NCBI GenBank assembly: GCA_903921365.1
Contig: CAIXPS010000380.1
Coordinates: 1 to 34,369, forward strand
Source: an uncultured bacterium
Lineage (GTDB): Bacteria > Chloroflexota > Anaerolineae > J036 > Brachytrichaceae
Direction of reading: 5' to 3'
Length of the DNA stretch: 34,369 nucleotides
This document shows positions 1 through 34,369 of this stretch, piece by piece (the stretch's first letter is position 1; the number at the start of each line of letters is the position of its first letter). A program made the position numbers and the translations under genes. The notes beneath the pieces are model-generated. The model made no database searches, was not told the DNA's origin, and worked only from the letters and a program-made list of their open reading frames with translations.

Positions 1-1
1 A

Positions 2-703
2 GATCTGTTCAAAGCCAACCCCGCTGTGTCCGAAAAAGTCTCGGCTGTGGTTATGAAGGCGCTGAACAAGGATCCACGCGCTCGCTACGCCAGCGCCGGC
101 GCTTTTTCGCAGGCATTTGCGGCGACACTGGACAAGAAGCGAGCAACGGCGCTGCCCAGGTGGCTGGTTTTAGCCGGGGGATTAGCCACATTGCTCGTAG
201 TGGCAGTGCTGGCTATCGCCGTAATCAGCGCATCGCCTACACAGGGAAGCGACGCCACGCCGGTCGGCAACAGCGCACAACGTGCAGGCGTCGCCACTGC
301 GACGAGAAGAACATCTACTACCGGAACGCGCGTGGTATCAAAGGATGACACGATACTGGTGGACAGCACCGAGACTGTTGAAACACCGACGCCTGATACG
401 GCGCCAGGCCAGCCAACAGTGACACCTGACTTGCGTGTTATAGCTTCGGAGACGCCGCGCCCGTCCACGCCTGTTCCAACGCGCACAGCTGTGCCTGACG
501 CGCCAACCAATGTCGCACCTACATCACCGCCGGAACCGACCTCCGCGCCACCACCTGGCCCGACATCCGCGCCGCCGCCTGGCCCGACATCCCCACCACC
601 GCCAACAACACCGCCAATCATTGTGGTGCGACCGCCGATTTTGATCACCGCGATCATCATCAGGCCGCCAATCATCCGAATAACCCCTATCCGGTTACCT
701 TGA
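2..703 (+). CDS. C-terminal part of a receptor Ser/Thr protein kinase (5' end outside window)
   Basis: The reading frame is open from base 2, so only the end of the gene is present. The first ~35 residues match the last helix of a PknB-type kinase C-lobe (VVMKALNKDPRARYASA, as in other bacterial kinases of this family). A single membrane helix follows (around WLVLAGGLATLLVVAVLAIA), then an outside segment of ~150 residues rich in Thr, Pro and Ala with PTSAPPPGP-type repeats. A kinase inside and a Pro-rich stalk outside is the family norm. The stalk shares TATRR and PGQxTVTPDL motifs with the PP2C phosphatase encoded 85 bases downstream, which suggests a common origin of the two tails. The last ~30 residues are an odd Ile/Pro/Arg-rich tail with three RPPI-like repeats. 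The catalytic core is not visible, so activity cannot be judged. Confidence 0.85.
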   Translation, partial: DLFKANPAVSEKVSAVVMKALNKDPRARYASAGAFSQAFAATLDKKRATALPRWLVLAGGLATLLVVAVLAIAVISASPTQGSDATPVGNSAQRAGVATATRRTSTTGTRVVSKDDTILVDSTETVETPTPDTAPGQPTVTPDLRVIASETPRPSTPVPTRTAVPDAPTNVAPTSPPEPTSAPPPGPTSAPPPGPTSPPPPTTPPIIVVRPPILITAIIIRPPIIRITPIRLP

Positions 704-787
704 TTAGAATATCAACACGATAGGTAGACTGCTATAACCATAAGCATTGATATCTCAGAATTACTGGAGTGTTACGGAGACTGAAGA

Positions 788-2176
788 ATGCCAACACCAA
801 CGATTACCTGGTACGCCGACAAGGATCAAGGGCCGCGCTCCGAAAATCAAGATGCGGTGCGCGTCACTGATCCCAACGATATTGCCCACAGAAACTCCAA
901 AGGCGTGGTGCTTGTGCTATGCGATGGTGTGGGTGGTGAAAAGGGAGGGCAACGCGCATCGTCGATTGCATCCGAGACGGCGTTTAACGCATACTACGCA
1001 GATAACACGCCGCCGCCGCAGGCGCTTCTCAATGCCGTTAATGCCGCACACCTGGCGGTGCGCGCGGCGGCCGCAGCCGATTCAAGCGTCAAAAACATGG
1101 CATCGACGATCGTCGTGCTGTCGATTGTCGATGACAAACTGCATGCCGCACATGTTGGCGACAGCCGCGCCTACTTGCTGCATGGCGACACGCTCAGTCA
1201 TCTGACAAAAGACCATAACTGGGTTGCTGAGCAGGTCGTAAAGGGGTTGATGACGCAACAAGATGCGCGCGTGAGCAATAAACGCAACATCATCACACGG
1301 TCGCTAGGCGCCTCGGCCAACCACTCTCCTGACGTCATGACCGAACCAATCACATTACAACCAGGCGACCGGCTGATGATCTGCAGCGATGGTCTACATG
1401 GCCCAGTGATGGATGAGCAGATCAAAGCGATCCTGCTGGCAAATCCCACCCCGCAGCGCGCGGTAGCTGCGCTGATCCAGGCAGCAAAAGACAATCACAC
1501 AACCGACAACATCTCATCGATCGTGCTCAACTATGGCGCGTTGGCGCCTGTCAAAAAAGGGTTGCCAATCGCTCTGATTGGCGCGATCGTCGCGATTATC
1601 GTCGTGCTCGCCATAAGCGTCGCAGTGCTTGGTTCCATACTTACAACTGGGAGTGACGCCGGGCCTACGCCAAATTCAGTGGGAGTCACCGCCACGCGGC
1701 GCGCGGCAAAGCGAGCGACGAGTGTGGCTCAGGGCACCGATGCGAATACGTTGCCAACAGACCCCAGCGACAATAGCACCGCAGAACCCACGCAGACACT
1801 GCCCGGCCAGGCTACAGTCACGCCCGATCTGAGCAATACGGCGACTTCAGTGCCAGTGGTTGCAACCGCAGCGCCCGCAGTCAAACCCACTGATACACCT
1901 CTGCCAGGGCCTACGTCACCGCCTACAGACACACCAAAGCCAGCCAATACGCCAAAGCCAGGTGAAACGGCGCGACCAACTGATCCACCCAAACCGCCAG
2001 CCGCGACATCGGTGCCAGTGCCGACATCTCCGCCGGGGGCAACAGTTGCGCCGACATCACCGCCAGCCGCAACAGCTGCGCCGACATCTCCGCCAGCACC
2101 GACATCTCCGCCAGCGCCGACATCTCCGCCAGCACCGACATCTCCGCCAGCACCGACAAAAGCCCTGCCAGCGTAA
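788..2176 (+). CDS. Membrane-anchored PP2C-type Ser/Thr protein phosphatase
   Basis: Metal-dependent phosphatase expected to remove phosphate from Ser/Thr residues, the counterpart of the neighbouring kinases. Residues ~8-248 form a PP2C (Stp1/PrpC-like) domain. The metal-binding acidic motifs are present: ENQD (D22), CDGVGG (D46), SDG (D201) and TDN (D240), with GDSRAY between them. A single TM helix spans ~259-285. The remaining ~175 residues are an extracellular Pro/Thr/Ala stalk ending in PTSPPA repeats. Many bacterial PP2C proteins have a cytoplasmic catalytic domain and one TM helix; the long stalk here mirrors that of the preceding kinase. The ATG at 788 has a GGAGA element about 9 bases upstream. 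The gene lies between kinase genes, so it probably reverses their phosphorylations. Family assignment is secure; targets are unknown. Confidence 0.95.
   Translation: MPTPTITWYADKDQGPRSENQDAVRVTDPNDIAHRNSKGVVLVLCDGVGGEKGGQRASSIASETAFNAYYADNTPPPQALLNAVNAAHLAVRAAAAADSSVKNMASTIVVLSIVDDKLHAAHVGDSRAYLLHGDTLSHLTKDHNWVAEQVVKGLMTQQDARVSNKRNIITRSLGASANHSPDVMTEPITLQPGDRLMICSDGLHGPVMDEQIKAILLANPTPQRAVAALIQAAKDNHTTDNISSIVLNYGALAPVKKGLPIALIGAIVAIIVVLAISVAVLGSILTTGSDAGPTPNSVGVTATRRAAKRATSVAQGTDANTLPTDPSDNSTAEPTQTLPGQATVTPDLSNTATSVPVVATAAPAVKPTDTPLPGPTSPPTDTPKPANTPKPGETARPTDPPKPPAATSVPVPTSPPGATVAPTSPPAATAAPTSPPAPTSPPAPTSPPAPTSPPAPTKALPA
2081..2158 (+). repeat. 18-bp tandem repeat coding PTSPPA
   Basis: Four near-identical 18-bp units (CCGACATCTCCGCCAGCA, with one A/G change) plus a partial fifth lie at the 3' end of the phosphatase gene. 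Less regular PTSPPx units precede them from about 2024. The unit keeps the reading frame and lengthens the extracellular Pro-rich stalk. Copy number probably varies by slippage. Confidence 0.9.
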
Positions 2177-2190
2177 AAAGGATACGAACC

Positions 2191-3390
2191 ATGAACAACC
2201 AAACTCGGTTCAGCAAAATCGTGCTTCTGGTTATAGCCACGCTTTTACCAGTTGGATTTTTTGCCTTGTTGTTGAAAGCGCCGGAAATCCGTGTGCAGGA
2301 ACAAGCATTCGCAGGTTCAGTAAGCATTCCGGAATGGCATATGCTGAGTCCTGATCCGAATAGCTGGGTTACTACAACTCAGCCAATCGCTATTCTTGTT
2401 CAGGTCACAAACACCGAGGGAGTGAAATCAGTCTCCCCCTTTGCAGACTTACAAAGAGGTTTGAATAATGACTTAATACTGCTCAATGTAACTATCGTCA
2501 ACACTCAATCGATGATTATAGAAATCCCAAGCATAACCTTAAGTGAAGGTACTGCTAATATCATCACCTACACCATTTACTATACCAGCAGCAGTCAGCC
2601 TACACTACAAGACAAGGTATTTTCATTAAAACAAGACAGTGTCCCACCAACGGGATCGATTCTTTACCCAAGATCGTCCATCACCTGGACACATGACGCT
2701 ATCATCAGCGTTACCTGGGCTATCACAGACCCAATTTTCTCAAACGCCGCAAGTGGTCTGACAAAAACGGTTGTTTGGTTTTATCTAAAGCCAGATAGCC
2801 CACCAGTTCCCATCACGCGCACTGCTGACATGTCTATTACATGGATGGTTTCGACAACAGATAGTTCAAATCAAGCAAGTATTCATCTACAGCTAAGTGA
2901 CAACGCTGGTAACCAGAATGAAATAAGTAGTGAGTTGTTTGCCGTTAACCCAACAACCCGCACATACACCTATTTACCGGCCATATCAAATCGGTATCCC
3001 TGTGATAATCAGGCTGCAGACTGGTGCGAACCGAACAATACAATTACGACGGCGTTCAAACTTGCCTTAAATTATCCCATCATTGCCAGCATCAACATGA
3101 CGACCGATCGGTACGACTATTATCGTGTGAGCCTAAACGTAGTACGACCGTATACGGCAACTTTAACACCAGTGCAACCTAATCCATGTCCTGACTCTTC
3201 ACCATGCGATATAGACCTATACTTGCGTGAGGTTGTCGCACCGTTTACCTATAGGGCTATCTCAAACGGCCCAGGAGCGAGTGAGCAATTCGTCTTTACA
3301 CCTTCGATCACGAGTACAGGCGACTATGTCGTGTTAGTGTATGCCGCAAACTCGTACTCACTAACGCAGTATTCACTGATCGTCAAATAA
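2191..3390 (+). CDS. Secreted or membrane-anchored protein with Ig-like and PPC domains
   Basis: Extracytoplasmic protein of unknown role. Residues ~8-30 are a hydrophobic signal peptide or anchor (KIVLLVIATLLPVGFFALLL). The middle, ~40-250, is beta-rich and resembles Ig-like or cadherin-like modules (VPPTGSILYP, SDNAGN). The C-terminal ~110 residues match the bacterial pre-peptidase C-terminal (PPC) fold: CEPNNTITTA, YDYYRVSL, DIDLYL, GDYVVLVYA. A YLPAISNRYP segment joins the two and resembles the YLP motif common near the C-termini of Chloroflexi secreted proteins. The start sits 14 bases after the phosphatase stop with an AAAGGA site, so it is probably co-transcribed. The gene is visibly more A+T rich than its neighbours, which may mean separate acquisition. 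No catalytic motif was seen. Confidence 0.8.
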   Translation: MNNQTRFSKIVLLVIATLLPVGFFALLLKAPEIRVQEQAFAGSVSIPEWHMLSPDPNSWVTTTQPIAILVQVTNTEGVKSVSPFADLQRGLNNDLILLNVTIVNTQSMIIEIPSITLSEGTANIITYTIYYTSSSQPTLQDKVFSLKQDSVPPTGSILYPRSSITWTHDAIISVTWAITDPIFSNAASGLTKTVVWFYLKPDSPPVPITRTADMSITWMVSTTDSSNQASIHLQLSDNAGNQNEISSELFAVNPTTRTYTYLPAISNRYPCDNQAADWCEPNNTITTAFKLALNYPIIASINMTTDRYDYYRVSLNVVRPYTATLTPVQPNPCPDSSPCDIDLYLREVVAPFTYRAISNGPGASEQFVFTPSITSTGDYVVLVYAANSYSLTQYSLIVK

Positions 3391-3403
3391 GTAATGCGTA
3401 AAT

Positions 3404-4942
3404 ATGCCAACACAATTTGGGGCATACACTCTCCTTGAGGAGATCAGTCGCGGCGCAACAAGCGTTGTCTATCGCGCAAAATCCAGGCAAGGGAGAATCG
3501 TTGCGCTCAAAGTGCTGGCGCGGCACTTGCTTGATGATCCTGTTGCGCGCCGGCGCTTCATGTTCGAGCCAAAGAAACAGCCGCGCGATGCCCATATCGT
3601 GCGCGTGCTCGACACCAATGTGGCTGAAGGCGTTCCGTATATCGCGATGGAATTCATTGACGGGCCGTCCTTTGCGGACAGGATCCGTCAGGCCAAGACC
3701 ACCGGGGGCACAGTCCCACTGGCTGAAGTGGATCATGTGCTGGGCGATATTGCCAAAGCGCTGAATGCGGCGCATAAAAAGGGCACTATTCACCGCGATG
3801 TAAAACCCAGCAATATCCTTATCCGGTCGCGCGACCACCGCGCCTTTCTAATGGACTTCGGGCTCGCACAATCCTCAGTGGCTGGAGCGTCGAGCGGACT
3901 GACGGGAGTGATTCCGAGCGGCTCAACGGATTACATCTCGCCCGAGCAAATCAAAGGCGGGACCATGGGGCCCGGCGCGGACATTTACAGTCTGGGGATT
4001 ACGATCTACCAGGCGCTCGCCGGCGACTTGCCGTTCAAATCCGAGGACTCCATCGTGCAGATGCACAAGCACCTGAACGAATTACCGCCTGCACTGTCCA
4101 GCGCTAACCCGCGCATTCCTCAGCAAGTCTCAAAAGTGGTCATGCGCACACTGGAAAAGAATCCAGTTTTACGGTATGCGAGTGCTATGGAATTCGCGCA
4201 GGAATTCCACGCGGCACTCCCGGGGAAACCTGCCAGTGCCGCGCGCTGGCCTATAATTGCGGGTCTGGGTGGGGTCGTTCTTGTAGTTGTCGCCATTGTT
4301 GGGATTGGACTGCTTGGAGCGCCAAAACCGCCGCCAAACAACCAAGCGACGCAGAAACCAGTAATCAGCACACCCATACGTCGGACAGCGGTTCCGACTG
4401 TTGTCGTTCCTACTGACACTGAAGACGACTCGCGCGCCACGGAAGCCCCGCCGACAATTGCCACCGAATCTGCGCCGGCAGCAGCAACAGCGACACTGGC
4501 GTCATTCGAGCCAGTCACTGAAGAGGTCACCGCAACGAACCAGACAACCCCTCACCAAACCGGGGCAAACCAAATACTGCTGCTTCCTGGGACGATCGGG
4601 GCAGAACGATGGGGCAAACCCACCTCACAGGATGGATGCAGCAACTTTGACGATCGCATTCCAGTCACAAAGTACGAAGTAATGATCACCATTTCCAATA
4701 CGGGCAGTAGCCCATTAAAGGACTGGAGAGTCGACTCTTATGCGGGTCACGGCGGGCCGTTAGCCAAATGCGTTATTGTCGGAGTTGAAGGATCCTCCGT
4801 CGCAGCGGATGCCAGTCAAAACCTCAAATTTGATCTTTATGTCGAAAGGGACATCTTGACGCGCCTGGAGTTTGTTGGTGCGGATGTTACAAGCAAATTG
4901 TGCGTGGATGCCCTCGGCAAGACGCTTACACCGTGTAATTAG
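3404..4942 (+). CDS. Receptor Ser/Thr protein kinase with four-cysteine ectodomain
   Basis: Transmembrane protein kinase, PknB-like. The cytoplasmic kinase domain spans ~8-270: an imperfect Gly loop (SRGATSVV), the beta-3 lysine K36 (VALKV), HRDVKPSN with catalytic D132, DFG with D151, and SPEQ replacing APE. A TM helix lies at ~281-303. The outside part has a short Thr/Pro linker (~305-390) and a compact C-terminal domain (~395-512) with four cysteines: C412 (TSQDGC), C456, C500 (KLCVDA) and C511 (TPC). The same domain ends the next kinase, and I do not recognise it as a named family. The ATG at 3404 lacks a clear ribosome site and lies 13 bases after the upstream stop, so coupled translation is likely. 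All catalytic residues are present, so an active kinase is expected. Confidence 0.95.
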   Translation: MPTQFGAYTLLEEISRGATSVVYRAKSRQGRIVALKVLARHLLDDPVARRRFMFEPKKQPRDAHIVRVLDTNVAEGVPYIAMEFIDGPSFADRIRQAKTTGGTVPLAEVDHVLGDIAKALNAAHKKGTIHRDVKPSNILIRSRDHRAFLMDFGLAQSSVAGASSGLTGVIPSGSTDYISPEQIKGGTMGPGADIYSLGITIYQALAGDLPFKSEDSIVQMHKHLNELPPALSSANPRIPQQVSKVVMRTLEKNPVLRYASAMEFAQEFHAALPGKPASAARWPIIAGLGGVVLVVVAIVGIGLLGAPKPPPNNQATQKPVISTPIRRTAVPTVVVPTDTEDDSRATEAPPTIATESAPAAATATLASFEPVTEEVTATNQTTPHQTGANQILLLPGTIGAERWGKPTSQDGCSNFDDRIPVTKYEVMITISNTGSSPLKDWRVDSYAGHGGPLAKCVIVGVEGSSVAADASQNLKFDLYVERDILTRLEFVGADVTSKLCVDALGKTLTPCN

Positions 4943-4975
4943 CCTTGAGTTCATCAGGAGCAGGAAGGTGAGGAC

Positions 4976-7279
4976 ATGAGCACAGCCAATTCCCTTGCGC
5001 CGGGCAGTATCGTTGGCAGCTACCAGATCATTGACATGATCGCGCAGGGCGGCATGGGTATCGTCTATCGCGCGCAGCATCGCATACTGAAGCGCGAAGC
5101 CGCGCTGAAAATATTGTTCCCTCACCTGGCCGCTGACTCTGAATTCACACAGCGCTTCCTGCGTGAAGGCATGGCAATGGGACAGCTCAGGCATCCAAAC
5201 ATAGTCGAGGTGTACGATGCCAACGTCGCCGATGGTTACTATTACCTGGCCATTGAATACCTGCCCGGCGGCACGCTCAGCCAGCAAATGAATCGGTTTC
5301 ACTCGACCAGGCAGTTTATGCCCGTCAATGATGCGCTGAAAGCCATCCAGCAGGTGGCGCTTGCCCTCAACTATGCGCACAGCAAGGGTTTCGTGCATCG
5401 CGACATCAAGCCCAGTAATATCATGATCGCGGCCGATGGAAGATATGTTGTCACTGATTTCGGCATAGTCCACGCAGAAGGAGCGACCAAACTCACTCGC
5501 AGTGTTGAGGCGATGGGCACCCCGGAGTATATGTCGCCAGAACAAGCACAGGGCATGAAAGTGGATGGCCGCAGCGACATCTATTCACTAGGGATCGTGC
5601 TATATGAAATGCTCACCGGTAAACCCCCATTCGTTGCAGACACCCCCTGGGGCACGGTCTACAAGCATATCAAAGAACCCCCCACCCCCATTACGCGTGT
5701 TCGCACTGACCTGCCAGGCGCAGTTGTCGAAATCGCGAACAAAACGATTGCTAAAAAACCAGAGGATCGTTTTCAGACCGCCGGTGAATTAGCCGCTGCT
5801 ATTGATGGCATTACTAAACCCAAAATGCGGGGCGGAAATGCTTCTGAATCTTTCAGGACAGGTGTGACCACTGGCACAGGCGGCAGCAACCGTCTCTTTA
5901 TCATCGGCGGGATTGCGGTTTTATTAGTTGTTGTCGTAGCGGCTATCGTATTCGTTGCTTCAACACTTCTCTCGCCCACAACACCACCGGCTGCGCAATC
6001 CACATTGGTTGCAGCTGCTGTAACCGCTACCAGGCGTGCTGTTGCGACCACGGCTCCAGCACAAACTGAGCAGGCGACTGTCGTCGATGTAACGACTCAA
6101 CCCACCGGGACAGACCAGAACAACAAAGCCACGGCAACCATCGATAGCTCAAGCAACACTGACAGTGCCACGGCAACCTCGGAGGGAGCAACGGCAAGCG
6201 CGCCCCCTACGGCAACACCACCGGCGCCAGCAAGCGTCAAAGCGAGCGCGACAACAGCGCCGCCAGAAACACCGATCCCACAGAAAACACTCGCACCCAC
6301 AAACACCTCATCTCCCGGCGCGGCGCCAAAACCCGGTCAATTATTTGACTTTGAACAGGCATTTAGTTGGAGAATCGGGGACCAACCTTATGGGTCGCTG
6401 GAGCAATCCAACGCTCAGTCGCATGACGGCGCTTATTCGGCAAAGCTGACATATGACATCCCAGGGGTGAGCAATGCCTTTGTCGTCTTCTTAAATGATG
6501 TCCAGTTGCCAGGCCAACCGACCGGTCTTCTGGCATGGGTCTATGGCGATGGCAGCGGACATTTTCTAAATACGTGGATCGGCGATGCCAACGGTCAGGT
6601 CAGGCAATACACCTTTGGGCGCGTTTTTCACGCTGGCTGGCAGCAGATGATCGCATGGTTCGACGATACCCGCCCCTGGCCCAACACTTATATCAGTGGG
6701 CCCGACAACGGCAAGCTGAGTTATCCGATCACATTCAAAGCATTGGTGCTGGATGCGGCCCCACACGGGACTGCCACAAAAGGAGCCATCTATATCGATG
6801 AGGTGACTCTGACAACACAAAGTGTGCCAGCGAGTGGGGCAACACCTATACCAGCGGCAGCCGCCACCGCGTCCGGCGCGCCCATTACTGGAACAGCGTC
6901 TGCGCAGGACTTCTCTTTTGGGAACTATACCATTGGTCGGCAGCAATGGGGTAAGCCAACCTCGGCTGACGGTTGCGGCAGTTTTAGCAACGATAACGTC
7001 GGCCTCTGGCTTAAATACGAGATCAACTTCGATATCGTGAACAGCGGACAATCCGACATCAGCAACTGGTCGCCGGTCTTCCTCAGCAACATCCGAAATG
7101 TGCTGCCAACTTGCGTTAATAAAGCTGGCAGCACAACGATTTCAGTGGGAGCATCCACCCACGTTGCTTACACGCTCTATATGACAGGCCAGTACCTTGA
7201 GACGATTGAGGTAAAAACAGATGCCTTGACGAAAAAGCTGTGTGTGGATGCCTATGGCAAGACAATTACACCCTGTTGA
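4976..7279 (+). CDS. Receptor Ser/Thr protein kinase with jelly-roll and four-cysteine ectodomains
   Basis: Transmembrane Ser/Thr kinase. The kinase domain spans ~14-275 with a canonical Gly loop (QGGMGIVY), K45, HRDIKPSN (D143), DFG (D161) and SPEQ. A TM helix lies at ~308-331, followed by a Thr/Pro/Ala linker that contains TATRR. Residues ~455-615 look like a galactose-binding or CBM-type jelly roll (DFEQAFSWRIG, AYSAKLTYD, YIDEVTLTT), which could bind wall sugars. The last ~125 residues repeat the four-cysteine domain of the previous kinase: C667, C713, C756 and C767, the last being the final residue, with WGKPTS and KLCVDAYGKTITPC. The start at 4976 follows a GGAAGGTGAGG stretch. It is 33 bases from the upstream gene and probably in the same operon. 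Ligand and substrates are unknown. Confidence 0.95.
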   Translation: MSTANSLAPGSIVGSYQIIDMIAQGGMGIVYRAQHRILKREAALKILFPHLAADSEFTQRFLREGMAMGQLRHPNIVEVYDANVADGYYYLAIEYLPGGTLSQQMNRFHSTRQFMPVNDALKAIQQVALALNYAHSKGFVHRDIKPSNIMIAADGRYVVTDFGIVHAEGATKLTRSVEAMGTPEYMSPEQAQGMKVDGRSDIYSLGIVLYEMLTGKPPFVADTPWGTVYKHIKEPPTPITRVRTDLPGAVVEIANKTIAKKPEDRFQTAGELAAAIDGITKPKMRGGNASESFRTGVTTGTGGSNRLFIIGGIAVLLVVVVAAIVFVASTLLSPTTPPAAQSTLVAAAVTATRRAVATTAPAQTEQATVVDVTTQPTGTDQNNKATATIDSSSNTDSATATSEGATASAPPTATPPAPASVKASATTAPPETPIPQKTLAPTNTSSPGAAPKPGQLFDFEQAFSWRIGDQPYGSLEQSNAQSHDGAYSAKLTYDIPGVSNAFVVFLNDVQLPGQPTGLLAWVYGDGSGHFLNTWIGDANGQVRQYTFGRVFHAGWQQMIAWFDDTRPWPNTYISGPDNGKLSYPITFKALVLDAAPHGTATKGAIYIDEVTLTTQSVPASGATPIPAAAATASGAPITGTASAQDFSFGNYTIGRQQWGKPTSADGCGSFSNDNVGLWLKYEINFDIVNSGQSDISNWSPVFLSNIRNVLPTCVNKAGSTTISVGASTHVAYTLYMTGQYLETIEVKTDALTKKLCVDAYGKTITPC

Positions 7280-7385
7280 CCCGGTGGAAATGACTTCCAT
7301 GCAGTAGTATTGCTTTGAATCCTTTAGGACTGTAATACATAACGCTCCCCATTGCCGCCCAGACCTGCCATCAATATGCAGATCC

Positions 7386-7408
7386 GAATGATTGCTTTTG
7401 AATCATTC
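7386..7408 (+). promoter_or_regulatory. Leader dyad upstream of the third complete kinase
   Basis: A perfect 8-bp inverted repeat (GAATGATT and AATCATTC, 7-base loop) lies in the 153-base gap before the kinase at 7433, just ahead of its AGGAGA ribosome site. This is the longest gap in the + strand signalling block, so separate control of the last genes is possible. It has no T tract, so it does not look like an intrinsic terminator. A dyad of this size can arise by chance in a window this long. Confidence 0.35.
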
Positions 7409-7432
7409 AGGACGATTAAGAGGAGATGAAAT

Positions 7433-9529
7433 GTGTCAATGACACGAATCGGGCAGTACGAGATACTCGGTAAGATCGCATCAGGTGGGATGGGAATCGT
7501 TTATCGCGCCATCCATACTCCATTGCATCGCGAAGTTGCGCTCAAAGTGTTGCTTCCCGACCTGGCCGATGATGTCAATGCACTTGCCCGTTTCCAACGT
7601 GAGGCACAGTCCGCAAGCAAACTCAGGCACCCAAACATCATCGAAGTCTATGACCTGGGCCAGGCGGATGGTCAGAACTACATGGCGATGGAGTACCTGC
7701 CCGAAGGCAGTTTACAGCAAAAACTGCGCGAGATGGTTCTCGAAGACACGGCGGCGCTGACTGAGGAGCAAGTTCTGAGGATGACTCGCCCACTTGCCGA
7801 TGCGCTGGGGTATGCGCACGAGCAAGGACTTGTCCATCGTGATATTAAACCAAGCAATATCCTGCTGCGCGGCGACGGGACACCGGTTCTGGCGGATTTT
7901 GGGATTGTGCTGGCTACTACGGCAACCCGCCTGACCCGCAACCTCAGCGCCATTGGCACTCCCGACTATATGTCTCCCGAGCAGGGTAAGGGTGGCGCTG
8001 TCGATGGCCGCAGCGATCTGTACTCGCTCGGAATCGTCATGTACGAGATGCTGGAAGGTGAACCTCCGTTCAAGGCAGACACGCCCGTGGCTGTTGTCTA
8101 CAAGCATATTAAAGACCCCTTGCCCGAGATCAGGCGCAAGGATGTTTCGCTGCGAACACGCCGAATCATCGAAAAAGTCACCGCCAAGGAACCAAACGAC
8201 CGCTACCAGACGGGCGCCGAACTGATCAAAGCAATCGACTTGGCGCTGGATGATCTTCAACGCGGCGCCGTGACCAGGAAAGGGGTCAGTGTCGCCATGC
8301 CTGCGGCAATTGAGCCGGTCACTGCGCTAACGCCTGCGGGCACTGACCCTATACAACCGTCGAATCGATTAAGGCGGCGCAATCTGATCTTGGGGCTTGT
8401 CGCCGCCGTCGCGTTGGCGCTGCTGATCGGAGGCTCGGTAGTCATAATAAACGCAATCAGTAGTAACACAACCCAGCAGGGAACACTTGGGACAGCAACT
8501 GCGCCGTCGACCGGCGCACGGCAACAACTGACTGCAACGGCTGCCGAACTGACAGTGTCGCCGACCGATGCCGCTACGCTTGCGGTCATAGCGACAAGCG
8601 CTACAACCGTTGAGCCGACTGCTGCAACCTCACCCACCCCATCTGATACAGCGATACCGCCGACCAGTCTTCCGACGAACACCCCCTTACCCAGCGGTAG
8701 CTGTCTGCCTGGGTACGTTTACAGGTTGGCGCGCCCTGCGGATAAAATATGTGTCCCGCCAGCATCGCGCAACCAGGCGCAAGCGGATAACTCAGCAGCC
8801 GCTTCGCGCAGGGCTGTCGCCACAAACGGGCCGGATACTTGCAAAGCTGGATACGTGTTTCGCCTGGCATTCAATAACGACCACGTGTGCGTCACACAGG
8901 CGGTGCGCAACCAGGTCCAGGCCGATAACGCGGCTGCGGCCTCAAGGAAATTGTTGCAGTACGGGCCCGATACGTGTATCCTGGGCTACGTCTGGCGCGA
9001 GGCATACCCAAATGACCATGTTTGCGTCACTGGAGCCACCCGCGCCCAGGCACAAGCAGACAATGCCGCAGCCGCATCGCGTATTGATCCGGGTGGCGCA
9101 TATGGGCCGAACTCATGTGTAGCGGGCTACGTCTGGCGCGAGGCGCGAACGGAGGACTACGTGTGCGTCACAGCAGTCATTCGCTCACAAACGGCTGGGG
9201 ACAACGCAGCGGCTGCGTCTCGCCAGGTTGTTGCGAGTGATGGGCCCGATACATGCAAGGATGGCTTTGTCTGGCGCCTTGCATCAAGCAGTGATCACGT
9301 TTGTGTGACATCAGACATCCAGGCGCAAGCTCAGGCAGATAATAGTGCTGCCGCATCCCGTAAACTGCTGCAACAGGGGCCAGACACATGCATCAATGCC
9401 GGTGGCGGCGCTAGCGGTAGCTATGTATGGCGCCTGGCATTTCCAGGAGACCATGTTTGCGTCAGTGCCGATGTCGCAGCGGCAGTTAAAAAGGATAACA
9501 ACCTTGCACCCAGTCGGACAGCGCCATAG
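7433..9529 (+). CDS. Receptor Ser/Thr protein kinase with six-repeat cysteine-paired ectodomain
   Basis: Transmembrane PknB-like kinase. The kinase domain spans ~9-270: SGGMGIVY loop, K38, HRDIKPSN (D137), DFG (D155), SPEQ. A TM helix lies at ~316-340 and a Thr/Pro/Ala linker at ~345-420. The ectodomain, ~423-698, is six consecutive modules of about 45 residues. Each has the pattern GPDTC-x2-GYVWRxA-x4-DHVCVT-x10-DNAAAASR, with two cysteines that could pair as one disulfide per module. This module type is known from extracellular bacterial proteins but its ligand is not established. A GTG at 7433 sits 6 bases after AGGAGA and was preferred to the ATG at 7439. Kinase activity is expected. Confidence 0.93.
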   Translation: MSMTRIGQYEILGKIASGGMGIVYRAIHTPLHREVALKVLLPDLADDVNALARFQREAQSASKLRHPNIIEVYDLGQADGQNYMAMEYLPEGSLQQKLREMVLEDTAALTEEQVLRMTRPLADALGYAHEQGLVHRDIKPSNILLRGDGTPVLADFGIVLATTATRLTRNLSAIGTPDYMSPEQGKGGAVDGRSDLYSLGIVMYEMLEGEPPFKADTPVAVVYKHIKDPLPEIRRKDVSLRTRRIIEKVTAKEPNDRYQTGAELIKAIDLALDDLQRGAVTRKGVSVAMPAAIEPVTALTPAGTDPIQPSNRLRRRNLILGLVAAVALALLIGGSVVIINAISSNTTQQGTLGTATAPSTGARQQLTATAAELTVSPTDAATLAVIATSATTVEPTAATSPTPSDTAIPPTSLPTNTPLPSGSCLPGYVYRLARPADKICVPPASRNQAQADNSAAASRRAVATNGPDTCKAGYVFRLAFNNDHVCVTQAVRNQVQADNAAAASRKLLQYGPDTCILGYVWREAYPNDHVCVTGATRAQAQADNAAAASRIDPGGAYGPNSCVAGYVWREARTEDYVCVTAVIRSQTAGDNAAAASRQVVASDGPDTCKDGFVWRLASSSDHVCVTSDIQAQAQADNSAAASRKLLQQGPDTCINAGGGASGSYVWRLAFPGDHVCVSADVAAAVKKDNNLAPSRTAP
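8699..9526 (+). repeat. Six tandem modules in the kinase ectodomain
   Basis: Six imperfect direct repeats of about 130-150 bases encode the CxxGYVWR...VCVT...DNAAAASR module. The first copy is the most diverged at its start (CLPGYVYRLARPADKICV) and the last carries a short Gly/Ser insertion (GGGASGS) and a degenerate end. This indicates expansion by unequal duplication. Confidence 0.9.
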
Positions 9530-9613
9530 GTTATTTATAATCCGAGGATTGCATTCAACCATCATAGGGGCACGCTACGCGCCGCCGTGCGGCTGCCTAT
9601 TTGCGGAGTGTTT

Positions 9614-11473
9614 ATGACATCACATATTACTGAACAGGACAATGCGCAGTTGAGCAGTGAGCGCGCAAACGCTCTGGATAGACTTGCTCACCAACTTGAA
9701 AACAGCGTGCCGCCGCAGTTGGTGCTTTCATCAGTGTGCAAGACCCTCGTGCTTGAGTTGCGCGCATTGCAGGTTACTATTTCGCTCAGGCGCGTCGACA
9801 AGGAGGAGTTGGAACCCGTCACGCAACACCGCAGCGACGACTTTGCAACAAGCAACAGCAGCGAAGTACTCTCCGCCAGTAGCGGAGTACCCTCCGCCAG
9901 TAGCGGAGTACCCTCCGCCAGTAGCCCAACCACGACTCGCCGGCTCAAATACCCGATTTCTTACCGGGGAGAAACGATTGGGCAACTGGCGATCATCCTG
10001 GACGCCAACAGCCAACCGATTTCGCCACAGGAAGATCAACTACTGAGTGACATTGCCCATCGCACCGGAACAGCAGCGCATGTGGTGCGCATCACACGCG
10101 ATCTGCAGCATGCGCGTGAGCGGCTTGTGCTGGCGCGCGAGGAAGAGCGCCGCAAATTACGGCGTAACCTGCACGATGCTGTCGGGCCTACTCTGACCGC
10201 AATCATGCTGCAAATGGGCGCCTTGCGTGACCGAGTGAGCCAAGACCCAGCTGCTGAGGCGATTGTGTCTGATCTGCGCGAACAAATACGGGGAGTCGTG
10301 ACTCAAATCCGCCACGTTATCTATGATTTGCGCCCACCGGCGTTGGAAGAACTGGGACTGCTGACAACGATACGGGAGCAGGCGCAACAGTTTTCTGTCT
10401 CTGATCTCAAAGTCACTGTTTACGCGCCAGACTACTTGCCGCTATTGCCTGCCGCCGTGGAGGTCGCGACGTATCGCATCGTGCTGGAAGCGTTGAATAA
10501 CGTTGCGAAACACTCACACGCCACGCAGTGTGACATCCGGTTGCGCATTGCTGACAACTTGCTTGTCGATATCACTGACAACGGCATCGGTATGCCTGAC
10601 AGGCTTCAGGCCGGCGTTGGCATCATCTCGATTCGCGAACGCGTCTCTGAGCTTGGCGGGAGTTGCACCTTCAAAAAAATACCGAGCGGCGGCACGCACG
10701 TTTCCGTCCGTCTACCGATGTTTCAGGCAATCGAGCCTGCCCTCACCATCAGCGCGGCCCCCCCCGCCCTGCGACAAACGATGCAATCGATGACGGCCAT
10801 TGCGACCGACGAACACGGCATGCGTGAACCAATAAAAGTAATGCTCGTGGACGATCACCGCTTCTTCCGGGAAGGGGTGCGTAACGTGCTTAAGACAGTT
10901 GAAGATATCCAAGTCGTGGGTGAAGCCGCCACAGGAATGGATGCGATCGAACTCGCCAGGACTTCACAGCCGAATGTCATCCTGATGGATATCCAGATGC
11001 CCGGGCTGAATGGCATCGAAACCACGCTGCGCATCCTGCGCGTCGTGCCATTTGCAGGCATTGTGATCATGACGATGCTGGAAGACACTGACATGCTGCT
11101 TTCAGCGCTTCGCGCCGGCGCGCGCGGCTATATTCTCAAGGATGCTGATGAACAGGAGTTGTTGCGCTCAATACGCGCAGTTGCGAGCGGTGAAGCGTTT
11201 TTCGGGCCGGAAGTGGCGCGCCGCCTCCTGCAATATGTGGCAAGCCTCGAACCCGCATCTGCAAAAACCGCGTTCCCTGATTTGACCGAGCGGGAGCGTG
11301 AGATTCTAGCATTAATGGCGCAGGAACGTAGCAACGAGGATGTTGCCACTATCCTGGGGACCTCGATTAAAACAGTGCGTAATCAAGTATCCAGCATTCT
11401 GTCGAAGATGCAGGTAAGCGACCGCGAAGAAGCCATTGCCCGAGCAAAGGCTGCCGGGATGCGGCAGCCGTAA
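9614..11473 (+). CDS. Histidine kinase fused to NarL-type response regulator
   Basis: Soluble signal transducer carrying a full two-component pathway in one chain. Residues ~20-150 look like a GAF-type sensor. A HisKA_3 dimerisation helix follows with phospho-acceptor H187 (RRNLHDAVGPTLTA). Next comes an HATPase_c domain (N box in LEALNNVAKHS, then DNGIGMP). After a linker at ~395-405 there is a receiver domain (VDDHRFFREG; phospho-acceptor D459 in LMDIQMPG) and a C-terminal LuxR/NarL helix-turn-helix (LTEREREILALMAQ to LSKMQVSDREEA). No TM segment is seen. The ATG at 9614 has GGAG 5 bases upstream; an in-frame GTG at 9587 is less likely. Histidine kinases of this class are usually separate from their regulator, so the fusion is notable. 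A target promoter is not identified. Confidence 0.93.
   Translation: MTSHITEQDNAQLSSERANALDRLAHQLENSVPPQLVLSSVCKTLVLELRALQVTISLRRVDKEELEPVTQHRSDDFATSNSSEVLSASSGVPSASSGVPSASSPTTTRRLKYPISYRGETIGQLAIILDANSQPISPQEDQLLSDIAHRTGTAAHVVRITRDLQHARERLVLAREEERRKLRRNLHDAVGPTLTAIMLQMGALRDRVSQDPAAEAIVSDLREQIRGVVTQIRHVIYDLRPPALEELGLLTTIREQAQQFSVSDLKVTVYAPDYLPLLPAAVEVATYRIVLEALNNVAKHSHATQCDIRLRIADNLLVDITDNGIGMPDRLQAGVGIISIRERVSELGGSCTFKKIPSGGTHVSVRLPMFQAIEPALTISAAPPALRQTMQSMTAIATDEHGMREPIKVMLVDDHRFFREGVRNVLKTVEDIQVVGEAATGMDAIELARTSQPNVILMDIQMPGLNGIETTLRILRVVPFAGIVIMTMLEDTDMLLSALRAGARGYILKDADEQELLRSIRAVASGEAFFGPEVARRLLQYVASLEPASAKTAFPDLTEREREILALMAQERSNEDVATILGTSIKTVRNQVSSILSKMQVSDREEAIARAKAAGMRQP
9861..9923 (+). 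repeat. Three in-frame copies of a 21-bp palindromic repeat
   Basis: Three head-to-tail 21-bp units, the first slightly diverged, lie within the sensor region of the histidine kinase and code for Ser/Ala/Gly/Val-rich residues. The core GCGGAGTACCCTCCGC is a palindrome with 6-bp arms and a TACC loop. The identical 16-mer recurs intergenically at 29325 and degenerate copies occur at 28438, so this is a dispersed element inserted into a coding region. Confidence 0.85.
11449..11469. terminator. Hairpin at the convergent gene junction
   Basis: GGCTGCC and GGCAGCC form a perfect 7-bp GC-rich stem with a 7-base loop at the very end of the histidine kinase coding sequence. Only 17 bases separate the stop from the convergent vWA-FHA gene. 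There is no clear T tract, so termination is a guess from position. Confidence 0.35.
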
Positions 11474-11490
11474 CCCCTTGTGGACGAAAC

Positions 11491-13404
11491 TCACATCCGG
11501 ATCTGGGTCCGGTCATTGTTGACCCAGCGCTCACCCTGCCCGGATGCGAAGCGCAACTTCACGCCTAGATTGGCAATATCCCCTAATGTGATTTCGTCGC
11601 CATCCCGCAAAGGCACTTGAACCCCGACCTTCAATTTTGCGCCATTTACGCGCGTGCCATTGGTGGACCCATTGTCTTTGATCGTAAATTCGCCGGGCGC
11701 GGACATCTCCAGCACGGCATGGACGCCGCTGACCGTGCTTGGCTGTCCAGCATAAAAAGTCACATCACACTTCGGATCGCGTCCAATAACAATGCTAGGC
11801 TTAGTCAAGCGCACCTGCTCATTCGTCCTATTGGGCGGTCCCTGCAAGACGATCAAGGTTGCGAGCGCGGGCGCCGCAGGCGGCCCCTTACTCGATCCCT
11901 TCCCTCCACCTGGGGCTGATCTGCGTCGACGCGACAGAAGCAGAATCACAATCAGCAAGATGACTAAAACGACCACAACGGCGATGAGAATTGGGACGAT
12001 GGGCGTATCAGTGGGAATTACCGGCGTTGGTGTCGCAGTGGGAACTACTGGCGGCGCCACTTCAACCGTCACCCGCTCTTGCGCAGATGCCTCACTGCCT
12101 AACGCATCGACGACGCGAACCGTTAGCGTTGCAATATTCGCGCCCGGCTTGGTAATATCCGAGAGATCCGCCACCACCTCAAGGCTGGTTGTGCCGGGCG
12201 ACAAGTCTGCTGCTGTTTTAGTGTCTTTCACAACGCCATTCACAGAGAACTCGACTTTCTGTAACGCGCGCGTGATGTTATCCGTCCAGGCGACGTTTAC
12301 CTGCGCCCTGATGCTCAATGGGCTATATAGACTCTGAGTCGGAGAAGTTGCTGAGGCGCCCGGAAGCGGCGCGCGACGCAGGAATGTAGATTGTGGCGTC
12401 AGCGTCACCAGCGGTGGCGAGACAGTGACGTTGTACTCACCCGCGCGGCCTGTGTCTGGTTTCTCCGGGGACCCCACAGTGACTGTGCGCGCCCCGGAAG
12501 CGCCGGACGGGCTGACATAGGAGATTGTGTAATACTGGCGTTGAAATGCAAGTTGCTGGTAGATATCATCCATTGCGGCGCCGGCGGCATTGGGGACAAG
12601 CTTTACAAACTTGCCACTTGTGCCGACTGCTGCCAACTGCAAAGGCGGCTGGTCCGGGAGTGCGTTATCCGTTTGAACTGCATGGACGATGATGTATTTG
12701 GCTTTTGCATCAGATGCCGTGTTTTGAGCGCCGACGCTGGCAACGTTGGCTTGTGGATCCTCTATCGAACGCGCTATGAAAATGATCGCAGCGTCCTGGA
12801 TGCCTGGCTCCTTGACGATTTGATTCATCTCGCTGACTGCATCATCAATGCCCTTAAGACCTTTTGTGAGCCCTGCACTGCGCGGAAAAGTGTAGTTCGT
12901 GACAAAGTCAACAAACTCGCGCCCACGCGTTGTCGGCCCGACTTTGGACGTAGTGCGATCTCCCTGCCCGGGATTCTCGCGCACCAGTAGCTTAACGGTA
13001 TCACGGCCATCCACGAATGTCCCGCCATCCACCAGCCGCGTCATCGACTGTTTAAGCGCACCCAGTATGTTCTGGTAGTTTGACTGAGAACCCAGATCGA
13101 CGACGTAGACAATCGCAAGTGGGCCATCCGTATGCGGCGTCACGCGCACATCCTTTGCCGGGACTGGTTTCCCATTTTCAAAAACAGGCAGGTTGGCCGC
13201 GGTCAGATCCGGTATGGTATGGTTATTCGCGTCAATGGCGCGCAAGGTGAAACTGATTGCGGGGAACTTACTCGAATCCAAATTCGTGATGAAGTAAGTA
13301 TTGCTTCCCTGCGCCAGTAACGCAGGGGCACTCCCAAATAAACTGGCGAGCATCACCAGAACAAGAGCGACAACTGCTATCCAGTGGATGAGTTTAGTTT
13401 TCAT
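11491..13404 (-). CDS. Signal peptide-vWA-TM-FHA membrane protein (first of three paralogues)
   Basis: Extracellular vWA-like domain joined to a cytoplasmic FHA phosphopeptide-binding domain. A start at 13404 gives a clean signal peptide (MKTKLIHWIAVVALVLVM...LLAQ), whereas the longer frame from 13443 adds 13 polar residues and overlaps the upstream gene. The vWA-like region spans ~80-280; its metal site is degenerate (VVDLGSQ instead of DxSxS). An Ig-like segment lies at ~340-450. A TM helix at ~465-490 is followed by SRRRRS, which places the C-terminus inside. The FHA domain, ~530-620, keeps GRDPKCDV, VSGVHA and STNGTRVNG, so phosphothreonine binding is likely. It is the last gene of the ATPase operon. 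Binding partners are unknown; the nearby kinases are obvious candidates. Confidence 0.88.
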   Translation of the reverse strand: MKTKLIHWIAVVALVLVMLASLFGSAPALLAQGSNTYFITNLDSSKFPAISFTLRAIDANNHTIPDLTAANLPVFENGKPVPAKDVRVTPHTDGPLAIVYVVDLGSQSNYQNILGALKQSMTRLVDGGTFVDGRDTVKLLVRENPGQGDRTTSKVGPTTRGREFVDFVTNYTFPRSAGLTKGLKGIDDAVSEMNQIVKEPGIQDAAIIFIARSIEDPQANVASVGAQNTASDAKAKYIIVHAVQTDNALPDQPPLQLAAVGTSGKFVKLVPNAAGAAMDDIYQQLAFQRQYYTISYVSPSGASGARTVTVGSPEKPDTGRAGEYNVTVSPPLVTLTPQSTFLRRAPLPGASATSPTQSLYSPLSIRAQVNVAWTDNITRALQKVEFSVNGVVKDTKTAADLSPGTTSLEVVADLSDITKPGANIATLTVRVVDALGSEASAQERVTVEVAPPVVPTATPTPVIPTDTPIVPILIAVVVVLVILLIVILLLSRRRRSAPGGGKGSSKGPPAAPALATLIVLQGPPNRTNEQVRLTKPSIVIGRDPKCDVTFYAGQPSTVSGVHAVLEMSAPGEFTIKDNGSTNGTRVNGAKLKVGVQVPLRDGDEITLGDIANLGVKLRFASGQGERWVNNDRTQIRM

Positions 13405-13420
13405 GATGGCTTTGCATCCT

Positions 13421-15550
13421 TTAGGATTGGATGTGAAACTCAAGCTTCACTTTTGGCCCAAGACCAATAACCGATCGATCATCCAGACGTTCACGCCCGT
13501 TGTTTGGCAACCTCTTGCCGTTGACAAAGGTGCCATTAGTGCTATTGGCGTCCACAACATACCAGACGCCGCCCTCGTTCACAATTGACGCGTGTGATCC
13601 TGAAACGCCGCTCTGGCTATCCATCTTGATCACACCATCATTGCCATCGCGACGTCCAAGTGTGACACGCGCAGTTGAGATTTTCATCTGGAACTGGAGT
13701 GTTGCCGGCTCACGCGCGGCCAATGTAGCAGAGAAGCGAGTGGACGAGCCAGATTGGACAACCGGAGACTGGTTCATTGACTGTGAGACGCTTTCGGCCA
13801 ACGGGATAATGACCTGGGATCGATCCGACGCAGCCGCCTGGTGATGTCTGCGGTCCAGTTCAGGCTCAACAACCCGCACGTCGACACGTGAGCGCGCCCT
13901 TGCCACACGGATCAGAATGATGAAGCCGATCAGTGCCAGGAACGCCACAACAACCAGCACCACCACGGCAACTGACGACCGCCCGAGATCGTGCGCCAGT
14001 TTGTCAAAAAAGCCCGGACGTTCATATGTGACTGTGAAAGGCTTGGCCGCCTCAGCAATGATCTGGTTCGCGCCATCAAGTGCTTGAGCCTTGACCAGAT
14101 AAGCGCCAGAAGGCACGTCAGCGCCCGGGATAACGATCGGTAGATCTGGCGACTGGAAGGCTTCAGTTCCCGGGATTGGGCCACTGGCATTCTGACCACC
14201 AGACTGCTCAGGCTCAAGCCATGCCTTGTAGCGGGCAATCCCGGCAATGCCACCCGGGGTGGTTACAGTAACAACGAAGTTTGGCGCATCGAGCGATGGC
14301 GCGCTTACGGACGCAATCGCTATTTGCAATGGCGTCGGTTTGAACTGAAAATCGCGCGGGGTCGTGCGTGAAACAACGTTATTATTGGCGTCGACAGCAG
14401 CAATATCCAGCGTATAGCTGCCATCCTTGGCAAGGTTTGTCGCAGGAATGGCAAGTGATTCCTGCACATTCGGGAAGTCCAGGTTCAGGCTTGTCAGCCC
14501 AGTGGCCTTGTCGACCACCCGCGCCTGAAGTTTGGCGATCCTTGCGCGGTTCACAAGCGTCAGGTTCACAAGGATATTTCCCGGTGTCGTTCGCACTTCA
14601 CCGATCAGTTCGATCTTCGCCGGGGGTTCATATACTCTGTCAGACACAAAGGTGATCTGGCCCGGTAGCGCTGTCGTGTCTTTCAGCACCACCATGATAT
14701 CGACGGTTTGCTCGCCCTTTGGCGGGTACAACGTCCAATTGGCCTCCACCTGATTGGCCAGGCCGGAGAGCATGTTGCTCAGGCCAAAGATGAGATCATT
14801 CGGGCTGCGCACATAGGCAAGCCCCTTGCTCGGTTTGGTGTATTTTTCCAAGGTAGCCAGATTAACCGCGTAGCCATCAACTCCTAACGCGTGAATCTGA
14901 GTAGCGTGATTGACCGCCTCGTCAACAACTGCCTGAATCGAGGTGTTCGCGCAACCATCCTGACTCGCCGTAACCACAATGACCGCCTTACGCGTCGAGG
15001 CAGATTCCACGCGACGCACGGCTTCCAGCATACCGTCGTTCAGACATGGCTTAGCGCCGGTCTTGGCGTTCACCGCCGTCAACAGCTTCTTGCGCACTTC
15101 TTCTTTGTCCGACGTAAAGTCCTGGATCATTGTAGGAACTGTGTCGAATGTGACGATTGTGAAAAGTGCGTTATCGGGCATGCGGTCCAGCGACTTCGAC
15201 AACCCCTCAATCATGCGCCGGAAATCAGGAGAAGCAGCAAGTGTGCCGCTTGTGTCGACCAAAATCGATATAGCCATCTGTCCGGTCGGCTTGCCGAACG
15301 TTGCGGTATAGCGATCCTGCCCGATTTTGAGTTCGACATGATCAATATCGGCCGCGGCGGGCATACCGGCGCTATCGAGCACAGAAAACAACGTGCGAAC
15401 TTTCAATGCAGCCACACCATCTGCGCCTGCCTGTGCCGGTGTCGCCGTGGTATTGTGCACGTAAACTGCCGACGACCCGCCCTGGGCCATTAGCGATCCC
15501 GGATTGATCAACACGGCGATACAAAACGCCGTAACAAGTACCCGCTTCAT
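13421..15550 (-). CDS. Signal peptide-vWA-TM-FHA membrane protein (second of three paralogues)
   Basis: Same architecture as its neighbours. The signal peptide MKRVLVTAFCIAVLINPGSLMAQ is followed by a vWA domain at ~85-270 with the best-preserved metal-binding motif of the three (ILVDTSGT). Two or three beta-sandwich segments lie at ~280-500. A TM helix at ~525-550 precedes RVARARSR, so the C-terminal FHA domain is cytoplasmic. The FHA domain keeps LGRRDGNDG, VSGSHA and STNGTFVNG. GGAGG sits 4-5 bases before the ATG at 15550. The gene lies 15 bases after the third paralogue, in a tight operon. vWA domains bind protein ligands via a metal ion, so this copy is the most likely of the three to bind an extracellular partner. 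Its role in secretion is inferred from context only. Confidence 0.9.
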   Translation of the reverse strand: MKRVLVTAFCIAVLINPGSLMAQGGSSAVYVHNTTATPAQAGADGVAALKVRTLFSVLDSAGMPAAADIDHVELKIGQDRYTATFGKPTGQMAISILVDTSGTLAASPDFRRMIEGLSKSLDRMPDNALFTIVTFDTVPTMIQDFTSDKEEVRKKLLTAVNAKTGAKPCLNDGMLEAVRRVESASTRKAVIVVTASQDGCANTSIQAVVDEAVNHATQIHALGVDGYAVNLATLEKYTKPSKGLAYVRSPNDLIFGLSNMLSGLANQVEANWTLYPPKGEQTVDIMVVLKDTTALPGQITFVSDRVYEPPAKIELIGEVRTTPGNILVNLTLVNRARIAKLQARVVDKATGLTSLNLDFPNVQESLAIPATNLAKDGSYTLDIAAVDANNNVVSRTTPRDFQFKPTPLQIAIASVSAPSLDAPNFVVTVTTPGGIAGIARYKAWLEPEQSGGQNASGPIPGTEAFQSPDLPIVIPGADVPSGAYLVKAQALDGANQIIAEAAKPFTVTYERPGFFDKLAHDLGRSSVAVVVLVVVAFLALIGFIILIRVARARSRVDVRVVEPELDRRHHQAAASDRSQVIIPLAESVSQSMNQSPVVQSGSSTRFSATLAAREPATLQFQMKISTARVTLGRRDGNDGVIKMDSQSGVSGSHASIVNEGGVWYVVDANSTNGTFVNGKRLPNNGRERLDDRSVIGLGPKVKLEFHIQS

Positions 15551-15565
15551 GCAACCTCCATGTGT

Positions 15566-17524
15566 TTAGGCCTGCTTTATCTCCGCGCTTAGATCGGCAA
15601 AGTCGATCTTGTCGCCTACTTTGATCACACGCCGTTGTGCGGAGACGAGCCGTTCTCCATTTAACTTAGTGCCAGAGGAAGAGTTTAAATCCGTCACATA
15701 AATCACGCCGTCCTCCACACTGATGCGAGCATGCTTGCGCGAAACGAATTGGCTCACGATACGCACGGCTCCAGGACCTGGCTCAGGTTCACGGCCAATC
15801 GAGAGCGTGTCCATCCCGGTTGACCCGATTTCAAATCGTTTGCCGGCGTATTCGCCCTTGGTGAATTCAAGCACAGCCAGCGGCGCGTTTTGCGTAAACA
15901 TGATCGTGGCGCCGGCCAATGGTTCAGGCGCGCTCTGCGGTGGTGGTGAAACCTCGAACATCTGCGTGGGAAACGATGCCTGGCCCAAGGACGTTTTCGG
16001 GGAGTCAGCATAATTGTCGGCCGGGATCGCGCTTGATGCCGACCCCACTACCATGGTCTTCGGGGAATCGGAGACATAGCTATGCTGGCGTTGAGCCTTC
16101 CGGCGTGACAACAACACGATCAACATTATCAGCAAAATCAGCAACCCGACAAAGACAACGACAATCAGTATGCCAGGAAATGTTGTCAGTTGTTGCAGCA
16201 AAGTGGGTCCGGGCGTCGGCGTTATCGGAAGTGCCAAAGATGCGGGATCAATAGCAACCTGCACATCATAGGTCGTGACAGAGGCAGGATTGCCCTCTTC
16301 ACCTGCAGCCTTCAGCGTGATCTTTGTAACGCCGGTCAAATCGTTCGTCGCAATGACGAACTGGAATGGCGGTGTCGTCTCCCTGGTCGAGTTACCAGAG
16401 ACGATGTACTCAACGGCCTTAACGGGCTTTGCCGAGTCAACCTTGGGCTCGATAACGACCGACTTATTCGCCGGCAGCAACTTGGGATTTACGACAGCGC
16501 CGTCAATCGTAAAGGTCACCTTTGAGAAAGTCGGCTTAATCGGCGTCGCTGACATAAACGTTGCCTCATCAGAGGCAGTGCTTCCGCCTTGCGACACGCG
16601 GATATCGACGGTCTTTGCCTGTCCGTCACCAGGGACGCCCATGTTAAACGACACTTGATACTGCGTGCGCAGGTTCGATTCCATGCGTTTGAATATCTCA
16701 AGGACGTTTTGCAATTGCGCTGCCGATTCATACTGGCCGCCAGTTTGTGTCGCCAGCTTGCGGAGATAGTCTTCCTTCAGATCAGGACCCACACCGATTG
16801 TGAATACAGGCGTCCGATCCTTTGTTGCCCGCGCATAAGTATCTTCCTCAGTACAGCTCACGCTGCTGACGTCTCTGCCGTCAGTGAGCACGATAACGGC
16901 GCGTCGTCCAACGTTCTCCTGCGCAGCCACCATCAGCGCCTTGCATACCGCATCATACAGCGGTGTGTGACCGACAGCACTCAGCTTATTGATCAGGCTG
17001 ACCATATCGCCGCGCTTCTCACTGGCTGGCGCAAAGCCATATTCTGTTTGCGGGCTTAGCTGGGTATTAACAGCCACCGGGCCTGTGAGCGCAAGCACCC
17101 CCAGCCGGTCACTGTTGCTGGCAGCCTGCAGGATGGAGACCGAAGAGTCCTTCAGCGGCTGTAATGCTTCGCCTTGCCTGAGCATTCCAAAATCGACCAT
17201 GAGGAGAACACTCGCTTTCAGACTTGGGCTGATCACGCGGTTCACCTGGATATCTGAGAAAGTTTTGCTGCCCGCGACCACCTGGAACGACGTGGCATCC
17301 AGGTTCTGCAAAGGCACGCCGGCAGTGTTGACCGGCGTCACGGTGCAAACAATATCTGGATAATTCGAACTATCACAGCCATTCACGACAATCGTGATTC
17401 CGCCGCTCTGAGCCACCAGCATCCTTTGCGGGGTAACCAGAATGGTTACAAAGACGATCACAATGAGGGTGCGTATCTGATTGCGCAGACGGCGATACGC
17501 ACACGCGGGACTTGCGTTGATCAT
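15566..17524 (-). CDS. Signal peptide-vWA-TM-FHA membrane protein (third of three paralogues)
   Basis: N-terminal signal segment (RTLIVIVFVTILVTPQRMLVAQ), then a vWA domain at ~95-300. The first metal motif is lost (MVDFGML) but GHTPLYDAV and VIVLTDGRD are typical of vWA. An Ig-like segment lies at ~330-430. A TM helix at ~455-480 is followed by SRRKAQR, and a cytoplasmic FHA domain occupies ~560-650 (SIGREPEP, VSRKHARI, SSSGTKLNG). The start codon overlaps the stop of the upstream ubiquitin-like/FHA gene by one base (TAATG), which indicates translational coupling and suggests the two products act together. AGGTG lies 8 bases before the start. The degenerate metal site suggests a structural rather than metal-dependent vWA role. 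Confidence 0.9.
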   Translation of the reverse strand: MINASPACAYRRLRNQIRTLIVIVFVTILVTPQRMLVAQSGGITIVVNGCDSSNYPDIVCTVTPVNTAGVPLQNLDATSFQVVAGSKTFSDIQVNRVISPSLKASVLLMVDFGMLRQGEALQPLKDSSVSILQAASNSDRLGVLALTGPVAVNTQLSPQTEYGFAPASEKRGDMVSLINKLSAVGHTPLYDAVCKALMVAAQENVGRRAVIVLTDGRDVSSVSCTEEDTYARATKDRTPVFTIGVGPDLKEDYLRKLATQTGGQYESAAQLQNVLEIFKRMESNLRTQYQVSFNMGVPGDGQAKTVDIRVSQGGSTASDEATFMSATPIKPTFSKVTFTIDGAVVNPKLLPANKSVVIEPKVDSAKPVKAVEYIVSGNSTRETTPPFQFVIATNDLTGVTKITLKAAGEEGNPASVTTYDVQVAIDPASLALPITPTPGPTLLQQLTTFPGILIVVVFVGLLILLIMLIVLLSRRKAQRQHSYVSDSPKTMVVGSASSAIPADNYADSPKTSLGQASFPTQMFEVSPPPQSAPEPLAGATIMFTQNAPLAVLEFTKGEYAGKRFEIGSTGMDTLSIGREPEPGPGAVRIVSQFVSRKHARISVEDGVIYVTDLNSSSGTKLNGERLVSAQRRVIKVGDKIDFADLSAEIKQA

Positions 17525-18153
17525 TATCCAATCACCTGGAAACTCAGGGCAATGTTACCAACCTTGATCAAGGCGCCTGGAAGCAATGGATATCGTTCGC
17601 TGACGCGCATTTTAACGCCATCAAGGAGTGTGGGGTTGCGATCCTGAATCGATTCGATATAAAACGATCCTCCTTTTTCAGTGATCGCGGCATGGTGACG
17701 CGACACGCTGGGCAACGTCTCCAATTCCTCCAGGTCAACTGCCAGCAAGCGGTTATTCCTAGGATCCCGCACATCGCGACGACCCATGATGGCCGGATAC
17801 CAGCGCAAGTCATACTCCGACAGTGTCCGTTGCTCACTCAGATAAACGCGCGAAAAACGCTTGCTGAATGGCTGGCGCACACCGCGCGTAATCGCATCCA
17901 GGATGCCTGTCGACTCAACGATCTTTACCACCTGTAGCGCCGCTCCCTCAGAGACGCTCAGTTGGTCGAGGGCTGAATCAACCGGGAGGGGGGTGCGCGA
18001 TCCCCGCATCAGCAAGTTGTAACTGCCGTCGAGGTTAAACTTGTCTTTGATTGTCGCGACAAGCGTCGCGACTTGCAAAGTGCCACGCACATTCACCCGC
18101 CGCGAACCGATGCTATTCGCCTGTATATCCAGGGTCAGATTGAGTCTGTCCAT
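17524..18153 (-). CDS. Soluble ubiquitin-like (EsaB/YukD-type) plus FHA fusion protein
   Basis: Residues ~3-77 resemble a ubiquitin-like fold: LNLTLDIQ strand, hairpin, VATLVATIKDKF helix, and a final GAALQVVKI strand. This is the type found alone as EsaB/YukD and at the N-terminus of EccD in type VII systems. Residues ~115-209 form an FHA domain with IMGRRD, VSRHHAAI and NPTLLDG, so the phosphothreonine pocket looks intact. There is no signal peptide or TM helix, so it should be cytoplasmic. The ATG abuts the ATPase stop (TAAATG) with GGAGG 8 bases upstream, inside the ATPase reading frame, indicating coupling to the motor. The FHA call is firm; the ubiquitin-like call rests on pattern only. 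In EssC the FHA domains are on the motor itself, whereas here they may be supplied in trans. Confidence 0.8.
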   Translation of the reverse strand: MDRLNLTLDIQANSIGSRRVNVRGTLQVATLVATIKDKFNLDGSYNLLMRGSRTPLPVDSALDQLSVSEGAALQVVKIVESTGILDAITRGVRQPFSKRFSRVYLSEQRTLSEYDLRWYPAIMGRRDVRDPRNNRLLAVDLEELETLPSVSRHHAAITEKGGSFYIESIQDRNPTLLDGVKMRVSERYPLLPGALIKVGNIALSFQVIG

Positions 18154-21100
18154 TTATTTAGCCTCCAGATTCCCAGAGTTTTGCAAATTCTGGGAATCCG
18201 CCTTGACACTGTTCGCAGGGGCAGTCTCCGCGCCTTGCGGTTGCCCATTGACACCCGTGACACCTGCGGCTGGTGTATCAGGCACTTCATAGGTAACCGA
18301 TGCCATCCGCGACATATCTATAGTGGGGATGGCGTCGAAGCTCGGAAGCCCCTTGAGCAGATCTGCCATCAACTGGTCTGGATCAGGCAATTGATCAGAA
18401 GGTGTAGGCTGGGCTAACGCATCACCAGGGGCGCCCGCTGCTGCCGTTGTGCCGCCGGCAGCTTGTGTTGTGTCATCACCCTTGATAGCCTGATCCAGGA
18501 CAGTTGTATCCTTCGCCCAGTAACTCCACTGCGCGCGCTGCGGATAAGCGTCACGAATGGTTTGAATCATCTGGGTTACCTGCATCTCACTATCAGGGCG
18601 CCCCTCGGCGCAGGGCACAGCCATCTGGGTCATGGCTGCCGAAACTGCCCTGACCATGAAGCCGCGCCCCGGGGGCAGTTCCTTTGTAACCGAGAATTGG
18701 CCGCGAACACCCATGTATCGGACAGCCTCCCAGTCATTGAACACGTAGGCATAGCGCGATCCTTCAACCCGCTTGCGCAGGTCATCCATACCGCTGCGCA
18801 TCGCATTAATCGTGCCGCTCATGACAATGTGCAGGTTCTTGCCCTTGCCTATCTCGCCAAGTTGTGACATCGGCTGGGTTTTGCGGTTAATCGGCTCAAT
18901 GTCATCATAGTGATCGATCAAGACAATGATATGACGCTTGTTGTTGTCCTGCGGGTTATACCACTCCGATTTTCCACTTAAGCGAGCGATCACTTCTTCG
19001 TCGTACTCCGCGCGCAACCGCCGAACGACTTCATCCATCTCCTTCGAGGTCGAAACAGTTGCTAGAACGTGTGGCAGCTTATCCAGGCGGTTCTCGTTAC
19101 CCTGCGCATCCGTCGTTCCCATGCCGTAGTTGTAGAAGCGGCGCGATGGATCAGAGGGATCGACCAGGATCAGCCCGACTGTGTCCGGCGGGTAGCTGTA
19201 TGCAAGCGACAAAACAAGCGCGCGCATGCTGGTTGTCTTGCCAGTGACAGGCGGCCCCATCATCATCCAGTGCGGACCCTTCGCGCCCAATTCGAGCATC
19301 ATTGGCTCGCGATCGAGATCGTTGATGCCAAGCGGCACACTGATCTTCGGGTCGCCCTGCCCCAAAGCGGGCAACAACGTCGCAATTTCGATCACCTTTG
19401 GCAGCGGTTCCACAGGCCGGGGGCGCCTGGACTTGAGTGATGGATCCTTTGACTCCAGTTTCGCCCAGGCCTGAGCCATCGTCTGTGTCAAAATGCGGAA
19501 GTAGTCAGTTTGATCGGACGGATCGCCACTCATTGGGATGGCAGTATGAAACTCCAGGGGCATTGGCTTTTCGTCTACTAACCCGACACAGATGCCGCGG
19601 CCAGGCGTGTCGTTGATGCGCGGGGCGCCACGCCCGACAATCGACATGTAATCCATGCGTTCCGATTGTGTAAAGGTGACGCGTTGGTTCAGCAAGCTCA
19701 TCATCTTGCCAGTGATGTCGCCGAGTAATGAAGCAGTCAGAACAAAGTACACGCCGAACGAGCGGCCATCGCGCAGAAGTGACAACAGATCCGGCAGATA
19801 CTTGTCGTAGGTTTCCTTAAACTCCACTGCGTTGTCGACGACAACCACGATTGCCGGTAGCGGCGCCGACGCGTTGCGGGCCTTGTAGTCTTCCATCGAA
19901 TCGTACGATGCCAACTTCTGCTGCCGATCGTCGATGATATTACGGATCATGCGCATAAAGCGTTCGACGCGCTCTTCTTCGTTCGTCTCGACAATGCCTC
20001 CGATATGCGGTAGAGGTCGCAACGCCTTCAAACCACCCCGTCCGAAATCGAGCACATAGATATGCAACTCATCAGGACGGTGACTCGCTGCGAGTGACAA
20101 GAGCAACGACTTGACAAAGGTCGTCTTGCCGCGACCGCTTGCGCCGAACACGATGAGCGGGTCGCCAGTCAGGTCGACGTTCATCAGGCGTTGCTCAGCC
20201 AGCAAAGTGTTGTCCACGATGCCGACATTTGCGTTCACTGGCAGCGGTTTCGACCAGTCATGCGACTGCCAGATTGGCTCAGCCGCCTGATTATTGTCCA
20301 TCCACACAGCGATATCGGGGTTGATGACAATTTGCTTGCCATACTTACCTTTGGCAATATACTCGGCGTTGACTGAGAGGTTCAGCGGGAGTCTATCCGC
20401 CAACGGACTCGGCCAGGGCTTGAACTGCTTGGGAATGGACTGCCGTTTGGCCTCAGCCGCCAGCGCGCCAACCAACCAGCCCAGGAGGGAGCGCGGCGCA
20501 TCAGTTGTTTCGAGCGCGGACAGAATCTCATCGACGTTGTAACGCGGATCTGGTTTTGTTTCATCGTAACCCGCGCCGATATAGGCAACCTGAATTTCAC
20601 TCAGGTTGCCACCGCCTACCTGCACATAACCGCGACCAGGAATCGCGGGGAGTGTGGCTGCATCGGGTCGTCCGATCATTTCCTTACTGTCGTCGGCAGT
20701 TTCCACTCTCAGGCTGATCTTGTACTTCATGTTCGCCCGCATCTGGTCAGTCACGGCGCCACTGGGTCGCTGGGTTGCCAGAAGCAGCGATACGCCGAAC
20801 GAGCGACCGAGACGAGTGATGCTCTCGAACTTAGCCTTGTACTCAGGGTTCTGCGTCACCATTTCTGCGAACTCGTCCACAATAATAAACAGGTGTGGGA
20901 ACGTGTTCGGGAACGGTGAATCCGGTTTGAGCGTAGGGATGACCTTCTTGCGATAATCGACCAGATCCGCAACGCCCGCCCTGGCTAGAATTTCGGAGCG
21001 CCGGTTCATCTCAGCGTTGATGGCCGTGAAGATGCGCTCAACGGCATTGCCTTCGAGGTTCGTTGCAAGATCGACGCAGTGCGGCAAACGCCGGAAGGGC

Positions 21101-24100
21101 TCCACAGTCGGGCCGCCTTTGTAGTCAATCAGCACAAAGTTAACGATGCGCGGATCATACTTAATCGCCATACTGGCGATCAGCGTCTGCAGCATCTCAG
21201 ATTTACCGGAACCCGTTGTGCCCGCAGCCATGCCATGCACGCCGTCACCGCCGGCTTTGGCATTGAAGATCATGGTGCGGACTTCCTTGCTGCTGATCAG
21301 ACCGAGCGGCGCGCTCAACCATTCCTGGTTGGCCTGCTGCATACTGCGCGCCCACATCTCCTGAATGCCCAGGTCGCCAATGCGATCCATGCGCTTACCC
21401 TTGACGAGCTGCATCATTTCGAGGAAGGTGATTGCCTTGGGTATATCCGCACTGGGGCGTTTTCCGCCCACAGACGCCCAGGCGTCCTCCATGCGCTCCG
21501 CTACCTTTGTGAACGCATCCTTCTCGGCGCCCATTACCGGTATGCCGATGTGGAATTCCAGCGGCTGACCCTCGATGTTGATCAGACCGCGACCGGGAAT
21601 ATTGGATAAAGGCAGCGCGCCCTTCCCCACAATATCGCTGTATTGCGATGTGTCAGCCATTGTGAAGGCTAACCGCACCGCGAGCAGGTTGAAGAGTTTG
21701 TTAGGCACATCATTGATCTGGTTGGCCGTGATGATAAACGAGATGCCAAACTGCCGACCGTCGCGCACGAGCGCAACTAATTCAACTAACAAAGGTTCAT
21801 AGTTCTCGCGGAACTCGGCGAAGTTATCGATCACAACCATCACAGAAGGAAACATCATCTCGGGGCTGTCTTTATGCTGCTGGTTAAAATCTTCCAACGA
21901 AGCATATTTCGACAGACGCTCCTGACGCTCATTCATCAGGCTGCGCACCATGCGGAACAGCGCGGCCACTCGGTCGGGCTGGCTGGCATCGATGGAGGCG
22001 CCGCAGTGAGGCAACCGCGTCACTGCGCGCAACCCGCCACGACCGAAGTCGAGCAGGTACATATTGAGTTCAGCCGGGGAACGTTGCGCAGCCAATGCAA
22101 ATAACATGGATTTGACAAAGGTGCTCTTGCCGCGTCCGCTGGCGCCGAACACAACGATTGGGTCGCCGCCGCCATCCAGCGTCAAGCGGCGCTGGTTCGA
22201 ATGGAATGGATCGTCAACCAACCCGATTGTTGCCTTCAGCGGCAACGGCGAATTCCAGTCATGCGGCGTCCACAGATCGTACTTCTGGAAATCGCCAGGG
22301 GTCGCCAGTTCAGGACTCGCCCACTTGGCGATGGCAGGATTAAGAACGACTGTGTCGTCCTTCAGTTCGGGCAGATAACTGGCATCAAGCGCCTCGTTGA
22401 TTGGCAGCTTTTCCGGCAGTGGATCTGGCCATGGCTTGAATTGCTTGGGGATGCCCTGCTTATGCGCTTCAGCCGCCAGTGTGCCCACAAGCCAACCCAG
22501 CAGCGATCGCGGCGGATCGTTTTGCTTTTCCAACGCAGCGAGCACTTCTTCAGCAGGATACTCAGGATCGTTGCGGGCCAGGTCGTATGGGGCGCCACTC
22601 CATGCCACTTGCACTTCGGTCAGCGTATCGCTCCCAGCCTGGACATAGCCGCGTCCAGCGATCTGCGGCAGGCGCGCGGCATCGGGTTTCTTAAGTAGTT
22701 CCTTGCTATCCTCGGCCGTCTCCATGCGCAGGGCAAGGCGATACTTCATGTTAGAGCGCATCTGATCGCTGACGACGCCGGTGGGGCGTTGCGTCGCTAG
22801 AAGCAATGAGACACCAAACGAACGACCCAGGCGTGTGATGCTTTCAAACTTGAGTTTGTATTCAGGGTTCTGCGCCACCATCTCGGCAAACTCGTCGACG
22901 ATGATAAACAGATGTGGGAATGTAGTTGGGAGCGGTGAATCCGGCTTAAGCCCTGGGATAACCTTCTTGCGATACTCAACCAGGTCCGAAACACCAGCCT
23001 TTGCAAGAATCTCGGAGCGGCGGTTCATTTCGGCATTGATGGCGATGAAGATACGATCGACCGCATTGCCTTGCAGGTTTGTCGCCATGTCAACACAATG
23101 CGGCAACTTGCGGAATGGCTCGATGGTGGGCCCGCCTTTGTAGTCGATCAGGACGAAATTGACGATGCGCGGATCATAGCGGATAGCCATCGCGCTGATC
23201 AACGTCTGCAACATTTCAGATTTACCAGAACCCGTAGTGCCGGCAGCCATGCCATGCACGCCATCGGCCTGGGCCTGGAACACCAGCATGCGCAGGTCTT
23301 TGCTACTGATCAAACCGAGCCAGGCGCGCAACCATTCCTGATTGGCTGGCTGCATGCTCTTGTTCCACTTGCCTTTGATGTCAAGGTCGCTGATGCGCAC
23401 CATGGGCTTCTTCTCTGCAAGTTCGAACATCCCCAATAGCGTCAATGAGCGCGGCAACTCGGCGCTGGGTCGCTTACCGCCCAGAGCTGTCCAGACGCGA
23501 TCCATACGCTGGGCGATCACCTGAAAATTGTCGATCTGATCGCTGGAGGTGGATTCCTCATGGCGGCCGGGCATTCCAATCTGGAACTCCAGCGGCAATG
23601 GCTTTTCGCCTTCCTTAATGGAGACAGCAATCAGTCCGCGCCCTGGAACGTTGTCAAAGTTGCGCGAACCCGACCCGACGATCTCAGTATAGATGGAGCG
23701 ATCGCTCTGGGTCATTGTCAGACGAACCGTAAACAGGCTCAACAACTTACTCGGCACGTCGTTCAGGACAGTTGCAGTGATGACGAAGTACACGCCAAAA
23801 GCGTGACCATCTCTGACCAGGCTGATCATCTCGGGGATGAGATGCTCGTAGCTTTCCTTGAATTCGGCGAAGTTGTCAACCACAACCACAATCTCCGGCA
23901 ACACATTTTCCGGGTTCTTCGCATTGTAGTCGGCGAGTGAATTGAACTGCGCCAGGCGCTCCTGGCGCTCAACCACGAAGCTGCGCAACATGCGCATCAA
24001 TTGTTCAACGCGAGCTGTTTCACCTGCGTCAATGGAGGCGCCAAGGTGCGGCAGTCCGGTAATCGCCTTCAACCCGCCACGGCCAAAGTCAAACGCATAC

Positions 24101-26934
24101 ATGTGCAGAGAGTCGGGCGAGCGCCGTGAAGCCAGCGCCACCAGGAGCGACTTAAGGAAGACTTTCTTACCGTGCCCGGAGCCACGGAACACTACGATTG
24201 GTTCGCCGGACACATCGAGGTTGAGGATGCGCTGCTCAGCCTTGTAAGGGTTATCGATCAGACCGATCTCAGCGCGCAACGGCGTCTGGTTCTTCCAGTC
24301 GTATGGTTTCCAGAGCGGCTTCTCTTCGGTATTCTCAAACCAGGCTTCCATCGGTTCGTTGATCGTGATCTGCTCATTGATCACCGTGCGTTCGGTGTTA
24401 AGAAACTTGGCGTCGACTGGACTGGTAAGCGATAGAAACTCGGGCAGTGGATTGGGCCACGGCTTGGTTTGTAAAGGCACACCGTCGCGCCTGGCGCGAA
24501 TTGCCGCAACGCCAACGGCCCAATCCAGAACGGTCTTGGGCAACTCGCCAGGTTTCATGCCGAGCGCCTCTGCAACTTCGGAGCCAGTGTAATCTGGCAC
24601 GTCGCCGGGATTCACAACAGGGACGGACTCCTCGTCCAGCCAGATGACATCTTTCAGTGCGACGTTGCGATCGTCGGTATAGGGGCCGCCGGCCCAGGCA
24701 ACCTGTACTGGGGTCATTAATTCATTGCCGCTTTGCACGTATCCGCGACCACCGATGTTTGGCAGGAAGGCGGCGTCGGGTGAGCCAAGCAACTCCTTGC
24801 TGTCATCCGGCGTTTCCACGCGCAGACAGATGCGGAACTTCATATTGGCGCGCATCTGGTCAGAGACGACGCCCGCGGGACGTTGTGTCGCAAGCAATAG
24901 CGACACACCAAAGGCGCGACCCAGGCGTGTGATGCTCTCAAACTGCCGTTTATACTCAGGATTAGCCTGGATCATCTCGGCAAACTCATCGACGATGATA
25001 AACAGGTGCGGGAATGTGCGTGGGCGCGGGTCTTCTGGCGACAGCCGTGGGGCAACCTCGGAGCGGTACTTGACCAAATCACTCACACCGCTCTTCGCGA
25101 GCAATGTGGAACGTTCCTCCATCACTGCCTGAATAGCGACGAACATGCGCTCGACGGCGCTGCCTTGCAGATTGGTGAGGATATCAACCACATGCGGCAG
25201 CTTGCGAAATGGCTCAAACGCCGCGCCACCCTTATAGTCCACGAGCACGAAATTGACAACGCGCGGATCATAGCGAATCGCCATGCCGGCGATCAAGGTC
25301 ATCAGCAATTCAGATTTGCCAGAACCGGTTGTGCCGGCGATCATGCCATGCACGCCATCACCGCCTTCCTTGGCAGAGAACACCAAAGTGCGCACATCCT
25401 TCATGCTGAGCATGCCGATTGGGACGCTGAGCCAATCCTGGTTCTTGGGGACAACGCTACGCGTCCAGTCTTCTTTGTAGGGTAGTTTGTCGACGGTGGC
25501 AATCTTGCGTTGCTCGACCACCGACTGCATCTGCAAGAGGGTCACCCCATGCGGCAGGTCAGAACCAAATGGACGCACCAGATCGAGCCGGCGCAGCAGC
25601 GACGCAAACTTCTGGCGGGCGTCCATCGCATTCAACTGGTCGGCCTGTCCCAGATAGCGTGGTGTATTCAAGCCGATTTCGGTATAACGAAAAACGATGC
25701 GCGCGCCGACAGACGCGACTTCCGTCATGGCCAGACAATCGCCAGGCACCTGCCCAGAGGTGTTTGTCAGGAATATAATGCCTGCCCCCAGTGTCGGGCC
25801 GTTCTTTATAATGGTTGCCACGGCAGCTTCAGCAGCAACATCCTTTAAAGGTGAGTTGTCGGGGATATCACCGAGTGTGTCAACCACCACGAGCAGGAAT
25901 GGCAGTGAAATATCTGAGCCGCCTTTCTTCCCATCCTTTTCCTGGCCATCACGCATACGGATCTGGCGCTGGTCTAATTCCTTTTTAATCCTGCGCCAAA
26001 ACGCGCCAACTTTGTCTTTTTCATTGGAGAAGACAAGCTGGTCGTAATCTTTGGGCCGACCGGTATCGTCATCGCCAATGTTGCGCACGAAACAGTGGGG
26101 CAACCACTCAGCCCATTCCCAACCGTTGTGCGCGGTTGGGCTGCCAAGCACGAACACGCGCGCTTCCTGGGGTGAATGGAAAGCGGTGAAATGAGCGATC
26201 ATCGCGTGCGCAGCATCCGCGACGTTCGTCGCGTTGCGGCCATACACGCCAATGGCATGACGGGAGGGAATTGCCACTTCATTTGAGCCAGGCGCAAAAT
26301 AAGGTCGCAGGGGTATGGTGATCGTGGCGTCGGTCAGCACCCGAGAGTCCTCGGCCAGCCGTTGTGCGTCCTTAAACAGCGAGACACTGCGGCCTTCGGT
26401 GGGCGCTGAGGCGCTGTCGCCGATTTTATAAATGACTGTAGATGGGCGGCTGCCTGAACCAAGTCTGACTGCGCAAAAATCAAGGTCTGTAGGACGGCGT
26501 TCCCAGATGCGCGGGCCGAAACGGCTGTTTTCCTTGCGCGCCGCAATTGAGATGAGCGTATCAATGTCAGGGTAGTTGTATTGGTAAAAGATGCGCTGGC
26601 TGGTGTGCGCCTGGGTCATTTCCTGGCGCATTTGCAGCAACAACTCTGCATAGGCTTTTTCTTTGGCCGCCTGATCCTGCTTATCCTTGGCGCGTTGGTA
26701 AAGCGCCAGAGCGATAGAAGCAACGACGGCCAGCGCCATTGGCAACACAAATGCAATGGCGCCTGTGCCTGAGGCAACCAGAAACCCGACGACCGAGATC
26801 AACGGCATGAGAGTCGTCAACACTTGTCCGGATGAATTTTGATTTTTCGGATCCGGAGGTTTGGGTATTTCAACTTCACGTATTGGCAGTTCAGGCTGTA
26901 TTCGCGGAGGTCTATCAATATACTCAATTGCCAT
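18154..26934 (-). CDS. Giant EccC/EssC-type FtsK/SpoIIIE secretion ATPase with seven P-loop modules
   Basis: Motor of a type VII (WXG100) secretion system. The N-terminus (RPPRIQPELP...PKPP, two TM helices at ~38-58 and ~60-79) and FGPRIWERRPTDLDFCAVRLG match EccC. Seven P-loop modules follow, with Walker A at ~534, 917, 1232, 1597, 1905, 2264 and 2560. Modules 1, 3 and 5 have GTTGSGKS and IIVDEFAEM. Modules 4 and 6 have GASGRGKS/T but DN in Walker B. Module 2 is degenerate (RGSGHGKK). Module 7 has GPPVTGKT and LIDH. Known EccC/EssC proteins have three modules in ~1,300-1,500 residues; this one has ~2,926. The last ~125 residues are a polar, low-complexity tail. The ATG at 26934 follows CAGGGTG; a GTG at 26964 lacks a well-placed site. 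It heads the operon with the FHA proteins. Confidence 0.95.
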   Translation of the reverse strand: MAIEYIDRPPRIQPELPIREVEIPKPPDPKNQNSSGQVLTTLMPLISVVGFLVASGTGAIAFVLPMALAVVASIALALYQRAKDKQDQAAKEKAYAELLLQMRQEMTQAHTSQRIFYQYNYPDIDTLISIAARKENSRFGPRIWERRPTDLDFCAVRLGSGSRPSTVIYKIGDSASAPTEGRSVSLFKDAQRLAEDSRVLTDATITIPLRPYFAPGSNEVAIPSRHAIGVYGRNATNVADAAHAMIAHFTAFHSPQEARVFVLGSPTAHNGWEWAEWLPHCFVRNIGDDDTGRPKDYDQLVFSNEKDKVGAFWRRIKKELDQRQIRMRDGQEKDGKKGGSDISLPFLLVVVDTLGDIPDNSPLKDVAAEAAVATIIKNGPTLGAGIIFLTNTSGQVPGDCLAMTEVASVGARIVFRYTEIGLNTPRYLGQADQLNAMDARQKFASLLRRLDLVRPFGSDLPHGVTLLQMQSVVEQRKIATVDKLPYKEDWTRSVVPKNQDWLSVPIGMLSMKDVRTLVFSAKEGGDGVHGMIAGTTGSGKSELLMTLIAGMAIRYDPRVVNFVLVDYKGGAAFEPFRKLPHVVDILTNLQGSAVERMFVAIQAVMEERSTLLAKSGVSDLVKYRSEVAPRLSPEDPRPRTFPHLFIIVDEFAEMIQANPEYKRQFESITRLGRAFGVSLLLATQRPAGVVSDQMRANMKFRICLRVETPDDSKELLGSPDAAFLPNIGGRGYVQSGNELMTPVQVAWAGGPYTDDRNVALKDVIWLDEESVPVVNPGDVPDYTGSEVAEALGMKPGELPKTVLDWAVGVAAIRARRDGVPLQTKPWPNPLPEFLSLTSPVDAKFLNTERTVINEQITINEPMEAWFENTEEKPLWKPYDWKNQTPLRAEIGLIDNPYKAEQRILNLDVSGEPIVVFRGSGHGKKVFLKSLLVALASRRSPDSLHMYAFDFGRGGLKAITGLPHLGASIDAGETARVEQLMRMLRSFVVERQERLAQFNSLADYNAKNPENVLPEIVVVVDNFAEFKESYEHLIPEMISLVRDGHAFGVYFVITATVLNDVPSKLLSLFTVRLTMTQSDRSIYTEIVGSGSRNFDNVPGRGLIAVSIKEGEKPLPLEFQIGMPGRHEESTSSDQIDNFQVIAQRMDRVWTALGGKRPSAELPRSLTLLGMFELAEKKPMVRISDLDIKGKWNKSMQPANQEWLRAWLGLISSKDLRMLVFQAQADGVHGMAAGTTGSGKSEMLQTLISAMAIRYDPRIVNFVLIDYKGGPTIEPFRKLPHCVDMATNLQGNAVDRIFIAINAEMNRRSEILAKAGVSDLVEYRKKVIPGLKPDSPLPTTFPHLFIIVDEFAEMVAQNPEYKLKFESITRLGRSFGVSLLLATQRPTGVVSDQMRSNMKYRLALRMETAEDSKELLKKPDAARLPQIAGRGYVQAGSDTLTEVQVAWSGAPYDLARNDPEYPAEEVLAALEKQNDPPRSLLGWLVGTLAAEAHKQGIPKQFKPWPDPLPEKLPINEALDASYLPELKDDTVVLNPAIAKWASPELATPGDFQKYDLWTPHDWNSPLPLKATIGLVDDPFHSNQRRLTLDGGGDPIVVFGASGRGKSTFVKSMLFALAAQRSPAELNMYLLDFGRGGLRAVTRLPHCGASIDASQPDRVAALFRMVRSLMNERQERLSKYASLEDFNQQHKDSPEMMFPSVMVVIDNFAEFRENYEPLLVELVALVRDGRQFGISFIITANQINDVPNKLFNLLAVRLAFTMADTSQYSDIVGKGALPLSNIPGRGLINIEGQPLEFHIGIPVMGAEKDAFTKVAERMEDAWASVGGKRPSADIPKAITFLEMMQLVKGKRMDRIGDLGIQEMWARSMQQANQEWLSAPLGLISSKEVRTMIFNAKAGGDGVHGMAAGTTGSGKSEMLQTLIASMAIKYDPRIVNFVLIDYKGGPTVEPFRRLPHCVDLATNLEGNAVERIFTAINAEMNRRSEILARAGVADLVDYRKKVIPTLKPDSPFPNTFPHLFIIVDEFAEMVTQNPEYKAKFESITRLGRSFGVSLLLATQRPSGAVTDQMRANMKYKISLRVETADDSKEMIGRPDAATLPAIPGRGYVQVGGGNLSEIQVAYIGAGYDETKPDPRYNVDEILSALETTDAPRSLLGWLVGALAAEAKRQSIPKQFKPWPSPLADRLPLNLSVNAEYIAKGKYGKQIVINPDIAVWMDNNQAAEPIWQSHDWSKPLPVNANVGIVDNTLLAEQRLMNVDLTGDPLIVFGASGRGKTTFVKSLLLSLAASHRPDELHIYVLDFGRGGLKALRPLPHIGGIVETNEEERVERFMRMIRNIIDDRQQKLASYDSMEDYKARNASAPLPAIVVVVDNAVEFKETYDKYLPDLLSLLRDGRSFGVYFVLTASLLGDITGKMMSLLNQRVTFTQSERMDYMSIVGRGAPRINDTPGRGICVGLVDEKPMPLEFHTAIPMSGDPSDQTDYFRILTQTMAQAWAKLESKDPSLKSRRPRPVEPLPKVIEIATLLPALGQGDPKISVPLGINDLDREPMMLELGAKGPHWMMMGPPVTGKTTSMRALVLSLAYSYPPDTVGLILVDPSDPSRRFYNYGMGTTDAQGNENRLDKLPHVLATVSTSKEMDEVVRRLRAEYDEEVIARLSGKSEWYNPQDNNKRHIIVLIDHYDDIEPINRKTQPMSQLGEIGKGKNLHIVMSGTINAMRSGMDDLRKRVEGSRYAYVFNDWEAVRYMGVRGQFSVTKELPPGRGFMVRAVSAAMTQMAVPCAEGRPDSEMQVTQMIQTIRDAYPQRAQWSYWAKDTTVLDQAIKGDDTTQAAGGTTAAAGAPGDALAQPTPSDQLPDPDQLMADLLKGLPSFDAIPTIDMSRMASVTYEVPDTPAAGVTGVNGQPQGAETAPANSVKADSQNLQNSGNLEAK
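19320..25443 (-). repeat. Three tandem two-module ATPase units inside the giant motor gene
   Basis: Each unit begins with an NQ[DE]WL...LG segment, at 25443, 23343 and 21330 on the minus strand, giving periods of 2,100 and 2,013 bases. Each unit holds a strong P-loop module (GTTGSGKSE, then DYKGG and VDEFAEM) followed by a second one (DFGRGGL[KR]A and DN[FA]xEF). The third unit runs to about 19320, where the different seventh module begins; that border is approximate. Unit-to-unit similarity is obvious at protein level. Confidence 0.9.
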
Positions 26935-26982
26935 TAAATCACACCCTGTAATATGAAAACGCACAATATCCGTTCATTTCTC

Positions 26983-27002
26983 CATCAGGCAGCAACCTGA
27001 TG
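26983..27002. promoter_or_regulatory. Small dyad in the 5' leader of the ATPase operon
   Basis: CATCAGG and CCTGATG form a perfect 7-bp inverted repeat with a 6-base loop, about 50 bases before the ATPase start. It could be an operator or a leader hairpin. Such a short dyad could also be chance. Confidence 0.3.
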
Positions 27003-27034
27003 AAACTGAACGGGACGAAAATCCTACAGAACTG

Positions 27035-27062
27035 TTGACACTGAGACAACGTCACTTAGAAT
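27035..27062 (+). promoter_or_regulatory. Sigma-70-type promoter for the pseudokinase gene
   Basis: A perfect TTGACA (27035-27040) is followed after 16 bases by TAGAAT (27057-27062), one mismatch from consensus. It points toward the gene at 27241 and implies a leader of roughly 170 bases. Confidence 0.55.
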
Positions 27063-27240
27063 AAGCAGGAACGTTTTCTTTTTCATATGACCCGTTGTAT
27101 TGAAGTTTAACAGACGATAGCCTTTGTTCGATACTGCAAAACACCCTACTTGAGCAGATGATTTCGGTTGGGACATATGGAAATCACTCTGGACAAAGGA
27201 ATTGTCACATCTTATGATAGTGGTGTCAAGGATTTGTAAA

Positions 27241-28383
27241 ATGAATAATCGTTACTGTGAGCGGTGTCTGCGGTCGACTCAGGATGGCAATCTGTGGTGC
27301 CAGGATCGTGATTGCCCAGCCGAAGCTGGTTTGTCGATTTTTAAATATGGGGACTACCTCGGCGACATGAAAATCGTCAAGCAGATCAGCGTATGGCGCA
27401 CCGCTGCGCTCTATGAGGCTGAGCGAGGCGGTCAACCGGTATGGGTCAAAATCGCTCATTCTGACCCCGAATGCGAAGAACGGCTCAAGGCAGAATCCGC
27501 CTTCCTGCTGCAGTTAGCTCCCTATGCAACAGGCAAGAAAACCTCTGGTTCATCGTTCCGACCAAAACCACGTCCATTGCTCCCTGTGTTAATGCAACCC
27601 TACCCGACACCATCGAGCCGTCCCTATGGCGAACTCTCAATCGCCGGGATCCCGCGCGTTTTCAGCGTATTAACACCGCTGAGCGGTTCGCTGCTCAGAG
27701 ACATCCTTCTGCAAGTGCCACAAGTCTGGCACTACGAAGCCGCCTGGATCATCAGCTCACTGACCACTGCCATGCATCCGTTGTACTCGCGCAACCTGAT
27801 GCACCTCAGCCTGACGCCTAACATCATCATGCTCGACAAAGATGTGGAAGGCCACTATCGCCCTGCCCTGCTCGATCTCGGTTGGCTGGCTGACGCTAAT
27901 ACAAGCCCGGCAAAACTAAGCACTCTTGTCAACCGTTCCGAACCGGCATACAGTGCGCCGGAGATTTCAGGCGCTCGGTCGGTGTCGGCACTGACGCCTG
28001 CCGCGGATGCCTATTCTCTCGGCATGATCTACTACGAAATGCTGGCCGGTAAACCCGGCTACGAGCCGGTAATCCGCCATGACGACGACCTGCGCCAGCT
28101 GGTGATGCAGAATCGCGCCCCCCTTGAAATGGGGAGACCCGAACTGGCTGCTGCGGGCGTGGTGCAAATCGTTGAGAAAGCCATTTCTCCGCGCGTTCGC
28201 TATGGCAGCGTCGACAACCTCAAGCAAGCCCTCGATGGCGTTTACGGCAAACCATTGCCCGAGAAGCGCCCGGTGCCATTGCGGTTTTACGCCTTGATCG
28301 GTCTCATAGGCATGATTCTTTTGATTATCATCGTCCTGGCACTAATCGTCGCCATTCAATCGACGCGCGGGCCATTGCGTTAA
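27241..28383 (+). CDS. Zinc-ribbon membrane pseudokinase, EssB/YukC-like by architecture
   Basis: Residues 6-25 form a CxxC...CxxxxC zinc ribbon (C6, C9, C20, C25). Residues ~35-335 have a protein-kinase-like fold. A lysine sits at the beta-3 position (K70, VWVKIA) and APE is kept (SAPEISG), with AYSLGMIYYEMLAGKPGY typical of kinase helix F onward. However, the Gly loop is missing, the catalytic HRD aspartate is replaced (HLSLTPN, S190) and DFG reads DLG. It is therefore a pseudokinase. One TM helix at ~351-373 leaves only a few residues outside. EssB/YukC of Bacillota type VII systems also has a pseudokinase domain followed by a TM helix, but with a large outer domain that is missing here. 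The start at 27241 has AAGGA 8 bases upstream; TTG 27202 and ATG 27214 were rejected. The EssB analogy is inference. Confidence 0.85.
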   Translation: MNNRYCERCLRSTQDGNLWCQDRDCPAEAGLSIFKYGDYLGDMKIVKQISVWRTAALYEAERGGQPVWVKIAHSDPECEERLKAESAFLLQLAPYATGKKTSGSSFRPKPRPLLPVLMQPYPTPSSRPYGELSIAGIPRVFSVLTPLSGSLLRDILLQVPQVWHYEAAWIISSLTTAMHPLYSRNLMHLSLTPNIIMLDKDVEGHYRPALLDLGWLADANTSPAKLSTLVNRSEPAYSAPEISGARSVSALTPAADAYSLGMIYYEMLAGKPGYEPVIRHDDDLRQLVMQNRAPLEMGRPELAAAGVVQIVEKAISPRVRYGSVDNLKQALDGVYGKPLPEKRPVPLRFYALIGLIGMILLIIIVLALIVAIQSTRGPLR

Positions 28384-28403
28384 ACAGGTGCTAAACGCCA
28401 AAC

Positions 28404-28432
28404 GCTGATGCTTCATAACCTGAAGCATCAGC
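28404..28432. terminator. Strong hairpin between convergent genes
   Basis: GCTGATGCTTCA and TGAAGCATCAGC form a perfect 12-bp stem with a 5-base loop, 20 bases after the pseudokinase stop and facing the end of the EspG-like gene. T tracts are weak on both sides, so it may be a bidirectional terminator or mRNA-protecting stem. A 12-bp perfect stem is unlikely by chance. Confidence 0.6.
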
Positions 28433-28437
28433 TTCCT

Positions 28438-28470
28438 GCGGAATACCCTCGGCCAACGGAGTGCCCTCCG
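28438..28470. repeat. Two degenerate copies of the GCGGAG-TACC-CTCCGC palindrome
   Basis: GCGGAATACCCTCGGCC is followed directly by CGGAGTGCCCTCCG. Both are variants of the 16-base palindrome found at 9861-9923 and 29325. They lie in the convergent intergenic gap next to the strong hairpin. Confidence 0.6.
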
Positions 28471-28496
28471 TCATTTTCGACAGACTCTTCCGAAGA

Positions 28497-29306
28497 CTAT
28501 CTCGCGCCAGCCAGTAACTCACGAGTAAATGCCGTCACCACCTGTGTTAATCCTGCTGCATTTGCAGCAGTGATGGTAAGGTTGCTGGCGCCACTGGCCT
28601 GCGCGATCGACCAGGACTTGCCTTCGTTCGACAACCACATCAGGGTGTATGGCGCCAGATTGGCATGATGTGCTGCGGCTAGAACCGCGCGCCGAGTGGG
28701 TAACGCAAAAGCGCGCTCCAACTGGGCCGCGTCGTCCTGCGGCAATCCACCCCGCACAAAAGCGGCGGCCAGGCCATTCACCCTTTCGGGCTTGGTCACC
28801 GGCAATGCGGGCACAGTGACAGCCGGCACATTAAACTGGCGCAGAATCGGCGCAACCGAGGGCGCTGTCCCGATCGTCACGCCGCCCCATTTGGACAGAA
28901 TGCCTTGCGGGATCATGTCGTCGCTATCGAGCAGCTCGAAGGTGCGAATCTGATTGACATCAACCCATGTGCCAACGGCAAAGCCGGGCAGCCAATTGTA
29001 AAAAACCACGCGCGAGGCGCCATCAGCCTCAATCAGCGTCAATCCGAAACTGGCGCGCGGGCTGAGCACTGCGCGCGCACACGAGCGCACAACAGGGTTG
29101 ATCTCAAGTTTTCCTTCTGAATTCAACCGGCCAAGATCACGCGCCAACAGCGCGTCGCGCGCCGCCTGCAACGCGCCCTGCAAGCGCTCCGGCGACATAT
29201 TCTTGTTCACCGATTCTGCCAGACTGGCAGCGGCATCGGGCTGAACTGTCATAACACTCAACATCCATTCCGCGGGACTAAGACGAAGCAAAATAGGCTG
29301 GGCCAT
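28497..29306 (-). CDS. EspG-like protein, possible chaperone for WXG100 substrates
   Basis: A 269-residue protein with no signal peptide or TM helix. Its layout recalls the EspG chaperone family of mycobacterial ESX systems: ~270 residues, LSPAEW near the N-terminus, a helix then ALLARDLGRLNSEGKLEINPVV (compare the EspG 'L..RGL.D..G.vdp.l' pattern), and alternating beta strands (FGLTLIEADGASRVVFYN). EspG binds specific secreted pairs in the cytosol and hands them to the motor. Its place as the last gene after the WXG100 genes supports that job. AGGAGG stands 6 bases before the ATG. Sequence similarity is only by pattern, so EspG identity needs structural confirmation; otherwise treat it as a conserved hypothetical. 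Confidence 0.55.
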   Translation of the reverse strand: MAQPILLRLSPAEWMLSVMTVQPDAAASLAESVNKNMSPERLQGALQAARDALLARDLGRLNSEGKLEINPVVRSCARAVLSPRASFGLTLIEADGASRVVFYNWLPGFAVGTWVDVNQIRTFELLDSDDMIPQGILSKWGGVTIGTAPSVAPILRQFNVPAVTVPALPVTKPERVNGLAAAFVRGGLPQDDAAQLERAFALPTRRAVLAAAHHANLAPYTLMWLSNEGKSWSIAQASGASNLTITAANAAGLTQVVTAFTRELLAGAR

Positions 29307-29324
29307 TGTTATTCCTCCTGCAAT

Positions 29325-29340
29325 GCGGAGTACCCTCCGC
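29325..29340. repeat. Intergenic copy of the GCGGAG-TACC-CTCCGC palindrome
   Basis: An exact 16-base match to the core repeated in the histidine kinase gene at 9882 and 9903. It lies in the short gap between the WXG100 fusion gene and the EspG-like gene, just before the latter's ribosome site, where it could form a hairpin in the transcript. Confidence 0.8.
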
Positions 29341-29348
29341 CAAAGGGT

Positions 29349-30584
29349 TTAACCACTAACTGATTTAAATAGCGGTGATACCGCATTCTTTGCAAACTGG
29401 CCGGTAGCAAAACTACCCAGCCCACCGGCTGCGCCACCCTTTTTTGCAAACAACAAACCACCCGCAGACGCACCCACCATTAACACTACCTCCATAATCG
29501 GCGCGCCCGCGCCTGCCGCCTTTAGCGATCCACCTAGAACCGCCGCGCCTAGTGAACCGGCAGTGTCGCCGCCACCAAAGACCCCTCCCGAACCAGCAGC
29601 GCTTTGCGCGGCATCTTTGGCCACCATCCCTTGCTGGCCGCCAACATCGCCGCTGCCGCCGCCGGCGCCCATGCTGCCGCCTGCGCTTGGGCTCTGATCA
29701 CCACTACCGCCGCCACCGCCGCCACCACTAGACTGAGTTTCTGGTTTCGCATCCGTTGCAGGCGCCGAAGCGGCGCCGCTCCCGCTGCCACCACCTGACC
29801 CAGAACCGCCACCCGAGGAGCCGCCTCCACCACTGCCGGCGCCTGCGCCTCCGGCGTCGGCTTCTTGCTTATCCCAACTGGCGCTTGCGAGATCGGATTG
29901 ACCTGCAAGATCAGACTTGACTGCATCCAGAATCTCCTGGCTGGGAAAGTCTGAATCGGAGTCAAAGCTGCTGGCGTCGAAAGCACTGCCACTGCCGGAG
30001 GCCAGTAAATCGCGCGCATTATGAATCTCGTCCACGAACTGATCGATCTTGTCGTCGCCTGTTGATAGACCGTCGGCTGATGAACCGCCTGTATCCCCCA
30101 GGCCAAGCATCTGACTCAACCACGCGGGCAAGTTGATTGAGATGGCTGTGCCCGCGCCTGCGCCACCACCCGCCGATGCACCTGAACCACCAGCGCCACC
30201 GCCTGCTCCGCCGCCGCCCACACCGCCACCGCTTGACGCCGACATCCCATCGACAGTCTTTCCAGCGGCAGCCGCTGCGGCGCCTTTTTGAAATATAGAA
30301 CTGGCGCTGTTTTCGGTACTCTGCATCAGTTCACGAATTGCATTTGTTACCTGCGCAGCCATTTTCAGCGCATTGATGAGACGGCGATAGGCCGGGATAA
30401 TCCCAGACTCCATTTCGGAATAGAACGCCTGCGCGCCCTGGCCGATCCAGTCTCCACCATGTAATAGCTGCTCTTTCTGCGTCAAATCACGCAGCGAACG
30501 CTCTGTAGACTCCGCCTGCTGGTCAAACAGTTTGGAGATTTTTGAGAGTTGATCGTAATCGGCACGTATTTTGGGCGCCGGCAT
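29349..30584 (-). CDS. WXG100 domain fused to a long Gly/Ser-rich chain with hydrophobic C-terminus
   Basis: Residues 1-100 are a WXG100 helical hairpin with GGDWIGQGAQAFY; W46-I-G48 falls at the same position as in the small protein encoded at 31742. The next ~310 residues are Gly/Ser/Ala-rich with one more ordered acidic part (~165-240, KIDQFVDEIHNARDLL) and a C-terminal hydrophobic stretch (~365-390, PIMEVVLMVGASAGGLLFA) that could insert in a membrane. WXG100 domains fused to long tails are typical of type VII effectors or surface components; no toxin domain is recognised. The second ATG (30584) is used because GGAGG is 7 bases from it and only one base from the first. A terminator separates it from the small WXG100 genes upstream. 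Confidence 0.85.
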   Translation of the reverse strand: MPAPKIRADYDQLSKISKLFDQQAESTERSLRDLTQKEQLLHGGDWIGQGAQAFYSEMESGIIPAYRRLINALKMAAQVTNAIRELMQSTENSASSIFQKGAAAAAAGKTVDGMSASSGGGVGGGGAGGGAGGSGASAGGGAGAGTAISINLPAWLSQMLGLGDTGGSSADGLSTGDDKIDQFVDEIHNARDLLASGSGSAFDASSFDSDSDFPSQEILDAVKSDLAGQSDLASASWDKQEADAGGAGAGSGGGGSSGGGSGSGGGSGSGAASAPATDAKPETQSSGGGGGGGSGDQSPSAGGSMGAGGGSGDVGGQQGMVAKDAAQSAAGSGGVFGGGDTAGSLGAAVLGGSLKAAGAGAPIMEVVLMVGASAGGLLFAKKGGAAGGLGSFATGQFAKNAVSPLFKSVSG

Positions 30585-30672
30585 TGACATACCTCCGGTT
30601 GCGCGACTGCGCCGGGCGGGGACAGAAAGTACTTAAGCCGCACCAGGCACGCTATGCAAACCACCAAACAAC

Positions 30673-30701
30673 GGAAAAGGCGCGATAAACGCGCCCCTTC
30701 C
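30673..30701 (-). terminator. Intrinsic terminator-like hairpin after the small WXG100 genes
   Basis: Read on the minus strand, GGAAGGGGCGCG pairs with CGCGCCTTTTCC (12 bp with two G.U pairs, loop TTTAT), with further T-rich sequence downstream. It starts 17 bases after the stop of the gene at 30718. It probably reduces transcription into the fusion and EspG-like genes, leaving the small substrates more highly expressed. Confidence 0.6.
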
Positions 30702-30717
30702 ATTGCTTCCGGTCACC

Positions 30718-31032
30718 CTACAGGGCCAATTCGCCTTCGAAATAATGCTTGCCCTCAACGTCACCCTTGCGGTGATCGCCGATTGCCTGGGCGAGGTTCT
30801 GGCTGAACCACGTGCAAGCCTTGGAGAGCTTCTCGACTTTCTGCTTAATAACGGTAAGGTACTGAGCCAGTGCCGCAGTAGTGCCAAAGCTGAAGATTGC
30901 CGTCGCGCGCAGGATATCAATTGCGATTTCGAGCGCTTTACCCACGCCATCGAGCATTTCGGCTGAGGTTTGAAAACCCTTTGAAACGCTGCCGATGATC
31001 GAGTAATCCATTTGAACAACTTGTCCGGCCAT
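30718..31032 (-). CDS. Small WXG100-like helical protein without the WXG turn
   Basis: A 104-residue protein predicted to be two helices: ~12-45 (GSVSKGFQTSAEMLDGVGKALEIAIDIL) and ~55-85 (ALAQYLTVIKQKVEKLSKACTWFSQNL). No WxG sits between them; the turn reads FSFGTTAA. The C-terminal tail contains HYFEGE, which fits the YxxxD/E secretion signal known for mycobacterial type VII substrates. Size, position between WXG100 genes and helical pattern support an ESAT-6-type partner. AAGGAG lies 9 bases before the ATG. It might pair with one of the WIG-containing neighbours, as heterodimers are usual in this superfamily. Confidence 0.7.
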   Translation of the reverse strand: MAGQVVQMDYSIIGSVSKGFQTSAEMLDGVGKALEIAIDILRATAIFSFGTTAALAQYLTVIKQKVEKLSKACTWFSQNLAQAIGDHRKGDVEGKHYFEGELAL

Positions 31033-31075
31033 GCTTATTACTCCTTAAATAATCCTTGTAAAAGGATGCTGATGG

Positions 31076-31393
31076 TTATATACCGCCAAACACGTCGCCA
31101 ATCTGGCTTGCCATGCCCTGAACCTTCTGATCAGCCGCGTCAACGGTGCTGGTCACGTCACTCAGGTTGAGGTTGAAACCGGCGATCGCCGCGATCAACT
31201 CCGCAATTGCGGGCAACAACTTGGTTACAACTTTCTCTGCGAATGCCTCTGCGTCACCGCCGATCCAGGCCTGTCCAACGATGTTGGGGTAACCCGAGAT
31301 TGTCGAGTGCACGTTCGAAGTAACGCCGTGGGTCATTTTGATAATCGAGCTGGACTGCTCCACTTTCTCGCGGATAAACTGGAATACTGACAT
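31076..31393 (-). CDS. WXG100 family protein (ESAT-6-like)
   Basis: A 105-residue helical hairpin with the turn QAWIGGDAEAFAEKV (W43-I-G45), the hallmark of the WXG100 family. Helix 1 is ~3-38 and helix 2 ~47-100. Family members are exported as dimers by the FtsK-type motor and can be effectors, adaptors or pore components. AGGAGG stands about 9 bases upstream of the ATG. The first helix is less charged than in the other two WIG proteins, and it is not simply a copy of the protein encoded at 31742. It belongs to the minus-strand run of substrates. Confidence 0.88.
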   Translation of the reverse strand: MSVFQFIREKVEQSSSIIKMTHGVTSNVHSTISGYPNIVGQAWIGGDAEAFAEKVVTKLLPAIAELIAAIAGFNLNLSDVTSTVDAADQKVQGMASQIGDVFGGI

Positions 31394-31418
31394 TTCTTAA
31401 ATCCTCCTCAAGCTAGCG

Positions 31419-31709
31419 TTAAGCAAAGCGAGACTGCGCCGTCTGAACGCCATCCCGGATCTTCTCAACCGCGCCATCAATGTTCTTGCTCATGTCCTGC
31501 ATGCTCTGATCGATATCCTTGAGCTTGGGCTGGAGCTTGCTCTTGATTGCCTCGCGGAAAGCATCTCCGCCGGCGCCGGTCAACGCACCGCCCTCCATCT
31601 GAGTGGCGATCTGATCCATCACCTTCGTCATTTCCTGGACTTGCTGCGAAGCCTTTTTAAACGAGTCGGACATTGCCTTCATCGACTCGTAATTCATTCT
31701 CTGATCCAT
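31419..31709 (-). CDS. WXG100-like protein with a variant LTG turn
   Basis: A 96-residue protein of two long, charged helices (~8-38 and ~48-90) joined by GGALTGAGGDAFREAI. L43-T-G45 replaces WxG, while the GDAF that normally follows is kept. Rich in Met and Gln (SMKAMSDSFKKASQQVQEM). A start at 31709 is chosen because GGAGG lies 9 bases upstream; the frame from 31730 places the ribosome site inside the gene. It is 26 bases from the next gene in the operon. It probably forms a heterodimer with a WIG-containing neighbour, as CFP-10 does with ESAT-6, but the pairings cannot be read from the sequence. Confidence 0.82.
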   Translation of the reverse strand: MDQRMNYESMKAMSDSFKKASQQVQEMTKVMDQIATQMEGGALTGAGGDAFREAIKSKLQPKLKDIDQSMQDMSKNIDGAVEKIRDGVQTAQSRFA

Positions 31710-31741
31710 GACTTTAAACCTCCGTAACACTCAATCTTGAA

Positions 31742-32056
31742 TTAACCAAGCCGCAAGACAATGAGGATTCTGGACGAATGCTCCTCGGTTTCCTGCATGA
31801 GTTTGGAAATCTGGCCGACGGTGCGAGCTGCCTCAGCCATCGCATTGCGCAGCTTATTCAAATGGGGAATAACCTGGCTATCCATTTCCTGGTAGAACTG
31901 GTTTGCGCCTTGGCCAATCCAGTCGCCGCCATGAAGAGTATCCTTTTTGCTCATCAGGTCGCGGGAGAACTGCTCCACCCGCTCAGCCTCTTTATTAAAA
32001 GAGTCCTGAATCTTCTTCAGTTGATCACGATCCGAACGCACTTGTGGTGCTGCCAT
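31742..32056 (-). CDS. WXG100 family protein, first gene of the substrate operon
   Basis: A 104-residue helical hairpin with HGGDWIGQGANQFYQEMD (W46-I-G48). It aligns without gaps over its first ~90 residues to the N-terminal domain of the long fusion protein encoded at 29349 (RSDRDQLKKI against RADYDQLSKI), so the two are paralogues. A start at 32056 is supported by AGGAGG 4 bases upstream; the longer frame to 32116 adds 20 residues with no site. As the first gene it should be the most strongly expressed. The C-terminus (RILIVLRLG) is hydrophobic and shows no YxxxD/E motif. Confidence 0.9.
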   Translation of the reverse strand: MAAPQVRSDRDQLKKIQDSFNKEAERVEQFSRDLMSKKDTLHGGDWIGQGANQFYQEMDSQVIPHLNKLRNAMAEAARTVGQISKLMQETEEHSSRILIVLRLG

Positions 32057-32124
32057 ATTTCCTCCTAATTTTCCTGCCCTTTGGGCAACTATTGATTGAC
32101 TGAACTCACTGTGCATATACTAAC

Positions 32125-32197
32125 GTTCCCACGCGCCCAAAGTCATGAGTCTCGAAGGAGGAAATCATGGGAAGTTGTTCCCATGACTCATGGGAAC
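32125..32197. promoter_or_regulatory. Array of alternating GTTCCCATGA half-sites upstream of the WXG100 operon
   Basis: Three half-sites lie in alternating orientation: TCATGGGAA (32165-32173), GTTCCCATGA (32177-32186) and TCATGGGAAC (32188-32197). The middle one can pair perfectly with either neighbour (9-bp arms with a 4-base loop, or 10-bp arms one base apart). A partial GTTCCCA is at 32125. This suggests tandem binding sites for a dimeric regulator or mutually exclusive RNA hairpins. It sits ~70-140 bases before the first WXG100 gene. No clear minus-strand sigma-70 promoter was found; a TATATG is possible near 32115-32120. Confidence 0.6.
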
Positions 32198-32256
32198 GAG
32201 GATCAAGCGGACCGATTTTGGGGATTTGCGGGTTTCGGGAGATATGATAGAATTTT

Positions 32257-32290
32257 ATTCCCTTGACGTAAAGGGAATTGTGAGTATAAT
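32257..32290 (+). promoter_or_regulatory. Strong promoter of the initiator tRNA with an overlapping palindrome
   Basis: TTGACG (32263-32268), a 16-base spacer and a perfect TATAAT (32285-32290) lie 12 bases before the tRNA. ATTCCCTT and AAGGGAAT (8-bp arms, 6-base gap, 32257-32278) form a dyad across the -35 box, which would suit an operator. Its TTCCC/GGGAA core resembles that of the array at 32165-32197. Confidence 0.8.
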
Positions 32291-32302
32291 CACATTTGTA
32301 GA

Positions 32303-32374
32303 TGCGGGATGGAGCAGTGGCAGCTCGTCGGGCTCATAACCCGGAGGTCGTAGGTTCGAATCCTACTCCCGCTA
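32303..32374 (+). tRNA. Initiator tRNA-Met (CAT)
   Basis: The cloverleaf folds fully: acceptor 32303-32309 with 32367-32373, D stem GAGC/GCTC, anticodon loop CTCATAA (32333-32339), T stem GTAGG/CCTAC, discriminator A. Three G-C pairs flank the anticodon loop (GGG/CCC) and the first acceptor pair is a mismatch (U.U). Both are marks of initiator tRNA, although the mismatch is usually C.A. The D loop is short (7 bases). CCA is not encoded. Confidence 0.93.
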
Positions 32375-32464
32375 TATCCCCGAAACATCGATCGTAAGGT
32401 TCGGTAAATCGGGCAGACCCGACGGTCTCAGGTTCAGAAAGGCCCATTTTTGGAGGTTTTTCAT

Positions 32465-33460
32465 ATGAATCGTAGATCGTCGGGTTTTTTGCTGTCAAAG
32501 GCCATCGAAGGCTTCCTTATTTTCAAAGCCGCTGAAGCCGTCAGCAAAAATACAATCATCTCTTACACGCAACACCTGCGCGATTGGGTCAACCACTGCG
32601 GTGATGTTGAGGTGGGAAAAATCACATCAGTTGAGTTGTGCGACTACATGGCTTATCTGCGCACTGAGTACAAGCCGCGCCGATTGTGCGGGAACAATGT
32701 CGGCCCTCTCGCCCCCAAAACGCTGCGGAATATCTGGGTGACATTCATGGCCTTCTTCACCTGGTTAACTCGAGAGTTTGAACTCGAAAACCCAATGAAG
32801 GGTGTCCCAGTCCCCCGCTTTAAGAAAGCTCCAGTCGATGTTTTCACGAAGGAGCAAGTGGAGTTAGTCCTTAAAGCATGTGATCAATGTCGGGAAGCAG
32901 AAACTGCTGACAGGCGCAAGTACACGTCCCAACGTGCTTCATCAAAACGAGACCGTGCCATTATTCTTACTCTGCTGGATACCGGTCTGCGAGCTTCTGA
33001 ACTGTGCTCTCTCAGAGTCGGCGATGTTGACATGAAGAGTGGACGTGTCGAGGTCAAACATGGCATCACCGGCGGCGCAAAGGGCGGTAAAGGGCGCTCC
33101 GTATACCTGGGAAAATCCACGCGGCGCGTGGTATGGCGATATCTGGTCGATCGTGAGGACGGTGATCAAGCCGACGCCCCACTCTTCCTGGGCAAGTTCG
33201 GGCGCCCACTCAATAAGGATGCACTGCGGCTATTACTCGGACGACTCGGCCAGAAAGCTCATGTGCCAAAATGCCACCCCCATCGCTTTCGGCACACCTT
33301 CGCCATCACCTATCTCCGTTCAGGCGGCGACGTGTTCACGCTGCAAGCACTACTGGGTCATGGTTCACTCGACATGGTGCAGCATTACGCCCGAATAGCG
33401 GAAGTCGACATCGAGCAGGCACACAATCGCGCCAGCCCAGCAGATAACTGGCGACTTTAG
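32465..33460 (+). CDS. Tyrosine recombinase/integrase (XerC/XerD-like)
   Basis: Site-specific DNA recombinase that cuts and rejoins DNA through a phosphotyrosine. The N-terminal SAM-like DNA-binding domain covers ~10-115 (TIISYTQHLRDWVNH). The catalytic domain covers ~125-325 with R176 (TGLRASEL), H273-x2-R276 (HRFRHTF), H299 (LLGHGS) and the nucleophile Y308 (VQHYARI). All key residues are present, so the enzyme should be active. The ATG at 32465 has GGAGG 8 bases upstream; a TTG at 32450 overlaps that site. Its position 90 bases downstream of a tRNA gene is typical of integrated elements, which often use the tRNA 3' end as attachment site. It could also be a stand-alone Xer-like enzyme. Confidence 0.93.
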   Translation: MNRRSSGFLLSKAIEGFLIFKAAEAVSKNTIISYTQHLRDWVNHCGDVEVGKITSVELCDYMAYLRTEYKPRRLCGNNVGPLAPKTLRNIWVTFMAFFTWLTREFELENPMKGVPVPRFKKAPVDVFTKEQVELVLKACDQCREAETADRRKYTSQRASSKRDRAIILTLLDTGLRASELCSLRVGDVDMKSGRVEVKHGITGGAKGGKGRSVYLGKSTRRVVWRYLVDREDGDQADAPLFLGKFGRPLNKDALRLLLGRLGQKAHVPKCHPHRFRHTFAITYLRSGGDVFTLQALLGHGSLDMVQHYARIAEVDIEQAHNRASPADNWRL

Positions 33461-33468
33461 CAAATACC

Positions 33469-33503
33469 GCATTGGTTCAAGGGCCAGGCTTTCAAACCAA
33501 TGC
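33469..33503. terminator. Inverted repeat between convergent recombinase genes
   Basis: GCATTGGTT and AACCAATGC (9-bp arms, 17-base loop) fill the 48-base gap between the two convergent recombinase genes. It could be a shared terminator or a recombinase binding site. It lacks a T tract. Confidence 0.4.
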
Positions 33504-33508
33504 AAAGG

Positions 33509-34369
33509 TCATGCTTGATTTTGAATCAATCGGCGCGCAATCATGAGTAATGCGCTGTTCAGCTCAGGATCGTTCACGTCAGGCAGGTTGATCGCCGCGT
33601 ATTGCGGATCTCCAGATGGCTTTTGACCAAGACCCGCAATCCGCTGTTCTACTTCATGGCCGACAAGTGGGGCATATATGCCGTCCGTAATGCTGATATC
33701 TTCGTGCATCAGATTTTGCGATATTGCCTTGTAATCGGCCATGTTTTTTGCGCGCTGCAACGCATACACCGCATGTCCGTGGCGATACTTATGCGGCGAG
33801 AGCGAAGGCAAGCCTGCCCTGGCAGAAAGCAGGCGCAATCGTCTGCCCAACGCAACATGACGATTCAACCCTGGCGCATCGGCGGAAAGTTCCTGGTTAC
33901 CCCATGAACCCGTGACAGGCGTATACCACATGGCTGTTGGTGGCAATTGCGACGCGATGAAGTCATGCCACGAATTGGCGACTAACAGCAACTCCGGGAT
34001 ATCAAGGAGATACGTCACACAACTCTTGCCGTTCTTTGTGCGCACGCCGGCGCCTGGATCCTGTCGAATAGCGCGACCCTGTATGTTTACACAGGAAATA
34101 GGCAATGACGCAAAGGCGCTATTACGCGTTCCGGAGAGAAAAAGAAACGCCGCAGCAGCTTGATCACGGCGACCGGCCAAGTCCTGCGCTTCGATCGAGA
34201 GCGACGTGATCTGTCGAACATAGTCAAGCGATACATAACTGTGTTCATGGATGGCAACGGTCTTTTTGGGTGCACTGAGAGTATCGACCCACCCTTCCGG
34301 CAGTTGGCGAAACTCGCGCTGGTAGTTTGATTTCAACCACCGAAATAGCCGTTGCGTTGTTGCGATGAT
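33509..34369 (-). CDS. Second tyrosine recombinase (5' end outside window)
   Basis: The frame stays open to the window edge, so the N-terminus is missing; the TTG near 34336 is not a convincing start. The visible ~286 residues contain the catalytic core of a phage-integrase family protein. They show an SGTRNSAFASLP motif with the first arginine, an HKYRHGHA box (H-x2-R), LMHEDISITDG in place of LGH, and GIYAPL with the likely nucleophile tyrosine. It differs clearly from the XerC-like neighbour and faces it. GTRNSA-type recombinases are often found in mobile or integron-like regions. Whether the two recombinases act on the same element is not known. Confidence 0.8.
   Translation of the reverse strand: MIATTQRLFRWLKSNYQREFRQLPEGWVDTLSAPKKTVAIHEHSYVSLDYVRQITSLSIEAQDLAGRRDQAAAAFLFLSGTRNSAFASLPISCVNIQGRAIRQDPGAGVRTKNGKSCVTYLLDIPELLLVANSWHDFIASQLPPTAMWYTPVTGSWGNQELSADAPGLNRHVALGRRLRLLSARAGLPSLSPHKYRHGHAVYALQRAKNMADYKAISQNLMHEDISITDGIYAPLVGHEVEQRIAGLGQKPSGDPQYAAINLPDVNDPELNSALLMIARRLIQNQA

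Follow-up and report, generated by a model that had tools for sequence, protein, structure and literature searches.

A candidate threonine-phosphorylation control module beside a type VII secretion locus in an uncultured Chloroflexota bacterium

We analysed a stretch of 34,369 nucleotides (the window), which is one whole contig, C380, of an uncultured Chloroflexota genome. Its left part carries a block of receptor kinase and phosphatase genes and, to the right of it, a two-component fusion gene:

2..703, plus strand: receptor Ser/Thr kinase truncated by the contig edge, of which the C-terminal part remains (similarity to G204, membrane helix)
788..2176, plus strand: membrane-bound PP2C phosphatase with a Pro-rich tail (PF13672, PP2C_2, 56.3 bits; one membrane helix)
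2191..3390, plus strand: secreted protein, kept in the block of relatives (helix at residues 10-28)
3404..4942, plus strand: receptor Ser/Thr kinase (Pkinase 127 bits; motifs, helix)
4976..7279, plus strand: receptor Ser/Thr kinase (Pkinase 162.5 bits; motifs, helix)
7433..9529, plus strand: receptor Ser/Thr kinase whose membrane helix is followed by six Cys-containing repeats (Pkinase 161.4 bits; motifs, helix)
9587..11473, plus strand: histidine kinase/response regulator/LuxR fusion, between the two blocks (HisKA_3, HATPase_c, Response_reg and GerE in Pfam)

An earlier note on this DNA had described four receptor kinases and a PP2C phosphatase here. Three complete kinases and the membrane PP2C are borne out, but the fourth kinase is present only as a C-lobe tail, membrane helix and Pro-rich tail; this fragment gave no match in the Pfam scan and aligns at 46% over 232 aa with the C-terminal region of the complete kinase that G204, a genome of the same genus, has at this position. 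The secreted protein inside the block, which also had no match in the Pfam scan, and the histidine kinase fusion were not part of that description. Each complete kinase has one membrane helix and the VALK/AALK, HRDxKPSN, DFG and SPE motifs, and the VAIK Lys, HRD Asp and DFG Asp of Hanks-type kinases are present in all three, which are predicted from these residues to be active. The genome holds 34 Pkinase matches in 6.88 Mb, four of which (the three kinases and the pseudokinase described below) fall on this 34-kb contig against about 0.17 expected. The repeats of kinase 7433-9529, recognised by eye and without a Pfam match, are about 45 residues long with conserved Cys and are a possible sensor domain. 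Kinases 3404-4942 and 4976-7279 have alike extracytoplasmic C-terminal segments with a final Cys-containing motif of a shared type (by eye).

The block probably extends further left, beyond the contig edge. G204 has the whole block complete in the same gene order, and further out it encodes a second PP2C together with a kinase-FHA and an FHA protein. Our genome has relatives of the latter two (78% and 64% identical, respectively) on a separate short contig, C424, which we infer adjoins the window.

Beside this block, as the earlier note had stated, there are four FHA proteins; they are encoded on the minus strand at 11491-18153, and three of them are membrane proteins, two of those with a VWA domain:

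11491..13443, minus strand: membrane protein with a C-terminal cytoplasmic FHA domain (FHA 66.8 bits; signal-like and membrane helices)
13421..15550, minus strand: VWA - membrane helix - FHA protein (VWA and FHA Pfam matches; helices)
15566..17524, minus strand: VWA - membrane helix - FHA protein (VWA and FHA Pfam matches; helices)
17524..18153, minus strand: probable ubiquitin-like (YukD-like) domain fused to an FHA domain, the proposed adaptor (FHA match; YukD weak in the family)

The stops of the two blocks lie at 11473 and 11491, so the blocks are convergent and do not form one operon in the window, again in agreement with the earlier note. Transcription units were drawn from strand and spacing alone, and promoter-like sites in the sequence did not exceed shuffle level. 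Three of the four FHA domains in the window have the phosphothreonine-site residues R, S and N and the fourth has R, S and S; phosphothreonine binding is predicted on this basis. Across the FHA domains in the class-wide flanks described below, R, S/T and N are found in 64 of 87, or in 72 if S/T is allowed for N, and all three site residues are present in 5 of 12 FHA domains from named motor reading frames longer than 1200 aa. An alignment of 23 adaptors shows no variation at R125, S151 and R152 and almost none at N173. Weak YukD matches occur in 12 of these 23 (up to E 0.5, best 5e-5), the window member being unmatched. Two other motor loci encode proteins that are related to the ubiquitin-like part but stand alone, and these exceed the YukD cut-off.

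The right part of the window encodes the secretion machine:

18154..26964, minus strand: EccC/EssC-family motor of a type VII secretion system (T7SS), 2936 aa; three D1-D2 modules and a last ATPase domain (TIGR03928)
27202..28383, plus strand: protein with a Cys-rich N-terminus, a pseudokinase domain and a C-terminal membrane helix (Pkinase 43.2 bits)
28497..29306, minus strand: EspG-like protein, on weak evidence (PF14011 matches of family members)
29349..30590, minus strand: WXG100 domain with a Gly-rich tail (PF06013 36.3 bits; TIGR03930 above cut-off)
30718..31032, minus strand: small WXG100-like protein (81% identical to a G204 protein matched by the WXG100 profile)
31076..31393, minus strand: small WXG100-like protein (TIGR03930 24.7 bits, under its cut-off)
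31419..31730, minus strand: WXG100 protein (PF06013 39 bits)
31742..32116, minus strand: WXG100 protein (PF06013 42 bits; TIGR03930 above cut-off)

The assignment to type VII secretion is based on an EccC/EssC-family membrane ATPase together with three WXG100 proteins above the Pfam cut-off and two above that of TIGR03930. The motor scores 1563.9 bits with TIGR03928 against a cut-off of 778.4, has EccCa and EccCb domains above cut-off and two N-terminal membrane helices, and a search of our genome placed no FHA domain inside 18157-26964. Its three D1-D2 modules are 51-58% identical among themselves and it has about twice the usual motor length. Motors of similar length also occur in other classes of the phylum, and others within the class have frames of 1300-1600 aa; the longest open frame among the matches listed, of 4486 aa, contains the motor match at G287:C6:362224-365268. 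In the pseudokinase the membrane helix spans residues 365-383 of 393, and its family keeps the Lys and the DLG Asp and lacks the HRD-position Asp in all 20 aligned sequences (by eye). PF14011 matches 2 of 11 family members of the EspG-like protein (best 3e-4), the window member not being among them, and its profile found no convincing relative among solved structures. The adaptor and the EspG-like protein, folded as single sequences, gave models of mean pLDDT 32.5 and 37.0, which were discarded. A phage-type integrase lies at the right contig edge (33509-34369).

To place this arrangement in the class, we sought motor relatives, which were found in 70 of 396 class genomes (E up to 1e-28) and in 13 of 28 genomes of the family. 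Flanks of up to 20 kb per side were taken from 49 of the 69 other motor-bearing class genomes, hand-picked from the match list before kinases were examined, and scanned with profiles built from window proteins; with G203, G172 and G209 left out because they were absent from the genome counts, 54 loci became 51 in 46 genomes, own window excluded. At 19 of the 51 loci there is a PP2C gene, where genome-wide counts predict 1.11 (P 1.6e-19), and all 19 also appear in the Pfam listing. Kinases are present at 26 loci against 7.14 expected (P 5e-11), the expectation being based on the larger number of first-look candidates per genome because the kinase counts of some genomes stopped near 43; the Poisson figures, like the Fisher figures given below, treat genomes as independent. 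With one locus per genus the counts are 15 of 34 for PP2C and 21 of 34 for kinases, and with one per family 7 and 10 of 16. This class-wide excess of both rules out a chance neighbourhood in one genome. Conservation beside the motor, the check proposed in the earlier note, is thus frequent and not universal: 32 of the 51 loci show no PP2C and 25 no kinase in their flanks, many of which end at a contig edge.

At loci with a flank of at least 15 kb, PP2C occurs at 18 of 30 with an FHA gene versus 1 of 11 without, and kinases with both HRD and DFG occur at 20 of 41. Where a kinase or PP2C shares its flank with an FHA, WXG or EspG-like gene, 20 of 22 PP2C genes and 36 of 46 kinase genes are co-directional with the nearest such gene, 10 of the 20 and 18 of the 36 lying within 300 bp (gaps measured between stop-to-stop frames). 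Named motors, mostly from Bacillota and Actinomycetota among the matches listed, gave a kinase at 10 and a PP2C at 4 of 80 loci within flanks of up to 10 kb (by eye; flank sizes are unequal, so the set does not serve as a matched control).

Within the family, a relative of the VWA-FHA protein 15566-17524 (at least 100 bits) is found in 11 of 13 genomes with the motor versus 1 of 15 without (Fisher P 5e-5), and a relative of the PP2C (at least 150 bits) in 9 of 13 versus 1 of 15 (P 1e-3); the bit limits were chosen after viewing the lists of these 28 genomes, which are not independent. The sole exception for both is G201, which is 67% complete, so its motor may be absent from the assembly only. 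G202 has a single kinase, without the DFG motif, and its PP2C is located within the FHA run. In genomes beyond the family, the window PP2C mostly finds its best match elsewhere in the genome and not in a motor-linked gene, which leaves a single vertically inherited phosphatase across the class unsupported.

Beyond the class, a search of 400 phylum genomes with the pseudokinase, scoring up to 6 candidates per genome, matched at least 16, own genome included. Six of the seven neighbourhoods read (the exception is G462) share one gene order: four small WXG100 genes, the pseudokinase, the motor (2874-2993 aa) and a short FHA protein. In G450, one same-strand run comprises PP2C, kinase-like, FHA, FHA, short FHA, motor, pseudokinase and four WXG100 genes. 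The kinase profile gives this kinase-like gene 116 bits and the pseudokinase profile 118. In G406, FHA, kinase-like and PP2C genes lie close by on the opposite strand, and G708 and G429 have one additional kinase each. Two genomes of one genus in another class, G642 and G493, show the core locus with neither a catalytic-type kinase nor a PP2C in the stretch read. Returning to the family, G185 has an orphan motor, full-length at 61% identity (L068, L069; G185:C91), and the 20 kb on either side of it are free of kinase, PP2C, FHA and WXG genes. Motor loci without the kinase block, which the earlier note had said would refute its proposal, therefore do exist in some genomes, and a fixed, obligatory block is ruled out by these three genomes. 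Since the core is kept while kinase and PP2C genes vary, the constant part is the motor set with FHA proteins, and the kinase/phosphatase part is frequent and optional.

The recurrent clustering of this T7SS with sensor kinases, a phosphatase and phosphate-reading proteins suggests that reversible phosphorylation controls the machine. Our best reading, which we favour only slightly over its being wrong and which is drawn from sequence comparison, is that the window encodes a module which controls a type VII secretion system through threonine phosphorylation. The receptor kinases would respond to a cue outside the membrane by phosphorylating threonines, either in cytoplasmic portions of the machine or in one another. 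The FHA domains of the ubiquitin-like adaptor and of the VWA membrane proteins could then bind these phosphothreonines and so couple parts of the machine, with the adaptor, which may dock on the motor, as the reader nearest to it. The membrane-bound PP2C would erase the threonine mark, and the outcome would be control of secretion. This scheme is modelled by analogy on the T6SS threonine phosphorylation pathway, where kinases mark, FHA reads and PP2C erases. The phosphatase of that pathway is PppA. In the available parts of its descriptions, the T6SS pathway likewise has a membrane Ser/Thr kinase (PpkA), a PP2C-type phosphatase and an FHA reader (Fha) at the secretion locus; it serves another secretion machine, so the comparison is of working principle only, and Pfam scans of the window found no T6SS apparatus genes. 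Kinase control of the secretion machine, put forward in the earlier note as control of its assembly, gains from the excess at motor loci, the co-direction, the family co-occurrence and the FHA-site residues, and loses from the motors without the module in G185, G642 and G493. The view in that note that the link is positional holds for the convergent blocks of the window; the class-wide excess, co-direction and family co-occurrence indicate that it is more than local. We also consider, as a possible but doubtful extension, a phylum-wide T7SS variant in which the FHA domain of the adaptor, not the motor, reads phosphothreonine and joins the motor to membrane partners that carry the mark, the pseudokinase perhaps among them, with receptor kinases and membrane PP2C gating the tripled-module motor.

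Two other explanations account for parts of these data. The kinases, PP2C and FHA proteins may form a self-contained signalling island of a type common in these genomes. In that case an attraction of kinase genes to FHA genes would explain its position near the motor, and the island would have no effect on secretion. The convergence of the blocks in the window would fit this, and so would the FHA/kinase clusters without a seen motor elsewhere in our genome (L163 on C428 and L165 on C585, both with PP2C, and one on C511; L166 is also listed) and, in G185, a cluster of kinase-FHA, FHA, two PP2C and a secreted protein on a different contig from the motor. Such an island is harder to reconcile with the co-occurrence of these genes with the motor across the family and with loci where PP2C and kinase genes are interleaved co-directionally with FHA and WXG genes, and it leaves the constant presence of FHA proteins at motor loci unexplained; we regard it as unlikely.

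The other explanation, which we judge quite unlikely, takes the contact between FHA domain and pseudokinase to be structural and independent of phosphorylation, as in T7SSb, with the kinases acting on gene expression or the envelope and the two-component fusion setting transcription of the locus. Binding of this kind between FHA and pseudokinase is described for Bacillus subtilis YukB/YukC in the available part of PMC9600267, the pseudokinase here adjoins the motor, the two-component fusion lies between the blocks, and the accessible text of PMC11217815 cites dependence of T7SS transcription on IreK in Enterococcus faecalis. However, the FHA domains of T7SSb EssC lack phosphate-binding residues according to the portions of PMC10765036 and PMC9600267 at hand, whereas R, S/T and N are kept here in the 64 of 87 domains noted above, and the near-complete invariance of the four adaptor positions (n = 23) also speaks against this explanation.

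The locus bears on how type VII secretion is switched on. With receptor kinases, a PP2C and FHA sites that are intact and not on the motor, it offers a compact protein set for direct tests of phosphorylation control. The FHA domains of T7SSb reportedly do not recognise phosphothreonine, and several of the newer T7SS subtypes carry kinases and phosphatases (PMC11217815, accessible text). The same text describes T7SSc-T7SSj in Bacillota and Actinomycetota, with kinases, phosphatases and FHA proteins in many of them, and raises control by phosphorylation; the idea is therefore already known. The stem 'chloroflex' is absent from its main text, and our search of the literature on T7SS or WXG100 in Chloroflexi, Chloroflexota or Anaerolineae, in a mostly open-access coverage, listed a few papers, which as far as they were read mention WXG100 proteins of that phylum briefly.

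Set against published descriptions in the available parts of these sources, the system is best read as a T7SS variant closest to T7SSh. With T7SSh and T7SSi (Garrett, Higginson and Palmer 2024, PMC11217815) it shares WXG100 proteins and, putatively, a ubiquitin-like and an EspG-like protein, and with T7SSh a motor without FHA domains; the kinase-like protein with a single C-terminal membrane helix and no ectodomain (27202-28383) matches TshM of T7SSh by architecture. It differs from both in that the ubiquitin-like protein bears an FHA domain, the motor has three D1-D2 modules and about 2900 aa, and the locus also encodes VWA-FHA membrane proteins, receptor kinases and a PP2C. Tad pilus genes, which neighbour T7SSh, were not found by Pfam scan among the 20 reading frames of the window. 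As in T7SSc and T7SSe (PMC11217815), there is a membrane Ser/Thr kinase and a PPM phosphatase at the locus, and T7SSe also has a separate FHA protein and conserved phosphothreonine motifs; T7SSe, however, carries FHA on its motor, and the vWA protein of T7SSc is predicted to be cytoplasmic, whereas the VWA domain here is part of a protein with a membrane helix and FHA. T7SSb (EssC, EssB and EsaB; PMC10765036, PMC9600267) resembles our system in its motor family, WXG100, the ubiquitin-like protein (putative here), a membrane pseudokinase beside the motor and FHA domains in the system, but EssC has two N-terminal FHA domains and the motor here has none. What appears to be new is the combination of an FHA-bearing adaptor, VWA-FHA proteins in the membrane, several receptor kinases and tripled motor modules.

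What the first reader, a model, noticed from the sequence alone, without database searches (positions are those of the whole stretch)
11491..17524. Three vWA-TM-FHA proteins that could carry signals across the membrane
All three have a signal peptide, an outside vWA-like domain and Ig-like segments, one TM helix with a positive inner flank, and a cytoplasmic FHA domain with intact phosphothreonine motifs. Only the middle one has a near-complete vWA metal motif (DTSGT); the others are degenerate (DLGSQ, DFGML). They may be subunits of one heteromeric membrane complex replacing EccB/D/E or EsaA.
Basis: partly seen in the sequence, partly recalled or inferred. Interest (0 to 1): 0.78.

Follow-up and report, generated by a model that had tools for sequence, protein, structure and literature searches.

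The report
Phospho-reading membrane subunits of secretion locus
Three related membrane proteins, with a protein-binding domain outside the cell and a phosphate-reading domain inside, recur with an undescribed Chloroflexota version of the type VII protein-export machine and probably help assemble it or switch it on.

Summary
The three proteins are real: vWA-TM-FHA paralogs VF1, VF2 and VF3, in an operon with a Ub-like/FHA protein and an EccC/EssC-type motor. Two details are wrong. The middle vWA is not near-complete: VF2 keeps DxS but lost the MIDAS Thr and Asp, while VF3 keeps Thr and Asp but lost DxSxS. There is also a fourth paralog, VF4, with a complete MIDAS in its lineage, on another contig of the genome.

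The architecture as such is not T7-specific: several Anaerolineae without WXG100 or T7 motor carry it in kinase/PP2C/FHA loci. The VF1, VF2 and VF3/VF4 lineages, however, track the T7 system. In the window's family the VF3/VF4 clade is in 12 of 14 WXG100 genomes and 0 of 14 others. VF2-type proteins sit beside motor, Ub-FHA, pseudokinase and small WXG100s in several further families.

Best reading: membrane subunits of an unlisted Chloroflexota T7SS variant, whose FHA domains read threonine phosphorylation set by the locus kinases and PP2C. VF3/VF4 linkers are packed with TxΦΦ motifs (37 found, 4.5 expected) resembling the self-binding GarA/OdhI site. Heteromeric complex and phospho-switch are inferred, not shown. 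New variant of a known kind.

The parts
11491..13404 (-). VF1: signal peptide, degenerate vWA (model 105-303), beta-rich stretch, TM ~484-504, FHA 551-621, C-terminal DRTQI tail (residue numbers from the TTG start of the listed ORF)
   Evidence: start moved from TTG 13443 to ATG 13404
13421..15550 (-). VF2: signal peptide, vWA 86-269 with DxSxT but without MIDAS Thr/Asp and with invariant Cys169/Cys200, beta-rich stretches 275-510, TM ~526-551, disordered linker 550-605, FHA 629-698
15566..17524 (-). VF3: signal peptide, vWA with TPLYD and TDGRD but DFGML in place of DxSxS, TM, TxPhiPhi-rich linker, FHA 575-642 (NGT Asn replaced by Ser)
17524..18153 (-). Ub-FHA: ~85-aa N-terminal domain (YukD/EsaB-like only by a marginal match in the G012 ortholog) fused to an FHA domain with invariant GR, SRxH
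   Evidence: one base overlap with VF3
18154..26964 (-). EccC/EssC-type motor, 2936 aa, N-terminal TM helices, seven ATPase modules, no N-terminal FHA
   Evidence: TIGR03928 1564 bits, cut-off 778
27202..28383 (+). pseudokinase with C-terminal TM (HRD replaced, DLG)
   Evidence: conserved beside the motor in other families
28497..29306 (-). 269-aa protein of unknown family; EspG-like role is only a guess from its position
   Evidence: no database match
29349..30590 (-). long protein with N-terminal WXG100 domain, candidate substrate
   Evidence: 36.3 bits, cut-off 27.3
30718..32116 (-). four small genes (104, 105, 103 and 124 aa): two clear WXG100, one weak WXG100, one weak EspC-like
788..2176 (+). 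PP2C-type phosphatase with TM (named from sequence and alignment to relatives; not scanned against Pfam itself)
3404..9529 (+). three TM Ser/Thr kinases PK1 (3404-4942), PK2 (4976-7279), PK3 (7433-9529), all with HRDxKPSN and DFG
1..703 (+). C-terminal end of a further kinase; by synteny with G003 and G004 the locus continues into contig C424 (FHA-FHA-kinase and VF4)

Best explanation
VF1, VF2 and VF3, with VF4 on a neighbouring contig, are single-pass membrane subunits of a type VII secretion variant found in Chloroflexota (Anaerolineae). Their vWA ectodomains face outward and make protein contacts. Their FHA domains face the cytosol and bind phosphothreonines written by the locus TM kinases and the FHA-FHA-kinase and erased by the PP2C phosphatases. 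Because this motor has no FHA of its own and EssB/EsaA relatives are not found, the FHA links that EssC makes in T7SSb are supplied here in trans by Ub-FHA and the VF proteins. Phosphorylation of the TxPhiPhi motifs in VF3/VF4 linkers would let a neighbouring or the same FHA dock, closing or opening the assembly around the motor and pseudokinase. Shown: domains, topology by sequence, pThr-core conservation, association with the T7 genes, motif enrichment. Inferred: physical complex, phosphorylation, direction of the switch.
For: Motor is T7-type (TIGR03928 1564 bits) with WXG100 genes. Tree: VF1, VF2 and VF3/VF4 are separate supported lineages, and every member of these in the window's family f1 is in a WXG100 genome. 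Association within the family: VF3/VF4 clade in 12/14 WXG100 genomes against 0/14 without, Fisher p 6e-6, and 9e-5 without the window's genus (not corrected for phylogeny). In other families VF2-type genes lie with WXG100, Ub-FHA, motor and pseudokinase (L237, L238, L239), or with part of that set (L240, L243, L246, L248, L250, L163), and L131 is a compact one-strand locus with WXG100 x2, FHA-kinase, vWA-TM-FHA, PP2C x2, kinases and motor. FHA core residues conserved; kinases have intact catalytic motifs. Linker Thr in TxPhiPhi: 37 of 85 against 4.5 expected in VF3/VF4 T7 members; Ser, Ala and Pro controls not enriched. The top FHA structure matched by the VF1 model is DgcB FHA with its own phosphopeptide (6hc1), and GarA/OdhI self-bind a flanking pThr (PMC5448819, PMC6733907).
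Against: The architecture exists without T7 genes (G092, G006, G022, G023, G027), so phospho-signalling may be its primary role. Some T7 motor loci (G025, G091, G045, G080, G036, G071) show no adjacent vWA-TM-FHA, so it is not universal for the motor. In G012 the VF genes are scattered over two contigs away from the motor. VF2 linkers in the window's family lack the motif (1 against 1.4 expected). The motif nearest the FHA could be structural. No phosphoproteome or interaction data exist.
Confidence: 0.6

Rival explanations
1. They are general receptors of a Ser/Thr kinase/PP2C/FHA signalling module; the T7 genes are a regulated neighbour and the VF proteins are not part of the export machine.
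For: Same architecture in PP2C - vWA-TM-FHA - FHA - kinase loci without WXG100 or T7 motor; VF4 adjoins the FHA-kinase and PP2C.
Against: The compact loci L237 and L238 hold a VF2-type gene with motor, Ub-FHA, pseudokinase and WXG100 genes and no locus kinase or PP2C detected in the stretch; presence follows WXG100 within the family.
Confidence: 0.22
2. They form the envelope-spanning conduit itself, as EccB/EccD/EccE or EsaA do.
For: Large ectodomains, several paralogs, EssB and EsaA families not found in seven genomes.
Against: One TM helix each; EccB search had no positive control; EccD and EccE not searched; no structural match to those proteins seen, though the lists cover only the vWA domain.
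Confidence: 0.2
3. They are surface adhesins or substrate receptors whose vWA binds an external ligand, with FHA as a cytosolic anchor.
For: vWA folds match integrin-type and pilus-adhesin domains; MIDAS complete in the VF4 lineage and in VF2-type proteins of other families.
Against: All three window paralogs have lost a complete MIDAS.
Confidence: 0.1

Closest known systems
T7SSc of Bacillota (Garrett, Higginson and Palmer 2024, PMC11217815)
   Same: WXG100, EccC/EssC ATPase without N-terminal FHA, ubiquitin-like protein, TM Ser/Thr kinase, PPM phosphatase, a vWA protein
   Different: TscE is described as a cytoplasmic vWA protein without TM; no vWA-TM-FHA, no Ub fused to FHA, no motor with seven ATPase modules; the paper's text does not mention Chloroflexi
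T7SSb (EssB pseudokinase, EssC with N-terminal FHA, EsaA)
   Same: motor scores above the EssC cut-off; a TM pseudokinase is encoded beside it; FHA plus pseudokinase partnership
   Different: motor has no FHA and seven modules; FHA is on separate proteins with intact pThr residues; YukC and EsaA families not found
GarA/OdhI and Bdellovibrio DgcB self-binding FHA proteins (PMC5448819, PMC6733907)
   Same: FHA next to a disordered stretch with Thr motifs; 6hc1 is the top FHA structure matched by VF1
   Different: here membrane-anchored with vWA ectodomain and several motifs; self-binding untested
ArnA-ArnB, FHA-vWA pair of Sulfolobus (PMC6509490)
   Same: phosphorylation-linked module of FHA and vWA domains; 8s05 is a high-ranking match of the VF2 vWA
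   Different: two separate proteins controlling archaellum expression; here both domains in one chain on opposite sides of a membrane
T6SS threonine phosphorylation pathway (recalled: PpkA, PppA, Fha; phospho-regulation cited in PMC11217815)
   Same: kinase, PP2C and FHA control of a secretion machine
   Different: no T6SS gene was sought; no family membership claimed

Membership tests
Type VII secretion system (general) | EccC/EssC-family membrane ATPase | tested here: met
   window motor TIGR03928 1564 bits, TIGR03924 1042, TIGR03925 812, all over cut-off
Type VII secretion system (general) | WXG100 protein in the locus | tested here: met
   three ORFs over the PF06013 cut-off, further weak ones
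Type VII secretion system (general) | motor-dependent export of WXG100 protein | not testable with these tools
   needs culture or heterologous assay
T7SSb | EssB/YukC homolog | tested here: not met
   PF10140 absent in 7 genomes; control rang in B. subtilis
T7SSb | EsaA homolog | tested here: not met
   TIGR03929 absent in 7 genomes; controls rang in 4 genomes including B. subtilis, over the cut-off in one of them
T7SSb | N-terminal FHA domains on the motor | tested here: not met
   TM helices begin about residue 45, no room for FHA; Pfam lists none among the 25 families shown of 43
T7SSa | EccB | tested here: inconclusive
   PF05108 no match, but no control rang
T7SSa | EccD and EccE | not tested
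   not searched as families; PF08817 gave only sub-threshold matches
T7SSc | cytoplasmic vWA protein without signal peptide or TM (TscE) | tested here: not met
   VF1-VF3 have signal peptide and TM; other vWA proteins of the genome were not surveyed for this
T7SSc | motor without N-terminal FHA, kinase, PPM phosphatase | tested here: met
vWA domain with functional MIDAS | DxSxS, Thr and Asp loops all present | tested here: not met
   each of VF1, VF2, VF3 lacks at least one loop; complete in VF4 lineage and in VF2-type proteins of other families
FHA domain binding phosphothreonine | conserved Arg, Ser, His of the pThr site | tested here: met
   51/52, 53/53, 53/54; Asn of NGT in 36/53, Ser in VF3
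GarA-type self-binding FHA | phosphorylated Thr motif in the flanking disordered stretch bound by own FHA | tested here: inconclusive
   motif enriched in VF3/VF4 linkers; phosphorylation and binding untested

The most novel reading that the evidence does not exclude
An undescribed Chloroflexota T7SS subtype whose membrane complex is a hetero-oligomer of four vWA-TM-FHA paralogs, each keeping a different part of the metal site, with assembly around a seven-module motor gated by threonine phosphorylation of the subunits' own linkers.
Probability: 0.35. Interest if true: 0.78.

Novelty: new variant of a known kind. Interest (0 to 1): 0.6.

Why it matters
Published T7SS subtypes a to j come from Bacillota and Actinomycetota; the review PMC10765036 mentions only that WXG100 sequences occur in Chloroflexota. 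Phosphorylation control of T7SS is proposed in PMC11217815 but not explained. If true, this locus supplies a concrete set of writer, reader and eraser proteins built into the membrane part of a T7SS, and single-copy loci such as L237 and L131 are small enough to reconstitute.

Tried and rejected
EccB family search gave no control signal and is not used as evidence of absence. Ub-like N-terminus: no PDB sequence match and only sub-threshold YukD matches, one of them (E 0.005) at the G012 Ub-FHA gene, so it is called Ub-like with reserve. EspG-like identity of the 269-aa protein: no match, left open. Strict T-x-[VILM]-[FWM] counts in kinases, motor and WXG100 proteins showed no clear excess, so the motif is a property of the VF linkers. 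VF2 linkers of the window's family lack it. No structural match to a secretion conduit appeared, but the lists cover only the vWA part. The idea that the triad as such is T7-specific was rejected for the architecture and kept for the three lineages. Literature searches found no description of vWA-TM-FHA proteins in a Chloroflexota T7SS.
Full report
What is there. The window is contig C380 of a 6.88 Mb draft genome. Close relatives in GTDB are named Thermoflexales, Candidatus Roseilinea and unclassified Chloroflexi MAGs, so the host is placed in Chloroflexota, Anaerolineae. On the minus strand, reading from the motor: motor 26964-18154, Ub-FHA 18153-17524, VF3, VF2, VF1, ending at 11491. On the plus strand to the left are PP2C, a 399-aa protein, three kinases and a fused histidine kinase/response regulator; to the right of the motor are a TM pseudokinase (+) and a 269-aa protein and WXG100 genes (-).

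Checking the anatomy. FHA domains are unambiguous in all three. vWA is found by Pfam in VF2 and VF3. For VF1 it rests on a structure prediction (mean pLDDT 74, residues 105-303, Z 20.7 to BatB) and on a profile alignment to VF3 that runs through the ectodomain. VF2 is modelled at pLDDT 79, with the vWA at Z 24.1. Signal peptides and one TM helix with positive inner flank are judged by sequence and conservation; no dedicated predictor was available. Beta-rich stretches follow the vWA, but their Ig fold was not tested.

Metal site. Across orthologs VF2 keeps DxSx[ST] but has lost the Thr (PCLN, SCLN, ACLN, LCLN) and the Asp (mostly A or N), and carries two invariant cysteines, C169 and C200. VF3 keeps Thr187, D215 and D218 and has lost DxSxS in the window's genus and in g5. 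VF1 keeps Thr193 only. VF4 has DxSxS and TPLYD, and SDGFD is visible in the G004 copy. VF2-type proteins of other families read LDxSGS, TCL, FTDGxD. So the metal site was probably complete ancestrally and eroded differently in each window paralog (inference).

A fourth paralog. In G003 one contig holds FHA-FHA-kinase, VF4, PP2C, kinase, PP2C, 419 aa, three kinases, HK-RR, VF1, VF2, VF3, Ub-FHA, motor, pseudokinase and WXG100 genes. In the window's genome VF4 is cut by the end of contig C424, and the window's left end is the tail of the kinase that lies just beyond it in G003 and G004.

Distribution. Among 99 relatives, VF2 orthologs are in 9 genomes, all with WXG100 over the cut-off (Fisher p 8e-7). 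VF1 orthologs are in 7, all with WXG100. In the window's family the VF3/VF4 clade is in 12 of 14 WXG100 genomes and 0 of 14 others (p 6e-6; p 9e-5 without the window's genus). These tests are not corrected for relatedness. The co-variation is seen inside genera: in g3, G018 has both while G006 and G013 have neither WXG100 nor this clade. Against a strict link, vWA-TM-FHA proteins of other branches occur in genomes with neither WXG100 nor T7 motor, in PP2C/FHA/kinase loci.

Beyond the family. A profile of VF2 found 29 of 396 class genomes. I read the neighbourhoods of 18 outside the family: 10 hold T7 genes within about 10 kb and 8 do not. G391 and G361 have WXG100, Ub-FHA, motor, pseudokinase, four small WXG100-type genes and VF2. 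G234 has motor, pseudokinase, WXG100 genes, VF2 and a VF1-type gene. G154 and G135 have only WXG100 proteins near. Whether the 8 others have T7 genes elsewhere was not tested. L131 (Anaerolineales SKYG50) is a compact one-strand locus with WXG100 x2, FHA-kinase, vWA-TM-FHA, PP2C x2, kinases and motor. The tree places VF1, VF2 and VF3/VF4 as separate lineages, with T7-linked members in each (SH-aLRT only; with bootstrap for the smaller set).

Linker motifs. In VF3/VF4-lineage T7 members, 37 of 85 linker threonines are in T-x-[VILM]-hydrophobic against 4.5 expected by shuffling; VF2-type T7 proteins of other families 10 against 2.4; VF1 4 against 0.7; VF2 of the window's family 1 against 1.4. 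The control counts for Ser, Ala and Pro in the VF3 linkers are 3 of 72, 1 of 87 and 3 of 87. The site resembles the Thr motif of GarA and OdhI, which the protein's own FHA binds after phosphorylation (the residues after ETTS are from memory), and DgcB, whose FHA is the top FHA structure matched by the VF1 model.

How it works. Shown: a T7-type motor without FHA, WXG100 proteins, active-looking kinases, PP2C, a pseudokinase, and membrane proteins with intact pThr cores that follow the T7 genes. Inferred: the VF proteins join the motor complex, and reversible phosphorylation of VF3/VF4 linkers controls docking. Confidence 0.6 for the whole, about 0.7 for membership in the apparatus and about 0.5 for the switch taken alone.

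Placement. It is a T7SS by motor and WXG100. It is not T7SSb (no YukC, EsaA or motor FHA) and not T7SSc as defined (vWA is membrane-anchored and fused to FHA). I call it a new variant of a known kind.

Noticed in passing
18154-26964: The motor has seven ATPase modules: Walker B-type motifs alternate DEFAE / DNx three times, then a seventh, and residues about 456-855 recur twice more at 58-60% identity, as if the D1-D2 pair of EccC were triplicated. Relatives range from about 1250 to 2970 aa.
   Followed up: partly
17524-18153: A Ub-like N-terminus fused to an FHA domain with invariant GR and SRxH in 11 sequences; EsaB/YukD is normally a stand-alone protein.
   Followed up: partly
27202-28383: TM pseudokinase beside the motor is conserved in several other families and lies where EssB would be expected, without matching YukC.
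   Followed up: partly
9587-11473: NarL-type histidine kinase and response regulator fused in one chain, conserved in the same place in G002, G003 and G004.
   Followed up: no
7433-9529: PK3 ectodomain carries about six repeats of a roughly 50-aa unit with two cysteines (GPDTC...DHVCVT...NAAAASR).
   Followed up: no
32450-34336: Two ORFs that look like tyrosine recombinase/phage-integrase proteins next to the WXG100 genes; no family search was run on them.
   Followed up: no
L137-L204: Many vWA-only or vWA-FHA proteins of other phyla turned up in the genome scan, e.g. Desulfobacterales L138 and Spirochaetes L148 with vWA, TM and FHA.
   Followed up: no

Follow-up and report, generated by a model that had tools for sequence, protein, structure and literature searches.

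The window analyzed here, a stretch of 34,369 nucleotides from an uncultured Chloroflexota bacterium, contains on its minus strand a single open reading frame (26934–18154) of 2,926 codons counted from an ATG, which is surrounded by genes for FHA proteins, kinases and small WXG100-like proteins (Table 1). An alternative GTG start is found at 26964, with which the frame would occupy 18154-26964. The ATG at 26934 is an invariant column in an alignment of 13 homologues, is followed by the motif (I/Y)(D/E)RPPRIQPELP and has AGGGTG just 5' of it. Judged from this alignment, it is the conserved start of the gene and is used by the homologues too. An earlier note on this DNA had proposed seven ATPase modules in one frame of about 2,926 residues without stating the strand. 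The frame was found to be intact, and seven stretches of its product were matched by Pfam FtsK_SpoIIIE (538 bits).

The best NCBIfam match of the protein was TIGR03928 EssC (1564 bits vs. a cut-off of 778), which spans residues 17 to 1160. The protein also matched TIGR03924 EccCa (1042 bits, cut-off 509; residues 36-762 over model positions 7-673) and TIGR03925 EccCb (812 bits, cut-off 347), and its best solved relatives were EccC 4nh0, YukB and EccC5. With the EssC/EccC models all above their cut-offs, the type VII secretion system (T7SS) identity given in the earlier note is upheld, and the protein is almost certainly an EccC/EssC-family membrane ATPase of a Chloroflexota T7SS. Its identification as an FtsK DNA translocase was rejected, as the PRK10263 FtsK model scored only 177 bits vs. 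a cut-off of 1566. The fold of the single modules is like that of FtsK/SpoIIIE DNA translocases (Z about 30), which have one motor module per chain and different partners.

Table 1. Features of the window around the seven-module motor gene.
Feature	Positions	Strand	Remarks
Seven-module EccC/EssC-type ATPase gene	18154..26934	-	2,926 aa from conserved ATG; GTG alternative 26964
N-terminal region: RPPRIQPELP start motif, two predicted TM helices, stalk, DUF domain	25528..26934	-	TIGR03928/TIGR03924 matches; EccC3 TM/DUF chains at residues 47-298
D1, odd	24493..25527	-	GTTGSGKS, IIVDEFAE, ITRLGR
D2, even	23461..24327	-	Degenerate Walker A RGSGHGKK; Walker B VVVDNFAE
D3, odd	22465..23427	-	GTTGSGKS, IIVDEFAE
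D4, even	21448..22287	-	GASGRGKS, VVIDNFAE
D5, odd	20449..21414	-	GTTGSGKS, IIVDEFAE
D6, even	19435..20292	-	GASGRGKT, VVVDNAVE
D7, terminal module	18565..19407	-	GPPVTGKT, VLIDHYDD
FHA protein directly 3' of motor	17524..18153	-	209 aa; same place in nearly all relatives
Membrane pseudokinase, C-terminal TM helix	27202..28383	+	Adjoins motor in nearly all relatives
WXG100 protein	31742..32116	-	
WXG100 protein	31419..31730	-	
WXG100-like protein	31076..31393	-	AWIGG; sub-threshold
Fourth small helical protein of quartet	30718..31032	-	Weak EspC-like match
WXG100 domain with 300-residue Gly/Ser-rich tail	29349..30590	-	Candidate substrate
Three FHA proteins, two of them VWA-FHA	11491..17524	-	
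PP2C phosphatase, secreted-looking 399-aa protein, three Ser/Thr kinases, sensor kinase-response regulator	788..11473	+	

Residues 11-479 of the motor comprise two hydrophobic helices, a stalk and a DUF domain, which is ATPase-like but degenerate, is familiar from EccC (PMC11154593) and precedes D1 in all EccC/EssC proteins; the EccCa model extends across this region and on into D1. The modules that follow are ordered (odd–even)×3–last. Comparison of module with module yielded two families, with 58-74% mutual identity among D1, D3 and D5 and 43-51% among D2, D4 and D6, and a distinct D7; between the odd type, the even type and D7, identity is only 19-27%. This agrees with the earlier claim that the module 1-2 pair is present three times before a single terminal module. 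Successive odd modules have their Walker A motifs 698 and 673 residues apart, close to the periods of about 700 and 671 residues given before. Seven modules stood as proposed; the seven P-loops, however, were found to be six canonical ones and one degenerate (RGSGHGKK in D2). The odd-even linkers are roughly 55 residues long, while the even-odd junctions are short (~12 residues), like the even-last junction. Published EccC/EssC motors have the three modules given in the earlier note, plus the DUF (PMC11217815, PMC8131196). Counted with the DUF, the protein is thus DUF+7 instead of the usual DUF+3, a variant of the EccC/EssC family, (D1-D2)×3-D3 instead of D1-D2-D3, and not a standard member.

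Homologues of more than 2,500 residues, for which the earlier note had suggested a search, are numerous. Among 298 genomes of the same class, 13 had complete frames of ~2,890-3,019 codons with EssC matches, and others had ordinary EssC frames of ~1,270-1,560 codons. A scan of GTDB genome contigs with peptides typical of the seven-module motor's family, which tested other phyla only indirectly, identified 75 loci, all labelled as Chloroflexota or a lineage within it except two, one labelled only "bacterium" and the other Melainabacteria (L100). The latter is apparently mis-binned, as it is identical to L081 in module positions and scores. The complete frames included 43 distinct seven-module proteins (the window, 39 of L066-L130 with L100 merged into L081, L046, L143 and L144; repeat records were counted once), 15 three-module proteins and one five-module protein, and none with nine. 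One frame of 2,482 codons without D7 (L092) was left aside. In a plasmid collection, the ten best matches were all EccC/EssC of canonical length, spanning 2.8-4.0 kb, with no seven-module form among them. The seven-module motor is also found in Herpetosiphon giganteus, H. geysericola, H. llansteffanensis and the cultured H. aurantiacus DSM 785, whose genome is complete. Thus, the seven-module form is an established Chloroflexota architecture and not a one-off.

The three pairs of the window motor share 53–59% protein identity and 60–62% DNA identity, and at such DNA divergence the tandem copies are not assembly errors. Most of the matches are metagenome-assembled genomes, which would suit an assembly or gene-fusion artefact, the outcome that the earlier note had held would undo its claim. 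Given this divergence, the 43 distinct complete frames and the many independent genomes, that of H. aurantiacus DSM 785 being complete, we consider such an artefact excluded for all practical purposes. The only five-module protein (L087, JADZBY010000131.1) has a D1 and a D3 that are 86% identical as DNA; it may be a recently formed two-pair protein or else a collapsed assembly from which a third copy was lost, and with the latter possible we do not claim it as a proven intermediate. A seven-module protein on long branches (L143, G514:C109; 2,897 codons) has intact odd modules but decayed D6 and D7, both without a Walker A motif by the pattern used. It may belong to the Herpetosiphon clade and have evolved fast, although its position is unsure.

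Catalytic motifs were surveyed in 41 complete seven-module proteins, the window included, which provided 123 odd and 123 even modules. In all 123 odd modules, Walker A retains its Lys and its Ser/Thr, Walker B its Asp-Glu pair and ITRxGR its Arg. None of the even modules had the catalytic Glu, Asp-Asn being found in 117 of 123, while 121 of 123 retained the Walker A Lys. The chain is therefore predicted to alternate hydrolysing (odd) and non-hydrolysing (even) modules, and on these motifs each chain probably has three competent odd sites.

The seven- and three-module loci of Chloroflexota have in common the four small WXG100-like proteins and the pseudokinase-TM protein on one side of the motor and the FHA protein on the other; further out, kinases, PP2C, VWA and FHA proteins are common. 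Such near-identical clusters suggest that the membrane complex is unchanged. The pseudokinase has a cysteine-rich N-terminus, HLS, HLN or HLC stands in place of its HRD motif in all relatives shown, and its DFG motif reads DLG or DYG. Its layout is analogous to that of EssB, whose functional counterpart it may be. By eye, the first half of the 209-residue FHA protein appears ubiquitin-like, a reading not borne out by any YukD match. In the source genome, four WXG100 matches exceeded the Pfam cut-off, three of them in the window, and no other EssC-type motor was over the cut-off. Outside the window there is a single WXG100 gene (G000:C172; L003, L014), and a 1,000-residue FtsK-like protein encoded ~5 kb away from it is possibly a second WXG100-linked ATPase. 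At 32450-34369, next to the cluster on its WXG100 side, are two tyrosine-recombinase genes (336 residues; 286 residues, with the frame still open where the window stops), and short tandem repeats with periods of 18-30 bp are found on the kinase/PP2C side at 525-603, 2020-2158 and 9856-9925.

We know of no Chloroflexota system with demonstrated secretion. The N-terminal arrangement of TM helices, stalk and DUF followed by FtsK/SpoIIIE modules is that of EccC of the T7SSa (ESX-1 to ESX-5; Thermomonospora curvata 4nh0 and Mycobacterium tuberculosis EccC5), from which the protein differs in having seven modules instead of three. EccB gave no match in the source genome, in a search that had no positive control, as no control genome was matched. 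The WXG100 proteins and the membrane pseudokinase beside the motor resemble the arrangement of EssB beside EssC in the T7SSb of Bacillota, while the seven modules differ from EssC/YukB. FHA domains, which EssC of the T7SSb carries at its N-terminus, were absent from the motor among the 25 Pfam families listed out of 38; an FHA domain is encoded on a separate protein. YukC/EssB, EsaA and YukD had no family-level match in the source genome, although the Bacillus subtilis control was positive; the pseudokinase-TM and FHA proteins may be analogues of the T7SSb partners. The motor, WXG100, kinase, PP2C phosphatase, FHA and VWA genes also occur together in the T7SSc-T7SSj clusters of Bacillota and Actinomycetota. 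The motors reported for those clusters all have four NTPase domains (DUF+3), and Chloroflexota are not represented among them (PMC11217815). The three-module Chloroflexota relatives (e.g., L116-L120 and L132-L139) have the same start motif, closely related modules and the same neighbours, but one pair in place of three. The system appears to be a separate T7SS type of Chloroflexota, in the spirit of T7SSc-j. WXG100 proteins of Chloroflexi have been mentioned in passing (PMC3935865, PMC4010439, PMC10765036). The earlier note had allowed that the protein might belong to a subclass already described. The architecture is indeed widespread in Chloroflexota, but in the open-licence literature no description was found of an EccC with more than DUF+3 modules or of a T7SS in Chloroflexi, Chloroflexota or Herpetosiphon. 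What appears to be new is the seven-module (DUF+7) form; the T7SS motor family itself is known, with DUF+3 in the published subtype survey (PMC11217815).

Maximum-likelihood trees (LG+C20+F+G4) were built from the odd modules, the even modules and the single-copy N-terminal region. In all three, the seven-module proteins formed three well-supported clades: clade A with the window, clade B with Herpetosiphon and clade C with a few others such as L082, L083 and L091. The three-module relatives fell between these clades in the odd and N-terminal trees. Forcing all multi-pair proteins together cost 73 log-likelihood units for the N-terminus (AU p = 3.7e-5) and 75 for the odd modules (AU p = 0.0013), and the pairwise unions A+B (p = 0.0067), A+C (p = 0.025, the weakest) and B+C (p = 0.0011) were rejected as well, p values that are somewhat optimistic because the groups were named after a preliminary tree. 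With a single origin rejected, the tripling probably occurred more than once; the trees point to at least two independent events and probably three.

Within each clade, the odd modules branch as ((D3,D5),D1) and the even modules essentially as ((D2,D4),D6). As the internal copies D2-D3 and D4-D5 are mutually closest, the simplest path, and a likely one, is the same each time: the pair was duplicated first and then an even-odd block (D2-D3, giving D4-D5), as would result from unequal crossing-over. Alternatively, D1 and D6 may have diverged through their contact with the DUF and D7, respectively. The recurrence of one topology in all three clades would also be expected from a single ancient tripling, after which lineages repeatedly fell back to three modules and gene conversion acted among the copies, and the five-module protein, with D1 and D3 86% identical, illustrates that copies can be homogenised or lost. 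This history is improbable, however: it needs several separate losses as well as homogenisation in each stem, three- and seven-module proteins are intermingled in the tree of the single-copy N-terminus too, and placement of all D1 modules in one clade was rejected (p = 6e-53).

The explanation that best accommodates the observations as a whole, to which we give about an even chance, is a T7SS motor whose catalytic/regulatory D1-D2 pair was tripled between the DUF and the terminal module. In such a motor, each odd module would hydrolyse ATP, while each even module would bind nucleotide without hydrolysis, as D2 of EccC, and would gate the preceding odd module via the odd-even linker. WXG100-type substrates would be recognised by the even and last modules, displacing the linkers. 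The chains, probably six, would be held together by the kind of TM-DUF base that ordinary EssC uses, and their cytosolic part would form a long chamber with as many as seven discs where EssC has three, in which three catalytic tiers would drive or gate longer substrates. Three discs are seen in contracted EccC5 of ESX-5 (PMC8131196). The six-chain stack is favoured because the N-terminal base and the partners are unchanged; this stacked chamber by itself we hold only tentatively, at a little under an even chance. AlphaFold models built on 41 sequences overlaid on EccC 4nh0 over 812 residues for D1-D2-D3 (pLDDT 84.8, pTM 0.63; Z 36, rmsd 6.9 A) and over 797 residues for D5-D6-D7 (pLDDT 87.5; Z 35.6, rmsd 7.9 A), an rmsd of 7-8 A meaning that the domain placement is only roughly alike. 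D3 of the model occupies the position of the third EccC module, a placement that, of the two mechanisms put forward in the earlier note, leans towards stacked rings rather than a ring from fewer subunits; the linear 4nh0 chain is not a ring in the crystal, so the overlay says little on rings.

A simple longer stack does not predict exactly three pairs in each clade. This number leans weakly towards a 2×3 pseudo-hexamer, in which two chains would supply six odd modules for a catalytic ring and six even modules for a second ring, the modules being covalently linked in the manner of dynein; three chains of two pairs, as in the five-module form, would also make six. The pair counts in complete proteins are only 1, 2 and 3, all divisors of six and never four or more, and all odd modules have the Walker motifs and the conserved Arg that neighbours in a mixed ring would need. 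If so, three lineages would have arrived independently at three pairs, since a ring can close only with a divisor of six. We nevertheless regard such two-chain rings as unlikely, since the single-copy TM-DUF and the unchanged partners would then imply a membrane base of two chains instead of six, the short even-odd junctions resemble the even-last junction, the model places D3 at the site of the third EccC module and not beside D1, and at the DNA identity observed the copy number may simply be frozen.

The added pairs might instead be a substrate-handling arm, in which more linkers and binding sites capture several WXG100 complexes without extra rings. According to the title of entry 4n1a, a signal-sequence peptide is bound by ATPases 2 and 3 of EccC, and four WXG100-like proteins are encoded in the clusters. 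The same four are present in the three-module relatives, however, and every added odd module keeps all the catalytic residues, which pure binding would not need, so that this role seems rather unlikely.

Mobility of the cytosolic string in ordinary EccC/EssC has left unsettled how the T7SS ATPase modules assemble and which of them hydrolyse ATP. The finding adds a Chloroflexota T7SS type outside the Bacillota and Actinomycetota surveys, in which the catalytic unit has been tripled in nature, probably more than once, with all three sites kept, and thereby provides a natural test of motor assembly. As cultured Herpetosiphon carries the seven-module motor, chain stoichiometry and site-by-site mutation could separate the ring, stack and substrate-arm models.
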